A DNA stretch of 64,000 nt, taken from NCBI GenBank assembly GCA_022772735.1, contig JALEZD010000018.1, positions 1 to 64,000 of the forward strand, written 5' to 3'. Both the position numbers and the translations under genes were made by a program. Shown in pieces: positions 1-64,000 of this stretch; within the stretch, counting starts at the first letter, position 1, and each line of letters starts with the position of its first letter. The DNA is from Erysipelotrichaceae bacterium (GTDB taxonomy: Bacteria > Bacillota_I > Bacilli_A > Erysipelotrichales > Erysipelotrichaceae). The notes below the pieces were generated by a model, which was given only the letters and a program-made list of their open reading frames with translations, had not been told where the DNA came from and searched no databases.

Positions 1-341
1 CTGTTAATGATTGTGTTTGATTTTTGCTAGTATTAAATAAGCTAAATGTTGTTGGTGAGTTTAAAGATGTTACCTGGATTGTTTTGTTGCCTAATGTATC
101 ACTTATTAACTTTGCCTCTTTATTATCATTTGCTGAAATGAATATTTTTAGCTTACATTTATTTTTAATTATATCTTTTACATGCTCTTCATCTATTTTT
201 AAACATTTATTATCGATTCCAAATATAAATATTATTATTGTCAATAAAACAAAATAAACACACTATTAAATAATGTTTCCCAAATACCATTAATAAATAG
301 AAATAAAATTTAAAAACCATAAGGCTCTTAACTTTTTCCAT
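1..341 (-). pseudogene. Possible frameshifted membrane-protein gene running off the left edge
   Basis: I do not recognise this protein. On the minus strand an open frame with ATG at 341-339 encodes a hydrophobic stretch and stops at 212-210. A second frame is open from 262 leftwards to the window edge. It starts hydrophobic and becomes a soluble Lys/Asp-rich region with motifs such as KIDEEHVKDII and KIFISAND. The two frames overlap at 210-262. Joined by one frame change there, they would give a signal-anchor protein with an extracellular domain. The shift lies in T-rich tracts, so a real mutation, an assembly error or chance are all possible. No strong ribosome site precedes the ATG. The stretch up to the tRNA promoter near 433 holds nothing else I can support. 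Confidence 0.3.
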
Positions 342-432
342 CAAAAAACTTCTACAATAAATTATTAATAGTGACACAACATATAATATATAAATTGCAA
401 TTAGTATTACTATAAATTTTATAAAAAAACTA

Positions 433-461
433 TTGCATATTTTAAAACTATACCCTATAAT
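433..461 (+). promoter_or_regulatory. Promoter of the tRNA-Cys/tRNA-Leu unit
   Basis: A -35 box TTGCAT (433-438) and a -10 box TATAAT (456-461) are separated by exactly 17 bases. The first tRNA begins 20 bases after the -10 box. This is a near-consensus vegetative sigma-A promoter. Confidence 0.8.
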
Positions 462-481
462 AATAAAGCATGATTTACAGT

Positions 482-555
482 GGTTCCTTGGCCAAGTGGT
501 AAGGCATCAGACTGCAACTCTGTGATCGCCAGTTCGAATCTGGCAGGAACCTCCA
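482..555 (+). tRNA. tRNA-Cys (GCA)
   Basis: The acceptor arms GGTTCCT (482-488) and AGGAACC (545-551) pair fully. They are followed by discriminator T552, as expected for tRNA-Cys, and an encoded CCA (553-555). The anticodon loop CTGCAAC carries GCA. The T-arm contains the canonical GTTCGAAT-type loop. It is the first of two tRNAs transcribed from the promoter just upstream. Confidence 0.95.
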
Positions 556-560
556 GAAAT

Positions 561-647
561 GGGGCTGTGGCGGAATAGGCAGACGCATCGGACTTAAAAT
601 CCGGTGGTAGAAATACCGTATGGGTTCAAGTCCCATCAGCCCCACCA
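561..647 (+). tRNA. tRNA-Leu (UAA)
   Basis: The acceptor arms GGGGCTG (561-567) and CAGCCCC (637-643) pair. A644 and an encoded CCA (645-647) follow. The anticodon loop CTTAAAA gives anticodon TAA. A long variable arm (GGTGGTAGAAATACC region) is typical of tRNA-Leu. It starts 5 bases after tRNA-Cys and is followed closely by a terminator. Confidence 0.95.
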
Positions 648-660
648 TTCTAGTTAATTA

Positions 661-685
661 ACTCTTCAGAAATGAAGAGTTTTTT
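661..685 (+). terminator. Terminator of the tRNA unit
   Basis: The stem ACTCTTCA (661-668) pairs with TGAAGAGT (673-680) around the loop GAAA. A run of T follows from 681. This is a classic rho-independent terminator for the tRNA transcript. Confidence 0.85.
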
Positions 686-710
686 ATTATATATTGTATA
701 CAAAATAAAA

Positions 711-730
711 AAAGCGCTACTACTCGCTTT
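711..730 (-). terminator. Hairpin with a T-run on the minus strand
   Basis: AAAGCG (711-716) pairs with CGCTTT (725-730). Read leftwards, the stem is followed by seven T then ATTTT, so it could terminate transcription from the right. It lies beyond the stronger potD terminator and may be a back-up or a relic. The rest of the gap from 686 to 845 contains one more small AT-rich hairpin (770-787) and no gene. Confidence 0.4.
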
Positions 731-845
731 CTTTATTTTATATTTTATACGGGAGAAAGAAATTTATTTATCAATCTTTTGATTGATTGTCTTTAGTATA
801 TAGCCCATTTGTGATAATTATATGTTTAATATGTGAAAGTTTTGT

Positions 846-874
846 GTAAAAACAAAAACTCTCATGAAGAGAGT
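846..874 (-). terminator. Terminator of the pot operon
   Basis: Just after the potD stop on the minus strand, ACTCTC and GAGAGT (858-863 with 869-874) form a 6-bp stem. The reverse complement of 848-858 supplies the tract TTTTTGTTTTT. This ends the polyamine transport operon. Confidence 0.75.
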
Positions 875-875
875 C

Positions 876-1970
876 TTATTGATTTTTTACTCTAATCCAA
901 AGATCAGATAATTCTTTCTTTAAAGTTTCATTGTATTTGAAAACTTCATCTTTTTCATAACCACTTCTTGGCAAATAAGCATCATTACTTTCATAATAAC
1001 CACCTTTTCCTGATAGTGCTTTTAAAACTTCATCATTAACTGATGCATATCCAACTGTTTCAGAAATTGAATAAGCTTGATCATACCCCAAAACAAAATT
1101 AATAAATTCATTTGCTAATGCTGGACAACTTGCATTTTTTGGAATAACCATAGAATCAGACCATATATTAGTTCCAGATTTTGGCGCATGGTATGCCATA
1201 TCAGAATTTTCAGAAATTACATATGCTGCATCTCCACTATACATAATTGCAATGTCTTTTTCACCATTAGCCATCGCATCAATAACTTCATCTGTAACAT
1301 ATGCAGGATCAACAGCTTTTTTACTATTTGTTAACCACTCATATGCTTTTTGTATTTCTTCAGGACTTTCTGTATTCATTGAATACCCAAGTGCTTTAAA
1401 CGCAACCATAAAGCTATCTCTTTCAGAATCATACATAAAAACTTTTCCTTTGTATATTTCATCTAACAAAATATTAAATCCTTTTTCTTCAACAATAGCT
1501 GGGTCAACATTATTTTTATTATACAAAATACCTACTGAACCCCAAAAATATGGAACTGAATATGTATTATCTGGATCAAATGGTAGATTTTTAACACCAT
1601 CTGTAAGAACATCTAAATTAGTTATTACACTTTTATCGATAGGTTGCAACATATCTTCAGCAATTAATCTTTCAATTGTATAATCTGAAGGAACCAATAT
1701 ATCATATGAAGAACCTCCCATTAATTTTGTATACATAATTTCATTCGATTCATATAAATCGTATTTAACTGTTGCATTATACGCTTTTTCAAAATCTTTT
1801 ATAGTATTTGGACCAATGTATTCACCCCAGTTATAAACATTTAAAACATTACAGCCAAACTTTTCTTTTGCATCCATAACTTGTGCAACTTCACTTGTTG
1901 ATTTTGAGCCACATGCTGACAATAAAATACCAAGTGATATTAATGATGAAACTTTAAACAAATTTTTCAT
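876..1970 (-). CDS. potD: Spermidine/putrescine-binding lipoprotein PotD
   Basis: This is the substrate-binding protein of a PotABCD-type ABC importer. It would capture polyamines outside the cell and deliver them to PotB/PotC. The chosen start at 1970 gives a 364-residue protein. It begins MKNLFKVSS and has a lipoprotein signal with lipobox LSAC, Cys20 being the lipidation site. The mature part shows motifs usual for the family (VYNWGEYIGP near the start, VPSDYTIERLI, VPYFWGSVGILYN, MYSGDAAYV). A longer in-frame start at 2009 exists, but AGGAAAG sits just before the 1970 ATG. The gene overlaps potC by 17 nt and is last in the operon. Whether spermidine or putrescine is preferred cannot be told from the sequence. 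Confidence 0.93.
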   Translation of the reverse strand: MKNLFKVSSLISLGILLSACGSKSTSEVAQVMDAKEKFGCNVLNVYNWGEYIGPNTIKDFEKAYNATVKYDLYESNEIMYTKLMGGSSYDILVPSDYTIERLIAEDMLQPIDKSVITNLDVLTDGVKNLPFDPDNTYSVPYFWGSVGILYNKNNVDPAIVEEKGFNILLDEIYKGKVFMYDSERDSFMVAFKALGYSMNTESPEEIQKAYEWLTNSKKAVDPAYVTDEVIDAMANGEKDIAIMYSGDAAYVISENSDMAYHAPKSGTNIWSDSMVIPKNASCPALANEFINFVLGYDQAYSISETVGYASVNDEVLKALSGKGGYYESNDAYLPRSGYEKDEVFKYNETLKKELSDLWIRVKNQ

Positions 1971-2757
1971 TTTCTTTCCTCTTTCTTTCTTTAATAATTG
2001 GCACAACATTAATAATTATTAATACAACTGTTATTACCGCAACTAAAATAGTAGACAATGCGTTAATAGTTGGATTAATCCTTTTTACATTTGCATATAC
2101 ATAAATTGAAATATTATTAATACCAGGACCTGTAGTAAATAATGATATTACAAAATCATCAAATGACATCGTAAAAGCAACTAATGCCCCACTTATTATC
2201 CCTGGTTTAATTTGTGGAATAATAACCTTAAATAAGGCTTGCATTGGAGTACACCCCAAATCAAGCGCAGCCTCTGCCAAATTATTATCTATTTGTCTAA
2301 GTCTTGGCATTATGCTTAAGATTACATAAGGTATACAAAATGCAATATGTGCTAAAAGCATCGTTAAGAATCCAGTTTTTATTCTTAATGATGTAAAAAA
2401 CAACATAAAACCTATAGCTGTTACAATATCAGGATTTAACATAGGTAAGTTATTTATTTGATTAATAGATTCTTTCAATAATTTGTTAGATTTACTCAAA
2501 CCAATCGCAGTTATTGTCCCCACTACAGTTGATATTATTGTAGCTAAAACTGCAATAATAACAGTATAGTATATAGCTTCCATTATTGTTCTATCATTAA
2601 ACATCTTATGATACCACTCTAATGAAAAACCTGTAAAATTGCTTAATGATTTACTATCATTAAAACTAAATAACACAACATATATAATTGGCAAATAAAA
2701 GAATAATAATATAATTGTTAAATAAAATTTAGAAAATAATTGATTTGACTTTTTCAT
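1954..2757 (-). CDS. potC: Polyamine ABC transporter permease PotC
   Basis: This 267-residue inner permease has about six transmembrane segments. The binding-protein-dependent transport (EAA) motif appears as EAALDLGCTPMQALFKVIIP, the loop that docks on the PotA ATPase. The N-terminal FNDSKSLSNFTGFSLEWY region is typical of PotC rather than PotB. The start overlaps the potB stop as ATGA (4 nt), which implies translational coupling. The C-terminus is short and Lys/Arg/Glu-rich, and the same DNA carries the potD ribosome site. Confidence 0.92.
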   Translation of the reverse strand: MKKSNQLFSKFYLTIILLFFYLPIIYVVLFSFNDSKSLSNFTGFSLEWYHKMFNDRTIMEAIYYTVIIAVLATIISTVVGTITAIGLSKSNKLLKESINQINNLPMLNPDIVTAIGFMLFFTSLRIKTGFLTMLLAHIAFCIPYVILSIMPRLRQIDNNLAEAALDLGCTPMQALFKVIIPQIKPGIISGALVAFTMSFDDFVISLFTTGPGINNISIYVYANVKRINPTINALSTILVAVITVVLIIINVVPIIKERKRKENEKFV

Positions 2758-3542
2758 TTCACAGTCACCTCTCTATTATCTCTATCTAATTTTTTGGTTA
2801 TATACATAGAAATTAAAATGATAATAGCCATAATAAGTGAAATTGCAGAACCAAAATTCCAATCACCTGTAGAAACAAAATAATTTTCAATCAAATTTCC
2901 AATTAAAACATAATCTCCACCACCCAATAATTTAGGAATAAAGAAACTTGAAACTGCCGGTAAGAAAACCAAGGTAATACCACTTATAACTCCTGGTAAA
3001 GAAAGTGGAAGAACAACTTTATAAAATGTTTGCCATTTATTGGCTCCAAGGTCTGAAGCAGCAGTTATCAAACTTTGATCCATTTTACTTAATGAGGTAT
3101 AAATTTGAAGAATCATAAATGGTAAGAAGTTATAAACCATCCCAATATAAACTTTCACTTCCCCACTTAAAGGTAATCCATTAAGTATTCCTCTCCAAGC
3201 ATATGTTCTAACTAACATGTTAATCCACATAGGTAATGTAATAAGTAAAATAATCATGTTTTGTTTATTAATATTTAATTTTGAAATAAAATATGCAGCT
3301 GGATATCCAAACATAATACATATTACAGTTGTAATTATCGCTAAAACTAGCGATCTATATAAAACATTAGGGAAAATACTGTCTTTAAAAAATCTAATAA
3401 AATTATTTAAAGTAAATTGAAATGTTAGTACATCATTTCCTTTGGTAGTAAAGGCATAAAGTACTATCATAAGCATTGGAATAACTATCATTATTACCAT
3501 CCATACAACATATGGATATACTAATCTAGAAAAACCTTTCAT
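2754..3542 (-). CDS. potB: Polyamine ABC transporter permease PotB
   Basis: This 262-residue permease has about six membrane segments and the EAA-type loop AASDLGANKWQTFYKVVLP, with PGVISG following it. NMLVRTYAWRGILN upstream of the loop is characteristic of the PotB/PotH group. It forms the membrane pore with PotC. The ATG overlaps the potA stop by one base (TAATG) and the end overlaps potC by 4 nt, so the whole set is translated in series. Confidence 0.92.
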   Translation of the reverse strand: MKGFSRLVYPYVVWMVIMIVIPMLMIVLYAFTTKGNDVLTFQFTLNNFIRFFKDSIFPNVLYRSLVLAIITTVICIMFGYPAAYFISKLNINKQNMIILLITLPMWINMLVRTYAWRGILNGLPLSGEVKVYIGMVYNFLPFMILQIYTSLSKMDQSLITAASDLGANKWQTFYKVVLPLSLPGVISGITLVFLPAVSSFFIPKLLGGGDYVLIGNLIENYFVSTGDWNFGSAISLIMAIIILISMYITKKLDRDNREVTVK

Positions 3543-5113
3543 TAATAACTACCCAACTTACTCATAACATGAATATCTTCAGGAGAAAAACTTAATCCTA
3601 CCTTTTGCCCTTCTTCCTTATATTCAGTTGTATGGATTTTAAGTTCTCTACCCATTGTAGAGAATGTAATCTTATAATCCCCTTCTTTTATATCTTCATC
3701 GTCAAAATCATATTTAACATCCCAAATTTCTACAGGACTTTCATCTTCAAGAGACCATGCTGTTGCATTTGCCCATCGTTTTAAATCTGTATCTAATGCA
3801 ATACTTTCTTTAATCTCATCAACTGTTTTATAAAAGTCAAATGCTTGAACCGCCTCTTCATTTATTTTATCTTCTGTATAAATTGGTTCAACCACAGTTA
3901 TATTAACTGTAATTTGTGTACCTTTGCTTGTTTTAAAAGTACATGGATAAACACCAGTTTTTTCTAAAACATCATATTCAACATTTGTTAAAGAAACATC
4001 TTCATCATCAAAGGTCCATGCCTGCGCATTTGCTCTTGCAATAACTTCTGAATCACTTAATGTTTTAACATCTTCTAAATCCATATAAAAGTTACTAGCA
4101 CTTATCTTTTCTTTAGCATTTTCATTTACTACATCCTTATTACCTAAAACATGCATTGTAACTGTTTTTGATGTACCTGATGCTGTTTCAACTACAATTT
4201 CATAGTGAACACCCTTAAATAAAACAGATTTAACTTCTCCGTTAATAATACCTTTATTTCTAGGCACAATATCGATATCTTCTGGTCTAATTACAACATC
4301 AACCAACTCATTTTTCTTAAAACCAAAATCCACACATTTATAATCATGATCATCAAAGTTAACTAAATAATCTTCTTTCATTATTGCATCGATTATATTG
4401 CTTTCCCCAATAAACTTTGCAACATATTCATTTATTGGCTCATTATATATTTCAGTTGGGGTACCAATCTGTTGTATTTCACCATCTTTCATAACAACAA
4501 TTTTATCAGACATTGTTAAAGCCTCTTCTTGATCGTGAGTTACAAAAATAAATGTAATCCCTACTTCTTGTTGAATTCTCTTTAATTCTATTTGCATTTC
4601 TTTTCTAAGTTTTAAATCTAATGCTCCTAAAGGTTCATCAAGCAATAAAACATTCGGTTCATTTACTAATGCCCTTGCAATCGCAACTCTTTGTTGTTGA
4701 CCACCAGATAAAAGTGTTACATCTCTTTTTCCAAAACCTTCTAGACCAACAAGAGAAAGCATACGATTAACTTTTTGTTCAATAATATCATTTGATTGTT
4801 TTTTTATTTTTAAACCAAATGCAATATTGTCATATACATTTAAATGTGGAAATAAAGCATATTTTTGAAAAACTGTATTAATATCTCTTTTATAAGCAGG
4901 AATATTAGAAATATCTTTACCATCAATAATTACAGTTCCTTCATCAGCTTCTAAAAAACCACCTAAAATCCTAAGCAAAGTAGTCTTTCCACAACCAGAT
5001 GGACCAAGAAGTGTAACAAATTCATTTTCATAAATATCAAGGTTTATCCCCTTTAATACTATTTGATTATCAAATGCTTTAACTATATTTTTAAATTGAA
5101 TCAACTTTTTCAT
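3542..5113 (-). CDS. potA: Polyamine ABC transporter ATPase PotA with a repeat insertion in its C-terminal domain
   Basis: This ATPase powers polyamine import. The nucleotide-binding domain is complete: Walker A GPSGCGKT (37-44), Q-loop Gln83, signature LSGGQ (135-139), Walker B ending LLLDEP, and switch His193. The length of 523 residues is well above the roughly 350-375 usual for PotA. The excess lies in the C-terminal half. After [11 protein letters not shown] (273-283) and a TOBE-like stretch come two related segments, about 340-407 and 425-497. They share FY..., ANA.AW, DDE/EDE and V.YD positions. The TOBE-like ending [11 protein letters not shown] (507-517) then resumes. The two repeats thus look inserted inside the TOBE region. 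The regulator gene lies 11 nt upstream and potB follows with a 1-nt overlap. Confidence 0.93.
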
Positions 5114-5124
5114 ATCTATCTCCC

Positions 5125-5661
5125 TTAAAATATTGGCGGGTTACATACCCAAATAACTTTTGCAACTACATTTGATGTGTTTTTTAAAAAATGCTCACTA
5201 GATCCTCTTATATAAAAGGTTTCACCTTTTTTAACATTTAATTTTTTGTGATTGGCAATATTAAGTGTAATTTTTCCACTTAATACATATCCAAATTCTT
5301 CTCCTTCATGTGGCGGTATAACATTACTTGTACCATTTGGCTTAATTTCAAGTATAATCGGCTCCATTTGATTTTTCTGGGCATTAGGAACAATCCAAAA
5401 CGTTGTAAATTCTTCTTGTTCATCAATAAAATAATCATCACTTTTAAATACTACTTTTTCATCAACTTCTTCTTTAAAAAATTGTGACATAGTTGTACCA
5501 AGTGCCTCAGTTATATCTTCTAATGTTTGAATTGAAGGTGATGTTAAATTTCTTTCTAACTGAGAAAGAAAGCCTTTTGTAAGTTCACACCTACTTGCTA
5601 ATTCCTCTAAAGTCAATCCATTTTTAGACCTTAACTGTTTTATTCTATTACCTATATCCAT
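5125..5661 (-). CDS. XRE-family regulator with C-terminal cupin domain
   Basis: This is a 178-residue transcription regulator. Residues 1-60 form an XRE helix-turn-helix ([20 protein letters not shown]... [11 protein letters not shown]). The last ~80 residues form a small cupin ([24 protein letters not shown]). This architecture is common for regulators next to polyamine genes (PuuR-like), where the cupin may sense a small molecule. I infer it controls itself and potABCD. The start at 5661 is chosen because AGGAG sits 7 nt upstream. An in-frame ATG at 5700 would add 13 residues but has no good ribosome site and lies about 12 nt from the predicted transcript start. The potA start is 11 nt downstream. 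Confidence 0.85.
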
Positions 5662-5673
5662 AAAAATGCTCCT

Positions 5674-5690
5674 GTTTACTTTAACTAAAC
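5674..5690. promoter_or_regulatory. Possible operator in the leader of the regulator-pot operon
   Basis: GTTTA and TAAAC form an inverted repeat with a 7-base centre (GTTTACTTTAACTAAAC). It lies between the promoter and the chosen start of the XRE gene. A related GTTAAAC sequence lies at 5706-5712. This could be the self-binding site of the regulator. That is inference from position and symmetry only. Confidence 0.35.
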
Positions 5691-5719
5691 TTTTTTTCAT
5701 TTATTGTTAAACCTATTTT

Positions 5720-5747
5720 ATTATATAAAATAACAAATATAATGCAA
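5720..5747 (-). promoter_or_regulatory. Promoter of the XRE-potABCD operon
   Basis: On the minus strand, TTGCAT (5747-5742) and TATAAT (5725-5720) are 16 bases apart. Transcription would begin near 5713, about 50 nt before the regulator start. Confidence 0.7.
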
Positions 5748-5758
5748 TATATTTTAAT

Positions 5759-5788
5759 AAAAAAAGATTGATTTTTTTAATCAATCTT
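5759..5788 (-). terminator. Terminator of the thioredoxin gene
   Basis: AAGATTGATT (5764-5773) pairs with AATCAATCTT (5779-5788) in a 10-bp stem. On the minus strand it is followed by a T-run (complement of 5759-5765). The trxA stop codon lies inside the stem. Confidence 0.85.
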
Positions 5789-6098
5789 ATTTAACACTTG
5801 ATACAAATTTTACTAAATTAGGTTTTGGAACATATCCAACTGATTGTTCAACTTTTTCACCGTTTTTAAATGCTAATAAAGTAGGAATAGTTGTAATACC
5901 ATATCTTTGTGCTACTTCAATATTTTCATCTACATTTACTTTTACAAAAGAAACACCTTCCGTTTCGTTTGCAACTTCTTCAAAAACTGGTGCAAGCATT
6001 TTGCATGGTCCACACCAATCTGCATAAAAGTCAACTACAACAGAAGTATTATTCGCTAAGATTTCATCAAATTCTTTAACATTTTCTACAATTTTCAT
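5787..6098 (-). CDS. trxA: Thioredoxin
   Basis: This 103-residue cytosolic thioredoxin reduces protein disulfides and is recycled by thioredoxin reductase, which is not in this window. The active site is the canonical WCGPC (28-32), preceded by VDFYADW. The conserved cis-proline is Pro72 in TTIPTLLAFKNG. Length and order match the family. GGAGG precedes the ATG at a normal distance. It is monocistronic or read together with nagB upstream, and a strong terminator follows. Confidence 0.96.
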   Translation of the reverse strand: MKIVENVKEFDEILANNTSVVVDFYADWCGPCKMLAPVFEEVANETEGVSFVKVNVDENIEVAQRYGITTIPTLLAFKNGEKVEQSVGYVPKPNLVKFVSSVK

Positions 6099-6159
6099 TT
6101 TAATAATCCTCCATATTTCAAATTATATATATCAAACAAATGAATTACTAGTGATTTGC

Positions 6160-6882
6160 TCAAAGTTTACTAGCTGCATCTTTATCTAATACAACAGTAA
6201 CACTTGGGTGATTTTGTAAAACACTTGCAGGACAATCGACACTTATTTCACCTTTAATCATTCCATAAACCGCATCAGCCTTATTTAATCCTGTCGCAAT
6301 TACTAAAATATTTTTTGCTTGCATTATTGAAGAAATACCCATTGTAATTGCTTTTGTAGGAACTTCATCTAATGAATTAAAAAATCTTGCATTATCTAAT
6401 CTTGTTCTTTCTTGTAATTCAACTATATTTGTTTTTGTATCAAATGATGTTCCTGGTTCATTAAAGCCAATATGCCCATTTCCACCAATTCCCAAAACTT
6501 GAATATCAATAACATATTCATTTAATGCTTTATCATAATCACTACATAACTCTTGTAAATCTTTTCCTACTGCACTAGGTATATGAATATTTTCTTCAGG
6601 AATATCTAAGTTATCAAACAAATTTTTGTGCATGAAAGTCCAATATGTTTGATCATGCTCCTTATCTAACCCAATATATTCATCTAAATTAAAAGTTATA
6701 CAATTTTTATAAGAATATCCTTTTTTGTAATCTTCCTGCATATTTTTATATAAACCAATTGGGCTTGAACCTGTAGCTAACCCCAGAACTGGTTTTTCCT
6801 TATCGCTAATAACTTTTTTTAGAGCTTTAAACGCTTCTAAACTAACTTCTTCATAAGTATCTTTTATAATTATATTAAACAT
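6160..6882 (-). CDS. nagB: Glucosamine-6-phosphate deaminase
   Basis: This 240-residue enzyme converts glucosamine-6-phosphate to fructose-6-phosphate and ammonia, linking amino-sugar breakdown to glycolysis. Family motifs are present: GLATGSSPIGLY (phosphate loop), FNLDEYIGL, and LGIGGNGHIGFNEPGT around the catalytic Asp/His. The start at 6882 is chosen because AAAGGAG sits 6 nt upstream; an in-frame ATG at 6915 lacks one. It lies 43 nt after the mutarotase-like gene and probably shares its transcript. No nagA is next to it, so its substrate supply must come from elsewhere. Confidence 0.95.
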   Translation of the reverse strand: MFNIIIKDTYEEVSLEAFKALKKVISDKEKPVLGLATGSSPIGLYKNMQEDYKKGYSYKNCITFNLDEYIGLDKEHDQTYWTFMHKNLFDNLDIPEENIHIPSAVGKDLQELCSDYDKALNEYVIDIQVLGIGGNGHIGFNEPGTSFDTKTNIVELQERTRLDNARFFNSLDEVPTKAITMGISSIMQAKNILVIATGLNKADAVYGMIKGEISVDCPASVLQNHPSVTVVLDKDAASKL

Positions 6883-6925
6883 CTTTTTCTCCTTTACTTG
6901 ACTATATTTTATCATATTAATTAAA

Positions 6926-7762
6926 TTATTCTATTTCTATATAGTAAGAAGTTGTAAAACTTTTACCTTTTTCTAAGATAATTGTTCCTTCTCTATTTTT
7001 AAACTCCACATCCGTGTAATTAAAATCAGTATGTCCATGCCATGGTTCAAGGCAAATAAATGGTGCATCTTTTTTTGTCCATATTGCAAACCATCTATAG
7101 CCATTTATTCCAATTTTAAGTGAATTAATTCCATTAGTGAGTTTTACATAAGAACTTTTTAACCATTCAAAACATAAAGTATCAACTGGATTAAACAAAT
7201 TACGAGTAAGTTTTATAATTTTTCCTTCTAATCTAAAATCACCTAGAATATTTTTTGAATCTTCATTATTACTAAATTCAAGCATATAATCAGAAAAATT
7301 GTCACCTTTTGAAAATGGAACATTAAATGCAGGATGTAAGCCAAAACTAAATGGCATTTCAAACTCATTTTCATTTTTAATTTCGTATGTAATTAATAAT
7401 TTTTTATTTTTTAACTCATATGTAACTGTTAACTTGAATTTAAATGGATATTGTCTAAGTGTCTCATCATTACTTAAAAATTCCAAAACAACTTTTTTAT
7501 CATCTTGATAAATACAATTAAACTCTGCATTTCTTGTAAATCCATGATTTGTATCAAATTTATAAGTTTTTCCATCTATCGTGTATTCTTTATTATAAAT
7601 ACTTCCGACAATAGGAAATAATATTGGATTTCTATTACCCCAAAATTTTGAATCACCTTGCCACATGTACTCAATTTCATTTTTTAAATCATAAAAACTA
7701 ATTATTTCTGCAGCATGATTTTGAATATCAACTCTTACTGAATCATTAACTAAACTATACAT
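6926..7762 (-). CDS. Aldose 1-epimerase family protein (LacX-like)
   Basis: This 278-residue protein belongs to the galactose mutarotase-like superfamily, which interconverts the alpha and beta forms of free sugars. Supporting motifs are NPILFPIVGS, NHGFTRNAEF (with a likely catalytic His), SFGLHPAFNVP and CLEPWHGHTDF. The sequence is closer to the shorter LacX/YeaD-type members than to GalM proper, so the true substrate is open (hexose or hexose-6-phosphate). AAGGAGG precedes the start. A TATAAT box on the minus strand at 7785-7780 lies upstream, divergent from the phosphodiester glycosidase gene. Confidence 0.85.
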   Translation of the reverse strand: MYSLVNDSVRVDIQNHAAEIISFYDLKNEIEYMWQGDSKFWGNRNPILFPIVGSIYNKEYTIDGKTYKFDTNHGFTRNAEFNCIYQDDKKVVLEFLSNDETLRQYPFKFKLTVTYELKNKKLLITYEIKNENEFEMPFSFGLHPAFNVPFSKGDNFSDYMLEFSNNEDSKNILGDFRLEGKIIKLTRNLFNPVDTLCFEWLKSSYVKLTNGINSLKIGINGYRWFAIWTKKDAPFICLEPWHGHTDFNYTDVEFKNREGTIILEKGKSFTTSYYIEIE

Positions 7763-7779
7763 AATAACCTCCTTATACT

Positions 7780-7785
7780 ATTATA
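7780..7785 (-). promoter_or_regulatory. -10 box for the mutarotase-like/nagB unit
   Basis: TATAAT on the minus strand lies 18 bases upstream of the ATG, just before the AAGGAGG site. No convincing -35 box was seen. Confidence 0.4.
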
Positions 7786-7827
7786 AATCAATTCTTAAGA
7801 TTAAATTAATATTTTAAAAAAATATCA

Positions 7828-7836
7828 TGGTATAAT
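7828..7836 (+). promoter_or_regulatory. Extended -10 promoter of the phosphodiester glycosidase pair
   Basis: TGGTATAAT is a perfect -10 box with a TG extension. The -35 region is weak. The AAGGAG ribosome site (7852-7857) and the ATG at 7863 follow. Confidence 0.6.
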
Positions 7837-7862
7837 TACTAAGGTATTTAAAAGGAGTTAGT

Positions 7863-8864
7863 ATGGCAAAAAAAAGAGTACTTAAAGCGAGTATTCGTAA
7901 ATTTTCTAAAAAAACATTACTAATCATAACGGTTGTAATAGTTAGTATACTTATCAATGCATATATTGCTGCAATGATTGTTTTGAAAGGTCCTTCTCCT
8001 ACATTTTCTAACTTAGTAGTAAGTACTATGATGGAAACTAGAAGAGGAAGAGGATTAATGAGATTATTTTTTACAAAAGAAGAAATTGAAAAAATAAGTG
8101 CACAAAATTCGATTTCTACTGTAACAGAAATAACTGATTATATTGAAGATGGTTTTGATATCCCTGAAGATAAGAAAGATAAAATTGATGTTATTGATAT
8201 AAAAGGTCCTACATATAGTGGGAAAATGATGATTGTTTATGACCCATCTAGAATTCAACTTGGTGTAAATACACTAATGGATTCAACATACACAAAAGGA
8301 TTTTTAGTTGAGGAATTTGTCAAAGCAGAAAATGCAGTTGCAGGAATTAATGCAGGTGGCTTTGATGATCCAGGTGGAAAAGGTGATGGTTCTATTCCAT
8401 ATGGAATAGTTATAAAAGATGGAGAACTTGTCGGTGGAAAGTTAAATGACTATAATAAAGTTATTGGTTTTAATAAGCACAATAGGCTTGTTGTTGGTGA
8501 AATGACAGGTGCTCAAGCACTCGAATATGGTATAACAGACGCTGTTACATTTGGTCCAATCTTTATAGTAAATTATGTTCCTGTTGAAATAACTGGTACA
8601 GGCGGAGGATTAAATCCTAGAACTGTTATAGGTCAAAGAGAAGATGGTGCTGTACTACTTTTGGTAATTGATGGCAGGCAAACAAACTCAATTGGAGCAA
8701 CATATGCAGATTGTGTAAGTATTATGTTAGAATATGGAGCTATGAATGCCGCAAACTTAGATGGTGGTTCAAGTTCTGTAATGGTTTATAATGGTGAAAT
8801 AATAAATAGTGTTGTTTCACTAAGTGGAGATAGAGCAGTTCCAACTGCATGGATAGTAAAATGA
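7863..8864 (+). CDS. Membrane-anchored phosphodiester glycosidase (NAGPA domain)
   Basis: This 333-residue protein has a basic N-terminus and one transmembrane segment (about 17-42), which places the rest outside the cell. From about residue 110 it matches the phosphodiester glycosidase family (NAGPA, PF09992). Visible motifs are AVAGINAGGF, FGPIFIVN, NPRTVIGQ, VIDGRQ and NLDGGSSSVMVY. Family members cleave sugar-1-phosphodiester bonds, such as GlcNAc-1-P links in teichoic acids or capsules. The substrate here is unknown; I infer a surface polymer because the neighbouring 54 kb makes such polymers. The gene overlaps the next one by ATGA, so the two products are probably made together. Confidence 0.88.
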   Translation: MAKKRVLKASIRKFSKKTLLIITVVIVSILINAYIAAMIVLKGPSPTFSNLVVSTMMETRRGRGLMRLFFTKEEIEKISAQNSISTVTEITDYIEDGFDIPEDKKDKIDVIDIKGPTYSGKMMIVYDPSRIQLGVNTLMDSTYTKGFLVEEFVKAENAVAGINAGGFDDPGGKGDGSIPYGIVIKDGELVGGKLNDYNKVIGFNKHNRLVVGEMTGAQALEYGITDAVTFGPIFIVNYVPVEITGTGGGLNPRTVIGQREDGAVLLLVIDGRQTNSIGATYADCVSIMLEYGAMNAANLDGGSSSVMVYNGEIINSVVSLSGDRAVPTAWIVK

Positions 8865-9919
8865 AAAGAAAATCAGTAAGAGATAGATCAAAAGTAGAAA
8901 GAAGTTTTTATTTTAAATTATTAATGGCATTTGTTATTACAAATTTAATAGGTGTACTTATTCTTGGTTATATTTCATATAGGTTAAGAAAATATGAGGA
9001 AGCTACCCCTACAGGTGCAATTCGTGCATATCTTGAACTTGTAAAAAATAAAGATTATGACAAAATTTATGATGAATCTAAACTTGTATTTGCACAATTT
9101 AATCCTAAAGAAGATTATACAAACTATTTAAAAAGTATATATGAAAATGTTGATTTAGACAGTGCAACATTTGCAAGACAAAGTTATTCAAATGATGAAT
9201 TTAGCTATTATAATATAAAAATTAATAATGAAACAATTTCTACAGTACAACTAAAAAAAGATGATAAACTTTATCATGTAAAAACTTTATCAAGTGTTTG
9301 GAATTTTAAGTTTGATGTTGCAGATAATATAGAGTTTTCCATTAATGAACAACTTGTTGATAATGGTTATATAAGTGAAACAGATGTTAAAACAAACGCT
9401 TATACAAATACCCAAGATCAAAGCAATGTTCCTAATATTACAAGATACCATTTGGATAATTTTGTAAATATACCTAAAGTTGTTACAAATAACAATGATT
9501 ATCTAGCAGTAAAAGATTTTATTGAAGACCAATTCTACATTGGAAAAATACCAATTAACGAAGAAAAAATAGAATTAGAAGAATTAATTCAAAAAACCGC
9601 AGAAACATATTCTAAATATATAACTGAAGATGAAACATTCTACAATCTTAAAAAACTTCTAAACAAAAACACCACTTTTTATGAAGGAATTTCTTCTTTC
9701 TATAACGGATGGTATTCGTCTCATGAAAGTGTTGATTTTTTAAACACTGAAATTTATGATGTTATTAAACTGTCAGATAATGCTTTTATTGGAACAATAA
9801 AATATGATTATCAAGTTATCGCAAAAGATAAAACTCAAAACTATCCTACTACATACCAATTATTTTTCTTAAAAGAAAACGATAAGTGGCTATGTACAAA
9901 TATTATTTCAAGTAAATAA
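8861..9919 (+). CDS. Membrane-anchored protein of unknown function, partner of the phosphodiester glycosidase
   Basis: I do not recognise a named family. The 352-residue protein has a basic cytoplasmic start (RKSVRDRSKVERS), one membrane segment (about 17-40) and a large outer region. Two parts of the outer region (about 45-110 and 240-352) have the alternating helix/strand look of NTF2-like (DUF4878-type) domains. The first begins GAIRAYLELVKNKDYDKIY and the last ends with a WLCTNI strand. Only weak evidence supports that fold. The ATG at 8861 overlaps the upstream stop as ATGA; an ATG 12 nt earlier in frame is possible. The gene ends at a terminator facing the GH43 gene. Confidence 0.75.
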   Translation: MKRKSVRDRSKVERSFYFKLLMAFVITNLIGVLILGYISYRLRKYEEATPTGAIRAYLELVKNKDYDKIYDESKLVFAQFNPKEDYTNYLKSIYENVDLDSATFARQSYSNDEFSYYNIKINNETISTVQLKKDDKLYHVKTLSSVWNFKFDVADNIEFSINEQLVDNGYISETDVKTNAYTNTQDQSNVPNITRYHLDNFVNIPKVVTNNNDYLAVKDFIEDQFYIGKIPINEEKIELEELIQKTAETYSKYITEDETFYNLKKLLNKNTTFYEGISSFYNGWYSSHESVDFLNTEIYDVIKLSDNAFIGTIKYDYQVIAKDKTQNYPTTYQLFFLKENDKWLCTNIISSK

Positions 9920-9950
9920 GGAATTCATTCAAAATTCCTTATTTTTATTT
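9916..9950 (+). terminator. Terminator between convergent transcripts
   Basis: ATAAGGAATT (9916-9925) pairs with AATTCCTTAT (9933-9942) in a 10-bp stem, followed by a T-rich run on the plus strand. Read leftwards the T-run is weak, so it serves mainly the rightward pair and possibly also the GH43 gene. Confidence 0.75.
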
Positions 9951-11882
9951 ATATTTTTCAATTATTTTTTCCAATTCATTTTTTGTAACACCTACAACAC
10001 TTCCATGTCTTACATCATTTTCTGGCAGTTTAATTTGATTTTCTTCAAACCAAAGTATATCGTGTTTTTCTTTTAAATTATTAAAATGTCCTGCATAAAA
10101 CTTACCATTAGGATAGTTATCCATATAAATAAAATAACCACCATTTTTATCTTTAAAAACAAAAGGTCCTTCCATATATTTTACAACATTTAAAAACTGT
10201 TCATCATATGCCTTATTAAACCCTTCAAGTGTTTCACCCTCTGCGTAAAATATAGTTTGTGCAGCTTTTCTTTCATCTTTATAAAACATATAATTACTGC
10301 CATTTACTCTTATTATTGTCCCATCAATAACACTATATCCCGGATTAAAATATATATATGGATAATCAAACTCACTGAAATCTGCAGTTGTTGATGCAAA
10401 TATTGGTCCACCTTTTTCGCCATTTTCATTAATAAATCCGTTATCACTGAAATACATGTAATATTTGTCAGTTTTTAAATCGTAGTAAAACTCTGGAGCC
10501 CACGCTCTTTCCCCAGTCATTTTTAAACCAGCATCATAATAAGCCACTTGTATTAAATTTTGTTGGTTAAAATCTAATAGTCCTGTATCTTTAAACACAT
10601 AAATATTAGGATTATCAAACCCTTCAGTCGCAACAATCATAAAATCACCATTTTTATCTCTAGATATAAATGGATCTCTTATTCTTCTACTTCCTAATTG
10701 ACTTGTTATTTTTGTGTTTAACTTTTCCCAATTAACTCCATCATAGCTATATGCCAAATATCCAGTTTCTTCTTCTAACTCGCCATTAAAGTATGACATT
10801 ATATAACCTTCAATTTTATCCATTAAAATAACATCAAAACTCTCTTTGAAAGAATGTTCACCATTAACTAACTTAACATGCAATTTAATGTTTTCTTTTT
10901 CATTTAAACCTACCTTTTTTATAGTGTTGTTTTCAATAACCGCATTACCTTCAATTTCCCAATAAACATCACTGCCATTTTCAAGTTCATCTATCAAGAT
11001 ATGTCCATCATGAATCACTTTATCAACATAATTATATATCTTTTTACTATCTCTAATTAGCCTTCTATTTTCATCATTTTTTCTAACATTTACTATAAAA
11101 TCTTTTGTTGCTGAAAAACCATTTATATTAAGTGTTGCATTTAAAATAACAGCGGTATCTTCATCAACTTCTTTCATTATTACTCCTCTATAATCAATAA
11201 CATCTTTATTACTGCTAGTCCATTCAACTAAATGACCTTCAATTTTATAATTATCAATCCAATAATCATGTATTAAATCATCACTTTCACTAATATTTAT
11301 TGTATCCAATAAAACTGATGGTAATTTTTTATTATATTCTTCTAAAATTGTTTTATCTTCTAAAACTTTATCTTTTAAAATCAAACCACTATAAAATCCA
11401 TTAGAATTTTCACCTATAATAAATTCATTTAGATTAATATTATTTTTGATTTTCCCTTTACTTACTAATACACCATTTAAATAAACACTTGCATTATTAC
11501 CATTAACATTTATTACAACATAATTAAAACGATTACTTTTTAATGTATCTTCCTTTTTAGCAACAACCCAATTCCCTTCATCATCAAAAAGGGTTAATCC
11601 ACTATATGAATTATTCTCAACATTATATCCTGATGATGTTAACTTTATATAATTATCACTATCCCCCATATTTAAAACTACTGTATTTGTTTTATTTGAA
11701 TTTGACTTATACCAAAAAGAAATACTATATTCATCTTTTAAAATAATTTCATTTTTAAAAGTTTCATTATTAAATTTATCTTTTTCCCATAAAGTATCAC
11801 TATCAACATTTTTACTCAAATTAACTTTATTGCTACAAGATGCCAATAAACAAAATACAAATAGTCCTAATATTTTTTTCAT
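9945..11882 (-). CDS. Secreted GH43-family glycoside hydrolase lipoprotein
   Basis: This 645-residue protein has a lipoprotein signal with lipobox LASC (Cys16). Residues about 27-180 look like a LamG/concanavalin-type lectin domain (ISFWYKSN, NGVLVSKG). About 190-350 holds degenerate Ig-like modules. From 355 on comes a GH43-type five-bladed propeller. The three usual acidic catalytic positions can be placed: Asp403 in RDPFI, Asp520 in VIDGT and Glu571 in MEGP. WAPEFYYD and RHGSVV are further family marks. GH43 enzymes cut arabinose- or xylose-type linkages, and some act on galactan or arabinan. The exact substrate is unknown. Its ribosome site AAGGAG lies within the last codons of the flippase, so it is expressed with surface-polymer export genes. 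Confidence 0.85.
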   Translation of the reverse strand: MKKILGLFVFCLLASCSNKVNLSKNVDSDTLWEKDKFNNETFKNEIILKDEYSISFWYKSNSNKTNTVVLNMGDSDNYIKLTSSGYNVENNSYSGLTLFDDEGNWVVAKKEDTLKSNRFNYVVINVNGNNASVYLNGVLVSKGKIKNNINLNEFIIGENSNGFYSGLILKDKVLEDKTILEEYNKKLPSVLLDTINISESDDLIHDYWIDNYKIEGHLVEWTSSNKDVIDYRGVIMKEVDEDTAVILNATLNINGFSATKDFIVNVRKNDENRRLIRDSKKIYNYVDKVIHDGHILIDELENGSDVYWEIEGNAVIENNTIKKVGLNEKENIKLHVKLVNGEHSFKESFDVILMDKIEGYIMSYFNGELEEETGYLAYSYDGVNWEKLNTKITSQLGSRRIRDPFISRDKNGDFMIVATEGFDNPNIYVFKDTGLLDFNQQNLIQVAYYDAGLKMTGERAWAPEFYYDLKTDKYYMYFSDNGFINENGEKGGPIFASTTADFSEFDYPYIYFNPGYSVIDGTIIRVNGSNYMFYKDERKAAQTIFYAEGETLEGFNKAYDEQFLNVVKYMEGPFVFKDKNGGYFIYMDNYPNGKFYAGHFNNLKEKHDILWFEENQIKLPENDVRHGSVVGVTKNELEKIIEKYK

Positions 11883-11884
11883 AT

Positions 11885-13417
11885 TTAAGCTAGCTCCTTA
11901 TTATAATGACGTTTGAATAATCCAATTATTCTTTTAATAAGATTTCTAAATGAACAATACATTATGATATATATAATAAAAATTATTAAACTTATAGAAG
12001 TACCTAAAATAACACAAGAAATCAAAAAATTTATTGTAGAAGCTTTAATGTATAAAATATAGTTATTCCATATTAATCTACTTAAAAACCCAATAATTAC
12101 TGCAATTAAAACTCTAGAAAATACCATTTTATAATACATTTGTACATTTAAATTAAACACTTTTTTATAAACTAATTTTGGATTGTATAAAAAATCAACA
12201 ACCCAATTAGTTATAAGAGTTGCGGCTAACACACCAGCAATACCCCAAAAATTAATTAATATTATTGATAAGACAACTTTAGATAATGCAAGAAAGTATG
12301 CATTATTTTTTGCATCTCTAAACAGTCCATTAGCATCCCTAGAAATAATAATTGGCTCTCTGATTGTTAAATAAAAAATATTAATTGCAAACATTAAAAC
12401 AATAACAAAAGGAATTCCATTTAATTCTTGTCTTTTGAGTATAATTGGTATAAATTGATCCATTACAGTAAAAATACAAATAGAAACTATTGTTCCAATA
12501 AAACTTGCAAAATTAAAAAATTCTGTAAAAACTTTATAGGAATCAGCTCTTGAGTCATTAAATAAATTACCAAAACTATTTAATGTTGAACTAATTACAC
12601 TATTTACTATTTTATAAACAAACTCATTCAAATAACTATATACCGCATACACTCCAGACATAGCATAACCTAAAAACATTGATATAACTATATTATCTGT
12701 ATTATTAGTCGCAAGTGTAGATAGTCTTTGAATAATTGTATATTTGGAATTATCTAAAAATGTTTTGTCATTAGAAATTTTCACATTCTTTAGCCAAGGA
12801 TAATTTTTTATAGCAATTTTTCTAGCAATGTAATTTGCAATTAATATATTTAACCCCTCAATAATAAGTGTGTAAAAAAATGACTGTTTCATTAAAATAA
12901 CAACTATCATAAATATCATTCTTAATATTGAAAAAGTCTGAATCCATATGTTTATTTTATATTCTTTTTGATCAGCAATTATTACAAGATTTGGTCCCAT
13001 TAAAAAATAAGAAACCCCATAAGGCAATGCAAGTATTAAAAAAACCATCATTGTCTGTATATAATCAAACGGTGACTTTGCAAAAAAAGGAAATAAAATT
13101 GATAAAACAACAGAGAATGAGATAACTAAAACACCTGTTATGTTAAATATTTTTTTTGCACCACTATAAATTTTCAAAACTTCTTCTCTATCATTATTTG
13201 CAAGTGGTTTAAAAAGTAATTGTCTAAATGCTAAAGAATACGCAATCTCACACACATTTAAAAAAGTAATAATTTGTGCAATTGTTACTTGAAACCCATT
13301 TACACTACTTCCATACAATCCTAAAAATAGGCTTAACTTTACAAACCCTAATATAGGCAAAATAACAGAAGTGATTAAATTTACTAAAAAGTTGTAAAAA
13401 GAATAACGTGTGCGCAT
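11885..13417 (-). CDS. Oligosaccharide flippase-type membrane protein (PST/MATE superfamily)
   Basis: This 510-residue protein has about 12-14 membrane helices and the look of the polysaccharide-exporter branch of the MOP superfamily, which flips lipid-linked sugars outward. It resembles the 61439-62974 protein in length, N-terminal style and the SKYTIIQRLSTLATNNTDN.. region (compare FYNFIYYSTDNFIIANKLG there). It follows three GT2 genes and precedes GH43 by 2 nt. It is the second flippase of this transcript, so it may serve a different lipid-linked product than the Wzx at 16383. Confidence 0.85.
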   Translation of the reverse strand: MRTRYSFYNFLVNLITSVILPILGFVKLSLFLGLYGSSVNGFQVTIAQIITFLNVCEIAYSLAFRQLLFKPLANNDREEVLKIYSGAKKIFNITGVLVISFSVVLSILFPFFAKSPFDYIQTMMVFLILALPYGVSYFLMGPNLVIIADQKEYKINIWIQTFSILRMIFMIVVILMKQSFFYTLIIEGLNILIANYIARKIAIKNYPWLKNVKISNDKTFLDNSKYTIIQRLSTLATNNTDNIVISMFLGYAMSGVYAVYSYLNEFVYKIVNSVISSTLNSFGNLFNDSRADSYKVFTEFFNFASFIGTIVSICIFTVMDQFIPIILKRQELNGIPFVIVLMFAINIFYLTIREPIIISRDANGLFRDAKNNAYFLALSKVVLSIILINFWGIAGVLAATLITNWVVDFLYNPKLVYKKVFNLNVQMYYKMVFSRVLIAVIIGFLSRLIWNNYILYIKASTINFLISCVILGTSISLIIFIIYIIMYCSFRNLIKRIIGLFKRHYNKELA

Positions 13418-13430
13418 TTAAATTCCTTTC

Positions 13431-14384
13431 CTATTTAATAAAAAGTTTAAATATTGGATATGTATATAAATTAAAATAATTTATAAATATTCTATTTTTT
13501 AAACTAAGATTTTTTATGTACTTATTATTTTTCCAATCAGGAAAATTTTCAGTCATAAACTTATTACTTTCTAAATACAATTCTTTAAAAATATTTGATC
13601 TAATAAACCTAAACATCCCATAAAATCTTAGATGTTCAATACTTAAATACTCTATTTCATCTCTATATAAATCAAACAAATTTTCTTTTTTAAAATTTTC
13701 AACAACACTATTTATAATATTAAATATTTCAAATAATCTTTTACTTTTTGTTGAGTTCATTATAGAACCTTCCCTTTGTCTATAATGAACATATACTTCA
13801 TTAATATAACCAATTTTTTTTGTCTTGGCGAAAATTAATGTTGTTACTGGTATATCCTCATACCAAGTATTTATTGGATAAGTATATCCATATTCTTTAA
13901 AATATTTTGACTTATAAAGTTTATTCCATGCAAACATAGGTGATAACAAAGCTCTTTTAGAAATATCTTTAACATTTAAATTTGATAATCCATTTAAAAT
14001 CCATTTTTTATTAGAATTTTCATAAAAATATTCAATATCACAAATAACTACATCATGACCTTCTTCCATTTTTTGTGCCATCATTTCATACATATTGTAT
14101 TCAATATAGTCATCACTATCTAAAAAGCCAATGTATTTACCTGTTGCATATTTTACACCAAAATTTCTAGCATCAGATAATCCACCATTTTCTTTATGTA
14201 CGAGCTTTACAATATTTGGATATCTTTTAACATAGCCCTCAACAATATTCACACTATTGTCGCTACTTCCATCATTAACAACAATAACTTCTATATCTTT
14301 GAGTGTTTGATTAACAAGTGAATTTAAGCACTCATTAATGTATTTTTCCACATTATACATGGGTACAATAACAGAAACTAACAT
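13431..14384 (-). CDS. GT2 glycosyltransferase (EpsJ-like)
   Basis: This 317-residue family-2 glycosyltransferase has the GT-A start VSVIVPMYNVEKYI, nucleotide-binding VVNDGSSDNS, GGLSDARN and the metal-binding DSDD motif in GFLDSDDYIE. It would transfer a sugar from a nucleotide donor to a growing lipid-linked oligosaccharide on the cytoplasmic face. The donor and linkage cannot be predicted. It belongs to a group of close paralogues here (30765, 35913, 62985). AGAGG precedes the start. The gap to the flippase is 13 nt. Confidence 0.9.
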   Translation of the reverse strand: MLVSVIVPMYNVEKYINECLNSLVNQTLKDIEVIVVNDGSSDNSVNIVEGYVKRYPNIVKLVHKENGGLSDARNFGVKYATGKYIGFLDSDDYIEYNMYEMMAQKMEEGHDVVICDIEYFYENSNKKWILNGLSNLNVKDISKRALLSPMFAWNKLYKSKYFKEYGYTYPINTWYEDIPVTTLIFAKTKKIGYINEVYVHYRQREGSIMNSTKSKRLFEIFNIINSVVENFKKENLFDLYRDEIEYLSIEHLRFYGMFRFIRSNIFKELYLESNKFMTENFPDWKNNKYIKNLSLKNRIFINYFNLYTYPIFKLFIK

Positions 14385-14386
14385 AT

Positions 14387-15415
14387 TTAACCTCTATATT
14401 TTTTTAAAAGTTTTTTCTTTATATGTCTAAAAGTTTTCTTTGAATATTTTTTGTCTAATAACATTCTATCTTTAAATCTTTCTATTATTTGTGATTTAGA
14501 ATGTTTTTTATAGTATTTTAAAATTTCATTACTGTATGGCAATAAATTTTCTATTAATGAATATATAAAATCAATAGCTTCACTAACTTCTAATAAATCT
14601 CCATCTACCCTTTTTACTTGTTCAATAATAAATTTATAACTTTCAAAAATTCTGTAATAAAACATAGGATTTGGTGTATATGATTTTGCTTGATTTAATA
14701 TTTCATTAAAGACAGAAATATGTGCATATATGGCCTTCACTCTAACATCAGTCATAGTATTACCTTTTCTATTTACCAAATAATACGCACAAGCCTTATC
14801 AGTATAAATTATTTTTTTTGCATTTAAATAACTCAGATAAAATAACATATTATCTGTATATCCAACTTTAGTTAAAAACTTTATGTCTTTAGCTACATCT
14901 TTTTTATACAACTTAGAATGTGGACTTGGATCAACAAATAGTATATCTTCATATTGAGTTGTATTACTATTATATACTGTGTTTGTTTTTAATGTAGTAA
15001 ATGCAGTATTATACGCAAAATCATAATCAACATCATTATTATCTTCATATATAAAATATTTGGCTCCAATTGTTATATCTGCATCTGAATATACAGCAAG
15101 ATTATATAAGTGACTTAAAGCATCCTTTTCTAAATAGTCATCTGGATCACAGATTATAAAATATTCTGTTTCACACATACTTATTGCCAATTGTAAAACT
15201 GAGCCATATCCACCATTTTCTTTGTATATTGCTTTAAACATATCTGGGTAATTTAAAGCATATTCTTCCATAATTTCCTTTGAATTATCTAAAGAACCAT
15301 CATTTACTGCATAGATGACAAAATCTTTAAAATCTTGATTTAAAAGTGAATCAAAACATTTTCTCAAATATTTTTCAACATTATAAATTGGAACAATTAT
15401 AGTTATTTTTTTCAT
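14387..15415 (-). CDS. GT2 glycosyltransferase
   Basis: This 342-residue GT2 enzyme begins ITIIVPIYNVEKYLRKC, with VNDGSLDNS and the acidic CDPDDYLEKDA motif in the DXD position. GGYGSVLQLA replaces the usual GGLSDARN, as in a distinct GT2 subgroup. The C-terminus is basic (KKTFRHIKKKLLKKYR), which may help membrane contact. It sits 2-3 nt from its neighbours, so the three GT2 genes are one translational block. Confidence 0.88.
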   Translation of the reverse strand: MKKITIIVPIYNVEKYLRKCFDSLLNQDFKDFVIYAVNDGSLDNSKEIMEEYALNYPDMFKAIYKENGGYGSVLQLAISMCETEYFIICDPDDYLEKDALSHLYNLAVYSDADITIGAKYFIYEDNNDVDYDFAYNTAFTTLKTNTVYNSNTTQYEDILFVDPSPHSKLYKKDVAKDIKFLTKVGYTDNMLFYLSYLNAKKIIYTDKACAYYLVNRKGNTMTDVRVKAIYAHISVFNEILNQAKSYTPNPMFYYRIFESYKFIIEQVKRVDGDLLEVSEAIDFIYSLIENLLPYSNEILKYYKKHSKSQIIERFKDRMLLDKKYSKKTFRHIKKKLLKKYRG

Positions 15416-15418
15416 ATA

Positions 15419-16396
15419 TTACCTCTTTATTAATTTTCTAAGTTTCAAATAAGTTTTAAGAAAAAACTTATTTGCATATATCCAATTATTTTTTTCTCTA
15501 AGGATATTGTATTTACATTTAGGGAATTCTGGCCACATATTATCTATTACATAAAAACAAACATCTATATATTTTTCTACCATATCCCATTCATTAACAT
15601 TCCTTGTTTTCTTTAAACATTCAAGGATATTGACACCACCTAAAAATTTTAATTCCTCATAATATTTTTCATAAATGCCTTTTTCTTTAAAATAATCTAC
15701 ATTTATTTTTACCATATCTAATACATGATATACATTATTATTAAATTGTTGTGTTATATTACCTGGTCTATCAGATAGATAATTATATAATGGTTCATTT
15801 ATAAATGATATTTTATCACAATTTACAAGTAATCTATATGTAGTCCCTAAATCTTCATAATAATATCCATAAGGATAGCTAATATTATTTTTCAAAAATA
15901 AATCCCTTAAATACATTTTATTCCAAGCAGCATTCAATATTCCTATCAATAGCTCTTTATTTTCTTTAATATTATAAGTTTTATTTTCATAAAAATTATT
16001 TTTAATTATTTGTGAAGTATTATTTTTTAAGTTATGCTGCATAACATCAAATATAACCATTTCACTTTGATCTGATTCTAATTTATTAACACATTTCTCC
16101 ATTGCAGTATCATATAAATAATCATCACTATCTAAAAAATAAATATACTTTCCTATAGCTTTTTCCATACCTGCATTTCTTGCAGAACTTAAACCACCAT
16201 TAACTTTATTAATTAAAGAAAACCTTTTATCTTTTTCTACAAATTTTTTACATATTTCTTCACTACCATCTAAACTACCATCATTGACTAATAAACATTC
16301 AAAATCTTTAAAAGTTTGATTACATACAGAATCTAGACACTTTTCAAGATAATTCTCAACATTATAAATTGATACTACTATACTAAGCATTACCAT
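15419..16396 (-). CDS. GT2 glycosyltransferase (EpsJ-like)
   Basis: This 325-residue GT2 enzyme shows LSIVVSIYNVENYLEKC, LVNDGSLDGS, GGLSSARNAGM and DSDDYLY. The function is sugar transfer during repeat-unit assembly; donor unknown. It overlaps the end of wzx by 14 nt, and two nearby ATGs (16396 and 16390) are both possible starts. AAGG lies 11 to 17 nt upstream, which does not decide between them. Confidence 0.88.
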   Translation of the reverse strand: MVMLSIVVSIYNVENYLEKCLDSVCNQTFKDFECLLVNDGSLDGSEEICKKFVEKDKRFSLINKVNGGLSSARNAGMEKAIGKYIYFLDSDDYLYDTAMEKCVNKLESDQSEMVIFDVMQHNLKNNTSQIIKNNFYENKTYNIKENKELLIGILNAAWNKMYLRDLFLKNNISYPYGYYYEDLGTTYRLLVNCDKISFINEPLYNYLSDRPGNITQQFNNNVYHVLDMVKINVDYFKEKGIYEKYYEELKFLGGVNILECLKKTRNVNEWDMVEKYIDVCFYVIDNMWPEFPKCKYNILREKNNWIYANKFFLKTYLKLRKLIKR

Positions 16397-17834
16397 TTTC
16401 TAAACTACCTTTCTTAAATCTTTGTAAAACTTCCATTAATAAACTTGCCTTAAATAAATACAGAATAATCAAATATGTTAATCCACCAAAGCCAATTTGG
16501 ATTAAATTAACAATAAAACTACTTCCTAATAAAACACCTGTAAAATATGTCACTAATCCCATGACTAAAGAAGAAAAAACAACCAAAAATAGCTCTTTTA
16601 TTTCTATAGACACTTTCAACTTATCTTTTACATAAATCCATTGGATTAAAGTAACCGCAAACTCTGCCGCAACAGAACCTATTATCGCACCATAAGCACC
16701 ATAACTAGGGATTAATGTATAATTTATACAAAAATTTATTATTGCTCCACTTATAACAGAAATTGTATATTTTTTAAAATCGCCTACTGGAACCATATAT
16801 TGTGTACCAAAAACATTACTTAGAGATATAAATAATATTATTGGAGCAGCACATTTAATAAGAAGCCCTGCTTGAGCATATTCTGGTGGCAAAAACCAAT
16901 TAATAAAATTCTGAATTACTCCAAAAATACCAAAAATCATTGGAATTGAAAGATACAATGCAATTTTAAATGTTTTATTTAGATAATTATTTATTGAATC
17001 CATATCTCCTTTAACAAAAACATTCGCAACTCTAGGTAACATAACACTTCCTAAAGAAGTAATAAAGAATAAAAACATTTTTACAAATTGTTGAGATTGT
17101 CTGTATAAATTAACATGATCAATGCTGTTATACAAATAACCTAACATTGTTATATCTAATAGTGAATATACGCTAATTGCAATCTGTGGTATAAAAAGTG
17201 TTAAATTAGGTTTAATATGCTTTAAAACTCCTTTTAAACTTATCTTTTCAAATGAGATATACTGCTTTAACTGTAACCACATAATAAACTGACCACAAAC
17301 TCCAAGTATCGTATTTAAATATACAAATTTTTCTAAATCATTTGGACCTTTAATAAGTATTAAAATTAAACAAACATTTACAATTTTAACTATCATATTT
17401 CTAATACTTGCTTTTTTAAAATCTTCAACACCATAAAAAAACCAAGTAATATCTAATGAAACACTTAAAAGAGTTATTCCTTGTATTAATAATATATTTA
17501 TATAATCAGTTTTAAATGCTACTAAGAAAATAACAAATGCAAAACTGGATAATAACATACTTAAAAACTGCATTGAGAATATTTCAAAAAAAGTTTTTGA
17601 CAATAATTTTTTATCATCTCTAACTCTAGCTATTTCTCTATTGCCATAAATATTCACACCCATTATTCCAAATAATACAAACCATTGTATTAAATTTCCT
17701 GTAAAGTCATTTATACTTAAAACCGTTAAGCCCATAACTCTTGTAAGATATGGGGTTGTTATAAACGGGGTAACAACAATCAAAAGTTGATAAATTACAC
17801 TATATATATAATTGCTTGTAAGCTTCTTATCCAT
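16383..17834 (-). CDS. Wzx-type oligosaccharide flippase (RfbX-like)
   Basis: This 483-residue protein has about 12-14 membrane helices. N-terminal features typical of RfbX/Wzx are YQLLIVVTPFITTPYLTRVMG, GVNIYGNREIARVRDDK and later GPNDLEKFVYLNTI. It moves undecaprenyl-linked repeat units across the membrane. It is the first gene of its transcript, with an extended -10 promoter upstream and AGGTGAT before the ATG. Three GT2 genes follow, which probably build the unit it exports. Confidence 0.92.
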   Translation of the reverse strand: MDKKLTSNYIYSVIYQLLIVVTPFITTPYLTRVMGLTVLSINDFTGNLIQWFVLFGIMGVNIYGNREIARVRDDKKLLSKTFFEIFSMQFLSMLLSSFAFVIFLVAFKTDYINILLIQGITLLSVSLDITWFFYGVEDFKKASIRNMIVKIVNVCLILILIKGPNDLEKFVYLNTILGVCGQFIMWLQLKQYISFEKISLKGVLKHIKPNLTLFIPQIAISVYSLLDITMLGYLYNSIDHVNLYRQSQQFVKMFLFFITSLGSVMLPRVANVFVKGDMDSINNYLNKTFKIALYLSIPMIFGIFGVIQNFINWFLPPEYAQAGLLIKCAAPIILFISLSNVFGTQYMVPVGDFKKYTISVISGAIINFCINYTLIPSYGAYGAIIGSVAAEFAVTLIQWIYVKDKLKVSIEIKELFLVVFSSLVMGLVTYFTGVLLGSSFIVNLIQIGFGGLTYLIILYLFKASLLMEVLQRFKKGSLENGNA

Positions 17835-17852
17835 TTTTTAATCACCTATGTA

Positions 17853-17861
17853 ATTATATCA
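17853..17861 (-). promoter_or_regulatory. Extended -10 promoter of the wzx operon
   Basis: On the minus strand TGATATAAT gives a consensus -10 with a TG extension, about 20 nt before the Wzx start. It lies directly after the glf terminator, so the wzx unit is separately controlled. Confidence 0.6.
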
Positions 17862-17883
17862 TGTATAAATGTGTAGTGATACA

Positions 17884-17907
17884 TCAAAAAAAGACCTAAA
17901 GGCCTTT
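17884..17907 (-). terminator. Terminator of the dTDP-sugar/glf operon
   Basis: AAAGACC (17890-17896) and GGCCTTT (17901-17907) pair with one G-T. A T-run follows on the minus strand. The glf stop codon lies at the edge of the stem. Confidence 0.8.
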
Positions 17908-19065
17908 TAACTTTTCATAAAGATTTAATGCTGCATCAACAATTGCATCCATATTATAATATCTAAATTCTGCAAGTCTTCCCAATAAGTATAAATTTTT
18001 AAAATTATCTGATAATTTTACATATTCTTTATACTTTTCTTCAATTTCCTTTGTGAAAATAGGATAATATGGTATGTTACCTTTTTTTGAATTTCTATTA
18101 TATGGATAAGGATATTCAATCGCAATTGTTGTCATATTCAAATTATCATCTTCCATCAAATGTTTGTATTCTGTAATTCTTGTATACTCATTTTCATCAG
18201 AAGGAGTAGGATAATTTACAGTACCACATTTTTGATATGTACCCTTATGACTTTCTGAAACAAATTCTAAACTTCTATAAGGCAATTCACCTAATGTATA
18301 GTCAAATAACTCATCAATTGCACCAGTATATATTACTTTACCTGAAAATTCTTCATCATTTAAATATATTTTATTTTTTTCAGTATCAAATTTTAATACA
18401 TCTTTACATTCTGTTTCTAATAAAATTTCAATGTTTTTACTTGCTAAAAGATTTTCAAATAAACTAGTAAATCCATCTTTAGGCATTTGTTGATATTCAT
18501 CTTGAAAATATCTATCATCATATGAAATATGCACTGGAACTCTGCCTGTAACTGCTGGATCAATCTCTTCAGGAGATAAGCCCCATTGTTTCATAGTGTA
18601 ATATTTAAATACATTTTCATAAATAAACTCTGCCAATTCTTTTATTTCAGAATTTTCATTTTTTCTAAGCTCTAATATAGGAACTTTTGTTTCCATTCCA
18701 TATGTTTCAATAAGCAAACTCTTTAATTTGTTTGCTTTATCATTTTCAAATACTTCTTCAATAGAAGTTAAATTAAATGGGATTGGAACTAATTTATCAC
18801 AAACTTTACCAAGTACTCTGTGTTCATATTTATACCATTTGGTATAATTGCTTAAAAAATCAACAACTTTTTTATTAGAAGTGTGAAAAATATGTGGTCC
18901 ATATTTGTGGTATCTAACATTTGACTCATCAATAAAATCATACATATTACCACCAATTTGACTTCTTTTTTCAATTATTAGTACCCTTTTATTGTCACTA
19001 GCAAATCTATTTGCAATTACACTGCCAGCAAATCCTGCACCAACAACAACTACATCATATTTCAT
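17896..19065 (-). CDS. glf: UDP-galactopyranose mutase
   Basis: This 389-residue flavoenzyme interconverts UDP-galactopyranose and UDP-galactofuranose, the donor for galactofuranose residues in surface polymers. The FAD-binding start VVVVGAGFAGSVIANR, the IEKRSQIGGNMYD segment and YGPHIFHTS are diagnostic. GRLAEFRYYNMDAIVDAAL near the end is also conserved. It is last in the operon with rfbA, the SDR gene and rfbB; the gap to rfbB is 3 nt. No galE is in the window, so UDP-galactose must be supplied from elsewhere. Confidence 0.96.
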   Translation of the reverse strand: MKYDVVVVGAGFAGSVIANRFASDNKRVLIIEKRSQIGGNMYDFIDESNVRYHKYGPHIFHTSNKKVVDFLSNYTKWYKYEHRVLGKVCDKLVPIPFNLTSIEEVFENDKANKLKSLLIETYGMETKVPILELRKNENSEIKELAEFIYENVFKYYTMKQWGLSPEEIDPAVTGRVPVHISYDDRYFQDEYQQMPKDGFTSLFENLLASKNIEILLETECKDVLKFDTEKNKIYLNDEEFSGKVIYTGAIDELFDYTLGELPYRSLEFVSESHKGTYQKCGTVNYPTPSDENEYTRITEYKHLMEDDNLNMTTIAIEYPYPYNRNSKKGNIPYYPIFTKEIEEKYKEYVKLSDNFKNLYLLGRLAEFRYYNMDAIVDAALNLYEKLKGL

Positions 19066-19068
19066 TTT

Positions 19069-20082
19069 TTATCTCCCACTATACATTTTGTCATAGTAGT
19101 TTTTATACTCACCACTTACGATTTCTTCCCACCAAGATTTATTATCCAAATACCAATTTATTGTTTGCATTATTCCTGTTTCAAAATTATATTCAGGTTT
19201 CCATCCTAATGTTTTAGATATATAACTTGCATCAATCGCATATCTTTGGTCATGACCAGGTCTATCTTTAACATAATTAATTAAACTTTCAGATTTATCT
19301 AATGCTTTTAAAATAGTTTTTACCACTTCAATATTGGCTCTTTCATTATTACCACCAATATTATAAACTTCTCCAACTTTGCCATTTCTGATAATTAAAT
19401 CTATTGCACTGCAATGATCTTTAACATGTAACCAGTCTCTAACATTTAACCCTTCACCATACACTGGTAAAGTTTTATCATCTAGTGCCCTTGCGATCAT
19501 TAATGGAATAAGTTTTTCTGGAAATTGAAATGGTCCATAATTATTTGAACATCTAGAAATAGTAATAGGTAATTTAAATGTTCTATAATATGCCAAAACA
19601 AGTAAATCAGCACTTGCCTTTGATGCACTATATGGTGAAGAAGTATGTAATGGAGTTGTCTCTTTAAATAGTAAATCAGGTCTATCTAATGGTAAATCAC
19701 CATAAACTTCATCTGTAGAAACTTGATGGTATCTCTTAACTCCATATTTTCTAGATGCATCCATTAAAACTTGTGTTCCCAAAATATTAGTTTTTAAAAA
19801 TACTCCTGGATCTTCAATAGATCTATCTACATGCGATTCAGCCGCAAAATTTACAACAACATCAAAATTTTCTTCAGAAAAAAGTTTGAATATTGCTTCT
19901 CTATCACAAATATCTTCTTTTACAAATTTTATTTTATCTAATACAGGCTGTAAAGTTTTAAGATTTCCTGCATATGTTAATAAATCTAAAACAACTATCT
20001 CATCTTCTGGATGTTTTTCAAGTAAATAATAAACAAAGTTACTTCCTATAAATCCTGCTCCACCTGTAACTAAAATTTTCAT
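19069..20082 (-). CDS. rfbB: dTDP-glucose 4,6-dehydratase
   Basis: This 337-residue short-chain dehydrogenase converts dTDP-glucose to dTDP-4-keto-6-deoxyglucose. The NAD-binding GGAGFIGSNF, the catalytic region QVSTDEVYGDL, the YSASKASAD active site (Tyr-x-x-x-Lys) and RCSNNYGPFQFPEKLIP are all as in RfbB/RmlB. It overlaps the upstream SDR gene by ATGA and lies 3 nt before glf. It takes the product of RfbA as substrate. Confidence 0.96.
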   Translation of the reverse strand: MKILVTGGAGFIGSNFVYYLLEKHPEDEIVVLDLLTYAGNLKTLQPVLDKIKFVKEDICDREAIFKLFSEENFDVVVNFAAESHVDRSIEDPGVFLKTNILGTQVLMDASRKYGVKRYHQVSTDEVYGDLPLDRPDLLFKETTPLHTSSPYSASKASADLLVLAYYRTFKLPITISRCSNNYGPFQFPEKLIPLMIARALDDKTLPVYGEGLNVRDWLHVKDHCSAIDLIIRNGKVGEVYNIGGNNERANIEVVKTILKALDKSESLINYVKDRPGHDQRYAIDASYISKTLGWKPEYNFETGIMQTINWYLDNKSWWEEIVSGEYKNYYDKMYSGR

Positions 20083-20960
20083 TTTAAATCCTCCTTTAGT
20101 TTTAAAACTTCTAACTCTATTCCTTTTTTAATATCAAAGTTAATATTAAAGTCGGTTAATTTTTTTAGTTTATCATTAGATAATACTATTGATTTAATAA
20201 TCGGTACATTAATATTACTTTTTTCTATTTCTATTTTTTTACCAGAATAATGCTCAACATATTTAATTACTTCTTTAATACTTGTTCCAGACTTTGAAGA
20301 AATGTTTATTATTTCATTATTTATATCAAAATCAATTAGTTTTTTTACTGCATTTGTAAAATCATCTATGTAAATATAATCTCTGACACTAGATTCATCT
20401 GCCCATAAATAAAATTTTTTATTTTCAAGTGCACTTTTAACTAATATATCAATAACACCTTGTGTTTTATTTGGTTCAAAGATTCCACCATACGGATTTG
20501 TAGGCCTTAAAATCAAATAATCAATACCTGTAGATTTTAACATGTTTTCTAGCATATATTTACTTTTAGCATACACACTCTGTGGATTTAATGGATGACT
20601 CTCATTTATTGGCTCATAACAGTCTCCATAAATTGTTCCACCACTTGATAACATAATAAACCTTTTAATATTTTTATTTTTTAAAACATTGAACAATATT
20701 TCATATTTTTCTTTAACAAAATTAAGTTTATCTAAATTATCTTCAGTATTAGAAACAAGAGATATACAATCTATAATTATGCAATCATCAAAATCTTCAT
20801 TCAATAAATTTTCTTTATTAAACAAATCAAGTTCTCTAAAATTATTTGTTTTATCACTATAATAATTTTTTAAACCTAAAATCTCACAATCAAAACTAGT
20901 TTTTAATACTTCATTGATATTAAAACCTAAATAGCCACAACCTAAAATTTTAATTCTCAT
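20079..20960 (-). CDS. NAD-dependent epimerase/dehydratase (extended SDR), possible dTDP-hexulose reductase
   Basis: This 293-residue extended SDR sits between rfbA and rfbB. The nucleotide-binding loop is GCGYLGFNI, a variant of GxxGxxG. LSSGGTIYGD holds the catalytic Ser/Thr. YAKSK is the active-site Tyr/Lys. RPTNPYGG follows. It is not a typical RmlD. Its place in a dTDP-sugar operon lacking rmlD suggests it reduces the 4-keto group after RfbB and RfbC, giving dTDP-L-rhamnose or another 6-deoxyhexose such as 6-deoxytalose. It could instead be an epimerase acting on another sugar. The function is inferred from context only. Confidence 0.7.
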   Translation of the reverse strand: MRIKILGCGYLGFNINEVLKTSFDCEILGLKNYYSDKTNNFRELDLFNKENLLNEDFDDCIIIDCISLVSNTEDNLDKLNFVKEKYEILFNVLKNKNIKRFIMLSSGGTIYGDCYEPINESHPLNPQSVYAKSKYMLENMLKSTGIDYLILRPTNPYGGIFEPNKTQGVIDILVKSALENKKFYLWADESSVRDYIYIDDFTNAVKKLIDFDINNEIINISSKSGTSIKEVIKYVEHYSGKKIEIEKSNINVPIIKSIVLSNDKLKKLTDFNINFDIKKGIELEVLKLKEDLK

Positions 20961-20962
20961 TT

Positions 20963-21856
20963 TTAATCCTTATTGTATGTAGTATGCAAGCTACCATTTG
21001 CAACATTAATTAAATGTTGCCCATAATTACTTTTACCATATAAACTAGCAGCATCTAAAAGTTGTTCTTTTGTTATCCACTTATTGTAATATGCAATTTC
21101 TTCCGGAACTGAAATTTTAATTCCTTGCACTTCTTCTATTGTTTTTATATAGTTAGTAGCTTTAGATAATGATTCAATTGTACCTGTATCTAACCAGGCA
21201 AATCCCCTGCCAAATAGTTCACATTCAAGTTCATTATTTTCTAAATAAATTTTATTTAAATCGGTTATTTCATATTCACCTCTGGCACTTGGTTTTAATC
21301 CTTTTGCATATTCTACGACTCTATTATCATAAAAATAAAGTCCAACAACTGCATAGTTACTTTTAGGATTTTTTGGTTTTTCTTCAAGTGAAATAACTTT
21401 TCCACTCTTATCAAACTCTACTACCCCAAATCTTTCAGGATCATTTACATACTGTCCAAAAACTGTTGCACCAGATGTTTTGTTTTTTGCTTTTTTCAAT
21501 ATTTCAGCAAATTTATTACCATAAAAAATGTTGTCTCCAAGTATCATACATACATTGTCATCTTTAATAAACTCTTCACCCAAAACAAACGCTTGTGCTA
21601 ATCCATTAGGAACCTCTTGAATTTTATATTCCAATTTAATTCCAAATTGACTACCATCACCCAATAATCTTTTAAAATTGTCTATATCTTGTGGTGTTGA
21701 TATTATCAATATCTCTTTAATTTGAGCTAGCATTAATGTTGATAATGGATAATAAATCATTGGTTTATCATATATTGGTAACAATTGTTTTGATGTTACC
21801 TTTGTAAGTGGATAAAGTCTAGTTCCACTTCCTCCTGCAAGTATTATTCCTTTCAT
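20963..21856 (-). CDS. rfbA: Glucose-1-phosphate thymidylyltransferase
   Basis: This 297-residue enzyme joins glucose-1-phosphate and dTTP into dTDP-glucose, the first step to dTDP-deoxyhexoses. The start [14 protein letters not shown] (pyrophosphorylase motif), [26 protein letters not shown] and [11 protein letters not shown] are characteristic. The start at 21856 is chosen because GGAGG lies 6 nt upstream; a longer frame begins at 21889. It is the first gene of the nucleotide-sugar operon, behind an extended -10 promoter. Confidence 0.96.
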
Positions 21857-21874
21857 AGTTTCCTCCACCAATTT

Positions 21875-21883
21875 ATTATAACA
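21875..21883 (-). promoter_or_regulatory. Extended -10 promoter of the rfbA operon
   Basis: On the minus strand TGTTATAAT provides a consensus -10 with TG extension. It lies between the degV terminator and the rfbA ribosome site. The -35 region is T-rich and weak. Confidence 0.55.
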
Positions 21884-21894
21884 AACCAATACAA

Positions 21895-21923
21895 ATTAAA
21901 AAAGCATGAGTTAAATCATGCTT
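21895..21923 (-). terminator. Terminator of degV
   Basis: AAGCATGA (21902-21909) pairs with TCATGCTT (21916-21923), with a T-run on the minus strand (complement of 21896-21903). It overlaps the degV stop. Confidence 0.8.
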
Positions 21924-22743
21924 CTACAAATCCAATTGCACATGCACCTGGTCCTGCATGTACACCAACTACTGCACCAATTTCGACAATTTGTTCTACT
22001 TTATAACCTTTTTCTTCTAAAAGTGATTTTAAAATTAATGCACCTTCATTATTTTTTGTATATCCCAAATAAATTGGTTCACTAGTATCAATTTTGTGAC
22101 TCATTGCTTTTTCAAATATGGAATTAATCATTTGTTTGTATCCACGAGCTTTTGTAACAACTTCTAATTTCCCATCGTTTAAACCGATAATTGGTTTTAC
22201 TTTTAAAAGTGTACCTGCAAAACCAGCAACTTTAGAAAGTCTTCCACCTTTAACTAAAAATTCAAGTGTATCAAACCCTGCATATAATACAGTTTTATCA
22301 ATCATAGATTTAATTGTATTAACAATTTCTTCACAACTTTTATTTTCATCTCTAAGTTTAACAGCTTTATTTACTAGTAGTTTTAATGGCATTGCAGCAA
22401 CTCTACTATCGACAACTTCAACCCTATTTTTAACATCAAAGCTTGCAATTTTTGCACTTTGAATTGTTCCACTTAATTCACCAGATATTCCGATGAAAAT
22501 AATATCATCATTTGTTTCTTCATATTTTTTATATACATCATAGAACTGTGATGGTGAGGGTTGTGATGTAGTTGGATAATCTTTACTTACTAATAGTTCA
22601 TAAAATTCTCTACTTCCTAACTCTACCCTATCTAAATAACTTTTTTCTTTAAAAACTATATTTAAGGGTACAACGTCTATATTTAATTGTTTTGCTTCTT
22701 CTATTGTGAAATCTGAAGTTGAATCAGTTATAATTCTAATCAT
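21916..22743 (-). CDS. DegV family fatty-acid-binding protein
   Basis: This 275-residue DegV protein binds fatty acids in a two-domain fold and can present them to fatty acid kinase (FakB role). IRIITDSTSDFT, PTTSQPSPSQFYDVY, ISGELSGTIQSA and FLVKGGRLSK are family motifs, and AVVGVHAGPGACAIGFV closes the protein. It has its own strong promoter and terminator, so it is a single gene between two sugar operons. I see no direct link to polymer synthesis. Confidence 0.94.
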   Translation of the reverse strand: MIRIITDSTSDFTIEEAKQLNIDVVPLNIVFKEKSYLDRVELGSREFYELLVSKDYPTTSQPSPSQFYDVYKKYEETNDDIIFIGISGELSGTIQSAKIASFDVKNRVEVVDSRVAAMPLKLLVNKAVKLRDENKSCEEIVNTIKSMIDKTVLYAGFDTLEFLVKGGRLSKVAGFAGTLLKVKPIIGLNDGKLEVVTKARGYKQMINSIFEKAMSHKIDTSEPIYLGYTKNNEGALILKSLLEEKGYKVEQIVEIGAVVGVHAGPGACAIGFVEA

Positions 22744-22770
22744 CTATATTTCTCCTTTAAATACATAGCG

Positions 22771-22799
22771 ATTATATCAACTATTACTTTGATAGTCAA
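22771..22799 (-). promoter_or_regulatory. Promoter of degV
   Basis: On the minus strand TTGACT (22799-22794) and TATAAT (22776-22771) are separated by 17 bases, with TGA before the -10 box. This is one of the best promoters in the window. Confidence 0.85.
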
Positions 22800-22818
22800 A
22801 CCATTAAATCATACCAGA

Positions 22819-22852
22819 TAAAAAAACAGATACACTTGTATAAATGTATCTG
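22819..22852 (-). terminator. Terminator of the LCP operon
   Basis: CAGATACA (22827-22834) and TGTATCTG (22845-22852) form an 8-bp stem. Read leftwards it is followed by TTTTTTT. Confidence 0.8.
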
Positions 22853-22861
22853 CATATTTTA

Positions 22862-25426
22862 TTAAGGTGTTGGCTGAGAATTATTTTCTTCTCCTGATGT
22901 TCCTCCGTTTTCCCCACCGGAAGTTCCTCCGTTTTGATTTCCACTATTATCTGGAGTTGGTGGTAATTGACATGCACCATTCCATGTACCACCTTTAGAT
23001 TCACAATCAATTTGTTCTTGTGATTTTTGAGGTGAATCATTACATTGATTGTTATACCAATGTTTCCCTGACTCTTTACAAGCTTCTTCTGGTGTTTTTT
23101 GTGGTGAATCATTACATTGGTTGTTATACCAATGTTTGCCTGCAAGTGAACATCCTTTTTGTGTATTTAAATCATTTACACATTGGTTTCCTTCTAGTTT
23201 TTGACCTTCTGGACATGATTGCTTAACTAAACAATTCCCATTATCCCATGTTTTTCCATTTGCTTTACATCCAATTTCTGTACTTTCATCGTTTACACAT
23301 TGGTTTCCTTCTAATTTTTTTCCAGCAGGACATGTGGTTGCACTTGGAGTTGGTGATGAATTATTTTTCTTGTATATAACAGTAACATCAACATTTGCTG
23401 TTGCTGTTCCATTTACAATTGTTGGATTTGCAGTATAACCTGAAATTTCTGGACTGTTTATATGATATGAACCATTTTCATCTGTTTTTCCTTCATACTT
23501 AACATGTGCTTCACTACCGTCTTCATATTTATATCTTACAACAACATCAAATTTACCAGTTGTTGCTTTTGTAGCAGCAGTATTTCCTGTAACACTTACA
23601 GTTATTTCTGTAACATTAGAAACTTTAATTCCAGCTCTAACACTTTGCTCAAAAATTATATTATCTCCATAATTTCCACAGTTTCCATTTGTTGAACAAT
23701 CAACTCTATTAACATGTATTGTTATTCCTCTACTACTAGCCCATGACTGTATCGCATCTACTCCTTTACCAATAAAGTTAAGTACAGTATCAGGAACTTC
23801 AGAAGGTACTATTTTTTCAGAATATGTTTCATTAGATACAGTTGGTGCAACGAAAACCCAATTAGCATCCCATCTGTAGGTCTTAAAGGTACTTATTGTA
23901 TCATCAGTTTGCATATTTCTTAAAATAGCTGCTCTATTATCTTTAATTGAACCTTCATACAATCTAATTATTGAAAGAGTAAGTTGCAAAGACTCATTCC
24001 AAATTCCAGAGTTATAGCCAGATACTCTTGAACCCTCAATTTGTATTACATTTTCTAAATGTGAATCATCGTAATATCTGTTTGCTTTTTTCATAACATG
24101 ATTAAACAAATCAATAAGTTGATTAACACTTAAATTTGTAGATACATTATCTCCAGCTGCATCTAATACATTCAATAATTTATTTAAATCAGCAGTACGC
24201 ATTGCCTTTGTCAAAATTGCCTTAATAACTTGTTGTTGATTTGCCTGTCTTTGGAAATCACCTGAAGCATACAAATGCCTTTCTCTTGCGAAAGCTAAAG
24301 CTTGTTCACCATTTAATGGTGCATTTTCACCTTTTGGAACCCAAACAGTATAATGACCTCTTTGAGTTGATGAACTTTGTCCAACAAACTCATATGGATT
24401 GTTTACAACAATCCCACCAAGTGCGTCAACCATTTCAACTATTCCTTTAAAGTTACTTTCAAAGTAATAATCTATATCAACACCCATAAGTTTTGAAACC
24501 GTATCAATTGTACATTGTCTGCTTCTAACTCTGGCATGACCAAGTTTATCTGAAGATTGACCACTATAACAAGCAATTGGAACATAACTATCACGAGGTA
24601 TTGAAGTCATTGTAAGCTTCATACTTATTGGATTAAACGAAGCAAGAATAACTGCATCACTTCTTCCCTCATCTACTCCAAGTACAAGAACTGTAAATGG
24701 TTCTTTTGTAATATCCTTATCAGATGTTTTTGTTGCTTCAACTGCAACTGAGCTTGAGAATGTCGAAATTGCTTTAGTGTTTTTTAATAAATCACTATAT
24801 CCATCATTAACTTCAAATATTCCAATATAATTACTTGGAAGTGCAGCAGCATCTACATCACTATTAAATAAAGCTAACAACAATTCATTATTATCATTAA
24901 ATTCTCTATAAGAAACATTAATTTTTTTATTTGTAAGTTCTGTTTTTGCAAGTTCACCATTTGTACTGCCACTAACAATCCCTACAGTTTTTCCTTCTAA
25001 ACCTTCTTCTGTTTCTATTTTAAACTCAGCTTTTTCATCATATATTACAAAACTTGTTTCAACTTTTTCACTTGTGTCGCCTTTTTGAACAATTTTGTTT
25101 AAATTCTTATTAACTTTTAAAACTGCATATGTGCCATAACTTCCAATAGAAAATAAAAGTACTCCCATTGTAACAAGTGTATTAAAAAATACAGTTCTTT
25201 TAGTTCTTACAGTCAAAATATAAACAATATTTAATGTTAATAATATTAAAAGCATTACAATATTGATAATTGCAAATATTGTTTTACTTATGTTACTAAA
25301 TCTATTAAGATTCACAAAAATAAATGCCCAAAGTATATTGGTAAATAATACAATCACACCAAATATAATATTAAACAAGGACATATTTCTTTTGATTTTT
25401 TTATTTTTCATCTTTACATTTGTCAT
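22862..25426 (-). CDS. Large LytR-CpsA-Psr (LCP) protein with SBP-like insert, MucBP-like domain and Cys-rich tail
   Basis: LCP proteins transfer lipid-linked glycopolymers to peptidoglycan outside the cell. This 854-residue protein starts with three membrane helices (about 18-39, 48-72, 80-103). Residues 126-232 resemble part of a substrate-binding-protein lobe (GKTVGIVSGSTN). The LCP catalytic domain runs from about 244: LVLGVDEGRSDAVIL, SIPRDSYV with Arg278, FARERH with Arg381/Arg383, and DFQRQANQQQVI with Arg393. Residues about 566-615 look PASTA-like and 625-686 MucBP-like (VRYKYEDGSEA). Residues 699-820 contain 12 cysteines in six C-x10/11-C pairs with recurrent GKxW motifs. A Gly/Asn/Ser tail ends the protein. 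Usual LCP proteins are about 300-500 residues. GGAGG precedes the start, and the anchored protein gene lies 11 nt upstream. Confidence 0.92.
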   Translation of the reverse strand: MTNVKMKNKKIKRNMSLFNIIFGVIVLFTNILWAFIFVNLNRFSNISKTIFAIINIVMLLILLTLNIVYILTVRTKRTVFFNTLVTMGVLLFSIGSYGTYAVLKVNKNLNKIVQKGDTSEKVETSFVIYDEKAEFKIETEEGLEGKTVGIVSGSTNGELAKTELTNKKINVSYREFNDNNELLLALFNSDVDAAALPSNYIGIFEVNDGYSDLLKNTKAISTFSSSVAVEATKTSDKDITKEPFTVLVLGVDEGRSDAVILASFNPISMKLTMTSIPRDSYVPIACYSGQSSDKLGHARVRSRQCTIDTVSKLMGVDIDYYFESNFKGIVEMVDALGGIVVNNPYEFVGQSSSTQRGHYTVWVPKGENAPLNGEQALAFARERHLYASGDFQRQANQQQVIKAILTKAMRTADLNKLLNVLDAAGDNVSTNLSVNQLIDLFNHVMKKANRYYDDSHLENVIQIEGSRVSGYNSGIWNESLQLTLSIIRLYEGSIKDNRAAILRNMQTDDTISTFKTYRWDANWVFVAPTVSNETYSEKIVPSEVPDTVLNFIGKGVDAIQSWASSRGITIHVNRVDCSTNGNCGNYGDNIIFEQSVRAGIKVSNVTEITVSVTGNTAATKATTGKFDVVVRYKYEDGSEAHVKYEGKTDENGSYHINSPEISGYTANPTIVNGTATANVDVTVIYKKNNSSPTPSATTCPAGKKLEGNQCVNDESTEIGCKANGKTWDNGNCLVKQSCPEGQKLEGNQCVNDLNTQKGCSLAGKHWYNNQCNDSPQKTPEEACKESGKHWYNNQCNDSPQKSQEQIDCESKGGTWNGACQLPPTPDNSGNQNGGTSGGENGGTSGEENNSQPTP
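23031..23142. repeat. Tandem 72-bp coding repeat in the LCP tail
   Basis: Two ~40-bp blocks, 23031-23070 and 23103-23142, are nearly identical at a period of 72 bp. They encode GKHWYNNQCNDSPQK twice in a 24-residue repeat. A further longer-period repeat lies just upstream in the protein (CP.G.KLEGNQCVND appears twice, 39 residues apart). Recent duplication is the simplest explanation. Confidence 0.9.
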
Positions 25427-25437
25427 TGAAATACCTC

Positions 25438-26130
25438 CTATTCAGCTTTTTGAGCATCCCAATCATCATACATTGAAACTATTTCATATCTACCGTTGTT
25501 GTTAATGATTGTAAAATGTCCTACTTTCTGAAATTCATCAACATTAATTGCTGATGATTTTTTATAAGTCCATGTAACATCTAGATAATAAGCCTTATAA
25601 GTTTCACCATTTACATTATAGTCAACTGCATCAAGTGCTGGAGCACTTTCAATACTTTCAACTTCTATCAAATTTTCTCTTCCATACTTTTGAATATATA
25701 AATCTAAATCTTTGTAAAATCCATATCTATTTTCTTCAGAAAAACTAGTAAATTTTGGCCCGTATACATATTGAAGACCGCCAACTTCATAGTTTCCATC
25801 CTTATTTGTCCAAGTAAAATGGTCGATGACAAAACATCTAGCAACATATTCTGCAATAACATGAGGATCATCTTTTTTTATTGCAGCAGTAAGCTCTTTA
25901 AAATTATCCCTTAATAAAGGAGTTGGATTATTACCAATAGAATATAAAGAGTTAGAAATAGAACTGTTTTTATCTAATTCTAAAGTTGATGTTGAAGCAT
26001 TACTAGATTTACTTGCAACATTAAAAATATTAAAAATAAATACAGCTATTGTAATTACTGATATTCCTAAAACTGTAAGTATTAAAATACCATTTGTATT
26101 CTTTTTCTTTTTAACTGTTTTTGTATTCAT
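25438..26130 (-). CDS. Membrane-anchored protein of unknown function between GtrB-like and LCP genes
   Basis: I do not recognise this 230-residue protein. It has a basic start (NTKTVKKKKN), one membrane helix (about 15-37), a Ser/Asn-rich linker and an outer domain of about 160 residues. The outer domain has repeated Tyr/Trp-rich strands and ends GHFTIINNNGRYEIVSMYDDW. The layout (a helix, AIKKDDPHVIAEYVARCF, then strands) faintly resembles NTF2-like domains, like the protein at 8861. ACGGAGG precedes the ATG. It lies 11 nt from each neighbour, so it is made together with the transferase and the LCP enzyme and may assist polymer attachment. Confidence 0.7.
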   Translation of the reverse strand: MNTKTVKKKKNTNGILILTVLGISVITIAVFIFNIFNVASKSSNASTSTLELDKNSSISNSLYSIGNNPTPLLRDNFKELTAAIKKDDPHVIAEYVARCFVIDHFTWTNKDGNYEVGGLQYVYGPKFTSFSEENRYGFYKDLDLYIQKYGRENLIEVESIESAPALDAVDYNVNGETYKAYYLDVTWTYKKSSAINVDEFQKVGHFTIINNNGRYEIVSMYDDWDAQKAE

Positions 26131-26141
26131 TTAAACCTCCG

Positions 26142-27071
26142 TTATTCATAAGTTTTTCTAACTATGTAACTTGGACGATTTTTTACTTCCATATAGGTTT
26201 TAGACAAATACTCTCCAATAATACCCAAAGCTAATAATTGTATTCCACCTAAAAACATAATTATAATAACCATACTTGGCCATCCTGCAACTGGATCTTT
26301 AAAAATCAGTGTTCTAAAAAACACAAATAAAATCATAACAAATGAAACTCCAGAAATGAATAGACCTAATAATGTCGCAATTCTAAGAGGTGCAATTGTA
26401 AACGCAACAATACCATCAATTGCATAAGCAAACAATTTCCAAAAAGACCAACTTGTTTCACCAGCCACTCTTTCTACATTTTCATACTCTAAATAAACTG
26501 TTTTATAACCAACCCAAGCAAATATACCTTTTGAAAATCTATTGTATTCTTTTAATCTTAATATAGAATCTACAACAGACCTTTTCATCATTCTAAAATC
26601 TCTTGCACCATCTACAATTTCAACTTCACTAAACTTATTAATCAATTTATAAAATTCTCTTGCAAAAAATGACCTTATTTTTGGTTCACCTTTTCTAGTA
26701 ACTCTTCTTGTACCAACAATATCAATATCTTGTGTTTCCATTATTTCCAACATTTTTGGAATAAAACTTGGGGGATCTTGTAAATCAGCATCCATAACTG
26801 TAATAAAATCACCTCTTGCAGCTTCAAGGCCAGCAAGAAGACCACTTTCTTTTCCAAAATTTCTTGAAAAATCTATTACTCTTACATGATTTTTATGTAG
26901 TTCATATAATTTAATTAATTCTTGTAATGTATTATCTTTTGAGCCATCATTCACAAAAATTATTTCATAGCCCATTTTTAAATTCTCACAAACTTTTGAA
27001 GTTGCATCATAAAATAAAGCAACTGTTTCTTGTTCGTTATAACATGGAACCACTATAGATATAAGATGCAT
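26142..27071 (-). CDS. GtrB/CsbB-type polyprenyl-phosphate glycosyltransferase
   Basis: This 309-residue protein has a GT2 domain (ISIVVPCYNEQETV, FVNDGSKDNT, VMDADLQDPP with the metal-binding DAD) followed by two membrane helices (about 230-255 and 268-290). This is the form of enzymes that load a sugar onto undecaprenyl phosphate for side-chain glycosylation outside the membrane. The nearest flippase of the GtrA type is at 36899 and YfhO-type transferases are at 27153, 43834 and 51625. It leads a three-gene unit with the unknown anchored protein and LCP. Confidence 0.9.
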   Translation of the reverse strand: MHLISIVVPCYNEQETVALFYDATSKVCENLKMGYEIIFVNDGSKDNTLQELIKLYELHKNHVRVIDFSRNFGKESGLLAGLEAARGDFITVMDADLQDPPSFIPKMLEIMETQDIDIVGTRRVTRKGEPKIRSFFAREFYKLINKFSEVEIVDGARDFRMMKRSVVDSILRLKEYNRFSKGIFAWVGYKTVYLEYENVERVAGETSWSFWKLFAYAIDGIVAFTIAPLRIATLLGLFISGVSFVMILFVFFRTLIFKDPVAGWPSMVIIIMFLGGIQLLALGIIGEYLSKTYMEVKNRPSYIVRKTYE

Positions 27072-27093
27072 AACATACCTCCATAATACTAAT

Positions 27094-27099
27094 ATTATA
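27094..27099 (-). promoter_or_regulatory. -10 box of the GtrB-unknown-LCP unit
   Basis: TATAAT on the minus strand lies 22 bases upstream of the GtrB start, in the 81-bp gap after the YfhO gene. The -35 region is poor. The gap also has a small hairpin near the YfhO end whose T-run faces the plus strand, so it would not stop the leftward transcript well. Confidence 0.45.
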
Positions 27100-27152
27100 C
27101 GCTACCTAAAAATAATTGTATATCATATTTAAAATCTATGGTTTTTTTATCC

Positions 27153-29357
27153 TTAAGTTTTTTTAAGAATTTTATTAGAAAAAAACATCAAAATACCATA
27201 TAAAATCATACCGATAACACTTAATAAACTACCCAATTTAAACCCATAGGGTAAAAATTTAACTTCAACATCTTGATATCCTTCAATAGCCTCAAAACTT
27301 AAAAATCCACCGTTTGATTCAAAAGAATTAACCTTATTTCCATTTATGTAGATATTAAATCCTTTACTAAAAGGAATAGGAATATTTACTATTGTATTTT
27401 TTTCACTAGAAAATCCAAATAAGACTTCATTTTCTTTTAATACAACATAATCTTCTTTAATATTTGAATATCCATTAAATTTAATGTTTTCATCACTTAT
27501 TAAGCAAGTATTTATTTGACATCCATTACTATCATTATACTTTCTATAGATTTTATAACTTTTAACAAATTCAGATTCTGAAATATTTTTATAAATAGGT
27601 ATTCCCTTAAAACTGCCTATTACCTCATATTTATCAAATGGAATATTATTTATATCTGTACTTATTGCATATTTAACATTTAAAAACTCTAAGATTTTTT
27701 TATCTTTTATTTCTAAAACCCAAGGTAAATATTTACTTACTTCAGAAAAGTTGTTCAATTTTATATTTTGATAATTAAGTGTACTATCATAAGTATTTAC
27801 AGACATCAATCCATAATCCAGATTTAAATTATTTGAATAATCCCAATATATAGTAGGAATATCAACATAAACCCTATAAAATCCATTGTCTATTTCCTTT
27901 AAATAAGTTTCTAATTCATCATTTTCACCTAGAACACTATGTACCCCATTAATAAACGATTTGTCAAAATTACTATAGAAACTATTTTTATAAACAGATA
28001 TATATGAATATATACAGAGTTCAAAAACTATAAAATATAAAACATATTTTTTATTTTTAATAAAATGATATGCAATAATCGTTAATAAACAAATTAATAA
28101 ATGATATTTATATTCATTAAATATATTAATGTTATATATATAACCTAAAATAGGAGTACTTATTATAAGAACTATTACAACTATAAAAGTTATTTTTTTT
28201 AATAATTTAAAATCTAATTTTTCATCTAAAACTTCCAACATTAAAACAATATTTATTAAACAAAAATAATTTAACCATCTAAATGTTGCCTCACTAAATC
28301 CCTGATAGATTGAAGAAAAAAATGGAATTAATAACATTAAATATAATATTATGTATATTATTTTATTAATATTTTTTTTAATAATTGAATAAGGGATTAA
28401 AATTGATGATATTGATGAAGTAAAGATAAAAACACTTAAAACACTGTTATATTTACTCACATATCTATATACTGAATTAAACTCATTTAATCTATTACTT
28501 GTAAAATTAAATGGAAAAAAAAGTCCAACTAAAATACTAAAATATATTTTTATTTCAGAATAAAATAAAAAGTCGGAACTTTTTGACAATCGTGGATTAT
28601 CCGACAAAAATAGTATAGACGGTAAAAGGACAATACTTGAAATCAAAACTGCAATAAAATAATATCTAATCAAAATTAGAGTTTTAATAAAAAACTGATT
28701 TATATCTAATCTGTTTTTAAAATAAACGTAAATATAATAAAAAATAGTAAAAAAAGATAAACCAAAAAAGAAATAATAATTAGTAATTATCAAAAATATT
28801 GTAATAAGTATAAAACCATTAAATTTATTTTCAAGTAAATATTTATCAATTGTATAAAAATAAAGTGGTACAAAAATACAGAAAGAATGAAAAAATGGAT
28901 CTTTAATTATATCTAAACTATATGATGAAAATGTATAAAGCAAACTACCAATAATCACAAAAGTGCTTTTAAATCCTTTATATTTTAAAAGTTTATACAT
29001 ACAACAAGATGATATAATAAATTTAATAAATGTCTGTATCATTACAACATAATGATATTTGAGTCTTGTAAATACAAACAACAAATCAAAAATATCTTGA
29101 TAATAAAACATCTTAGACGAATAATAATCATTTCCTAAAAAATAATCCCATGAATAAAAAGGAAATTTAAAATTTTTAATTGAATTTATTATAATATTTT
29201 TAAATGAAACATAAAAAGAACTATACTGTGTCCTCATATCCCATCCAATTACATAAGCTTTTTCGCTAATCAAATAAGGAATAAAAATGAATGAAGATAT
29301 AAATATAGTTAAAAATATTAATATAGATATTTCTTTTAAGTTCTTTTTATTTATCAT
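27153..29357 (-). CDS. YfhO-family membrane protein (GT-C type)
   Basis: This 734-residue protein has about 12-13 membrane helices and a C-terminal beta domain. YfhO proteins are GT-C-like transferases that use polyprenyl-phosphate sugars to decorate wall polymers outside the membrane. The marks are DMRTQYSSFYVSFKN, FPFYSWDYFLGNDYYSSK, EATFRWLNY and the C-terminal IPFSKGFNIYINGNKV/GGFLSFEAIEGYQDV block. It resembles the 51625 protein more than the 43834 one. It is last in the long leftward operon, and the GtrB-type gene 81 nt downstream could feed it. Confidence 0.88.
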   Translation of the reverse strand: MINKKNLKEISILIFLTIFISSFIFIPYLISEKAYVIGWDMRTQYSSFYVSFKNIIINSIKNFKFPFYSWDYFLGNDYYSSKMFYYQDIFDLLFVFTRLKYHYVVMIQTFIKFIISSCCMYKLLKYKGFKSTFVIIGSLLYTFSSYSLDIIKDPFFHSFCIFVPLYFYTIDKYLLENKFNGFILITIFLIITNYYFFFGLSFFTIFYYIYVYFKNRLDINQFFIKTLILIRYYFIAVLISSIVLLPSILFLSDNPRLSKSSDFLFYSEIKIYFSILVGLFFPFNFTSNRLNEFNSVYRYVSKYNSVLSVFIFTSSISSILIPYSIIKKNINKIIYIILYLMLLIPFFSSIYQGFSEATFRWLNYFCLINIVLMLEVLDEKLDFKLLKKITFIVVIVLIISTPILGYIYNINIFNEYKYHLLICLLTIIAYHFIKNKKYVLYFIVFELCIYSYISVYKNSFYSNFDKSFINGVHSVLGENDELETYLKEIDNGFYRVYVDIPTIYWDYSNNLNLDYGLMSVNTYDSTLNYQNIKLNNFSEVSKYLPWVLEIKDKKILEFLNVKYAISTDINNIPFDKYEVIGSFKGIPIYKNISESEFVKSYKIYRKYNDSNGCQINTCLISDENIKFNGYSNIKEDYVVLKENEVLFGFSSEKNTIVNIPIPFSKGFNIYINGNKVNSFESNGGFLSFEAIEGYQDVEVKFLPYGFKLGSLLSVIGMILYGILMFFSNKILKKT

Positions 29358-29359
29358 AT

Positions 29360-30175
29360 TTAAAGATTATTACTTTTCTCACTTTTTTGATAAAAATAAT
29401 TTATAAATTTGGCAATTGGTTTTGGCCAAAATTTTTCAAACATAATCAAATCTTGTGGACTTCTTGTATTTGCGTTTATTTCTCTTGAAGTATGAGTATC
29501 TTGATGTACCCTATGTCCCATCAATGATTTAGGAATAAAAATGAATTTACCACCTTTAATTTTAGCTAATTGTAACCAACCATACCAATCAGAATTTCCA
29601 TTTAACTGATCATTAACAAAAACAGACTTTGATTTTATATTTTTTTTACAAAAAGTAACTGCTGGACAACAAATAGAATCCCCAAGACAAATAACAGATT
29701 TTTTAATTATCGGACTTCCTGCCCAAAACCTAAGTCTAAGTGGTGATAATAAAATTCTCTTTATATTTAAAAGTGTATTAGAATAAACTTTTTCACCATT
29801 TCTTATTTCAAAATAATCTGTAAAAATTATTTGTGCATTTTTTTCTTTATTATATGCCTTAACAATTTCTAATGAATAATTTTTATCATATGTATCATCT
29901 TGGTGAGCGATTGTTACAAGTTCGCTTCTTCCTGCATTCCATGCAAAGTCAAAATCTACTGCATTTCCTCCACCTTTTATTTCATTTACTACAACTTCTA
30001 AATTATATTTACTAGCTAGATTTCTAATATAATCATTATCTGTTGAAGTACCAATTAAAACATGACTAGGATAATCTTGATTTAATACAGATTTTATACA
30101 TTCTTCTAAATATTCAGATTCCTTATACGCCAAAACAACATATGTATGAATTACTTCCTGATTAAATTCCCTCAT
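29360..30175 (-). CDS. GT2-like glycosyltransferase
   Basis: This 271-residue protein begins HTYVVLAYKESEYLEEC, a GT-A-type start. Residues matching a DXD-like site are DDTYDKNYSLEI after TIAHQ. It is a divergent GT2 group with C-terminal MGHRVHQDTHTSREIN. The start at 30175 has AGGGG 9 nt upstream; a longer frame at 30199 lacks this and overlaps rfbC. It is probably a transferase of the repeat-unit pathway, located next to rfbC, so it may use the dTDP-deoxyhexose. That link is speculative. Confidence 0.8.
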   Translation of the reverse strand: MREFNQEVIHTYVVLAYKESEYLEECIKSVLNQDYPSHVLIGTSTDNDYIRNLASKYNLEVVVNEIKGGGNAVDFDFAWNAGRSELVTIAHQDDTYDKNYSLEIVKAYNKEKNAQIIFTDYFEIRNGEKVYSNTLLNIKRILLSPLRLRFWAGSPIIKKSVICLGDSICCPAVTFCKKNIKSKSVFVNDQLNGNSDWYGWLQLAKIKGGKFIFIPKSLMGHRVHQDTHTSREINANTRSPQDLIMFEKFWPKPIAKFINYFYQKSEKSNNL

Positions 30176-30188
30176 TAATAAACACCCC

Positions 30189-30743
30189 TTAGTATTCAAA
30201 ATTATTATCTATATCACAAAGTATTGGATTGTTTTTATCCCTTTGTGATACATATATATCACCATTAAAATATTTACTATAATCTATATTTAAACAATTA
30301 TAATCAAGACCTCTATCATAGTCTTTATTAAAAACATTATCTACTTTATAGTTATATTCTGAATCATCTTCCACAACAAGAACTCCATGTGCAAATCCTT
30401 TCGGAATTAATACAAGCCTATTTTGATTGCCACTAAGCTCTATTAAAACACTTTGACCATAAGTAGGACTATTTTTTCTTAAGTCAACACTAATATCCAC
30501 AATTTTACCTTTTGTACATCTAATAAGTTTAGATTGCGCAAATGGCTCTTTTTGATAATGAAGACCTCTTAAAACACCTTTTTTTAATGTGCTTGAGCAA
30601 TTATCTTGTACAAATTCATTAAAAATACCTATTTTATTAAATGATTCCTTATTGTATATTTCCATAAAAAAACCACGTTCATCTTCATGTTTTGTAAGTT
30701 CAATAACTTTTATAGCATCAAAATATGTTTCTACAACTCTCAT
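30189..30743 (-). CDS. rfbC: dTDP-4-dehydrorhamnose 3,5-epimerase (RmlC-type)
   Basis: This 184-residue cupin-fold enzyme epimerises dTDP-4-keto-6-deoxyglucose at C3 and C5. Typical segments are DERGFFMEIYN, FVQDNCSSTLKKGVLRGLHYQ with the catalytic His, DISVDLRKNSPTYG and VLIPKGFAHGVLV. TTGAGGTG precedes the chosen ATG at 30743; a longer frame begins at 30755. It is about 9 kb away from rfbA and rfbB and in another transcript, an unusual split of the pathway. It could be a 3-epimerase rather than 3,5-epimerase. Confidence 0.92.
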   Translation of the reverse strand: MRVVETYFDAIKVIELTKHEDERGFFMEIYNKESFNKIGIFNEFVQDNCSSTLKKGVLRGLHYQKEPFAQSKLIRCTKGKIVDISVDLRKNSPTYGQSVLIELSGNQNRLVLIPKGFAHGVLVVEDDSEYNYKVDNVFNKDYDRGLDYNCLNIDYSKYFNGDIYVSQRDKNNPILCDIDNNFEY

Positions 30744-30764
30744 AACACACCTCAATCAAAGAAA

Positions 30765-31736
30765 TTATAACATCATTTTATTTAATTGCCTATAAAGCCA
30801 TGAAAATACCATAATATTCCATTTCCTAACAATTTTAAAATATTTATGTTTTATTCCACCAAACTCATTTAAATATTTATTTTTGTACCAATTTGGAAAC
30901 TTATCATTTAAAAGATTAAAACCCATCATTATAGTATTGTATCTATCATCTTTATCTTTGATAAGCGAGCTTCTTAAAAAGCTATTTCCTAAGAAAAATT
31001 TAATATGAATATATTCTAATTCATCTTTATATTCATCAAATAAATTATTATTTTTGTAATAATCATATATTATATTAAAAACTGTAATCATGTTTTTAAC
31101 TTGTTGATTGTTTGTATGAGTTATGCTTGTTGAAACTTGTACATAGCTTACAAATGCTTCATCAATAAATTCAACTTTTTTTAAAATACTAGATAGGCAA
31201 TACAAAAAACATGCATCCTCATATCTATTTCCATCTGGAAATTTCAAATCAGATTCTTTTATTAGTGAAGTTTTATAAATTTTATTCCATAGTGTTGCAA
31301 AAAGCTTAACCATCATATCTTTACCAGCTATATATGGTCCTTCTTTTTCTAGTCTTTCTTTTTTATCACTAACCCACATAAAGTTAGAGACAACCATGTC
31401 TGCATCAGTTTCTTTTGCTTTTGCATACATTTTAAAATACATATCACTCTTAGTATAATCATCACTGTCCAAAAATCCAAAATATTCACCATTTACAAGT
31501 GATAAACCATAGTTTCTAACTGAAGCAATACCCTTATTTTCTTGATGATATACTCTTATTTTATTAGGATATTTTTTGTAGTATTCATCAATAATTTCTT
31601 TACTATTATCACTTGAGCCATCATTAATAACAATTATTTCCATATCATCAAGTGTTTGAGATAAAAGAGAATCAAGAGCTTTAGAAATATATTTTTCTGC
31701 ATTAAAACATGGAACAATAACACTAACTTTAACCAT
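30765..31736 (-). CDS. GT2 glycosyltransferase (EpsJ-like)
   Basis: This 323-residue GT2 enzyme starts VSVIVPCFNAEKYISKA, with VINDGSSDNS, NKGIASVRNYG and DSDDYTK. The start at 31736 has GAGGT 6 nt upstream and overlaps the polymerase stop by 8 nt; a longer start at 31748 is possible. It follows the Wzy-like gene and precedes rfbC by about 20 nt. Sugar and linkage are unknown. Confidence 0.88.
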   Translation of the reverse strand: MVKVSVIVPCFNAEKYISKALDSLLSQTLDDMEIIVINDGSSDNSKEIIDEYYKKYPNKIRVYHQENKGIASVRNYGLSLVNGEYFGFLDSDDYTKSDMYFKMYAKAKETDADMVVSNFMWVSDKKERLEKEGPYIAGKDMMVKLFATLWNKIYKTSLIKESDLKFPDGNRYEDACFLYCLSSILKKVEFIDEAFVSYVQVSTSITHTNNQQVKNMITVFNIIYDYYKNNNLFDEYKDELEYIHIKFFLGNSFLRSSLIKDKDDRYNTIMMGFNLLNDKFPNWYKNKYLNEFGGIKHKYFKIVRKWNIMVFSWLYRQLNKMML

Positions 31737-33288
31737 TTTGTACCTCATTAACTTTATTCAATAAAATCCCAACTAAAAATGCCATAAACATAGTTGTTAC
31801 AAACTGATCTAAAGTATGACCGCTTATATAAGCACATCCCATTCCAGCAACAAGTGAAAAACCATAAGTAATTATTTCTAAATTAACAAATTTTTTGAAA
31901 TTCCTTAAAACTTTATAAACTCCATATATAATTATTAAAACCCAAGGCATACATGTCAAAGCCATTCCAAAATACCCAAGAGTATAAATTTGTTGTTTAA
32001 AATCTTGTTCAAGTACTATAGAACCATTCATAAATGTTGAATATCCCATTCCAAGCAACTTTTCAACAGAAGACACATTTTGCCACTTATAATTCATAAA
32101 TATTGTTTGAATTTGTCTTCCACTCACTCTATCAAAAACAGGCAAAAATATTACATCAACCCAAAACTTTGGATCAAATTTGTAATTGTACCAATCAACA
32201 TAATACATTGTTGGAATTGATGAAGCATATTTACCTCTTATCCCATATTGTTCAAACATAAAGATATAAAAATCATTAAATTCTTTGCTGCCAGGTATTA
32301 ATGGTGCATCTTTAAGAGCTTCTCTTCCTTCATCCGCAACTCCATTTTCTAAAAGTGCTAAATCATTTACTGCATCAACCCTTTGATTTTCAACTGCAGG
32401 AGTATAATTTAATATTAGTCCAAATATTGCAGTTACAACCAATAAAAATGCAAGTATAGAAAAATTCAATTTGTTATTTTTCATAATTAAAGTATCAAAC
32501 AAATATATAACAATGAATGTTGCAGGTATTATAAGTGCACCATATGTACCTACTCGTGTACCAAGTATTTGCATTGATAAACAGTGAATAAGTATTAATA
32601 TTCCATTGAAAATTTTTTTGTTTTTATTTACCTCTTTAATAAAGAAATAAATAAGCATTGGAGCAAGCATAAACATTAAAATGCCAATAGTGTTACCTTC
32701 ATTAAAGAAAAACTTACTTGTCAATTCTCTTGGATGATGCAATTTATATATACCATTAAACCAACTAAAGAAATTAGCAACTGTATAGCCAAAGTATGTG
32801 CTTTTTCCAAATACAAATAAATCACCCAATAAGATTGGAATAGATATCACACTACTCATAAACAAAACAATATTTTTTATTATATTTTCTTCAAACTTAA
32901 ATTTATATACACAATAAATTATTCCATAAGGTAAAACTAAAGTTAAAATATATGTTAATTCTTGAAAATAATTAAATTTAAAATTTGTTGTAAAATCTAA
33001 AATCGGATACAATCTCACAGATTGCATTGAATGTAGAATAAAATATCCAGATAAAAAAGTTCCATATATAACCGCAAATATTGTTGTTTTCTTTTTATCT
33101 TTTTCTTTTATATAAAAAGTCATTAAAACTAACAAAGGAATTATGATAAACCTAATGATTGTAGAAAATCTTGGCAATCCAAAGCTATCTAAAAAATCAT
33201 ATAACAAATAATCCATATCTATTAATGGTTGTAAAGCTATCAACAATATTAAACAAACTTTTAATACTTTTTCATTTATAATTTTCAT
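31729..33288 (-). CDS. O-antigen ligase/Wzy-like polymerase
   Basis: This 519-residue protein has about 11-12 membrane helices with one large outer loop (about 300-400) rich in Tyr, Trp and charged residues, the usual form of Wzy/WaaL proteins. LHHPRELTSKFFFNEGNTIGILM and LGTRVGTYGALIIP resemble the O-antigen ligase family regions. It would polymerise flipped repeat units outside the membrane. It is the only clear polymerase candidate in the window, although four flippases are present. It overlaps the next GT2 gene. Confidence 0.82.
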   Translation of the reverse strand: MKIINEKVLKVCLILLIALQPLIDMDYLLYDFLDSFGLPRFSTIIRFIIIPLLVLMTFYIKEKDKKKTTIFAVIYGTFLSGYFILHSMQSVRLYPILDFTTNFKFNYFQELTYILTLVLPYGIIYCVYKFKFEENIIKNIVLFMSSVISIPILLGDLFVFGKSTYFGYTVANFFSWFNGIYKLHHPRELTSKFFFNEGNTIGILMFMLAPMLIYFFIKEVNKNKKIFNGILILIHCLSMQILGTRVGTYGALIIPATFIVIYLFDTLIMKNNKLNFSILAFLLVVTAIFGLILNYTPAVENQRVDAVNDLALLENGVADEGREALKDAPLIPGSKEFNDFYIFMFEQYGIRGKYASSIPTMYYVDWYNYKFDPKFWVDVIFLPVFDRVSGRQIQTIFMNYKWQNVSSVEKLLGMGYSTFMNGSIVLEQDFKQQIYTLGYFGMALTCMPWVLIIIYGVYKVLRNFKKFVNLEIITYGFSLVAGMGCAYISGHTLDQFVTTMFMAFLVGILLNKVNEVQNG

Positions 33289-33299
33289 AATATACCCCT

Positions 33300-34775
33300 T
33301 TATTTTTTATAAAAAATCAGTTTCATATCTGGATTTATTCCATAGTATGCTTTAAAAACTTCCATATGGTTTGTATCCCACTCTTCAATATCTGCAGAAT
33401 GAATAAATGTTTCAGGCATTCTTATTAACCACGCTTCTTTAACATCTGGATTATTTACGTAATATTCAATCTCCATATTTCTGATTTTCATATAATCGTT
33501 TACTAATCTGTATTTATATAAGTACTCATTAATTTTTAAAAATGTCAAAGTTGAAAATCCAAATACCATTATTGTAAATAATTTATTATTTATATCTATT
33601 ATTGACAAAATAAAACAAATAAAAATAATCAAAAAATAAACAGTATATAAACTTGATCTTGCGCCATAAATAGGACTAATCAACATAACCAAATTTCCTG
33701 TTCCAGCCAACATTAAATATGTAATACCTTCAAAATATTTATCCTTTTTTAAAGGTCTTAATAAATAAAATATACTTATTATATATATTAAATAGAATAC
33801 AGTTAAAAATAAAACGGCAGATCTACTATAAAATATATCAAAAAACATTTTTAAAAAATTTATGTTAGTTTTACTGAATAATTGTTGAGAAATAGAAACA
33901 ATCACCCCTAAAAAATAGAATGGTATTAATAATTTGTTGTGTTTAAAGGAAAATAAAATTAATACTGTGCTTAAAGTAAATATTAAGTAATTGTTTTTAA
34001 CAAAAGTATAATTCAAAAAATTTAACCAATTTATTGAAATCTTGTTAAATATTGATAAAGTTTTCCATTCAGGGTTATCTCTAAGTAATCTATAAGTTGA
34101 ACCAGGAGATAATCTTAAAATCGCAATCCCTAAAATACTTACAAATAAAATTATAATAAATTTATTTAAAAGTTTTTTATTGCTAAAAAAACAATAAATT
34201 ACAATCAATACATTTAAAAAACCTAAAATAGCTGCAATATTTTCAATACAAAGTGGAATATAAATATTTAAAGCTAAACAAAGATAAAAAATACTCTTTT
34301 TAAATTCTTTTGATTCAAAAATAATTCTTTTTACAATATTGATATATATTATTATAAAAACAAGTGGAACAACATATGTATTTCCCATTATAAATGTATA
34401 AGTTTCAATCCTTAAAATATTGGGAACTGAAAAAATTAATGCGATAACTGTAAAACAAATCAAAATAATATTTTTGTTAAATAGTTTAACTATTCCATAA
34501 AATATAGCTGTAAACATTATTGAATTAACTATATTCCATAACCATTTATTATTTGTCATAATCAAACCAAATAATTCACTAAAATATCTACCAGACCATG
34601 AAAGATACAATTTAAATGCCTGCATAAAAGGATTTCCATTTCTTCCCATAACGGCATAACCCCAATCATCACCTGCAAGTGGAGTTAAATATGAAATATA
34701 TAAAAAGAAAAACATTATAAAAATACTAAATACACCAATAATAAATATATCTCTATGTTGTTTTAAATATTTCAT
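33300..34775 (-). CDS. DUF6056-like multi-pass membrane protein
   Basis: This 491-residue protein has about 12 membrane helices. The early motif LTPLAGDDWGYA and the helix-flanking SGRYFSELFG match what I recall of the DUF6056 group, thought to be GT-C-like. NPFMQAFKLYLSWSGRY and CIENIAAI are also group-like. Function is not established: it may be a membrane transferase or help polymer assembly. It sits between the polymerase and a GT4 gene, and its start overlaps the GT4 stop by one base (TAATG). Confidence 0.7.
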   Translation of the reverse strand: MKYLKQHRDIFIIGVFSIFIMFFFLYISYLTPLAGDDWGYAVMGRNGNPFMQAFKLYLSWSGRYFSELFGLIMTNNKWLWNIVNSIMFTAIFYGIVKLFNKNIILICFTVIALIFSVPNILRIETYTFIMGNTYVVPLVFIIIYINIVKRIIFESKEFKKSIFYLCLALNIYIPLCIENIAAILGFLNVLIVIYCFFSNKKLLNKFIIILFVSILGIAILRLSPGSTYRLLRDNPEWKTLSIFNKISINWLNFLNYTFVKNNYLIFTLSTVLILFSFKHNKLLIPFYFLGVIVSISQQLFSKTNINFLKMFFDIFYSRSAVLFLTVFYLIYIISIFYLLRPLKKDKYFEGITYLMLAGTGNLVMLISPIYGARSSLYTVYFLIIFICFILSIIDINNKLFTIMVFGFSTLTFLKINEYLYKYRLVNDYMKIRNMEIEYYVNNPDVKEAWLIRMPETFIHSADIEEWDTNHMEVFKAYYGINPDMKLIFYKK

Positions 34776-35923
34776 TAAAGCACCTCAATAAACTGTTTTA
34801 AAATATCTTTGTTTGGATACTCATATTCTTTTAACTTAGATTTCATAGCCTTTAATTTGCTAGCATCACTTAAAGCGTTAAACAATCCCTCATTTAAAGC
34901 ATTTTGACTGTTTTCTACAATCCATCCATAATCATCATTCATTATCTGTTCATCAACCCCACCAACTTTAGTTGATAAAACAGGAGTTTGAGCAATTAAA
35001 CTTTCATTAACAACTGTCGCAAATCCTTCATATAAACTTGATAAAACAAATAAATCACATTTATTTACGATTCCATATGGATTTTTCATATATCCTAAAA
35101 AATGCACTGTATTAAGTCCAAGATCACTTACTAATTTTTTTAATTCTAATTCTTTTTCTCCACCACCAATTAAATATAGATTGTGGTATATTCCTTTATC
35201 CAAAACATATTTATGCGCCAAAATTAATCTATCTATACTTTTTTGTGGATGAAATCTAGCAACCGAAACAATATTTAATCCATCAAATTCAATAGAACAT
35301 TCACTATCTATATCTTTTAAAACTTTATTAACATCCATAAGATTGTGTATTGAAATACCACTTTCAACATCAAATACCTTTTTATATGCATCTATTGCTT
35401 GAATAGAATCTGCAATATTCAAATCAATATACTGTAGCGCATTTTTCACGAGTTTCATGTGTCTTTTTGAATAATTACAAACACTATAATCAGTTAAAAC
35501 CCAATTAATCTTTTTTTTGCTTTTTCCAAAAGCAGTAAAAATAGTACAAAAGCCTTCTTTAGCCGCAACTTCTACATCATATGGGATTGAATCAATTTTT
35601 TTTCTTTCTTTAATAATTCTATTTTTAATCAAACCTGTTTTCATGTAAAATATCAATCTTAATTTGTTGAAAATTGCCTTTACATCAAAACTTTTTATTA
35701 TTTCAATAAGAGGTCTATCAACACTCGCAAAAAAAGATGAACCTTCATGTATTTTTACATTTTTAGGAATTTCATTTAATAACAATCCTGTTTTATGTAA
35801 AATCAAACAATCAATTTCATAAAGTTCTTCAGGTAAATTTGCCATTAATGTATTTAAAACCCTTGCAACTCCACCCATTTCCATTTCGTCATTCACAAAT
35901 AATATTCTTTTTTTATTTGTCAT
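34775..35923 (-). CDS. GT4 glycosyltransferase
   Basis: This 382-residue retaining transferase has the GT-B fold. The N-terminus RILFVNDEMEMGGVARVLN and the donor-binding VVSVARFHPQKSIDRL, FLGYMKNPYGIVNKCDLFVLSSLYEGFATVVNESL (in parts; EX7E motif ending ESL) are classic for family 4. It transfers a sugar on the cytoplasmic face; the donor is unknown. It overlaps the GT2 gene upstream by 11 nt. Confidence 0.9.
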   Translation of the reverse strand: MTNKKRILFVNDEMEMGGVARVLNTLMANLPEELYEIDCLILHKTGLLLNEIPKNVKIHEGSSFFASVDRPLIEIIKSFDVKAIFNKLRLIFYMKTGLIKNRIIKERKKIDSIPYDVEVAAKEGFCTIFTAFGKSKKKINWVLTDYSVCNYSKRHMKLVKNALQYIDLNIADSIQAIDAYKKVFDVESGISIHNLMDVNKVLKDIDSECSIEFDGLNIVSVARFHPQKSIDRLILAHKYVLDKGIYHNLYLIGGGEKELELKKLVSDLGLNTVHFLGYMKNPYGIVNKCDLFVLSSLYEGFATVVNESLIAQTPVLSTKVGGVDEQIMNDDYGWIVENSQNALNEGLFNALSDASKLKAMKSKLKEYEYPNKDILKQFIEVL

Positions 35924-36869
35924 ATATTTTTAATACCAAACTCTCTAATCCCATTCTTAAAAGCTGAAAAATAATTTTTTTCTTTAATCCATAATTTTTA
36001 TAAACAATATCATTCATGTAATCTGGATAATTATTTTTTAATAATTCCATATTTTGTAATAAATATTCTTTTCTAATATTTTTATTATCAAAATCTTTAA
36101 TTCTAATTGTTGTTATATCAAGACCATGGACAATATACATAGAATATAATTTTTTTAAAATTATTTCTTCATTTCCTGTAGATTTAACATAATCAATACA
36201 ACTCTTTATCGCATCATATATTTCAAATATTTTTTTATTTGCACTATGTGCTATACTTCCTTTTCTTTGAAAATATATATAAAATGGTTCATCGATTTTA
36301 ATTATTTTTTTTGCCTTATATAACAAAATAGGAATAGTGGCTAAATCTTCATAATATTTGCCTTTAGGAAATTTAATATCATTAAACATTTCAATTTTAT
36401 AAAGTTTATTACATGCACTATTATTCATTAAAATAAGATCTGGATTTTCAAATACATTTCCACAAACAAAATTCCCACCACTTGCGAAAGATGTACTTCC
36501 ATCATCATATAGATATTTCATATCACAAACAACAATATCAATATCTCTATCAGTTAAATGTTGAACCATTTTTTCAAACATATCTAACTCAATAAAATCA
36601 TCACTATCAATAAATGAAACATAATTACCATTTGCTTTATCAAGACCATAGTTTCTTGCATCTGATAACCCACCATTTTTTTTACTATAAATTTTTATTC
36701 TGTCATCATTGTATGATTTTATGATGTTTATTGAATTATCTGTAGAGCCATCATCTACTAAAATAATTTCTAAATTTTTATACGTTTGATTCAATATTGA
36801 ATCAATACATCTATTTAAATATTTTTCAACATTATATATAGGTACAATAACACTAATTAATGGATACAT
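35913..36869 (-). CDS. GT2 glycosyltransferase (EpsJ-like)
   Basis: This 318-residue GT2 enzyme shows ISVIVPIYNVEKYLNRC, LVDDGSTDNS, GGLSDARNYGLD and DSDDFIE. It is closely similar to the 62985 protein. It directly follows an extended -10 promoter in the gap after GtrA, so it starts a sub-transcript running down to the YfhO gene at 27153. Its sugar is unknown. Confidence 0.9.
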   Translation of the reverse strand: MYPLISVIVPIYNVEKYLNRCIDSILNQTYKNLEIILVDDGSTDNSINIIKSYNDDRIKIYSKKNGGLSDARNYGLDKANGNYVSFIDSDDFIELDMFEKMVQHLTDRDIDIVVCDMKYLYDDGSTSFASGGNFVCGNVFENPDLILMNNSACNKLYKIEMFNDIKFPKGKYYEDLATIPILLYKAKKIIKIDEPFYIYFQRKGSIAHSANKKIFEIYDAIKSCIDYVKSTGNEEIILKKLYSMYIVHGLDITTIRIKDFDNKNIRKEYLLQNMELLKNNYPDYMNDIVYKNYGLKKKIIFQLLRMGLESLVLKIYDK

Positions 36870-36886
36870 TTTTTATCACCATCACT

Positions 36887-36895
36887 ATTATATCA
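36887..36895 (-). promoter_or_regulatory. Internal extended -10 promoter
   Basis: TGATATAAT on the minus strand lies in the 29-bp gap between gtrA and the GT2 gene, about 18 nt before the GT2 start. It suggests the distal half of the long operon can be transcribed by itself. Confidence 0.5.
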
Positions 36896-36898
36896 TAC

Positions 36899-37303
36899 CT
36901 ATTTTCCCAAAAATATTTTTCTTGAAACAAAGTTATAAACCATAACTATCGCAGTCGCAATAATTTTAGAAATACTTAAAGCGAATATTTTTGTTGCATC
37001 ATACAATAAAAATACAACCACTGTATTTATTAATAGTCCTATAACACTAAGCACTATAAATACAACAAATGTTTGAGTTTTAGACTTATTTTTATCCATT
37101 TCAAAAACCCAAAAAGCTGAAAGAATATAGTTGTATATTACAGAAACACAAAATGAAATCACATTAGAAACAACATAATGAATATTCATTGTATTAGTCA
37201 AAAACAACAATAAATAATAATCAATTAAAAACGCTGTTCCTCCAACAAAAACAAATTTAATTATCTGCATTAATAGTTTATTTTTTAAAATTTTATCCAT
37301 CAT
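36899..37303 (-). CDS. GtrA family protein
   Basis: This 134-residue protein has four membrane helices. FVFVGGTAFLIDYYLLLFLT and NYILSAFWVF match GtrA/GtcA, small proteins thought to move polyprenyl-phosphate sugars to the outer face for side-chain glycosylation. It overlaps the preceding gene by ATGA. A matching GtrB-type donor enzyme lies at 26142 or 46362. Which YfhO/GT-C protein it serves is unknown. Confidence 0.9.
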   Translation of the reverse strand: MMDKILKNKLLMQIIKFVFVGGTAFLIDYYLLLFLTNTMNIHYVVSNVISFCVSVIYNYILSAFWVFEMDKNKSKTQTFVVFIVLSVIGLLINTVVVFLLYDATKIFALSISKIIATAIVMVYNFVSRKIFLGK

Positions 37304-39354
37304 TTATTCACCTTTTTAACCTTATAATTTGAACCAGTAAATTCTGTAGTTGAACATGCATCACTCGCAACATCAAATTCACTATTTTCCCAATATTCTA
37401 AAAGTATATAATCAACCTCATATTCAGTTAAATATTTACATGTATTTTCATAATGAGTATCTTTAATCAAATACCATGGATCCCAACTATAATGCCTTCT
37501 TGCGATTTGATAAAAATCTTCATTTATTCTATATCCATCATAGAAATAATCTCTTGCGCTAAATAGTTGGTATGCATAAGGAATAAATGTCCTAAGTGCA
37601 CTTGTTTGTGAAACAACCACTAAATTTTCATCATTTGAAGAATCCACTAACTTTTTAACTTCATATATTGCTTGTAATTCATTATAAGAAATTTTTTCAA
37701 GTGGTGTTGTATTTTTTCCGCCTTTAACATAAAAGGTATAAAGCCCTTCATCTATATTAATAAAAGAATATACATTACCTAAAATAACGCAAAATAAAAT
37801 TGATAACTTTAAACACCATTGACCAATATTATTCCACTTTAAAAAATTATAAACAGATATAATAAACATTAACTCTAAAAATGGATTAAATATCACTTCA
37901 ATCAATCTATAGTATACTATTCCTGTTAAAAAGTATGCGATTGCAGATGTACATAATGGATTTAAAAATATTAATAGTGTAATTAAAATTAAGTTTTTAA
38001 TAAATTTATCTTCATTTGTTTTAGCTTTTAAAACAAATAGTACAATACCAATCCATCTAATTACATTTAAAATATTATCTAAATAATTAGAATAAACAAA
38101 GAAATAATCTTTAATCATGTCATATTTTTGATGGTCTTCAAAATAATGTAAATAATTCGCAACATATTTATCTATATTCAAATTAATATACAAAGATGCA
38201 AGTACTAAAACTACTCCAGTTACAATAATTATTAGTTTAATATTTTTGTAAAAAAATTCATCTATTGACATCATAAATCTTCTTATAGGCTTAAAAAGTC
38301 TACCAATATAAATAATAGAAATAAAAACAATGCCAACAATCAAAAATACTTTATACACTTTACCAAACATTATTATCCCAAAAAATGCAATTGGAAATAC
38401 AAACGTAAACATTTCATATATAACTTTTTCTTTTTCAATCATAAACAAATATATTGCCAAAGAAAACATTATTACAAATGAAATAAATAAGAAACTACTT
38501 GTAAAAGCCAATCCCGCAAAAATTATTATTGGAAATAAATGTTTTATATCATTAAAACCTTCTTTAATCCACCTGTATATATAAAATATCAACAATGCCC
38601 CAATAACAACTCTATATGTATTCCCATAAAAACTAAATGCGATTTTCCAATAATAAAAATTTGAATAAAACAACAAATACATTCCAACACAAAATAAAAA
38701 CCATTTATTTTTTATTTCAAAATATTCAAGTATGTTTATTATAAACATGCTTGAAAAAACACTATAAATTAAACCCAATCCCCATGTACTTACTGTTATA
38801 TTGGCTAAATAACTTCCAACATTAAAAACAAAGCTATTTATATTTACAAACCAACATAAAAATGATGCAAAATGATAATAACCTTGATATAAATAATAAA
38901 TATCCCATTCACTACCGTAAACACCTGTTATTGGATTAAACATATTCAATTTATCTATACCTATATTTTGAGCTATATAATTTAAATATGTTGCTGAATC
39001 AGAAAGTTCAATATCCAAATATAATTTTGAGTTAATAAATGAAAAAATCAAAACACTAATAATTACAATCAAAAATTTATAATTTAAAAATTCTTTGATA
39101 ACCTCTTTATAATTTTTTAAACAAAGTAATATTCCAACCCCAATTAAAAATAAACTAGTAACGATTATATAATTAAATGATAAATTAAAAATTTGGGCTG
39201 GATAATAAAGTATTTGTATTAATGCAATAAATACAACAAATCCAATAACACTTTTAAATCCTTTTTCTTTTATATTTAACAAATTAACAGTCTCAATTCC
39301 AAAACCAGAACTTATTAAAATTATAAGTAATACACTTAATATTAACCTACTCAT
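37300..39354 (-). CDS. Large multi-pass membrane protein (DUF6077-like)
   Basis: This 684-residue protein has about 14 membrane helices and a soluble C-terminal part. It is paralogous to the 55578 protein: both share an N-terminal VGFV(V/A).(I/L).(L/I)IQILYYP(A/I)Q block and similar C-terminal VVSQTSAL/IASQIYSS segments. The type resembles DUF6077, which I recall as GT-C-like. SATYLNYIAQNIGIDKL in an outer loop might be part of an acceptor or donor site. Function is not established. Confidence 0.65.
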   Translation of the reverse strand: MSRLILSVLLIILISSGFGIETVNLLNIKEKGFKSVIGFVVFIALIQILYYPAQIFNLSFNYIIVTSLFLIGVGILLCLKNYKEVIKEFLNYKFLIVIISVLIFSFINSKLYLDIELSDSATYLNYIAQNIGIDKLNMFNPITGVYGSEWDIYYLYQGYYHFASFLCWFVNINSFVFNVGSYLANITVSTWGLGLIYSVFSSMFIINILEYFEIKNKWFLFCVGMYLLFYSNFYYWKIAFSFYGNTYRVVIGALLIFYIYRWIKEGFNDIKHLFPIIIFAGLAFTSSFLFISFVIMFSLAIYLFMIEKEKVIYEMFTFVFPIAFFGIIMFGKVYKVFLIVGIVFISIIYIGRLFKPIRRFMMSIDEFFYKNIKLIIIVTGVVLVLASLYINLNIDKYVANYLHYFEDHQKYDMIKDYFFVYSNYLDNILNVIRWIGIVLFVLKAKTNEDKFIKNLILITLLIFLNPLCTSAIAYFLTGIVYYRLIEVIFNPFLELMFIISVYNFLKWNNIGQWCLKLSILFCVILGNVYSFINIDEGLYTFYVKGGKNTTPLEKISYNELQAIYEVKKLVDSSNDENLVVVSQTSALRTFIPYAYQLFSARDYFYDGYRINEDFYQIARRHYSWDPWYLIKDTHYENTCKYLTEYEVDYILLEYWENSEFDVASDACSTTEFTGSNYKVKKVNK

Positions 39355-40574
39355 TTTTTTCTCCTTTTAAAAATGTCAATAATTATCATTAAAATAGAAA
39401 TAATACAAAAAATTATATTTGAATAAATTAATACTATGGAAATACTATTTAAATCATTCCATACAACTAACTTATTTGATAAATAAAAACAAAACAAAAC
39501 ACTTATTGCTATACATATAAGTTGAATATAATTCTTCTTTAATATAACAAATAATTGACTAAATATCCAAGTCATACCTAAAGTTGTACCACTAATAATC
39601 GCAAGATACATAATAGAATAATAAGGTGCAATCTCATTTCCATATAATAAACCAATCACAAATTCACCTAAAAAATATACACAGACCTCCGCAATAAATG
39701 CTAAAAATATACTCAACCCAAAAAGCATTATAACTTTTTTTATAAAATTCCCTATTTTATTTTCTAAGTAATCTTTTGCCATGTATGGAGCAAAAGAAAC
39801 GATCAATATTTGTATTACTAACTGAAGAAAAATTATTATTGTATAAATAGATGAGTAAACTCCTAAAAGATTCATATCACCTATATTGGCATATCTTAAT
39901 CTTGGAATTGAAACATTTAATGCACTAAGCATTTCAAAACACATTATTGGTAATGTTAATAATATTATTTTTTTAACATTTTTTAAATTAAACTGAAACT
40001 TGAAATTTATTTCTTTTAGTTTTTTATAGTTATAAAAATAAAGAACTAAAATTGTAATAAAAATCATACAAATTAATCCAAATATTAAACTTTTAGATAT
40101 TGAAAGCACAATAAAAAATACTATAACTAATAAAATCGATCTAATAATCATGGATTTTGCATTAATATCCATTTTTAGCTCCCTTTGATATAAACAATCA
40201 AAAAGTTCAATCATTGCCTCAGAGAACTTAAAAATCGAATATAACAGTACCACTATATTTTGATACATATTATATCCAGAAAAAATAATTATCACTATGA
40301 GTGCTAAAATAGATATTAATATAGAAATTAATCTTACAACAATATAATCTCCATAATAAAAACCTTCTTCATTTGAAACAATATATCCTCTAAGTCCCCA
40401 AAGAGATATTCCATATAAAGTTGCACCAATTGACATTGCAACACTATAATACCCAGACTCTAATGTTCCAAGAATTCTTAAAATTATAAATCCAAGTATC
40501 CATAATGCTATATTATATAAAATCATACCAACAGTTGTGTATGATAAATTTTTAAATAAACTCTTATTGACCAT
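39351..40574 (-). CDS. Oligosaccharide flippase-type membrane protein
   Basis: This 407-residue, 12-helix protein of the Wzx/PST type begins KSLFKNLSYTTVGMILYN and shows RILGTLESGYYSVAMSIGATLYG, as in polysaccharide exporters. It is shorter than the other three flippases (483-511). The start at 40574 directly follows the HAD stop and has GGAAATTTT upstream; a longer frame at 40604 has no ribosome site. It probably exports a lipid-linked unit made by the GT enzymes of this transcript. Confidence 0.85.
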   Translation of the reverse strand: MVNKSLFKNLSYTTVGMILYNIALWILGFIILRILGTLESGYYSVAMSIGATLYGISLWGLRGYIVSNEEGFYYGDYIVVRLISILISILALIVIIIFSGYNMYQNIVVLLYSIFKFSEAMIELFDCLYQRELKMDINAKSMIIRSILLVIVFFIVLSISKSLIFGLICMIFITILVLYFYNYKKLKEINFKFQFNLKNVKKIILLTLPIMCFEMLSALNVSIPRLRYANIGDMNLLGVYSSIYTIIIFLQLVIQILIVSFAPYMAKDYLENKIGNFIKKVIMLFGLSIFLAFIAEVCVYFLGEFVIGLLYGNEIAPYYSIMYLAIISGTTLGMTWIFSQLFVILKKNYIQLICIAISVLFCFYLSNKLVVWNDLNSISIVLIYSNIIFCIISILMIIIDIFKRRKK

Positions 40575-40575
40575 T

Positions 40576-41139
40576 TTAAAATTTCCAATCTGATAGTTTT
40601 CCATTTGTAACTAAATACGCTTTATTTGCGATTTGTGCTAAAGGTGTATCAGAGTATGAATCTGAATAAAACTCTTCAATCCTAGCATTATTATAAACAC
40701 TTTTATATCTTAAAACTTTTTCATAGCCATAACAATTTAAACCATCATAAATACCAGTATATTTATCTACATTTGAAGCAATTAGGTTTTTAACATTCAT
40801 CTTATCACAAAATTTTTTCACTAAAAAAAATGGTGAAGCAGAAATAATTAAGTCATCATCTTTTTGCTGCAACAAATACCAATTTTGAACTTTATAATAA
40901 TGCAGTTCAACAAATTCATCTAGAATATTATCAATATTATCTAAATTCTTTAAATAAGAAAACAACTTTTCTTTGAAGTTTGTTTTATCAATTACTTTTA
41001 AACCAAATAAGACTCCAAAAAATATAATTTTTGGCAAACTCAAAAAACATTTAGGATATTTAAAAAATGTATAAAATACAAAATCTCTTGTACTATCATC
41101 TTTATATATAGTTTTGTCAAAATCATATACATTCATCAT
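40576..41139 (-). CDS. HAD-superfamily (subfamily IB) phosphatase-like protein
   Basis: This 187-residue HAD protein carries nucleophile motif DFDKT, motif II IISASP and acidic motif IV in FYSDSYSDTPLA. This arrangement is common to phosphoserine-phosphatase-like enzymes found in capsule clusters. The substrate is unknown; a sugar or lipid phosphate is possible. The second ATG (41136) has better spacing to GGAGG than the first. It overlaps the SGNH gene and precedes the flippase by 1 nt. Confidence 0.8.
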   Translation of the reverse strand: MMNVYDFDKTIYKDDSTRDFVFYTFFKYPKCFLSLPKIIFFGVLFGLKVIDKTNFKEKLFSYLKNLDNIDNILDEFVELHYYKVQNWYLLQQKDDDLIISASPFFLVKKFCDKMNVKNLIASNVDKYTGIYDGLNCYGYEKVLRYKSVYNNARIEEFYSDSYSDTPLAQIANKAYLVTNGKLSDWKF

Positions 41140-42548
41140 TTATCCTCCAATTGATCTCTATGTATGTATAAAGAACCTTCTGTATCCATACAAAAACTAT
41201 CTAAAACTTCGTAAGTTTTTTTATCAACCACACTTATACATGCATAGTTATTTGCTATATTTAATCCTACTCCATTTTTCCACATATATCCATTTGATTC
41301 AACTTTAAAAACATTATCACCTAAATAAAAATCTTTAGAAAAATAATCATAACTATAATAAGCTTCTACTTTACCATCTTCAACTTTAATTATCGCTTTT
41401 TCTTTTGGGTGATTATAAAAATCATATCCGATATTATTTAGTTTATGTTTATCTTGAGCACTAAGTAAACTCCCCTCAAAAAAATTGTAATTCATAAATA
41501 ATATATGATCATCTTTTTTTATTTGTTCAAGTAATGTATCCACATCCCAAATTCTTTTAAATTTTTCTTTTTTCATATCTATTATCATCTTATGATATTC
41601 TTCATCATAAACATCACTTGATTTATCTATATTATAATTTTCATTTATATAAGTTGATAAATATTCACTTATCTTAGTTGCACCATACATGTTCGCATGC
41701 CATATATCACCATCAATATCAAAAACATATCCAATATCATTTTTAATTAAATTAAAATCAATAAAATTATATTTTGTATTTTTTTGAATAAATGTAAATA
41801 TTTTTGCATCATCTTCACTTAAATAAAATGGTGTTTTAATAAGCAATAACTCTATATTATTTTCATCACACAATTTTTTTATTTTATTTAAATAATCCAA
41901 ATTAACTTCTTTTATTTCACCATTATATAAATTATCAAAATTCACAATATTCAAACTATAATTTTTTCCTAAAGTATACCCAAAGTTATGCTTAACTTCT
42001 TTTTTTAATATATCCTTACCATATAATTCATACCACCTGTTATGGTATAAAGAAACATCAAAAATATTGTATAAAATATCTTCTTTATTAAATAAATTGT
42101 TAAAAGCCTCTATTTTAACTTCGCTGGTTTTTAAATTTTCTAAATTAACTCTATATATACCCTCAGTTTTACAAAAATTAATACTATCAGAAAGTCCAAA
42201 AACATCTAAAACAACTAGTTTTGGACTTTGATATTTAATTGCTTCTTTCAAAAAGTAATATGAAACTTCTATAGGTTGACACTCTCCTGAAAAAATATAA
42301 CTATTTAAATCTGTTTTTTCATTTATAATAGCTGGATTAACTCCATAATAAATATGACTCGAACCCAAAAAGATTACATCCATACTATTCTTTTTCAAAT
42401 TATAAAACCCTAAAACTTTATCTTTTGTATTATTATCTTCATCTAATCTATCTGGTCTTAATACTTTAGATAAAAATAAAGCCATTATTAAAACTAAAAA
42501 TACAAATATAGTTAATTTCAATAATCCTTTAAATATATCTTTAATCAT
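41136..42548 (-). CDS. Membrane-anchored SGNH-type hydrolase/acyltransferase, partner of MBOAT
   Basis: This 470-residue protein has one N-terminal membrane helix (about 8-28) and an outer SGNH-like domain. The nucleophile block is LGSSHIYYG (Ser64 region) and the Asp/His pair is DIWH (Asp281, His284). In DltD/AlgX-like systems such a protein transfers the acyl group brought across by an MBOAT protein onto a polymer. About 150 residues after the domain are not recognised and are rich in strands. The start at 42548 has AAGGTG 6 nt upstream; the longer frame uses GTG at 42557. It lies 12 nt after the MBOAT gene. Confidence 0.82.
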   Translation of the reverse strand: MIKDIFKGLLKLTIFVFLVLIMALFLSKVLRPDRLDEDNNTKDKVLGFYNLKKNSMDVIFLGSSHIYYGVNPAIINEKTDLNSYIFSGECQPIEVSYYFLKEAIKYQSPKLVVLDVFGLSDSINFCKTEGIYRVNLENLKTSEVKIEAFNNLFNKEDILYNIFDVSLYHNRWYELYGKDILKKEVKHNFGYTLGKNYSLNIVNFDNLYNGEIKEVNLDYLNKIKKLCDENNIELLLIKTPFYLSEDDAKIFTFIQKNTKYNFIDFNLIKNDIGYVFDIDGDIWHANMYGATKISEYLSTYINENYNIDKSSDVYDEEYHKMIIDMKKEKFKRIWDVDTLLEQIKKDDHILFMNYNFFEGSLLSAQDKHKLNNIGYDFYNHPKEKAIIKVEDGKVEAYYSYDYFSKDFYLGDNVFKVESNGYMWKNGVGLNIANNYACISVVDKKTYEVLDSFCMDTEGSLYIHRDQLEDK

Positions 42549-42560
42549 AAATTTCACCTT

Positions 42561-43853
42561 CTAAAAAGTTTGGTAAATAAAGTCACTTGCGCTATAGTTT
42601 ATTCCATATTTACCAAATATCATAAAACAAAATACCAATAAAATATAAATAAACCATCTAACAAAAATATTTCTTTTATTTAACCACATCAAAACATTAT
42701 ATTTATTTCTAAAAAAATCTAATATAATCATTCCAAATAAAAATATAACGGTAATATTAAAATCCATTGGATTAATATTTAAAATATTTGTATCTATTTT
42801 TGTAAAATTAAGCTCAAATAATTTTTTCAATACAAACAAAGCTACATCTATACCATTTCTAAAAAATATCCAACTAAATGTCACTAACAAAAATGTAGTT
42901 ATTACTCCCATAAAATTATTTATACGCATTTTATCATTGATAATTTGAAAAACACCATGTAATAACCCCCAAATCAAACAACTAAAACTAAAACCATGCC
43001 ATAAACCACTAAGTAAAGATACAATTAAAATATTTGCATATTTATTTATTTTTCCTTTTCTATTACCACCTAGAGGTATATAAACATAATCTTTAAACCA
43101 AGAGCTGAGTGATATATGCCATCTTCTATAAAAATCACTAAAATTTCTAGCCAAATACGGTGTATTAAAATTTGGTTTTAAATCATAACCAAACATTTTA
43201 GAAATTCCTATAGCCATATTAGAATATGCATCAAAATCAAAATATATTTGAAAACTGTAAAAAATAACTGCTAAAAAGTAATAAGATGAAGATAGTTCTT
43301 TAATACTATATATACTACTTACAATTTCATTAATTCTTAAGACAATAACCATTTTTTCAAATAGCCCCATCATAAACAAAATAAATCCAGACTTAATATC
43401 TGAATAACTAATATCCGTTTTATATACAAAATCATTGTATCTTATTATTGGACCTGCAGTAATAACTGGAAAAAAACTTACATAACAAAAATAGTCAATG
43501 AGATTTTCATTTTTTATTTTACCATTATATTTATCTACTACATAACTCATAATTTTAAAAGAAATAAACGAAATTCCAATTATTTCTAAATAAGTACTTG
43601 TTTTAAAAAATACTAATGTAGACAAAATTAAGATATTTAAAAAAATCATTTTGTTTTTAGTGATTTTTTTTGAAATAAAATAGCACCACAAAGATATAAA
43701 AATTAAATATATCGTTCCATATAAATTAAATGAAGTATAAAAAACTATACCAATTATGATTAACAATATTTTTTTTAAAATATCATTACATAAGTGATAT
43801 ACACCCACATTAAATAATACAAACACAATAAATTTAATTGATGTTATTGACAT
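42561..43853 (-). CDS. MBOAT family O-acyltransferase
   Basis: This 430-residue membrane protein has about 10-11 helices. The family core RNFSDFYRRWHISLSSWF (His246) and SLLSGLWHGFSF with the catalytic His286 are clear, and FDFDAYSNMAIG precedes them. MBOAT proteins pass acyl groups (usually acetyl) across the membrane for polymer O-acylation. It overlaps the YfhO gene by 20 nt and feeds the SGNH protein downstream. It is a paralogue of the MBOAT at 48627. Confidence 0.93.
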   Translation of the reverse strand: MSITSIKFIVFVLFNVGVYHLCNDILKKILLIIIGIVFYTSFNLYGTIYLIFISLWCYFISKKITKNKMIFLNILILSTLVFFKTSTYLEIIGISFISFKIMSYVVDKYNGKIKNENLIDYFCYVSFFPVITAGPIIRYNDFVYKTDISYSDIKSGFILFMMGLFEKMVIVLRINEIVSSIYSIKELSSSYYFLAVIFYSFQIYFDFDAYSNMAIGISKMFGYDLKPNFNTPYLARNFSDFYRRWHISLSSWFKDYVYIPLGGNRKGKINKYANILIVSLLSGLWHGFSFSCLIWGLLHGVFQIINDKMRINNFMGVITTFLLVTFSWIFFRNGIDVALFVLKKLFELNFTKIDTNILNINPMDFNITVIFLFGMIILDFFRNKYNVLMWLNKRNIFVRWFIYILLVFCFMIFGKYGINYSASDFIYQTF

Positions 43854-46365
43854 TTTTACCCCTTAACTTAAAATTCAAATAAATAAGTATTATAAAACTA
43901 ATTGAGCTAACAATTAATCCAACCTTTAAATATGGTACTTCATATACCATTTTAACACTATGAGACCCTTTATTGAGTTTAAATCCTAAAAAACCTAGTT
44001 GAACTTTATTTGTTTCAACTTTTTCTCCATCAACATAAACCTTCCAACCTTTATCATACCCTATTGATGTAAAAACCCATTTGTTATCACTATCAATATC
44101 TATCTTAGCTTCAATTACATCATTTTTATATTTAACATCATAAAATTTCTCTTTAAACCTTTCACTAAACCATTTTTCATAATAATCCATTGGTTTAACT
44201 TTTAAAGAAATATCATATTTTTGATTTTCATTATTACCACTTACAATAATTAAATCAACATAGGTATTTTTATCAATGTAAAAATCCAAGTAATTATATT
44301 GCCAAAAATTACCACTATATAAGAGTTTTTCTTTATAAAACATATCAACTTGTGTATTTTCTATATTACCATTTTCAATATACAAATTGACATTGTTTAA
44401 AGGATTTTCAAAAGCATAATATCTAATATCTTCAAAACCCATTTTTCCATAGTCAATTATATTAATATTACCTACAGTATTATTACTCTTTTCATCAACT
44501 ATTAAATATTCTGACATTATCAAATCTTGATTTAAGTAAGTCAATTTATCAAATTCATCTTTACTAATAGTTTTATCGTATGTAAATCCGAGTTCAATAA
44601 AATTTTTATTTTCATAAATATAATAATCATCATAATACTCTTTAAAACTATATCCAAAAGGAACTTGTTTTATATCACTTTTACCATATATATATTTTAC
44701 AGATAAAAGATTGTATAAATCCCAGCTTGAATATCTTTGATCCATTTGCCAATTATTTTTTATTCTCTTTAAAAAATCTTCCATTTCACTATTATAAATA
44801 GTGCTGTAAAATGAAACACCTTTAAAATCATTCTCATATGGAGTGTTAGATGTTGTATATCTAAAATTTTCTAAATATTCATCGTTGTAAATTATTCTAT
44901 GAAAAGATTTATCACTTTTTAAATATTCAACAATTTTATCATCTTTTAAAACTTCTTCTGTAATTTTAAAATCAACAGGTTTATCATTTAAAACAAGCAT
45001 ACTAACTGAAAAAATAGCCTCAAGACTTAAAATAATAACCAAAAGTTTTTTAACTTTTTTTACATAATAAATTAAAGTTAATATTCCAATAAAACTTACA
45101 AAACACAAAATATTAAACAATCTACTTATATTACTTGTTAGAGTATATACATAGCTTATACCATAAAAAATCCAAGCCATACCAACATATACAAAAAAAC
45201 TATAAAAAACATATTTGTTCTCAATTAAACCATCTTCAATTTCATCATTGATGCTCATAACTCCATATGCAATCATAAAACATATCATGTAAAACCATCG
45301 TGACTCCATATTTAGTTGTAATAAATACCAAAAGGATTTAAAAATAATCATTATAAAAAATAAAATAAAAACTGCAATTAAACTTCTTTTTCTTATTTTA
45401 TTTTTAAGTTTAAATATAAGTGGTAAAAGTACACCTGATATAGCCATCATATAAAGCGAAGCACCACCACCCCAGCCGATAAAATTATATTTTTCTAAAT
45501 CAATAAAAATACTCGTGCTTTCATGGTCAACTGTTGGTGCAAAAAAACCACTTAATATTTTAAATAAATCATATTTACCTATTCTAGAAAATAAAGTTAT
45601 ATCGCTTGAAAATCTTGGGTTACTACTCAACATGTATGCACAAGGTATAAGTATAAATGAAGAAATACCAATTGATATAAAAATCAAACAAACAAACTTA
45701 AATCCTTTTTGTATTATTTTATTAACAGTATTGTATTCAAGTTCAATCGTTCTAATTAATGCATATAAACAAATAAATGGAATAAACATATACATGAAAT
45801 AGTAGTTAATCATACCAATTAATGATAGTGTTAAAACTAAACATATTATTTTATTCTCTTTCAGATACTTCTCAATAAAATACAAAACTAGTGGATATAA
45901 GATAAATGCATCTAAAAAAACATATAAATGTAAATACGAAAAAACCCACCCACTAAATGAAATAATAAATCCACCTATCAAAACACTTGTATTATGTTTA
46001 AAAACCTCTTTTGCCCATTTTGTAGTGAAAATAAATAATAAAATTATTTTTATAATATTAAAATATAAAAAAGACTGATGAACTAAATTTTTATTTAAAA
46101 AGTTTGTAAATAAGAAAAATGGGCTAAAAAGATAATAAGCCATCGCAAAAACATTTGCCCCAAAACCAATACTGAAATCATAAAATTGAAAATTATTAGT
46201 TTGAATTTTATTAATAGCCCCTAAATAAAACTGATAAATCTGATGAAAATCATCACCATTAAAAACAAGTGATGAATTATTAAATACAATAACAGGTAAA
46301 AAACCTATGAATAAACATAAGGCAACTAAAAATACATATTTATTTCTATTTAAAATTTTTTTCAT
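43834..46365 (-). CDS. YfhO-family membrane protein (GT-C type)
   Basis: This 843-residue protein has about 13 membrane helices followed by a long outer region. DDFHQIYQFYLGAINK and the C-terminal beta block IGYDKGWKVYVDGEKVE/LGFLGFKLNKGSHSV are typical YfhO signatures. It likely transfers a sugar from a polyprenyl carrier to a surface polymer. The GT2 gene next upstream (46362) has a C-terminal two-helix membrane part and overlaps this gene by 4 nt (ATGA), so the two are a natural donor/transferase pair. Confidence 0.9.
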   Translation of the reverse strand: MKKILNRNKYVFLVALCLFIGFLPVIVFNNSSLVFNGDDFHQIYQFYLGAINKIQTNNFQFYDFSIGFGANVFAMAYYLFSPFFLFTNFLNKNLVHQSFLYFNIIKIILLFIFTTKWAKEVFKHNTSVLIGGFIISFSGWVFSYLHLYVFLDAFILYPLVLYFIEKYLKENKIICLVLTLSLIGMINYYFMYMFIPFICLYALIRTIELEYNTVNKIIQKGFKFVCLIFISIGISSFILIPCAYMLSSNPRFSSDITLFSRIGKYDLFKILSGFFAPTVDHESTSIFIDLEKYNFIGWGGGASLYMMAISGVLLPLIFKLKNKIRKRSLIAVFILFFIMIIFKSFWYLLQLNMESRWFYMICFMIAYGVMSINDEIEDGLIENKYVFYSFFVYVGMAWIFYGISYVYTLTSNISRLFNILCFVSFIGILTLIYYVKKVKKLLVIILSLEAIFSVSMLVLNDKPVDFKITEEVLKDDKIVEYLKSDKSFHRIIYNDEYLENFRYTTSNTPYENDFKGVSFYSTIYNSEMEDFLKRIKNNWQMDQRYSSWDLYNLLSVKYIYGKSDIKQVPFGYSFKEYYDDYYIYENKNFIELGFTYDKTISKDEFDKLTYLNQDLIMSEYLIVDEKSNNTVGNINIIDYGKMGFEDIRYYAFENPLNNVNLYIENGNIENTQVDMFYKEKLLYSGNFWQYNYLDFYIDKNTYVDLIIVSGNNENQKYDISLKVKPMDYYEKWFSERFKEKFYDVKYKNDVIEAKIDIDSDNKWVFTSIGYDKGWKVYVDGEKVETNKVQLGFLGFKLNKGSHSVKMVYEVPYLKVGLIVSSISFIILIYLNFKLRGKNVNNIN

Positions 46366-47297
46366 TTTCTCTTTTCATTTTGATAAAATTCATTGACCTT
46401 CCACTCAAACATAAAACGTGTTTGATTTTTAAGTGCATCTAGAATTATTCCTGTCATAAACATAAATATTGATATTACACAAAGTGAAGATGCCAAAATA
46501 GCTGAAGGAACTTTACTTACAAAGTGTGTTGTACTAAATTCCAAAACAACAGGAATACCTATCAACATTCCTAAAACCCAAAATAATAGTGAAAGTCCTC
46601 CAAAAAATAAGAATGGTCTATAATTTTTAAACAAATCAAACAATGTAACTAAAACTTTTAATCCATCACTAAATGTACTAAGTTTACTATAACTCCCCTC
46701 TGGTCTATCTCTATAAACGATTGGAATTTGTTTTATTTTCATTCCATATACCAAAGAAAATATGGTCATTTCAGTTTCTATTTGAAATCCATCACTCATA
46801 ATAGGCATACATTTTACATACTTTTTACTGTAAGCTCTATAGCCAGTCATTATATCATTTATATTATTTTTAAATAATTTATTAATTAATCCTTTAACTA
46901 AATTATTACCAAAATTATGAAAGCCCCTTTTATTTTCTGATTCATATGTGCCATTAGAAAGTCTATCTCCTATACACATATCTATACCCTCATTTAATAC
47001 AGCATTAACTAAATCATTAACTGCTTCTGCAGGATAAGTATCATCTCCATCTACAAGTACATAGCAATCAGCCTCAATGTCTCTAAACATTGATTTAACT
47101 ACATTACCTTTACCTTGTAATGGTTCTTTTCTAACTATTGCACCGGCATTTTGAGCTATCTCATATGTATTATCTGTTGAATTATTATCATAAACATATA
47201 TACTTGCCATTGGTAATTCTCTTCTAAAATCTTTTATAACTTTTTCAATGGTAAGCTCTTCATTATAACATGGTACAAGTACCGCAACTTTTGCCAT
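46362..47297 (-). CDS. Polyprenol-type GT2 glycosyltransferase with C-terminal membrane helices
   Basis: This 311-residue protein has a DPM1-like GT2 domain (VAVLVPCYNEELTIEKV, VYDNNSTDNT, VLVDGDDTYP, GYRAYSKK) and two C-terminal helices (about 228-252 and 268-290). It would load a sugar onto a polyprenyl phosphate on the inner face. It is the first gene of the leftward operon running to 27153, with GGAGGAAAA before the ATG, and is coupled to a YfhO gene. A divergent rightward gene starts 87 nt away. Confidence 0.9.
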   Translation of the reverse strand: MAKVAVLVPCYNEELTIEKVIKDFRRELPMASIYVYDNNSTDNTYEIAQNAGAIVRKEPLQGKGNVVKSMFRDIEADCYVLVDGDDTYPAEAVNDLVNAVLNEGIDMCIGDRLSNGTYESENKRGFHNFGNNLVKGLINKLFKNNINDIMTGYRAYSKKYVKCMPIMSDGFQIETEMTIFSLVYGMKIKQIPIVYRDRPEGSYSKLSTFSDGLKVLVTLFDLFKNYRPFLFFGGLSLLFWVLGMLIGIPVVLEFSTTHFVSKVPSAILASSLCVISIFMFMTGIILDALKNQTRFMFEWKVNEFYQNEKRK

Positions 47298-47354
47298 AAT
47301 TTTCCTCCAAATATATTAATATAATACTAAAAAAATTAATCATTTACTAGTTTA

Positions 47355-47363
47355 TGGTAAAAT
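47355..47363 (+). promoter_or_regulatory. Extended -10 promoter of the rightward SGNH/MBOAT pair
   Basis: TGGTAAAAT is a near-consensus -10 box with TG extension, 21 nt before the ATG. The AAGGGA ribosome site lies between. The leftward GT2 gene must start from the same 87-bp gap, where only AT-rich -10-like sequence (TATTAT) is visible. Confidence 0.5.
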
Positions 47364-47384
47364 AAAAAAGTAAGGGAATTTTAT

Positions 47385-48626
47385 ATGAGAAAAAATTTAA
47401 GAAATTATTTTTTTACATTCATTGTACTATCAGGTTTATGTATATCATCTTTATACATTGTTTTAAAAAATCCTAAATTAATATCTGATGAAGAAAACAG
47501 ACATTTAAAAACATTTCAATATTTAGAATTAACCTCTTTTTTTGATGGCTCTTTCCAAAATCAGATTGAAAGTGCGTATACTGATCAATTTCCTAAAAGA
47601 AATTTTGTAGTAAATTTTAAAAATAAAATCGATGATACATTTAGAAAAATATTATTAAATAACATAAGTGAACTAACACTTGTAAAAATTGATACAACTG
47701 ACGGTTTTCCACTTTTGCGACTTGGTAATAGCGATAGAATGATAAATACAATAATTTTAGATACACCAGAAAACCAAGAGAGATTTAAAACAAGGGCATT
47801 GGAAATAAATCAACTACAAAAAAGAAATCCAGATACAAAAATATATGTCTATAGCCCTACTCAAGCACATGAAACAAGTCTTTTTGATAATGAAAATAAT
47901 ATAACTGCTGGTGCTAATAACCTTTGGAAAACTTTTGAAGAAAATATTGAAGTTCCTTTTAAAAGATTCAACTTAGATTCATTAGACCTCTACAAAAAAG
48001 CGTATTATATGTCTGACCATCATCCAACAAGCTATGGTGCTGATATATTTTATAATGAAATAATGAGTATGCTTAAACCAGATGATGAAACACTAAAACC
48101 TACTTTTATTGACTGTCATGTGGGTAAAACCTTTTATGGAACTTTCGCAAATAGAACAGGTAGAATTACTGCACCTGATGAATTTTGTTTATATATGTAT
48201 GACATTAAAAAATATGATGTATTTGTTGAAGGAAAAAAGAAAGATGATTATGTTTATAGAAGTGATTTTAAAAACTATGTAAATGATGATACATATCCAT
48301 ATCATTATAATATCGCTTATAAAATTTATGATCCCATCATGGAAATAGACACTAATAGAGATGAACTAGAAAATCTATTGATTATTGGTGATTCGTATAG
48401 TAATTCAGTTTTAGATTTAATTTCTTCTCATTACAACAAAACATTTAGAGTTGCTCCATATAATTATTTAAGAGATTATGGTGAAATGTTTAATTATGAC
48501 AAATTCATAAAAGAAAATGATATTGATACTGTTTTATTTATGTATACTGTTGAAAATTACTATTATAAAGATATATATGGAGATAGATATGAACAAAATG
48601 CAATTATTGAAAATGGAGGTAAATAA
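47385..48626 (+). CDS. DHHW/AlgX-J-like SGNH protein, partner of MBOAT
   Basis: This 413-residue protein has an N-terminal membrane helix (about 8-26) and an outer SGNH-like domain. After the anchor come ENRHLKTF and DGSFQNQIESAYTDQFPKRN, as in DHHW/AlgJ proteins. The Asp/His motif is SDHHPTSYGAD (Asp211, His212/213) and the nucleophile block is LLIIGDSYSNSV (Ser337). These proteins act with MBOAT partners in O-acetylation of exopolymers. It differs in motif order from the SGNH protein at 41136. The MBOAT gene starts right after its stop (TAA-ATG), and the ribosome site of that gene is inside its last codons. Confidence 0.88.
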   Translation: MRKNLRNYFFTFIVLSGLCISSLYIVLKNPKLISDEENRHLKTFQYLELTSFFDGSFQNQIESAYTDQFPKRNFVVNFKNKIDDTFRKILLNNISELTLVKIDTTDGFPLLRLGNSDRMINTIILDTPENQERFKTRALEINQLQKRNPDTKIYVYSPTQAHETSLFDNENNITAGANNLWKTFEENIEVPFKRFNLDSLDLYKKAYYMSDHHPTSYGADIFYNEIMSMLKPDDETLKPTFIDCHVGKTFYGTFANRTGRITAPDEFCLYMYDIKKYDVFVEGKKKDDYVYRSDFKNYVNDDTYPYHYNIAYKIYDPIMEIDTNRDELENLLIIGDSYSNSVLDLISSHYNKTFRVAPYNYLRDYGEMFNYDKFIKENDIDTVLFMYTVENYYYKDIYGDRYEQNAIIENGGK

Positions 48627-49988
48627 ATGTTATTTAGCAGCTTAACTTTTTTACTTGCGTTTTTACCAATTACTTTAATACTTTATTTTTCTTTTAATAA
48701 TAGAACATATAGAAATGTTATCCTTTTAATTACTAGTTTGTTTTTTTACGCATGGGGTGAACCAAAAACAATTTTTTTAATGATTTTAACAATAATAGTT
48801 AACTATTTTTTAGCTATACAAGTAGAAAAAAACAAAAAAACTTATTTATATGTATCAATTTTATTCAATATTGGATTACTATTCTTTTTTAAATATTTCA
48901 ACTTTTTTATTAAAGATGTTTTATTTATAAAAAATTCAACAATAAATATTGTTTTGCCAATAGGAATATCATTTTATATATTTCAAATAATGTCATATGT
49001 AATTGATGTACATAGAAAAAAAGTAAAAGCTCAAAAAAACATAATATATCTTGGAGCATATGTTTCTATGTTTCCGCAACTTATAGCTGGTCCAATTGTA
49101 AGATATGAAACAATCGCAAGTGAGCTAATAGAAAGAAAAGAAACTTTCGAAGATTTTTCAAATGGTCTAAGACGATTTATTATAGGTTTATCTAAAAAAA
49201 TAATAATAGCTAATAATATGGCAATTATTGCAGATAAAATTTTTTGGGATATAAAAGATTTATCTACACCTATTGCATGGTTAGGTGCAATCGCATATTC
49301 ATTACAAATATACTATGATTTTAGTGGATATAGTGATATGGCAATAGGACTTGGTAAAATGTTTGGATTTAATTTTGATGAAAACTTTAATTATCCTTAT
49401 ATTGCCAAAACAGTTACTGACTTTTGGAGAAGGTGGCATATATCACTTAGCTCTTGGTTTAAAGATTATGTTTATATACCACTAGGAGGTTCAAGAGTTT
49501 CTTTAAAAAGAAGCATCATAAATTTACTAATTGTATGGTCTTTAACAGGGCTTTGGCATGGTGCTAGTTATAACTTTATTGTTTGGGGATTATTTTACGG
49601 AATAATTTTAATTCTTGAAAAGTATATATTGAATAAGTTTTTATCTAAATTTCCTATAACTCATAGGATATTAACATTAATTACAATAATAGTTGGATGG
49701 GTAATATTTAATACCTATGATTTAAACCATACTCTATATTATTTATCAAATATGTTTGTATACAATGGTACAATATCTTTAAATATGCTTAATAATTTAG
49801 GAATATTATACTTATGGCCATACTTCATCTTGGCAATACTAGGATCAACTCCTATAATAAAATTGCTTTTAGATAAATTAAATAAAATTGGATTTTTATA
49901 TGATTTGTATCTTTTATTAATTTTAGGAATTTGTTTTATGTTTCTTATTAACAGTAGTTACAATCCATTTATTTACTTTAGATTTTAA
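48627..49988 (+). CDS. MBOAT family O-acyltransferase
   Basis: This 453-residue membrane protein starts MLFSSLTFLLAFLPI, as usual in AlgI-type MBOATs, and has about 11 helices. Key motifs are FPQLIAGPIVRYETI, YYDFSGYSDMAIGLGKMFG, DFWRRWHISLSSWFKDYVYI (His271) and LTGLWHGASYNFI with catalytic His311. It ends with the common PFIYFRF tail. It would bring acyl groups to the DHHW protein encoded before it. The last 66 nt of the gene overlap the end of the leftward gene at 49923. Confidence 0.94.
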   Translation: MLFSSLTFLLAFLPITLILYFSFNNRTYRNVILLITSLFFYAWGEPKTIFLMILTIIVNYFLAIQVEKNKKTYLYVSILFNIGLLFFFKYFNFFIKDVLFIKNSTINIVLPIGISFYIFQIMSYVIDVHRKKVKAQKNIIYLGAYVSMFPQLIAGPIVRYETIASELIERKETFEDFSNGLRRFIIGLSKKIIIANNMAIIADKIFWDIKDLSTPIAWLGAIAYSLQIYYDFSGYSDMAIGLGKMFGFNFDENFNYPYIAKTVTDFWRRWHISLSSWFKDYVYIPLGGSRVSLKRSIINLLIVWSLTGLWHGASYNFIVWGLFYGIILILEKYILNKFLSKFPITHRILTLITIIVGWVIFNTYDLNHTLYYLSNMFVYNGTISLNMLNNLGILYLWPYFILAILGSTPIIKLLLDKLNKIGFLYDLYLLLILGICFMFLINSSYNPFIYFRF

Positions 49989-51638
49989 AATTATCATATA
50001 AACAATAAATATTATTAAACTAACCTTTGAAATATTTTCACTAATAATTTGAATGTTAGTTTTTTTGTAATAACAAACAAACTTTAAAAGCTTATTGCTG
50101 TTGTATTCTTCTAAGTTAATTCTTATTAATCCTGTTTCATTATCATATGTTGGAATAACAGTCTTTAAATAGCTTTCATCTTCAAAAATATCAACTACAT
50201 ATCCTTTATAATATGATATTGGAATAATGTAATACGCATCTTTTTTAATACTCCCTACCGTAAAAATTAAACTATTATATTTACTTCTATCAAATACAGT
50301 TTTATCTTTATCCTCATTATTTGTTTTTAGAATATATCCATAGTTTTTAAAATCAATAGCTGCATTTTGATAAATATAATCTGGACTAGATATTTCAAGT
50401 GTATTATACCAATACTTATCTTTTGTAAATAATTCCACATTAGATAAATCTTTTTCACTATGAGTATATTTTATTTGACCATACTCACTAATAACTCCTA
50501 AAATATGAAAAATACTAGTTATTAATATGACTATTAATGCAATATAATTAATATAAATTAGTTTTTGTTTACTTAAAATATATCCCAATGAAATAGACAT
50601 AAAACAACATACAATTGTTAAAAGTCTTTCTGGAAATTGTAAAAAAGACATAAACTTAAATAAATTCCAAGGAAAATATTTAAGAGTCATAAAAATCATT
50701 ACATAACTAAAAACAAGTAAAATTTTTATAAACTTGTTAATTTTATTTTTTACAAATATTATTGTCAATGGAAATAGTAATAGTATTGGACCAACACTAT
50801 TATTCAAATAAACACCATCTCCATTATAAAAATAAAACAACTCCTTAAAATCAATACCTTTAATACTGTCGGTATTAAAGTAATAGTTAATTCTATATAA
50901 CTTTAATGATAATTGTTCAAACATTGGAAAAGTGAAAAAACATGTAATAAACACAGAAAAAACAGATGCAATAACTATATAAATAATGATTTTGTAGTTG
51001 TGAATTATTTTTTTGTGTTCTATAAATAAAATAAACATAAATATAATACACATTAATATAAATGTAATATTATGTGCCAAAAGCAAACCACTAAACCCAA
51101 TAACTAAAAGTAAAATATTTTTTTTATTTAAATATATAATTTCATAAATAGCTTTAACTACTAGTGGCAAAAATATATATGCAAAACCTTCTCCGATCGC
51201 ACCCCTTTTATATATATTTGATATAAAAAATAAATTAACAACATACACAAAAACGCTAATTAAAACATATATATTATCTTCTTTTTTATAAAAAATTTTA
51301 CAGCAATTATACATGTTAAAACACGAAAAAAACACAATAAAAAATATAGTAAAATAATACACAACATATATTGGAATATTCAACAGTAATAATAAAGCAG
51401 ATGGATAAAGAAATATAATCGAATAAAATAATGGACTACCATATCCAAAATTATAATTTTGTGCAAACAAAATTCGTGGGAAAAAATCACCATTTAAAAT
51501 TGCATTTTTTAAAGATATTATTCTATTAATATGAAATGTTGTATCAGGTCCAAGCCTTATACTCCCTTTAAACATTGGTATACAAAAAATAAAGGCAATA
51601 ATAAAACAATATAAAATTACTTTTTTATTTTTTATCAT
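49923..51638 (-). CDS. 6-pyruvoyl-tetrahydropterin synthase-related multi-pass membrane protein
   Basis: This 571-residue protein has about 13 membrane helices. The early outer loop LGPDTTFHINRIISLKNAI and QNYNFGYGSPLFYS resemble a family named after a remote 6-pyruvoyl-tetrahydropterin synthase similarity, which is probably a GT-C transferase in polymer clusters. No link to pterins is implied. ATGs at 51677, 51659 and 51638 are possible starts; I chose 51638 because the next codons look like the natural N-terminus (MIKNKKVILY), but no strong ribosome site decides it. Its final 66 nt overlap the MBOAT gene tail to tail. Confidence 0.75.
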   Translation of the reverse strand: MIKNKKVILYCFIIAFIFCIPMFKGSIRLGPDTTFHINRIISLKNAILNGDFFPRILFAQNYNFGYGSPLFYSIIFLYPSALLLLLNIPIYVVYYFTIFFIVFFSCFNMYNCCKIFYKKEDNIYVLISVFVYVVNLFFISNIYKRGAIGEGFAYIFLPLVVKAIYEIIYLNKKNILLLVIGFSGLLLAHNITFILMCIIFMFILFIEHKKIIHNYKIIIYIVIASVFSVFITCFFTFPMFEQLSLKLYRINYYFNTDSIKGIDFKELFYFYNGDGVYLNNSVGPILLLFPLTIIFVKNKINKFIKILLVFSYVMIFMTLKYFPWNLFKFMSFLQFPERLLTIVCCFMSISLGYILSKQKLIYINYIALIVILITSIFHILGVISEYGQIKYTHSEKDLSNVELFTKDKYWYNTLEISSPDYIYQNAAIDFKNYGYILKTNNEDKDKTVFDRSKYNSLIFTVGSIKKDAYYIIPISYYKGYVVDIFEDESYLKTVIPTYDNETGLIRINLEEYNSNKLLKFVCYYKKTNIQIISENISKVSLIIFIVYMIILKSKVNKWIVTTVNKKHKTNS

Positions 51639-53859
51639 ATTTAGACACTTTATAATCATTATAAACAACAAATCCAAAACAAATTAATCCAATTAAACTT
51701 GTATATACTCCATATTTAAACCATGGTGGAGTAAATTGTAAAGAAATATAATGATCCCCTTCCTCAAGGATAACTCCTAAAAATCCTCCTTGAACTTTAT
51801 ATGTTTCTAACTTGACTTGATTGTCAAAGACTTTCCATCCTTCGCTATATGGTATAGAAAAGAATAATACTTGTTTTTGTGAATTTGTTATATGTCCATA
51901 TAATTGGTTATCATTATAATACTCAATTAATTCAAAATTATTTCTTTCTGATTCAGTAATATCACTTACTTTTTCTTTAAGTGAACCATCTATAAATAAT
52001 TCATTTGCAAAATTCAAATCATGTTGCACAATATTACCATTATCATCTTCTGTTAAATTTAACTCAGTTTTAAATTTACTATAAGTAAATCCGATAGGCA
52101 TATAATCTTCATATAAATACATCTTTAAATGATTAACATTGTTATAATAAGTAAACTTACCATCTGGAAGTTTTGACTCATCACTAACTATAAAATATTT
52201 AACCCCCAACATTTTTAATGCTTCAAAGTTGTTTATATTAACAATATGCCAATTATATCCATTTAATTTATTAAATAATGATAAATTTGGTTCAATTGTT
52301 GAATCATAAGTCATTGTTGAATTAAAATCTAGGTTTATTGATTGATTTAAATTCATTGTACTTGTTGGAAGTAGATCATCAGGATTTACATATATTCTAT
52401 AAAATTTATCCGCATCCATACTTCTATAATAGTTAAGTGTGTTTTCATCTAAAGTTGGAGTATATTTATAATATGTAGAATTCAATAAAAATAAGTGAAT
52501 ACTATTCATAAGTGGTACTTCTATACAACATAAAATAAGTATTAACTTTAAATTTCCTTTTTTTAATAAAATTGTATAAATAAAGAATATAATCAGTGAA
52601 ATAACAATTACAAATACATGGTTAACTTCTATTTTAATACTTATAAACATAAGTATTAATACAAATATTAGTGTGATAATATAAATAAATGAACCTTCTA
52701 CAATTTTTTTAAGTTTATTTTCAAAATGTGTTAAATATATTGCAATAATTAAATTGTTAAAAAATGATATTAAAAACATCCATCTCATGCTGCTTTCACT
52801 AAAACCATGCATAAATGAACTAAGGAATGGAATTAATGCAAATACAACCAAAATTATTTCCATAATAAATATAGACTTTTCTTTCCTATCATCATTTTTT
52901 AAAAGTGAAAATATTATTGGAGCACTTATAATTCCTGTATAAATTGAATACCATGTTAAATGACCATTGCTTCCACTATTAAACATATATCCATAATTTG
53001 TAAAAAGTGTAATTGGTGCACAAATATAATTCAAAATAAATCCTAAATATACTTTTAATTCATAAAACAGACTTAATCCATAATGACCAATTCTTTCATT
53101 TTGTAAAATATATTTAAATCCTGGCACAAGCAATATTCCTGCAATCATTAATCCAACAAAAAACGAAAAAATAAGGGGAAGTGATGATTTTAAAATTTTA
53201 AAAACATTAAAATCTCTACCATGATAATAATTTGTAAAAAAGTAATAAAAAACCATAAAAATACATGTAGGAAATAAAAAGTAATAACTTGTTAGTGATA
53301 AAATAGTTACAGATAAAACAAAGAAAGTAAGTTTCTTTTTTCTACAATATATTTCAATCCCCATTATAAGTAATGGTAAAAACGCATAAAATCTATGAAA
53401 CATATATTGACCTACATATAAACTTGCAATGCCACTAAATGCATAAATTATTGAAGTTGTTATAATTACACTCTCTCTTTTTAAACCAAAATTTCTTAAA
53501 AACATAGAAAAATTAAAACCAGATAAAACTACTAAAAACAAAGTAATATACATCAAACTTTTTTCAATATTTTTACTAAACAATAATATAGGCATAAATA
53601 TATCACCAGTTAAATAATATAACTTTGATGAATAAAAATTATTCCCTAAATATGTATTAAAAGAATAGAAAGGAAATGTTTTTTTATTTATAAAATCCAC
53701 CAACATTCTTTGATATTCTTTATAAAAGTAATTGTATTGTAATTGTTGATCTGCACTAAATAAAAATGGTCTATCTCCTAAAATATATGGTAAAAAGACT
53801 ATAAACGTTATAGCCATCAAGATTAAAATTAATTTAATATGTTTAGAATATTTATTCAT
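51625..53859 (-). CDS. YfhO-family membrane protein (GT-C type)
   Basis: This 744-residue YfhO protein has about 13 membrane helices and a C-terminal beta domain. Typical blocks are ADQQLQYNYFYKEYQRM, FPFYSFNTYLGNNFYSSK, SSMRWMFL, and near the end IPYSEGWKVFDNQVKLE/GGFLGVILEEGDHYI. It is the closer relative of the 27153 YfhO. It would transfer a sugar from a polyprenyl donor outside the membrane. It overlaps the gene before it by 8 nt. Confidence 0.9.
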   Translation of the reverse strand: MNKYSKHIKLILILMAITFIVFLPYILGDRPFLFSADQQLQYNYFYKEYQRMLVDFINKKTFPFYSFNTYLGNNFYSSKLYYLTGDIFMPILLFSKNIEKSLMYITLFLVVLSGFNFSMFLRNFGLKRESVIITTSIIYAFSGIASLYVGQYMFHRFYAFLPLLIMGIEIYCRKKKLTFFVLSVTILSLTSYYFLFPTCIFMVFYYFFTNYYHGRDFNVFKILKSSLPLIFSFFVGLMIAGILLVPGFKYILQNERIGHYGLSLFYELKVYLGFILNYICAPITLFTNYGYMFNSGSNGHLTWYSIYTGIISAPIIFSLLKNDDRKEKSIFIMEIILVVFALIPFLSSFMHGFSESSMRWMFLISFFNNLIIAIYLTHFENKLKKIVEGSFIYIITLIFVLILMFISIKIEVNHVFVIVISLIIFFIYTILLKKGNLKLILILCCIEVPLMNSIHLFLLNSTYYKYTPTLDENTLNYYRSMDADKFYRIYVNPDDLLPTSTMNLNQSINLDFNSTMTYDSTIEPNLSLFNKLNGYNWHIVNINNFEALKMLGVKYFIVSDESKLPDGKFTYYNNVNHLKMYLYEDYMPIGFTYSKFKTELNLTEDDNGNIVQHDLNFANELFIDGSLKEKVSDITESERNNFELIEYYNDNQLYGHITNSQKQVLFFSIPYSEGWKVFDNQVKLETYKVQGGFLGVILEEGDHYISLQFTPPWFKYGVYTSLIGLICFGFVVYNDYKVSKYDKK

Positions 53860-55576
53860 AATTCACCTTTGATGCAACTATGTCATCAATACTCCCTTCT
53901 ATCTTGTATAATGCTCCTTCTTCAAAATAATCTATTTTCATAGCTGGATATAAATAATTCTCATATAAATAAGAATCATACCTAATTATATAAATATATC
54001 CTACACTTAATATGTTATTTTTAAATTCATCTAAGCTAATACCTTCATTAAAACTATGTACTATCATAGGATTTAAATAATATCTAACAATTGTTGGTAT
54101 ACTACCATTATCATTGTTACTTATTAAATAAACACCTCTATCATTTTCTACACCGTTTTTTATTTTTACTACATCATTATATAAGTAATTCCCCCAAGAG
54201 TTATATACCAATTGTGGTTTTAAATTTATTAAATTTGAACTACTTATGAAAATACCCAAAATAATATATACCACCTTATATTTGAAATCCATATTAAATA
54301 ATTCAAACATAATTAAAAGTATTCCCACAAAAAGATATGTTGTTAAATATCTTTCAAAAGATGCTAATATAACACCTTCAAATGGTCCAAAGCTTGTTGT
54401 ATATAAAATAAGCATTAATAGCCCATAGCCTATTCCACCAATAATATAAAAACCAGCAAGTAATATAGACTTTTTTCTGTCTTTAATGTATAAAATAAAG
54501 ATTAATATTGAAATAATTAATAATGATGTAATATAACTAAAATTCAAAAAAATGTTCCTATGAAATACTGAGTTTAAATAATTAGTCGCACTAATATATT
54601 GCCAAGTATCTTTTGGAAGATAAAAAACTTTATAAAAGTTAACAATTTCTTTAAGTCCAACTTCAAATTGTTTAGGCATTAAAAATTGTGAAATATAAAT
54701 TCCCCAAGATTTATAAAATATACAAGGTAGTATAACTAAAAGAATATCTGACATATTTATTTTATTTTTATTTAATAGTTTATTAAAAAAGTATATAGCT
54801 AAACACAATATAAAAAACACAAATCCAATTTGTTTTATCATTATTAAAAATATTAGAGAAATAATTTTTATAATATTATTTTTTTCATTAACTAAAATAA
54901 TAATACAATATGCAATAGATATAGCTAATATTGGATCAGTATAAATAGTTTGATACATTAAGAAAGATATTTCTTTAAAAAAACATGAAGTAATTAATAC
55001 AATTACTATATTAATCAATTTATTTTTTTCTATAAATGAAACTAAAAATGATAAGCTCAAAAATAATGACGCCCTTAATAAATAAGCTTCACTATAGCCA
55101 TTACAAAGTTTTACCCATATAATCTGATAAAGAGTTTGAAGAGGAGGATAATCCTTATGAATAGTAAGCATTGATTCGTTAACACTATAAAGCTTATTTA
55201 ACCTTAAACTTTCTTTTACCATTACTCCCCAATGAGAATAGTCATCCCATCCATTAAAGCCTTTATTAAAATTTATAAATATCACAAAGACATACAAAAT
55301 CATTATCCATAAATTATCTTCATCCTTTATTATTTTTAATAAATCTTTATCTTTTTTAAAAAATAATTTATATAAAAAGTATATAAAAAATATAAAAATT
55401 ATTATATTTAAAATTAAAAATGCATAATCAATATTCAAAAAAATACATAAAACATAAAAGGTTAAAATTGGAGTTACTATCGAAATAGGAAGTAATTTAA
55501 GTAATTTTACATTAACAATTGATGATAGTGCTAAAAGACATAAGGATGTATATAAAAACGGTAAAATTATTCCCAT
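53852..55576 (-). CDS. Multi-pass membrane protein, probable GT-C-like glycosyltransferase
   Basis: I do not recognise a named family. The 574-residue protein has about 13 membrane helices. An outer loop after the third helix contains FNKGFNGWDDYSHWGVMV (shown in part) and HKDYPPLQTLYQI. An acidic pair beside the membrane followed by a DYPP motif is the pattern of many GT-C transferases, so a polyprenyl-linked sugar donor is plausible. It ends with a small outer domain. It overlaps the YfhO gene after it and is separated by 1 nt from the DUF6077-like gene before it. Confidence 0.65.
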   Translation of the reverse strand: MGIILPFLYTSLCLLALSSIVNVKLLKLLPISIVTPILTFYVLCIFLNIDYAFLILNIIIFIFFIYFLYKLFFKKDKDLLKIIKDEDNLWIMILYVFVIFINFNKGFNGWDDYSHWGVMVKESLRLNKLYSVNESMLTIHKDYPPLQTLYQIIWVKLCNGYSEAYLLRASLFLSLSFLVSFIEKNKLINIVIVLITSCFFKEISFLMYQTIYTDPILAISIAYCIIILVNEKNNIIKIISLIFLIMIKQIGFVFFILCLAIYFFNKLLNKNKINMSDILLVILPCIFYKSWGIYISQFLMPKQFEVGLKEIVNFYKVFYLPKDTWQYISATNYLNSVFHRNIFLNFSYITSLLIISILIFILYIKDRKKSILLAGFYIIGGIGYGLLMLILYTTSFGPFEGVILASFERYLTTYLFVGILLIMFELFNMDFKYKVVYIILGIFISSSNLINLKPQLVYNSWGNYLYNDVVKIKNGVENDRGVYLISNNDNGSIPTIVRYYLNPMIVHSFNEGISLDEFKNNILSVGYIYIIRYDSYLYENYLYPAMKIDYFEEGALYKIEGSIDDIVASKVNYE

Positions 55577-55577
55577 A

Positions 55578-57626
55578 TTATTTACCCATTGACCATTCTA
55601 GCCAATCATAATGCATTTCAAAAACTCTATAATTTCCTACTTCTAAAACTTTTTGTCCACAATAGCCTATTCCATTTTCTAAATCTCTATTGTATTGTGC
55701 ATCTAAAATAACATATCTAACTTCTCTTTGTTTTGAAAGCTCGCACGCTCTAATATAATCACCTTTTATTTCTTCTAATCCTATTTCATATCTGTAAAAA
55801 ATTCTTTGAAATTCAGCTTCATCACTTTTATCATTTCCATATGTATATATATTATTTTTAACATTTTTTATATTTGCAATAGTAAAAGCTTCTGAAGAAT
55901 AAATTTGTGATGCAATAATAACTTCTTCATTTGTATTGTTTAATATTTCTTTATTAAATCTATCTAAAACTTCAATCTCAAGATTATCCACATGATATAA
56001 ATGATTAAAATCTTCATCGTTAAATCCCATAAACATCCATGTTTGATTTTTAAAAACTTCATTTGTAAATAATAAAAACATAACTACACCAAGTAAATAT
56101 ATATTTTTACCCTTTATTTTTTCAAACGCAAATCCAAAAAACATAAAAATTGTTAGTATGTTAAAAAATAAATCATAAATTCTAAAATAAACAACATTTG
56201 TCATATAACTCATTACAAATGTAATTACCCATGGATTAAAAAACGTAATAAAAATAATTAATGTATTAAACGCAATATAATCATTTGGTTTATTAGATTT
56301 AACATGCTTAATTAAATAGAATATTATTACCACCCAACAAAAAATACAAAATAAACTTGTAAGTATTTCTTGAATATTCGCAAATCCAAATTCAAATAAA
56401 TTTTCAATACCTTCATATGCATGTCTATCAAAAAAGTTAGGTGTAATATCAAAATAAGAAATATTAAGTGTTGGAAGTTTAAAATGTGGAAGTCTTGTAT
56501 ATATTCCAAAAAGCAGTGGAATAGCTATTAGTATTGGTAAATAAAACTTATTTAATATTTCTTCAATTTTTTTATCAAGTTTTAAAATTACAAAGGTAAA
56601 ATACAATCCATATAAACTATTAACATAATACATTACATAAACAACAAATAAGCTCACAAAAAACATCGGACCTACACTTAAAAAAACAATCTTTTTTAAA
56701 TATCCAGTTTCTTTTTTTCTTGCGTAATAAAACATCAATCCATAAAGTATAAAAGCTGCAAAGAAAAATCCAGTACTTGTTTGAGAAATAATAGATATGA
56801 AACAGAGTTCTAAAATAATTAACTTTTTAATGTTAAAATTATCTAACATTGAAATTATTACTGAAAATATAACTACTATGCTAACTCTTCTAAATGAATT
56901 TCCTATATAAGGCGTTTGTAAATACCAATAGGCACCAATACTATAAATAAATAGTGTAAAACCTATTATCCAACTAGAAATATACTTATTGTATAAACTT
57001 CTAACCCAAACCATTATATCTACAATACAAAATGCCAAAATAAAAAACATTACAATTGATAAAACCCATACAACGATTGCCTCTGGTAATATACTTGGTG
57101 CAACATTAAAATTAACTAATTTTTCATAAACCCAAATCCACATTGCAGAAAAGTCATAAAAACCTTGAAAGCCATATTGATCATATAAATGTGCTGTTAA
57201 ATTTGGTTGCTTAAATTTTGAAATAGTATATGGTATATAAAAATATAAATCATCCGTTCTTGTAGGAAATTTAACAAAATAATATATTGAACAAAAAACT
57301 ATAAAAATTAAAAAACCAAAAATTAGTTCTTTATATACTTTTTTATAGTCGTTTATATGTTTCAAAACTATTTTATATCTAATAATAGATAAAATGACAA
57401 TTATTAAAAATAATCCTATAGTAAGTATGTATATATATTTAGTTGGTAAGTTATATAGTTGTATAGGATAATACAATATTTGCAATAAACCTAGTAAAAC
57501 AACAAAACCAAGTGGAGTATAAAACCTATGCTTTTCTTTATTGTAATCAATAAAATCTGAAACTAATACACCACATAAAAAGGACATTAAGATAATTATA
57601 AAGGCAAAAACAAACATCCAAAACAT
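55578..57626 (-). CDS. Large multi-pass membrane protein (DUF6077-like)
   Basis: This 682-residue protein has about 14 membrane helices and an outer C-terminal part. It is a paralogue of the 37300 protein: almost equal length, the same LGFVV.LGLLQILYYPIQLYNLP block near the start, an outer loop with RTDDLYFYIPYTISKF, and a C-terminal VIIASQIYSSEAF/RYVILDAQYNRD domain. The RTDDLYFY acidic motif could be catalytic, as in GT-C enzymes. Function is not established. Confidence 0.65.
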   Translation of the reverse strand: MFWMFVFAFIIILMSFLCGVLVSDFIDYNKEKHRFYTPLGFVVLLGLLQILYYPIQLYNLPTKYIYILTIGLFLIIVILSIIRYKIVLKHINDYKKVYKELIFGFLIFIVFCSIYYFVKFPTRTDDLYFYIPYTISKFKQPNLTAHLYDQYGFQGFYDFSAMWIWVYEKLVNFNVAPSILPEAIVVWVLSIVMFFILAFCIVDIMVWVRSLYNKYISSWIIGFTLFIYSIGAYWYLQTPYIGNSFRRVSIVVIFSVIISMLDNFNIKKLIILELCFISIISQTSTGFFFAAFILYGLMFYYARKKETGYLKKIVFLSVGPMFFVSLFVVYVMYYVNSLYGLYFTFVILKLDKKIEEILNKFYLPILIAIPLLFGIYTRLPHFKLPTLNISYFDITPNFFDRHAYEGIENLFEFGFANIQEILTSLFCIFCWVVIIFYLIKHVKSNKPNDYIAFNTLIIFITFFNPWVITFVMSYMTNVVYFRIYDLFFNILTIFMFFGFAFEKIKGKNIYLLGVVMFLLFTNEVFKNQTWMFMGFNDEDFNHLYHVDNLEIEVLDRFNKEILNNTNEEVIIASQIYSSEAFTIANIKNVKNNIYTYGNDKSDEAEFQRIFYRYEIGLEEIKGDYIRACELSKQREVRYVILDAQYNRDLENGIGYCGQKVLEVGNYRVFEMHYDWLEWSMGK

Positions 57627-57642
57627 TCTTAATCTCCTCTCA

Positions 57643-58914
57643 TTACTTATATTCTACCATAATCTTTTTCATATAGTCCTTTAAGATTTTTGTACAATTT
57701 TCATTTTCTAAATCCAAAATATCATAATCATATGATATCTTATCACCATAAATTATTTCTTTTATTCTATTTTTTATTTCAGAAACATCATTTGATGTGC
57801 ATTTAAAACCATATTTACTAAATAATCTATAGGTAGGACTTGTTTTTTGTGCAAGTATTAATAAATCTTTTTTAAGCAATAAATATTCCAAAGACTTTGA
57901 CGGTAAATAAGGTTGTATATCATTTTCATCAACAAATGTATCATATAATGCAAGTATATCACTTGAATACATATTTTCCATAACCTCATTATATGTAATC
58001 TTATCAAAACATTTGAAAATATTATCAATTTTGTATTCCTTAATTAGATTAGTATATCTGTCAAGTATTTGACCATATTGCTTAAAAATTATCAATTTAT
58101 CCAAATTTGGTATTTCTTCGTTTAGTTCTTTGAGTGCTAGTAATAATTTGTCAATCTTTCGAAGTCCATAAATTCTTCCAAAGTGTGATACTATCTTTAC
58201 ACTATTTTGTGTTGTTTTTTTATTTAATAACTTACTATAAATATCCCAATCTTTTATATAGTTTAAAGGTATAACCATTGATTTATCTAATAGTTCTTTT
58301 TTGTGTTTATAATGGGATATCATAAAATCTCTTTGTTCTTCACAAATATAAATTATTTTATCTGCATGTTTTTGTGCAATTTTTTCATACCAACCATTCA
58401 TATATATAAATATATATACATAAAAACCTATCTTTTTTATAATTGAATATTCTTTAAAAGAGTCTTCATCTTTTTTATATGGTGATTTATAAAGTGGATC
58501 AGAAAAAGACGCAATCCATACAATATCTTTTTTTAAAAATTTTTTTATTAAGAATCCAGCAAGATGGGTAAATGATGGAACACTTGAAGTATACACAAAA
58601 GAATAATTTTTTGTTTTTGCCTTTTTAAAGCAAAAAAAACAATATCTTAAAATATTAAAAAAACCAGATATTACATTTTTTCTTTCAAATGTTGCAACAA
58701 CATCATCATAATCAATAAAATATTCCACATTAAACTTATTAAAGTTTTTGTCGTTTTTTAAACTTTGTTTTATACCCTCATCTTCTTTTGCTTTTAAAGC
58801 AATGACATCAAATTCAGCATCAATTCCTCTTAAATGTTTATAAGATAAAAGAGTGACTGTATCATTATAAGGAACAAAACCTCCAGGAATAACTAGAACT
58901 TTACTTTTCATCAT
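57643..58914 (-). CDS. GT4-like glycosyltransferase
   Basis: This 423-residue GT-B type protein has an N-terminal half with VLVIPGGFVPYN and VYTSSVPSFTHLAG, and a donor-binding half with SHFGRIYGLRKIDKLLLALKEL (in part) and MYSSDILALYDTFV. The conserved glutamate pair of family 4 is only weakly visible, so the family call is moderate. It overlaps DUF2304 by 14 nt. Two adjacent ATGs are possible starts; AGAGG lies upstream. Confidence 0.75.
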   Translation of the reverse strand: MMKSKVLVIPGGFVPYNDTVTLLSYKHLRGIDAEFDVIALKAKEDEGIKQSLKNDKNFNKFNVEYFIDYDDVVATFERKNVISGFFNILRYCFFCFKKAKTKNYSFVYTSSVPSFTHLAGFLIKKFLKKDIVWIASFSDPLYKSPYKKDEDSFKEYSIIKKIGFYVYIFIYMNGWYEKIAQKHADKIIYICEEQRDFMISHYKHKKELLDKSMVIPLNYIKDWDIYSKLLNKKTTQNSVKIVSHFGRIYGLRKIDKLLLALKELNEEIPNLDKLIIFKQYGQILDRYTNLIKEYKIDNIFKCFDKITYNEVMENMYSSDILALYDTFVDENDIQPYLPSKSLEYLLLKKDLLILAQKTSPTYRLFSKYGFKCTSNDVSEIKNRIKEIIYGDKISYDYDILDLENENCTKILKDYMKKIMVEYK

Positions 58915-59245
58915 ATTCCTCTATTTTCTTTTTTAACACAGATACACTATATATTAAATTTTTAATTTCAGATGTTAATGTTGATATTTTTATAAAAAGA
59001 TAAAAACACATAACATATAGTAAAAATATAAAAATTAAAAATACAGTATTGGCAGGAATTGCAATTCCGATTGTATAACTTAATTTATCAATTATCCCTG
59101 GATATGAGCTAAGAACAAGCATAACAAAACCCCATAGTATCCAAACTATAGCATATTTCAAATTCATTTTAGTTCTAATTACAGCCAAAACAATAAAAAC
59201 AAGTGTAATCGCTGTTCCTAAAAACAATGTTGTTTGATAATTCAT
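58901..59245 (-). CDS. DUF2304 family membrane protein
   Basis: This 114-residue protein has three membrane helices and a short charged C-terminal coiled-coil stretch (SVLKKKIEEYDEK). Such DUF2304 proteins regularly follow a polyprenol-type GT2 gene, as here, and probably help that transferase on the membrane. The helix-loop MNLKYAIVWILWGFVML is typical. It lies 9 nt after the GT2 gene and overlaps the GT4-like gene. Confidence 0.88.
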   Translation of the reverse strand: MNYQTTLFLGTAITLVFIVLAVIRTKMNLKYAIVWILWGFVMLVLSSYPGIIDKLSYTIGIAIPANTVFLIFIFLLYVMCFYLFIKISTLTSEIKNLIYSVSVLKKKIEEYDEK

Positions 59246-59254
59246 ACTTAACTC

Positions 59255-59923
59255 CTACCACTGAAATAATAAAATACTAATAATTACATTAAACATAAAT
59301 CTAATTGATCTAAATGGATTTACAAAATAACTTACTCCACCAACTCTTTCCTCCATGTCAACTTGTACTTCTGTATATTTATATTTTCTTTTAAGAACAT
59401 GACAAAGAGCATCTGGCTCAGCAATAAAATTCATATTATTTGCGAAATCTTTTAAAACTTCGCCTCCCATAGCACGCATTCCACTTGTTGGATCACTTAC
59501 ACTCACACCTGTTTTTAGTTTAATCATAAATGATAATATTCTACTTCCTATCATGCGCATTGTATATGGCTTTGATTTATCAACAAATCTACTTCCTACA
59601 ACATAGTCATACCCTTCAGAAACTTTATCTAAAAGTGATTTAATGTAAACTGGTGGGTGCTGACCATCTCCATCAATAACAATAGCTCCACCATAACCAT
59701 GATTTACAGCGTATTTAAAACCAATTTGTGTTACACCTGCCAAACCAATATTATTATCTAAATCTAAATGATTTAGTTTATTTTCATCTAAAAGTCTAGG
59801 AGTATTATCTGTTGAACAATCGTTAATGACTAAATAATCATAATCTAACAGTTTAACTTTTTCTACCAACTTTTCAATATTTGATTCCTCATTAAACGCA
59901 GGAATAATAACTAATATCTTCAC
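59255..59923 (-). CDS. Polyprenol-type GT2 glycosyltransferase
   Basis: This 222-residue GT2 enzyme reads KILVIIPAFNEESNIEKL, VINDCSTDNT, NNIGLAGVTQIG, VIDGDGQHPP and VVGSRFVD. It is of the DPM1 group and probably loads sugar onto a polyprenyl phosphate with the DUF2304 protein next to it. I chose the GTG at 59923 as start: AGGGG lies 7 nt upstream and the protein then begins like its relatives. An ATG at 59938 is in frame, but the ribosome site would lie inside its codons. Confidence 0.88.
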   Translation of the reverse strand: MKILVIIPAFNEESNIEKLVEKVKLLDYDYLVINDCSTDNTPRLLDENKLNHLDLDNNIGLAGVTQIGFKYAVNHGYGGAIVIDGDGQHPPVYIKSLLDKVSEGYDYVVGSRFVDKSKPYTMRMIGSRILSFMIKLKTGVSVSDPTSGMRAMGGEVLKDFANNMNFIAEPDALCHVLKRKYKYTEVQVDMEERVGGVSYFVNPFRSIRFMFNVIISILLFQW

Positions 59924-59945
59924 ATTAACACCCCTCATTTATACT

Positions 59946-59951
59946 ATTATA
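59946..59951 (-). promoter_or_regulatory. -10 box of the GT2-DUF2304-GT4 unit
   Basis: TATAAT on the minus strand directly follows the terminator after the GT39-like gene, about 22 nt before the GT2 start. No clear -35 box was seen because that position is inside the terminator stem. Confidence 0.45.
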
Positions 59952-59976
59952 CAAAAAACTAGCCTTATAGACTAGT
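59952..59976 (-). terminator. Terminator after the GT39-like gene
   Basis: ACTAGCC (59958-59964) and GACTAGT (59970-59976) pair with one G-T around a 5-base loop, and a T-run (complement of 59952-59957) follows on the minus strand. It ends the transcript that enters from the right edge. Confidence 0.75.
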
Positions 59977-61371
59977 CTAGTGTTGTAATATAAGCATATC
60001 ACCTGCATTATCAAGATAAAATGAGCCAACTACATTGAATTTTATTTTTTCATCCAACTTTTTTTCTTTTATAAAAACTATAGTTTTTTTTCCATCCTTT
60101 GTATACTTTTCAATAACATTTTTAGGATCATTACATTCATCAAAAATTATATTATTTTTAGGCAAATAAATCATAAGTGTAAATGAAACATTTGTGTTAT
60201 CAGCAATTATATAACAATCTTCATCTATACTATTTAGTACATTATTTATTTTTATAAATTCATTGGAATATTTTTTTTCAAATTGTATTCTTTCAACATT
60301 AACTATTATTCCTGATAAAAAGTAAGCAATAATAATTGTATACATAATTTTTTTATTTTGAATAAAATGAGTTGCAGTTATTGCAACAGATAACCAAAAA
60401 AGACCAAATGTAGGAAACATGAATCTCCTTGCAAAAACAGGCATATAAACATATGAAACAATTATGCCAATTAGAGTTAAAATAACTATTATGGAAATGC
60501 TAAAAATTGATTCAACATTTAAATTATTAATTTTTTTATGTAAACTTTTTAAAAGTATGTATGTGACATATATAGTAATCCCAAGTAAAATATAACTAAC
60601 AAAATTATATTTCATAACTGAAAATGGAAATTTTATAAATCCAACAATATCTTTAAATGTAATTTCCTTTATCCATCCTATTCTTATAGTTGTTTCTTTA
60701 AATAGTCTTTCAAACTGAATTAACATCCATGGAATAAAACTAGCTGAAACACAAATTGATGAAATAATAAATTTAGAAATTTTAATTTTTTTATATAAAA
60801 AATAAATAAGCACTATAAAATATATTATTACCATCGTGATAGTAGAATAAAAGTGCGTATTTATTGCAAGTATTGTAAATATACTCAAAAATACATAATC
60901 TTTATTTCTATTATATCTAATTACCTTTACCATATATAAAAACGCAACTGTAACAAACATCATAGCCCATGAATACATTCTTATTTCAACTGCGTATATA
61001 AGCATCTCTGGCATAGAAATAACAAAAATATTAAACAAAAACGCTGTTTTTTTACCATATAAATCTTTTACAAGTGTAAATCCTACAAAAACCAAAATAA
61101 TTATTGGCAAAAACGAAAAAAACTTAGCAGCAATAATATAATTGTTTGTAAATAAATTTGTGAAGCTAATAAAATTTTTCAACATAATATAATACATAGG
61201 TGGATGAACATCTAAGGCAAGTTCTCTAATCATTTCATAAAACTCTTTTTGTATAACAAAAAGGCTATAACCTTCATCACCATGTATATAATTATTAAAA
61301 ATACAATAACCTGAAACAATTATAAAAAGAACAGGAATAAAAAAATAAATATAATTAAAAATTCTTTTCAC
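59977..61371 (-). CDS. GT39/ArnT-like membrane glycosyltransferase
   Basis: This 464-residue GT-C protein has about 11-12 membrane helices. The first outer loop has the acidic HGDEGYSLFV motif and ELALDVHPPMYYIMLKNF (in part), the metal/donor-binding region of the protein-mannosyltransferase-like family. It transfers a sugar from a polyprenyl phosphate to an acceptor outside the membrane. The start codon is GTG at 61371 with AAGGGG upstream. A 67-nt gap separates it from the flippase gene; it contains a weak hairpin (TGAAAA/TTTTCA) and AT-rich sequence only. Confidence 0.82.
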   Translation of the reverse strand: MKRIFNYIYFFIPVLFIIVSGYCIFNNYIHGDEGYSLFVIQKEFYEMIRELALDVHPPMYYIMLKNFISFTNLFTNNYIIAAKFFSFLPIIILVFVGFTLVKDLYGKKTAFLFNIFVISMPEMLIYAVEIRMYSWAMMFVTVAFLYMVKVIRYNRNKDYVFLSIFTILAINTHFYSTITMVIIYFIVLIYFLYKKIKISKFIISSICVSASFIPWMLIQFERLFKETTIRIGWIKEITFKDIVGFIKFPFSVMKYNFVSYILLGITIYVTYILLKSLHKKINNLNVESIFSISIIVILTLIGIIVSYVYMPVFARRFMFPTFGLFWLSVAITATHFIQNKKIMYTIIIAYFLSGIIVNVERIQFEKKYSNEFIKINNVLNSIDEDCYIIADNTNVSFTLMIYLPKNNIIFDECNDPKNVIEKYTKDGKKTIVFIKEKKLDEKIKFNVVGSFYLDNAGDMLILQH

Positions 61372-61438
61372 TTTATATACCCCTTATAAAATTATGAAAA
61401 CGCTTTATTTTCAAGAATATTATATATTATTTTTTCAT

Positions 61439-62974
61439 CTATTTGAATCCTTTAATTACTGAAAGTCCACTTTTAATTAATTTTATTAAATATGGTGATT
61501 TATAAAACACTAATGCTGTAGAACATAATGTTAATAAAACACATAAAACACCTCTTAGAATAAAAATCATAAAATTATTTACATTTGGAAAACAATAATC
61601 TGCAATATAATTTATTATTACAACTTGAAGTGTTAATATTACAACTAACTTTAATAACCCAATAATGGTTTCCATTTTTTTTGTTTTAAAAACATCATTT
61701 GTAACATAATATAGTTTTCCCCACCAGAAAACTAATTTACCTACAAATGTTCCAAAATATATACCAATTAACCCATATGTATCAACTAATAATAAAGACA
61801 ACACAATATTTACAAGTGCAGATATAAAAATAGGCCATTTTTCTTTAAATACATATCCTTTAATTGAGTAAATATTTTCAAGGGGTCTAAATATTAAATC
61901 AATCGCAAGATTAACAATAAGCATTATTGTAATTCCCCTTTCAATTACATAGCTTACAGTTGAAGTATCATACCAGATCATAATAAATTTATCTATCATT
62001 GTGTAAATACCTACAATAGATACAGACACAATAAAATAATTAAAAATATTCGTCATACTATAAATTTCAAATAATCCATCTATATCTTTTTCTTCGTGTA
62101 AAAAGTTTGCGAATGAATCTCTTAATGAAATAATAATTGATGAAATTAATTCAGCAAATATATTTATAATCATCATATAGTTATTTATATATCCAATAAC
62201 ACTTGAACCTAATTTATTAGCAATAATAAAATTATCTGTTGAATAATAAATAAAATTATAAAAAACATGATACAAAAAGTTTTTACTTTGTTTAATAATT
62301 TTTGAATCTAAAATCTCTTTAAATGATACTTTTGGAAGATGTTTTAAATATGGATGTAGTTTATTTGTTATATAAACGTTTATAATATTTAAACCTAATG
62401 TTTGCATAAATATAGCAAGTAAATACATTATGTAACTTTTAAAAATAAAAACAGCAACTGCCTTTAAAATAAACACAAAAACATCTAATAAAATATTAGC
62501 TAAATTCACTTTCCACTTTTGTTGACTAACAGTTACTATATTTGTTTTATGTATAAAAAAGTATTTAGATACACTATTTAAAAGTAAAATTATATAACTT
62601 GAATATATTACAAAATAATTATCATATTCAATAATAAACATATTATATATAAATGGCATAAAAATTAATGATACTAAAAATATTATTAAACCAATATAAA
62701 AATATATCTTTTTAAACGCAGCTACTAACCATTTAACTTTTTCTTCATCTTTTTCATTAATTGGTTTATATAAGTTATATACAAGTATAGCTGCAAATCC
62801 TATATCTATTAATCCAATCGAATAAAAAAGTCCATTAAAAAGATCAGAAACTCCTAATAAAGTTACTGACAAGTTATCCAAAAACAATTTTCTTGTAACA
62901 AAGTTTAAAACTAGTGCAAGTAATTGCATTAAAATAACAGTAAATATATTTAAAAACGAATTTTTACTTCTCAT
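61439..62974 (-). CDS. Oligosaccharide flippase-type membrane protein
   Basis: This 511-residue protein has about 12-14 membrane helices and belongs to the polysaccharide-exporter type. It resembles the 11885 flippase in length and in its N-terminal block (SFLNIFTVILMQLLALVLNF). The segment HVFYNFIYYSTDNFIIANKL is also group-like. AAGGAAAAG precedes the ATG. It is the fourth flippase of the window and presumably exports a unit made by GT genes that continue beyond the right edge. Confidence 0.85.
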   Translation of the reverse strand: MRSKNSFLNIFTVILMQLLALVLNFVTRKLFLDNLSVTLLGVSDLFNGLFYSIGLIDIGFAAILVYNLYKPINEKDEEKVKWLVAAFKKIYFYIGLIIFLVSLIFMPFIYNMFIIEYDNYFVIYSSYIILLLNSVSKYFFIHKTNIVTVSQQKWKVNLANILLDVFVFILKAVAVFIFKSYIMYLLAIFMQTLGLNIINVYITNKLHPYLKHLPKVSFKEILDSKIIKQSKNFLYHVFYNFIYYSTDNFIIANKLGSSVIGYINNYMMIINIFAELISSIIISLRDSFANFLHEEKDIDGLFEIYSMTNIFNYFIVSVSIVGIYTMIDKFIMIWYDTSTVSYVIERGITIMLIVNLAIDLIFRPLENIYSIKGYVFKEKWPIFISALVNIVLSLLLVDTYGLIGIYFGTFVGKLVFWWGKLYYVTNDVFKTKKMETIIGLLKLVVILTLQVVIINYIADYCFPNVNNFMIFILRGVLCVLLTLCSTALVFYKSPYLIKLIKSGLSVIKGFK

Positions 62975-62984
62975 ACTTTTCCTT

Positions 62985-63899
62985 CTATAAAATATTATGA
63001 TAAATTAAAAAACAAAACAATTTCTTTAATAAATCAATTTTATAATATCTCATAATATTTTTATAGTATACACTAATAAATTTTTTAATTGAATTTAATT
63101 CGGTTAGTTCATTTTGTTCTTTTCTTAAAACTCTATAAATATCTGTATTATATTTAACTGCCATCTTTAAAACATCATATTTTATATTTAAGTTTTCTTC
63201 AAATGAAAAATTTGTTTTTTCTCTGTAAATTTTTGCAATACACTTTGCATTAAAATTATCATTTTTTTTGTTTTGAGTAATACTATTTACATTATCTACC
63301 CTATACCAATATAATTGTTGATTACTTAAAACAAACTTATTAATTTTATAAGTAATTTTATAAAGTATAGCTAAATCTTCAAAATGCATACCTACAGGAA
63401 ATTTTATGTTATCAAAAAGTTCTTTCTTAAAAAGTTTATCCCACACATGAGAGCATATTTCATCTAACATTATCTTATCAAAAACTTCTTTTCCATATAC
63501 TTTAGTATCTAAAAAATTATTTTTTATTTTTTCATTACTTCTAACAAAGTCAACCATCGAAATATCTGCATCATTTTCCTTTATTAATTTGTGTAAAACA
63601 CTAAACATTTCAGGAAATATCTTGTCATCACTATCAACAAATCCAATATAATCACCTGTTGCCTTATCAATTCCAAAGTTTCTGGCATCAGATAACCCTC
63701 CATTAGGTTTTGAATAAAGTTTTATTCTTTCATCTTGTTTTGAAAAATTTTCTGCGATTAACAATGAATTGTCAGTAGAACCATCATTTACTAAAATTAT
63801 TTCTAAATTTTTATATGTTTGATTTATTATACTTTCAATACACTCTTTCAAATATTTTTCAACATTGTATATAGGAACTACTACACTAATTTTGTCCAT
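62985..63899 (-). CDS. GT2 glycosyltransferase (EpsJ-like)
   Basis: This 304-residue GT2 enzyme shows ISVVVPIYNVEKYLKEC, LVNDGSTDNS, GGLSDARNFGID and DSDDKIFPEM. It is very similar to the 35913 protein in its first 130 residues. It sits between a partial transferase-like gene and a flippase gene 10 nt downstream. Donor sugar unknown. Its start overlaps the preceding gene by 14 nt. Confidence 0.9.
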   Translation of the reverse strand: MDKISVVVPIYNVEKYLKECIESIINQTYKNLEIILVNDGSTDNSLLIAENFSKQDERIKLYSKPNGGLSDARNFGIDKATGDYIGFVDSDDKIFPEMFSVLHKLIKENDADISMVDFVRSNEKIKNNFLDTKVYGKEVFDKIMLDEICSHVWDKLFKKELFDNIKFPVGMHFEDLAILYKITYKINKFVLSNQQLYWYRVDNVNSITQNKKNDNFNAKCIAKIYREKTNFSFEENLNIKYDVLKMAVKYNTDIYRVLRKEQNELTELNSIKKFISVYYKNIMRYYKIDLLKKLFCFLIYHNIL

Positions 63900-64000
63900 G
63901 ATTTAAAACCTCACTAATAACCCTAACAAAATCGCTTACTGTATTTTCTATAGTATATTCTTTAATACCTAATAAAGATTTTTTAGATAATTCAGTTTTT
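63886..64000 (-). CDS. C-terminal end of a gene cut by the right edge (possible glycosyltransferase)
   Basis: Only the last 37 residues are visible on the minus strand: LSKKSLLGIKEYTIEN... and FVRVISEVLNHG before a TAG at 63888-63886. An amphipathic helix at the end with ENTVSDFVRVISEVL is how many GT4 enzymes finish, and the context supports that, but too little is present to be sure. Confidence 0.5.
   Translation of the reverse strand, partial: KTELSKKSLLGIKEYTIENTVSDFVRVISEVLNHGQN

Follow-up and report, generated by a model that had tools for sequence, protein, structure and literature searches.

An LCP ligase of the Cps2A type in an Erysipelotrichaceae bacterium with a tail of apparently undescribed cysteine-pair modules

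The window, the whole stretch of 64,000 nucleotides of Erysipelotrichaceae bacterium DNA that was analysed, contains at 22862..25426 (minus strand) a gene that almost certainly encodes an LCP ligase of the Cps2A type with the anatomy described below. The reading preferred here, with a probability of about 0.6, is that this enzyme is the ligase for the polymer of the surrounding polysaccharide locus and carries an exchangeable outer docking tail. The enzyme and its accessory lobe are of known kinds, and the tail is the new part, including a tryptophan-bearing cysteine module (hereafter the W-module) that is apparently undescribed. The ordinary part of the protein, the accessory lobe, can now be told apart from the unusual part, a family-restricted cysteine module present on several wall enzymes. 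The interest lies mainly in this module and in how its disulfides would be made.

The gene starts with an ATG at 25426 and is intact, being read as a single open frame of 854 codons (854 amino acids) with no internal stops. Three N-terminal transmembrane helices occupy residues 14–112 (25091..25387; this and all further features of the gene lie on the minus strand), as indicated by hydrophobic segments in the sequence (14–42, 43–76 and 78–96) and by the helices of an AlphaFold2 model (16–41, 48–75 and 78–112). The model, obtained with a 54-row alignment, has a mean pLDDT of 80.7 and beta-rich parts after the LCP domain. The catalytic core had been described as a normal one, which was borne out: the Pfam LCP family matches residues 255–408 with an E-value of 1.5e-37 (129.5 bits against a cut-off of 24.6), and all the catalytic residues are present. 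The solved chains nearest to the core are those of Cps2A (2xxp and others), and Pfam together with the alignment to 2xxp places the catalytic domain at residues 244–452 (24071..24697). In this alignment D252, D257, R278, R381 and R383 correspond to Cps2A D234, D246, R267, R362 and R364, with the three arginines numbered as is usual for Cps2A. D234 and D246 are catalytic in Cps2A (PMC7831098), and D257, R278, R381 and R383 are invariant columns among the rows of the LCP alignment. A Foldseek comparison of the whole model with Cps2A extended over 402 columns (E 2.9e-29). The NCBIfam Cps2A/CpsA model NF051849 covers residues 9–452 with 160 bits, far from its equivalog cut-off of 650; as judged by this score, the window ligase shares the CpsA architecture but is not the streptococcal equivalog.

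The first-pass annotation had regarded residues 126–232 as an insert resembling a substrate-binding protein (SBP) and had supposed that the insert could bind the lipid-linked substrate. The structure prediction proposed for residues 120–235 was run on residues 112–240 (pLDDT 81) and gave an SBP-type lobe that is also present in Cps2A, since Foldseek related this model both to single lobes of amino-acid SBPs and to the Cps2A structures 2xxq, 3tel, 3tep and 3tfl. Thus the SBP-like fold is real, but it comprises about 110 residues against about 220 in the SBP targets, with a TM-score of only about 0.36, and Foldseek found a single lobe and no two-lobed SBP with a ligand cleft in the 112–240 model. 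Hubscher et al. reported in 2008 (PMC2632651) that CpsA, as well as Clostridiales proteins of their cluster F3, has a periplasmic-binding-protein-like II fold. The lobe (residues 113–240, 24707..25090) is the usual accessory domain of Cps2A/CpsA-type proteins, which follows the membrane helices, precedes the LCP domain and has been known since 2008, and its interpretation as a novel insert was rejected on the strength of both the Foldseek matches and this report. Because the accessory domain is one lobe only, substrate binding between two lobes is unlikely; besides, the lipid of Cps2A is bound in the LCP domain (PMC7831098), and binding of the lipid-linked substrate by the lobe in the manner of an SBP is improbable.

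The gene is situated in a polysaccharide locus (16383..36869, minus strand). The locus encodes a flippase, a UDP-galactopyranose (Galf) mutase, RmlB/A/C-like proteins for a rhamnose-type sugar nucleotide, an O-antigen-ligase-like membrane protein and many glycosyltransferases. The adjoining upstream gene (25438..26130, minus strand), encoding 230 amino acids with apparently one membrane helix, keeps this position in G002, the nearest relative, where the order of the genes surrounding the LCP gene is conserved. The genome to which the window belongs (1.79 Mb, 97.5% complete) has no other LCP gene. As the gene is the sole one of its kind and is sited in a polysaccharide cluster, it is most probably, by its sequence context, the ligase joining the polymer of the locus to peptidoglycan. 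The locus further holds, as judged by eye, an MBOAT-like membrane protein with an SGNH-like partner in duplicate (41136–43853 and 47385–49988 of the window), a combination as in polymer O-acetylation systems.

The protein contains 16 cysteines: C286, C305, C577, C583 and twelve within residues 699–819. C286 (24569..24571) is located eight residues beyond the catalytic R278, and C305 (24512..24514), at the start of the next helix, was assigned as its partner by co-variation. In 116 LCP rows from the own and related families, among which kinship inflates any co-variation test, both cysteines are present in 91 and neither in 17, while the second occurs alone in two rows and the first alone in none. 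In the remaining six rows the C286/C305 pattern is replaced by two cysteines within the loop. It is likely that C286–C305 is a structural disulfide near the catalytic arginine, and such a bond would staple the loop beside R278. In one pair of LCPs (L076 and L080) both core cysteines have been lost jointly and the catalytic domain has been retained.

The PASTA-like and MucBP-like parts suggested for the region after the catalytic domain were both located, but both remain under the curated Pfam cut-offs in the window protein. The PASTA-like part (residues 547–612, 23591..23788), which contains C577 and C583, scores 14.7 bits against a cut-off of 23.2, and in the orthologue from Holdemania filiformis (L063) the PASTA region passes the same cut-off with 24.4 bits. 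The MucBP-like part (residues 628–686, 23369..23545) consists of beta strands in the model and scores 19.5 bits against a cut-off of 23.

The tail beyond these parts had been said to hold 12 cysteines in regular C-x10/11-C pairs, and the reading is exact: six pairs are found between residues 699 and 819, with 10, 11, 10, 11, 11 and 10 residues between the partners. The pairs are of two types. Pairs 1 (699–710, 23297..23332, CPAGKKLEGNQC) and 3 (738–749, 23180..23215, CPEGQKLEGNQC) are of a hairpin type with the form CPxGxKLEGNQC, recognised by their cysteine spacing and by their duplication of one another. Pairs 2 (720–732, 23231..23269, CKANGKTWDNGNC; profile E 1.7e-8), 4 (759–771, 23114..23152, CSLAGKHWYNNQC; E 1.9e-8), 5 (783–795, 23042..23080, CKESGKHWYNNQC; E 8.6e-10) and 6 (808–819, 22970..23005, CESKGGTWNGAC) belong to the W-module, which has about 20 residues and the pattern C-x3-G-[GK]-x-W-x4-C. 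Pair 6 is shorter by one residue and gives a weak profile match (E 0.23) in the same frame, with C, G, W and C intact. The cysteine, glycine, tryptophan and second cysteine are invariant in 24 W-modules of carrier proteins, a purely descriptive figure because the selecting motif fixes most of these positions; a less biased count of the contexts around the G..W core gave 63 with both cysteines, two with one and two with none. At the DNA level pairs 1 and 3, as well as pairs 4 and 5, are duplications with 81% identity. A tandem in-frame duplication of 72 nt (81%) lies at 23012–23155 of the window, within the tail, and recombination at this repeat could add or remove modules without a frame shift.

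The structure prediction suggested for the tail (residues 690–825) was successful in part: the last two modules form a helix and a hairpin with a pLDDT of about 76–90, but the first four are poorly modelled, with residues 714–776 below 50. The scan of the window protein and the carriers revealed no Pfam family over its cut-off for the tail module, and no PDB chain matched it even at an E-value of 10. EGF-like, antistasin and Notch LNR families gave weak Pfam matches in some carriers, all sub-threshold, and an assignment of the tail to these modules was rejected for lack of any score over a cut-off. The literature search yielded no description of such modules from Erysipelotrichaceae.

As was found by the search with the cysteine module alone, which had been proposed for finding its other carriers, the module occurs in LCP ligases, at the C-terminal ends of class A PBPs, in a GDSL/SGNH hydrolase with an N-terminal membrane helix, in RCC1/fn3 surface proteins and in others. 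The array mostly follows a Pro/Thr-rich linker, and one genome (G087) has the W-module on three different proteins. With the profile at E 1e-4, the W-module was detected in only three of 392 Bacillota genomes (155 genera), all three of them Erysipelotrichaceae, and at E 1e-5 in 14 of 268 Erysipelotrichaceae genomes (5 of 60 genera); a looser BLAST search found it in 19 of 273 genomes of the family. Since the profile was built from Erysipelotrichaceae sequences, divergent modules elsewhere may be missed. The claim that the ligase has modules of a disulfide type and that they are unusual is upheld on both counts. In the own genome, BLAST and profile searches revealed no second carrier besides the LCP ligase, and a 12-bit profile match on contig C21 was taken as chance. 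No W-module was found on viral contigs, and plasmids carried no LCP with a W-module tail, only ordinary LCPs with less than 60% identity. In one MAG, two LCP genes at a short distance from each other (L085:6771-9827 and 12605-14476) have cysteine tails of 38 and 8 cysteines.

The named relatives in the genome collection are Holdemania, Anaerorhabdus and Solobacterium-like MAGs, and by them the organism is assigned to Erysipelotrichaceae. The LCP of G002, with 67% identity in the region common to both, carries (TTSPDP)n at the position of the modules and lacks the W-module, of which one copy occurs in another membrane protein of that genome. This copy, CVADGKYWYDDTC, belongs to a protein truncated by the contig start (L166:3-479), in which it is preceded by a Pro/Glu/Thr linker and followed by membrane helices, so that the same genus has the W-module outside an LCP as well. 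The orthologues of Holdemania and Anaerorhabdus possess shorter cysteine tails and no W-module, and the LCP tails of other relatives are PASTA or Pro-rich. In the tree of LCP cores, in which a few tails are truncated at contig ends, all module-bearing LCPs fall within one group of 27 rows (SH-aLRT 99), and inside this group the presence of the W-module changes, by gain or loss, at least seven times. This indicates that the enzyme is conserved and its tail an accessory that changes fast. Near the difference in the tails, an IS30-like transposase gene, identified by eye, lies in G002 (L157:6957-8222) beside the LCP gene at its 3′ end.

The absence of the array in the nearest relative might also be explained by a fusion of the LCP gene with an unrelated cysteine-rich gene through chimera or misassembly, a possibility that the first-pass annotation had named together with an absence of the modules at the same locus in close relatives. 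The absence applies to G002, with the same gene order, but other relatives carry the modules, so the tail is a variable accessory and not an artefact. Third-position GC (GC3) of the tail equals that of the rest of the gene, the frame is single and open, and the modules recur in independently assembled genomes, with the module-bearing LCPs of other assemblies in one well-supported clade. Isolate Holdemania genomes have the same LCP gene with a cysteine-bearing tail of the hairpin type. With uniform GC3 and recurrence in separate assemblies, the chimera is excluded and this explanation is essentially refuted.

According to the preferred reading, a Cps2A-type ligase of cluster F3 would move the polysaccharide of the locus from its lipid carrier onto peptidoglycan. 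The chain beyond the membrane would traverse the wall, and the PASTA-like and MucBP-like parts with the cysteine array would serve as an exchangeable outer docking tag. Its tandem W-bearing modules, helix/hairpin units stapled by disulfides, would keep the enzyme by the nascent wall or polymer, and further membrane-anchored enzymes of the wall in Erysipelotrichaceae, such as the class A PBP and the SGNH hydrolase, would bear the same tag. The modules are not needed for the transfer reaction, because G002 does without them. The docking of the enzyme to the wall or polymer by the tail can be put forward only tentatively. It is possible, if doubtful, that the tail is a stiff protease-resistant spacer without a ligand, interchangeable with Pro/Thr repeats, as the (TTSPDP)n at the same place in G002, the PASTA or Pro-rich tails of other relatives and the frequent position of the array after Pro/Thr linkers might suggest; the strict tryptophan and glycine in each module and its reuse on unrelated enzymes exceed the needs of a spacer. 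A role of the tail in adhesion to mucus or host glycans, with an abundant envelope protein as its carrier, seems unlikely: the MucBP-like part ahead of the array, the origin of relatives from gut samples and a tail turnover that suits contact with a variable host surface are consistent with it, but the MucBP match is under its cut-off and an adhesin would be poorly placed on enzymes of wall synthesis like the class A PBPs.

The cysteines of the modules and of the core quite probably form disulfides. An even number of cysteines was considered as proof of full pairing and is unsupported, as the extracytoplasmic totals in long LCPs are even in 13 cases and odd in 12; even totals not being preferred, some cysteines may be unpaired. 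A search for extracellular disulfide-forming enzymes, also proposed in advance, found no VKOR over the cut-off in 268 Erysipelotrichaceae genomes, and domain searches of the own genome found neither DsbA nor Thioredoxin_4. DsbA is present in some relatives, G002 included; a DsbD_TM match in G002 falls in a gene of a different kind and was set aside as spurious. The only candidate for extracytoplasmic thiol-disulfide exchange in the own genome, as predicted from its domains, is a membrane CcdA-type domain fused to a redoxin with the CxxC motif CHYC (L154:2992-4170, contig C12 near 187 kb), the remaining redoxin matches resembling cytosolic peroxidases and thioredoxin. Proteins of the CcdA-redoxin type are more often reductive. 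This fusion would suit the notion of a redox switch or metal site, formed by the cysteines, with which an anaerobe would sense oxidants, but one pair per 20-residue module looks like a structural staple and the number and spacing of the modules vary freely, which makes such a role very improbable.

A broader proposal, more speculative than the reading of the single enzyme, is that the Erysipelotrichaceae-specific W-module is a common swappable tag docking anchored wall-building enzymes to wall or polymer, and that it implies an unrecognised oxidative folding route outside the cell. If the modules dock in this way, they would show how a little-studied gut family positions its wall synthesis, and the folding route would be one operating in anaerobes, with neither DsbA nor VKOR found in the own genome. 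With the core pair and the module pairs, the oxidative folding of proteins in low-GC anaerobes that have no DsbA or VKOR becomes a testable question.

Among known systems, LcpA of Actinomyces oris is also an LCP enzyme with a stabilising disulfide, dependent on MdbA and VKOR (PMC6381275); in the window ligase the disulfide is only predicted. In LcpA the bond C179–C365 fastens the C terminus to an alpha-helix, and the window pair would join the loop after R278 to the next helix; with these other positions and no VKOR over the cut-off in 268 genomes of the family, C286/C305 was rejected as a disulfide of the LcpA type. The wall-associated PASTA and MucBP domains are weakly resembled at residues 547–612 and 628–686, in both cases below the cut-off. 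EGF-like, antistasin and Notch LNR modules are likewise short, tandem, extracellular and of a disulfide type, but the W-module has one cysteine pair each with an invariant glycine and tryptophan. The closest likeness is to Cps2A/CpsA, the LCP ligase of the streptococcal capsule from cluster F3 (PMC2632651), with which the window ligase shares the three transmembrane helices, the accessory lobe of the periplasmic-binding-protein II fold, the LCP domain, the catalytic Asp and Arg residues and the position in a polysaccharide locus. It differs from Cps2A in the cysteine pair of the loop that follows the catalytic arginine, where Cps2A has none at those positions, and from Cps2A/CpsA in about 300 extra C-terminal residues that comprise the PASTA-like part, the MucBP-like part and the cysteine array.
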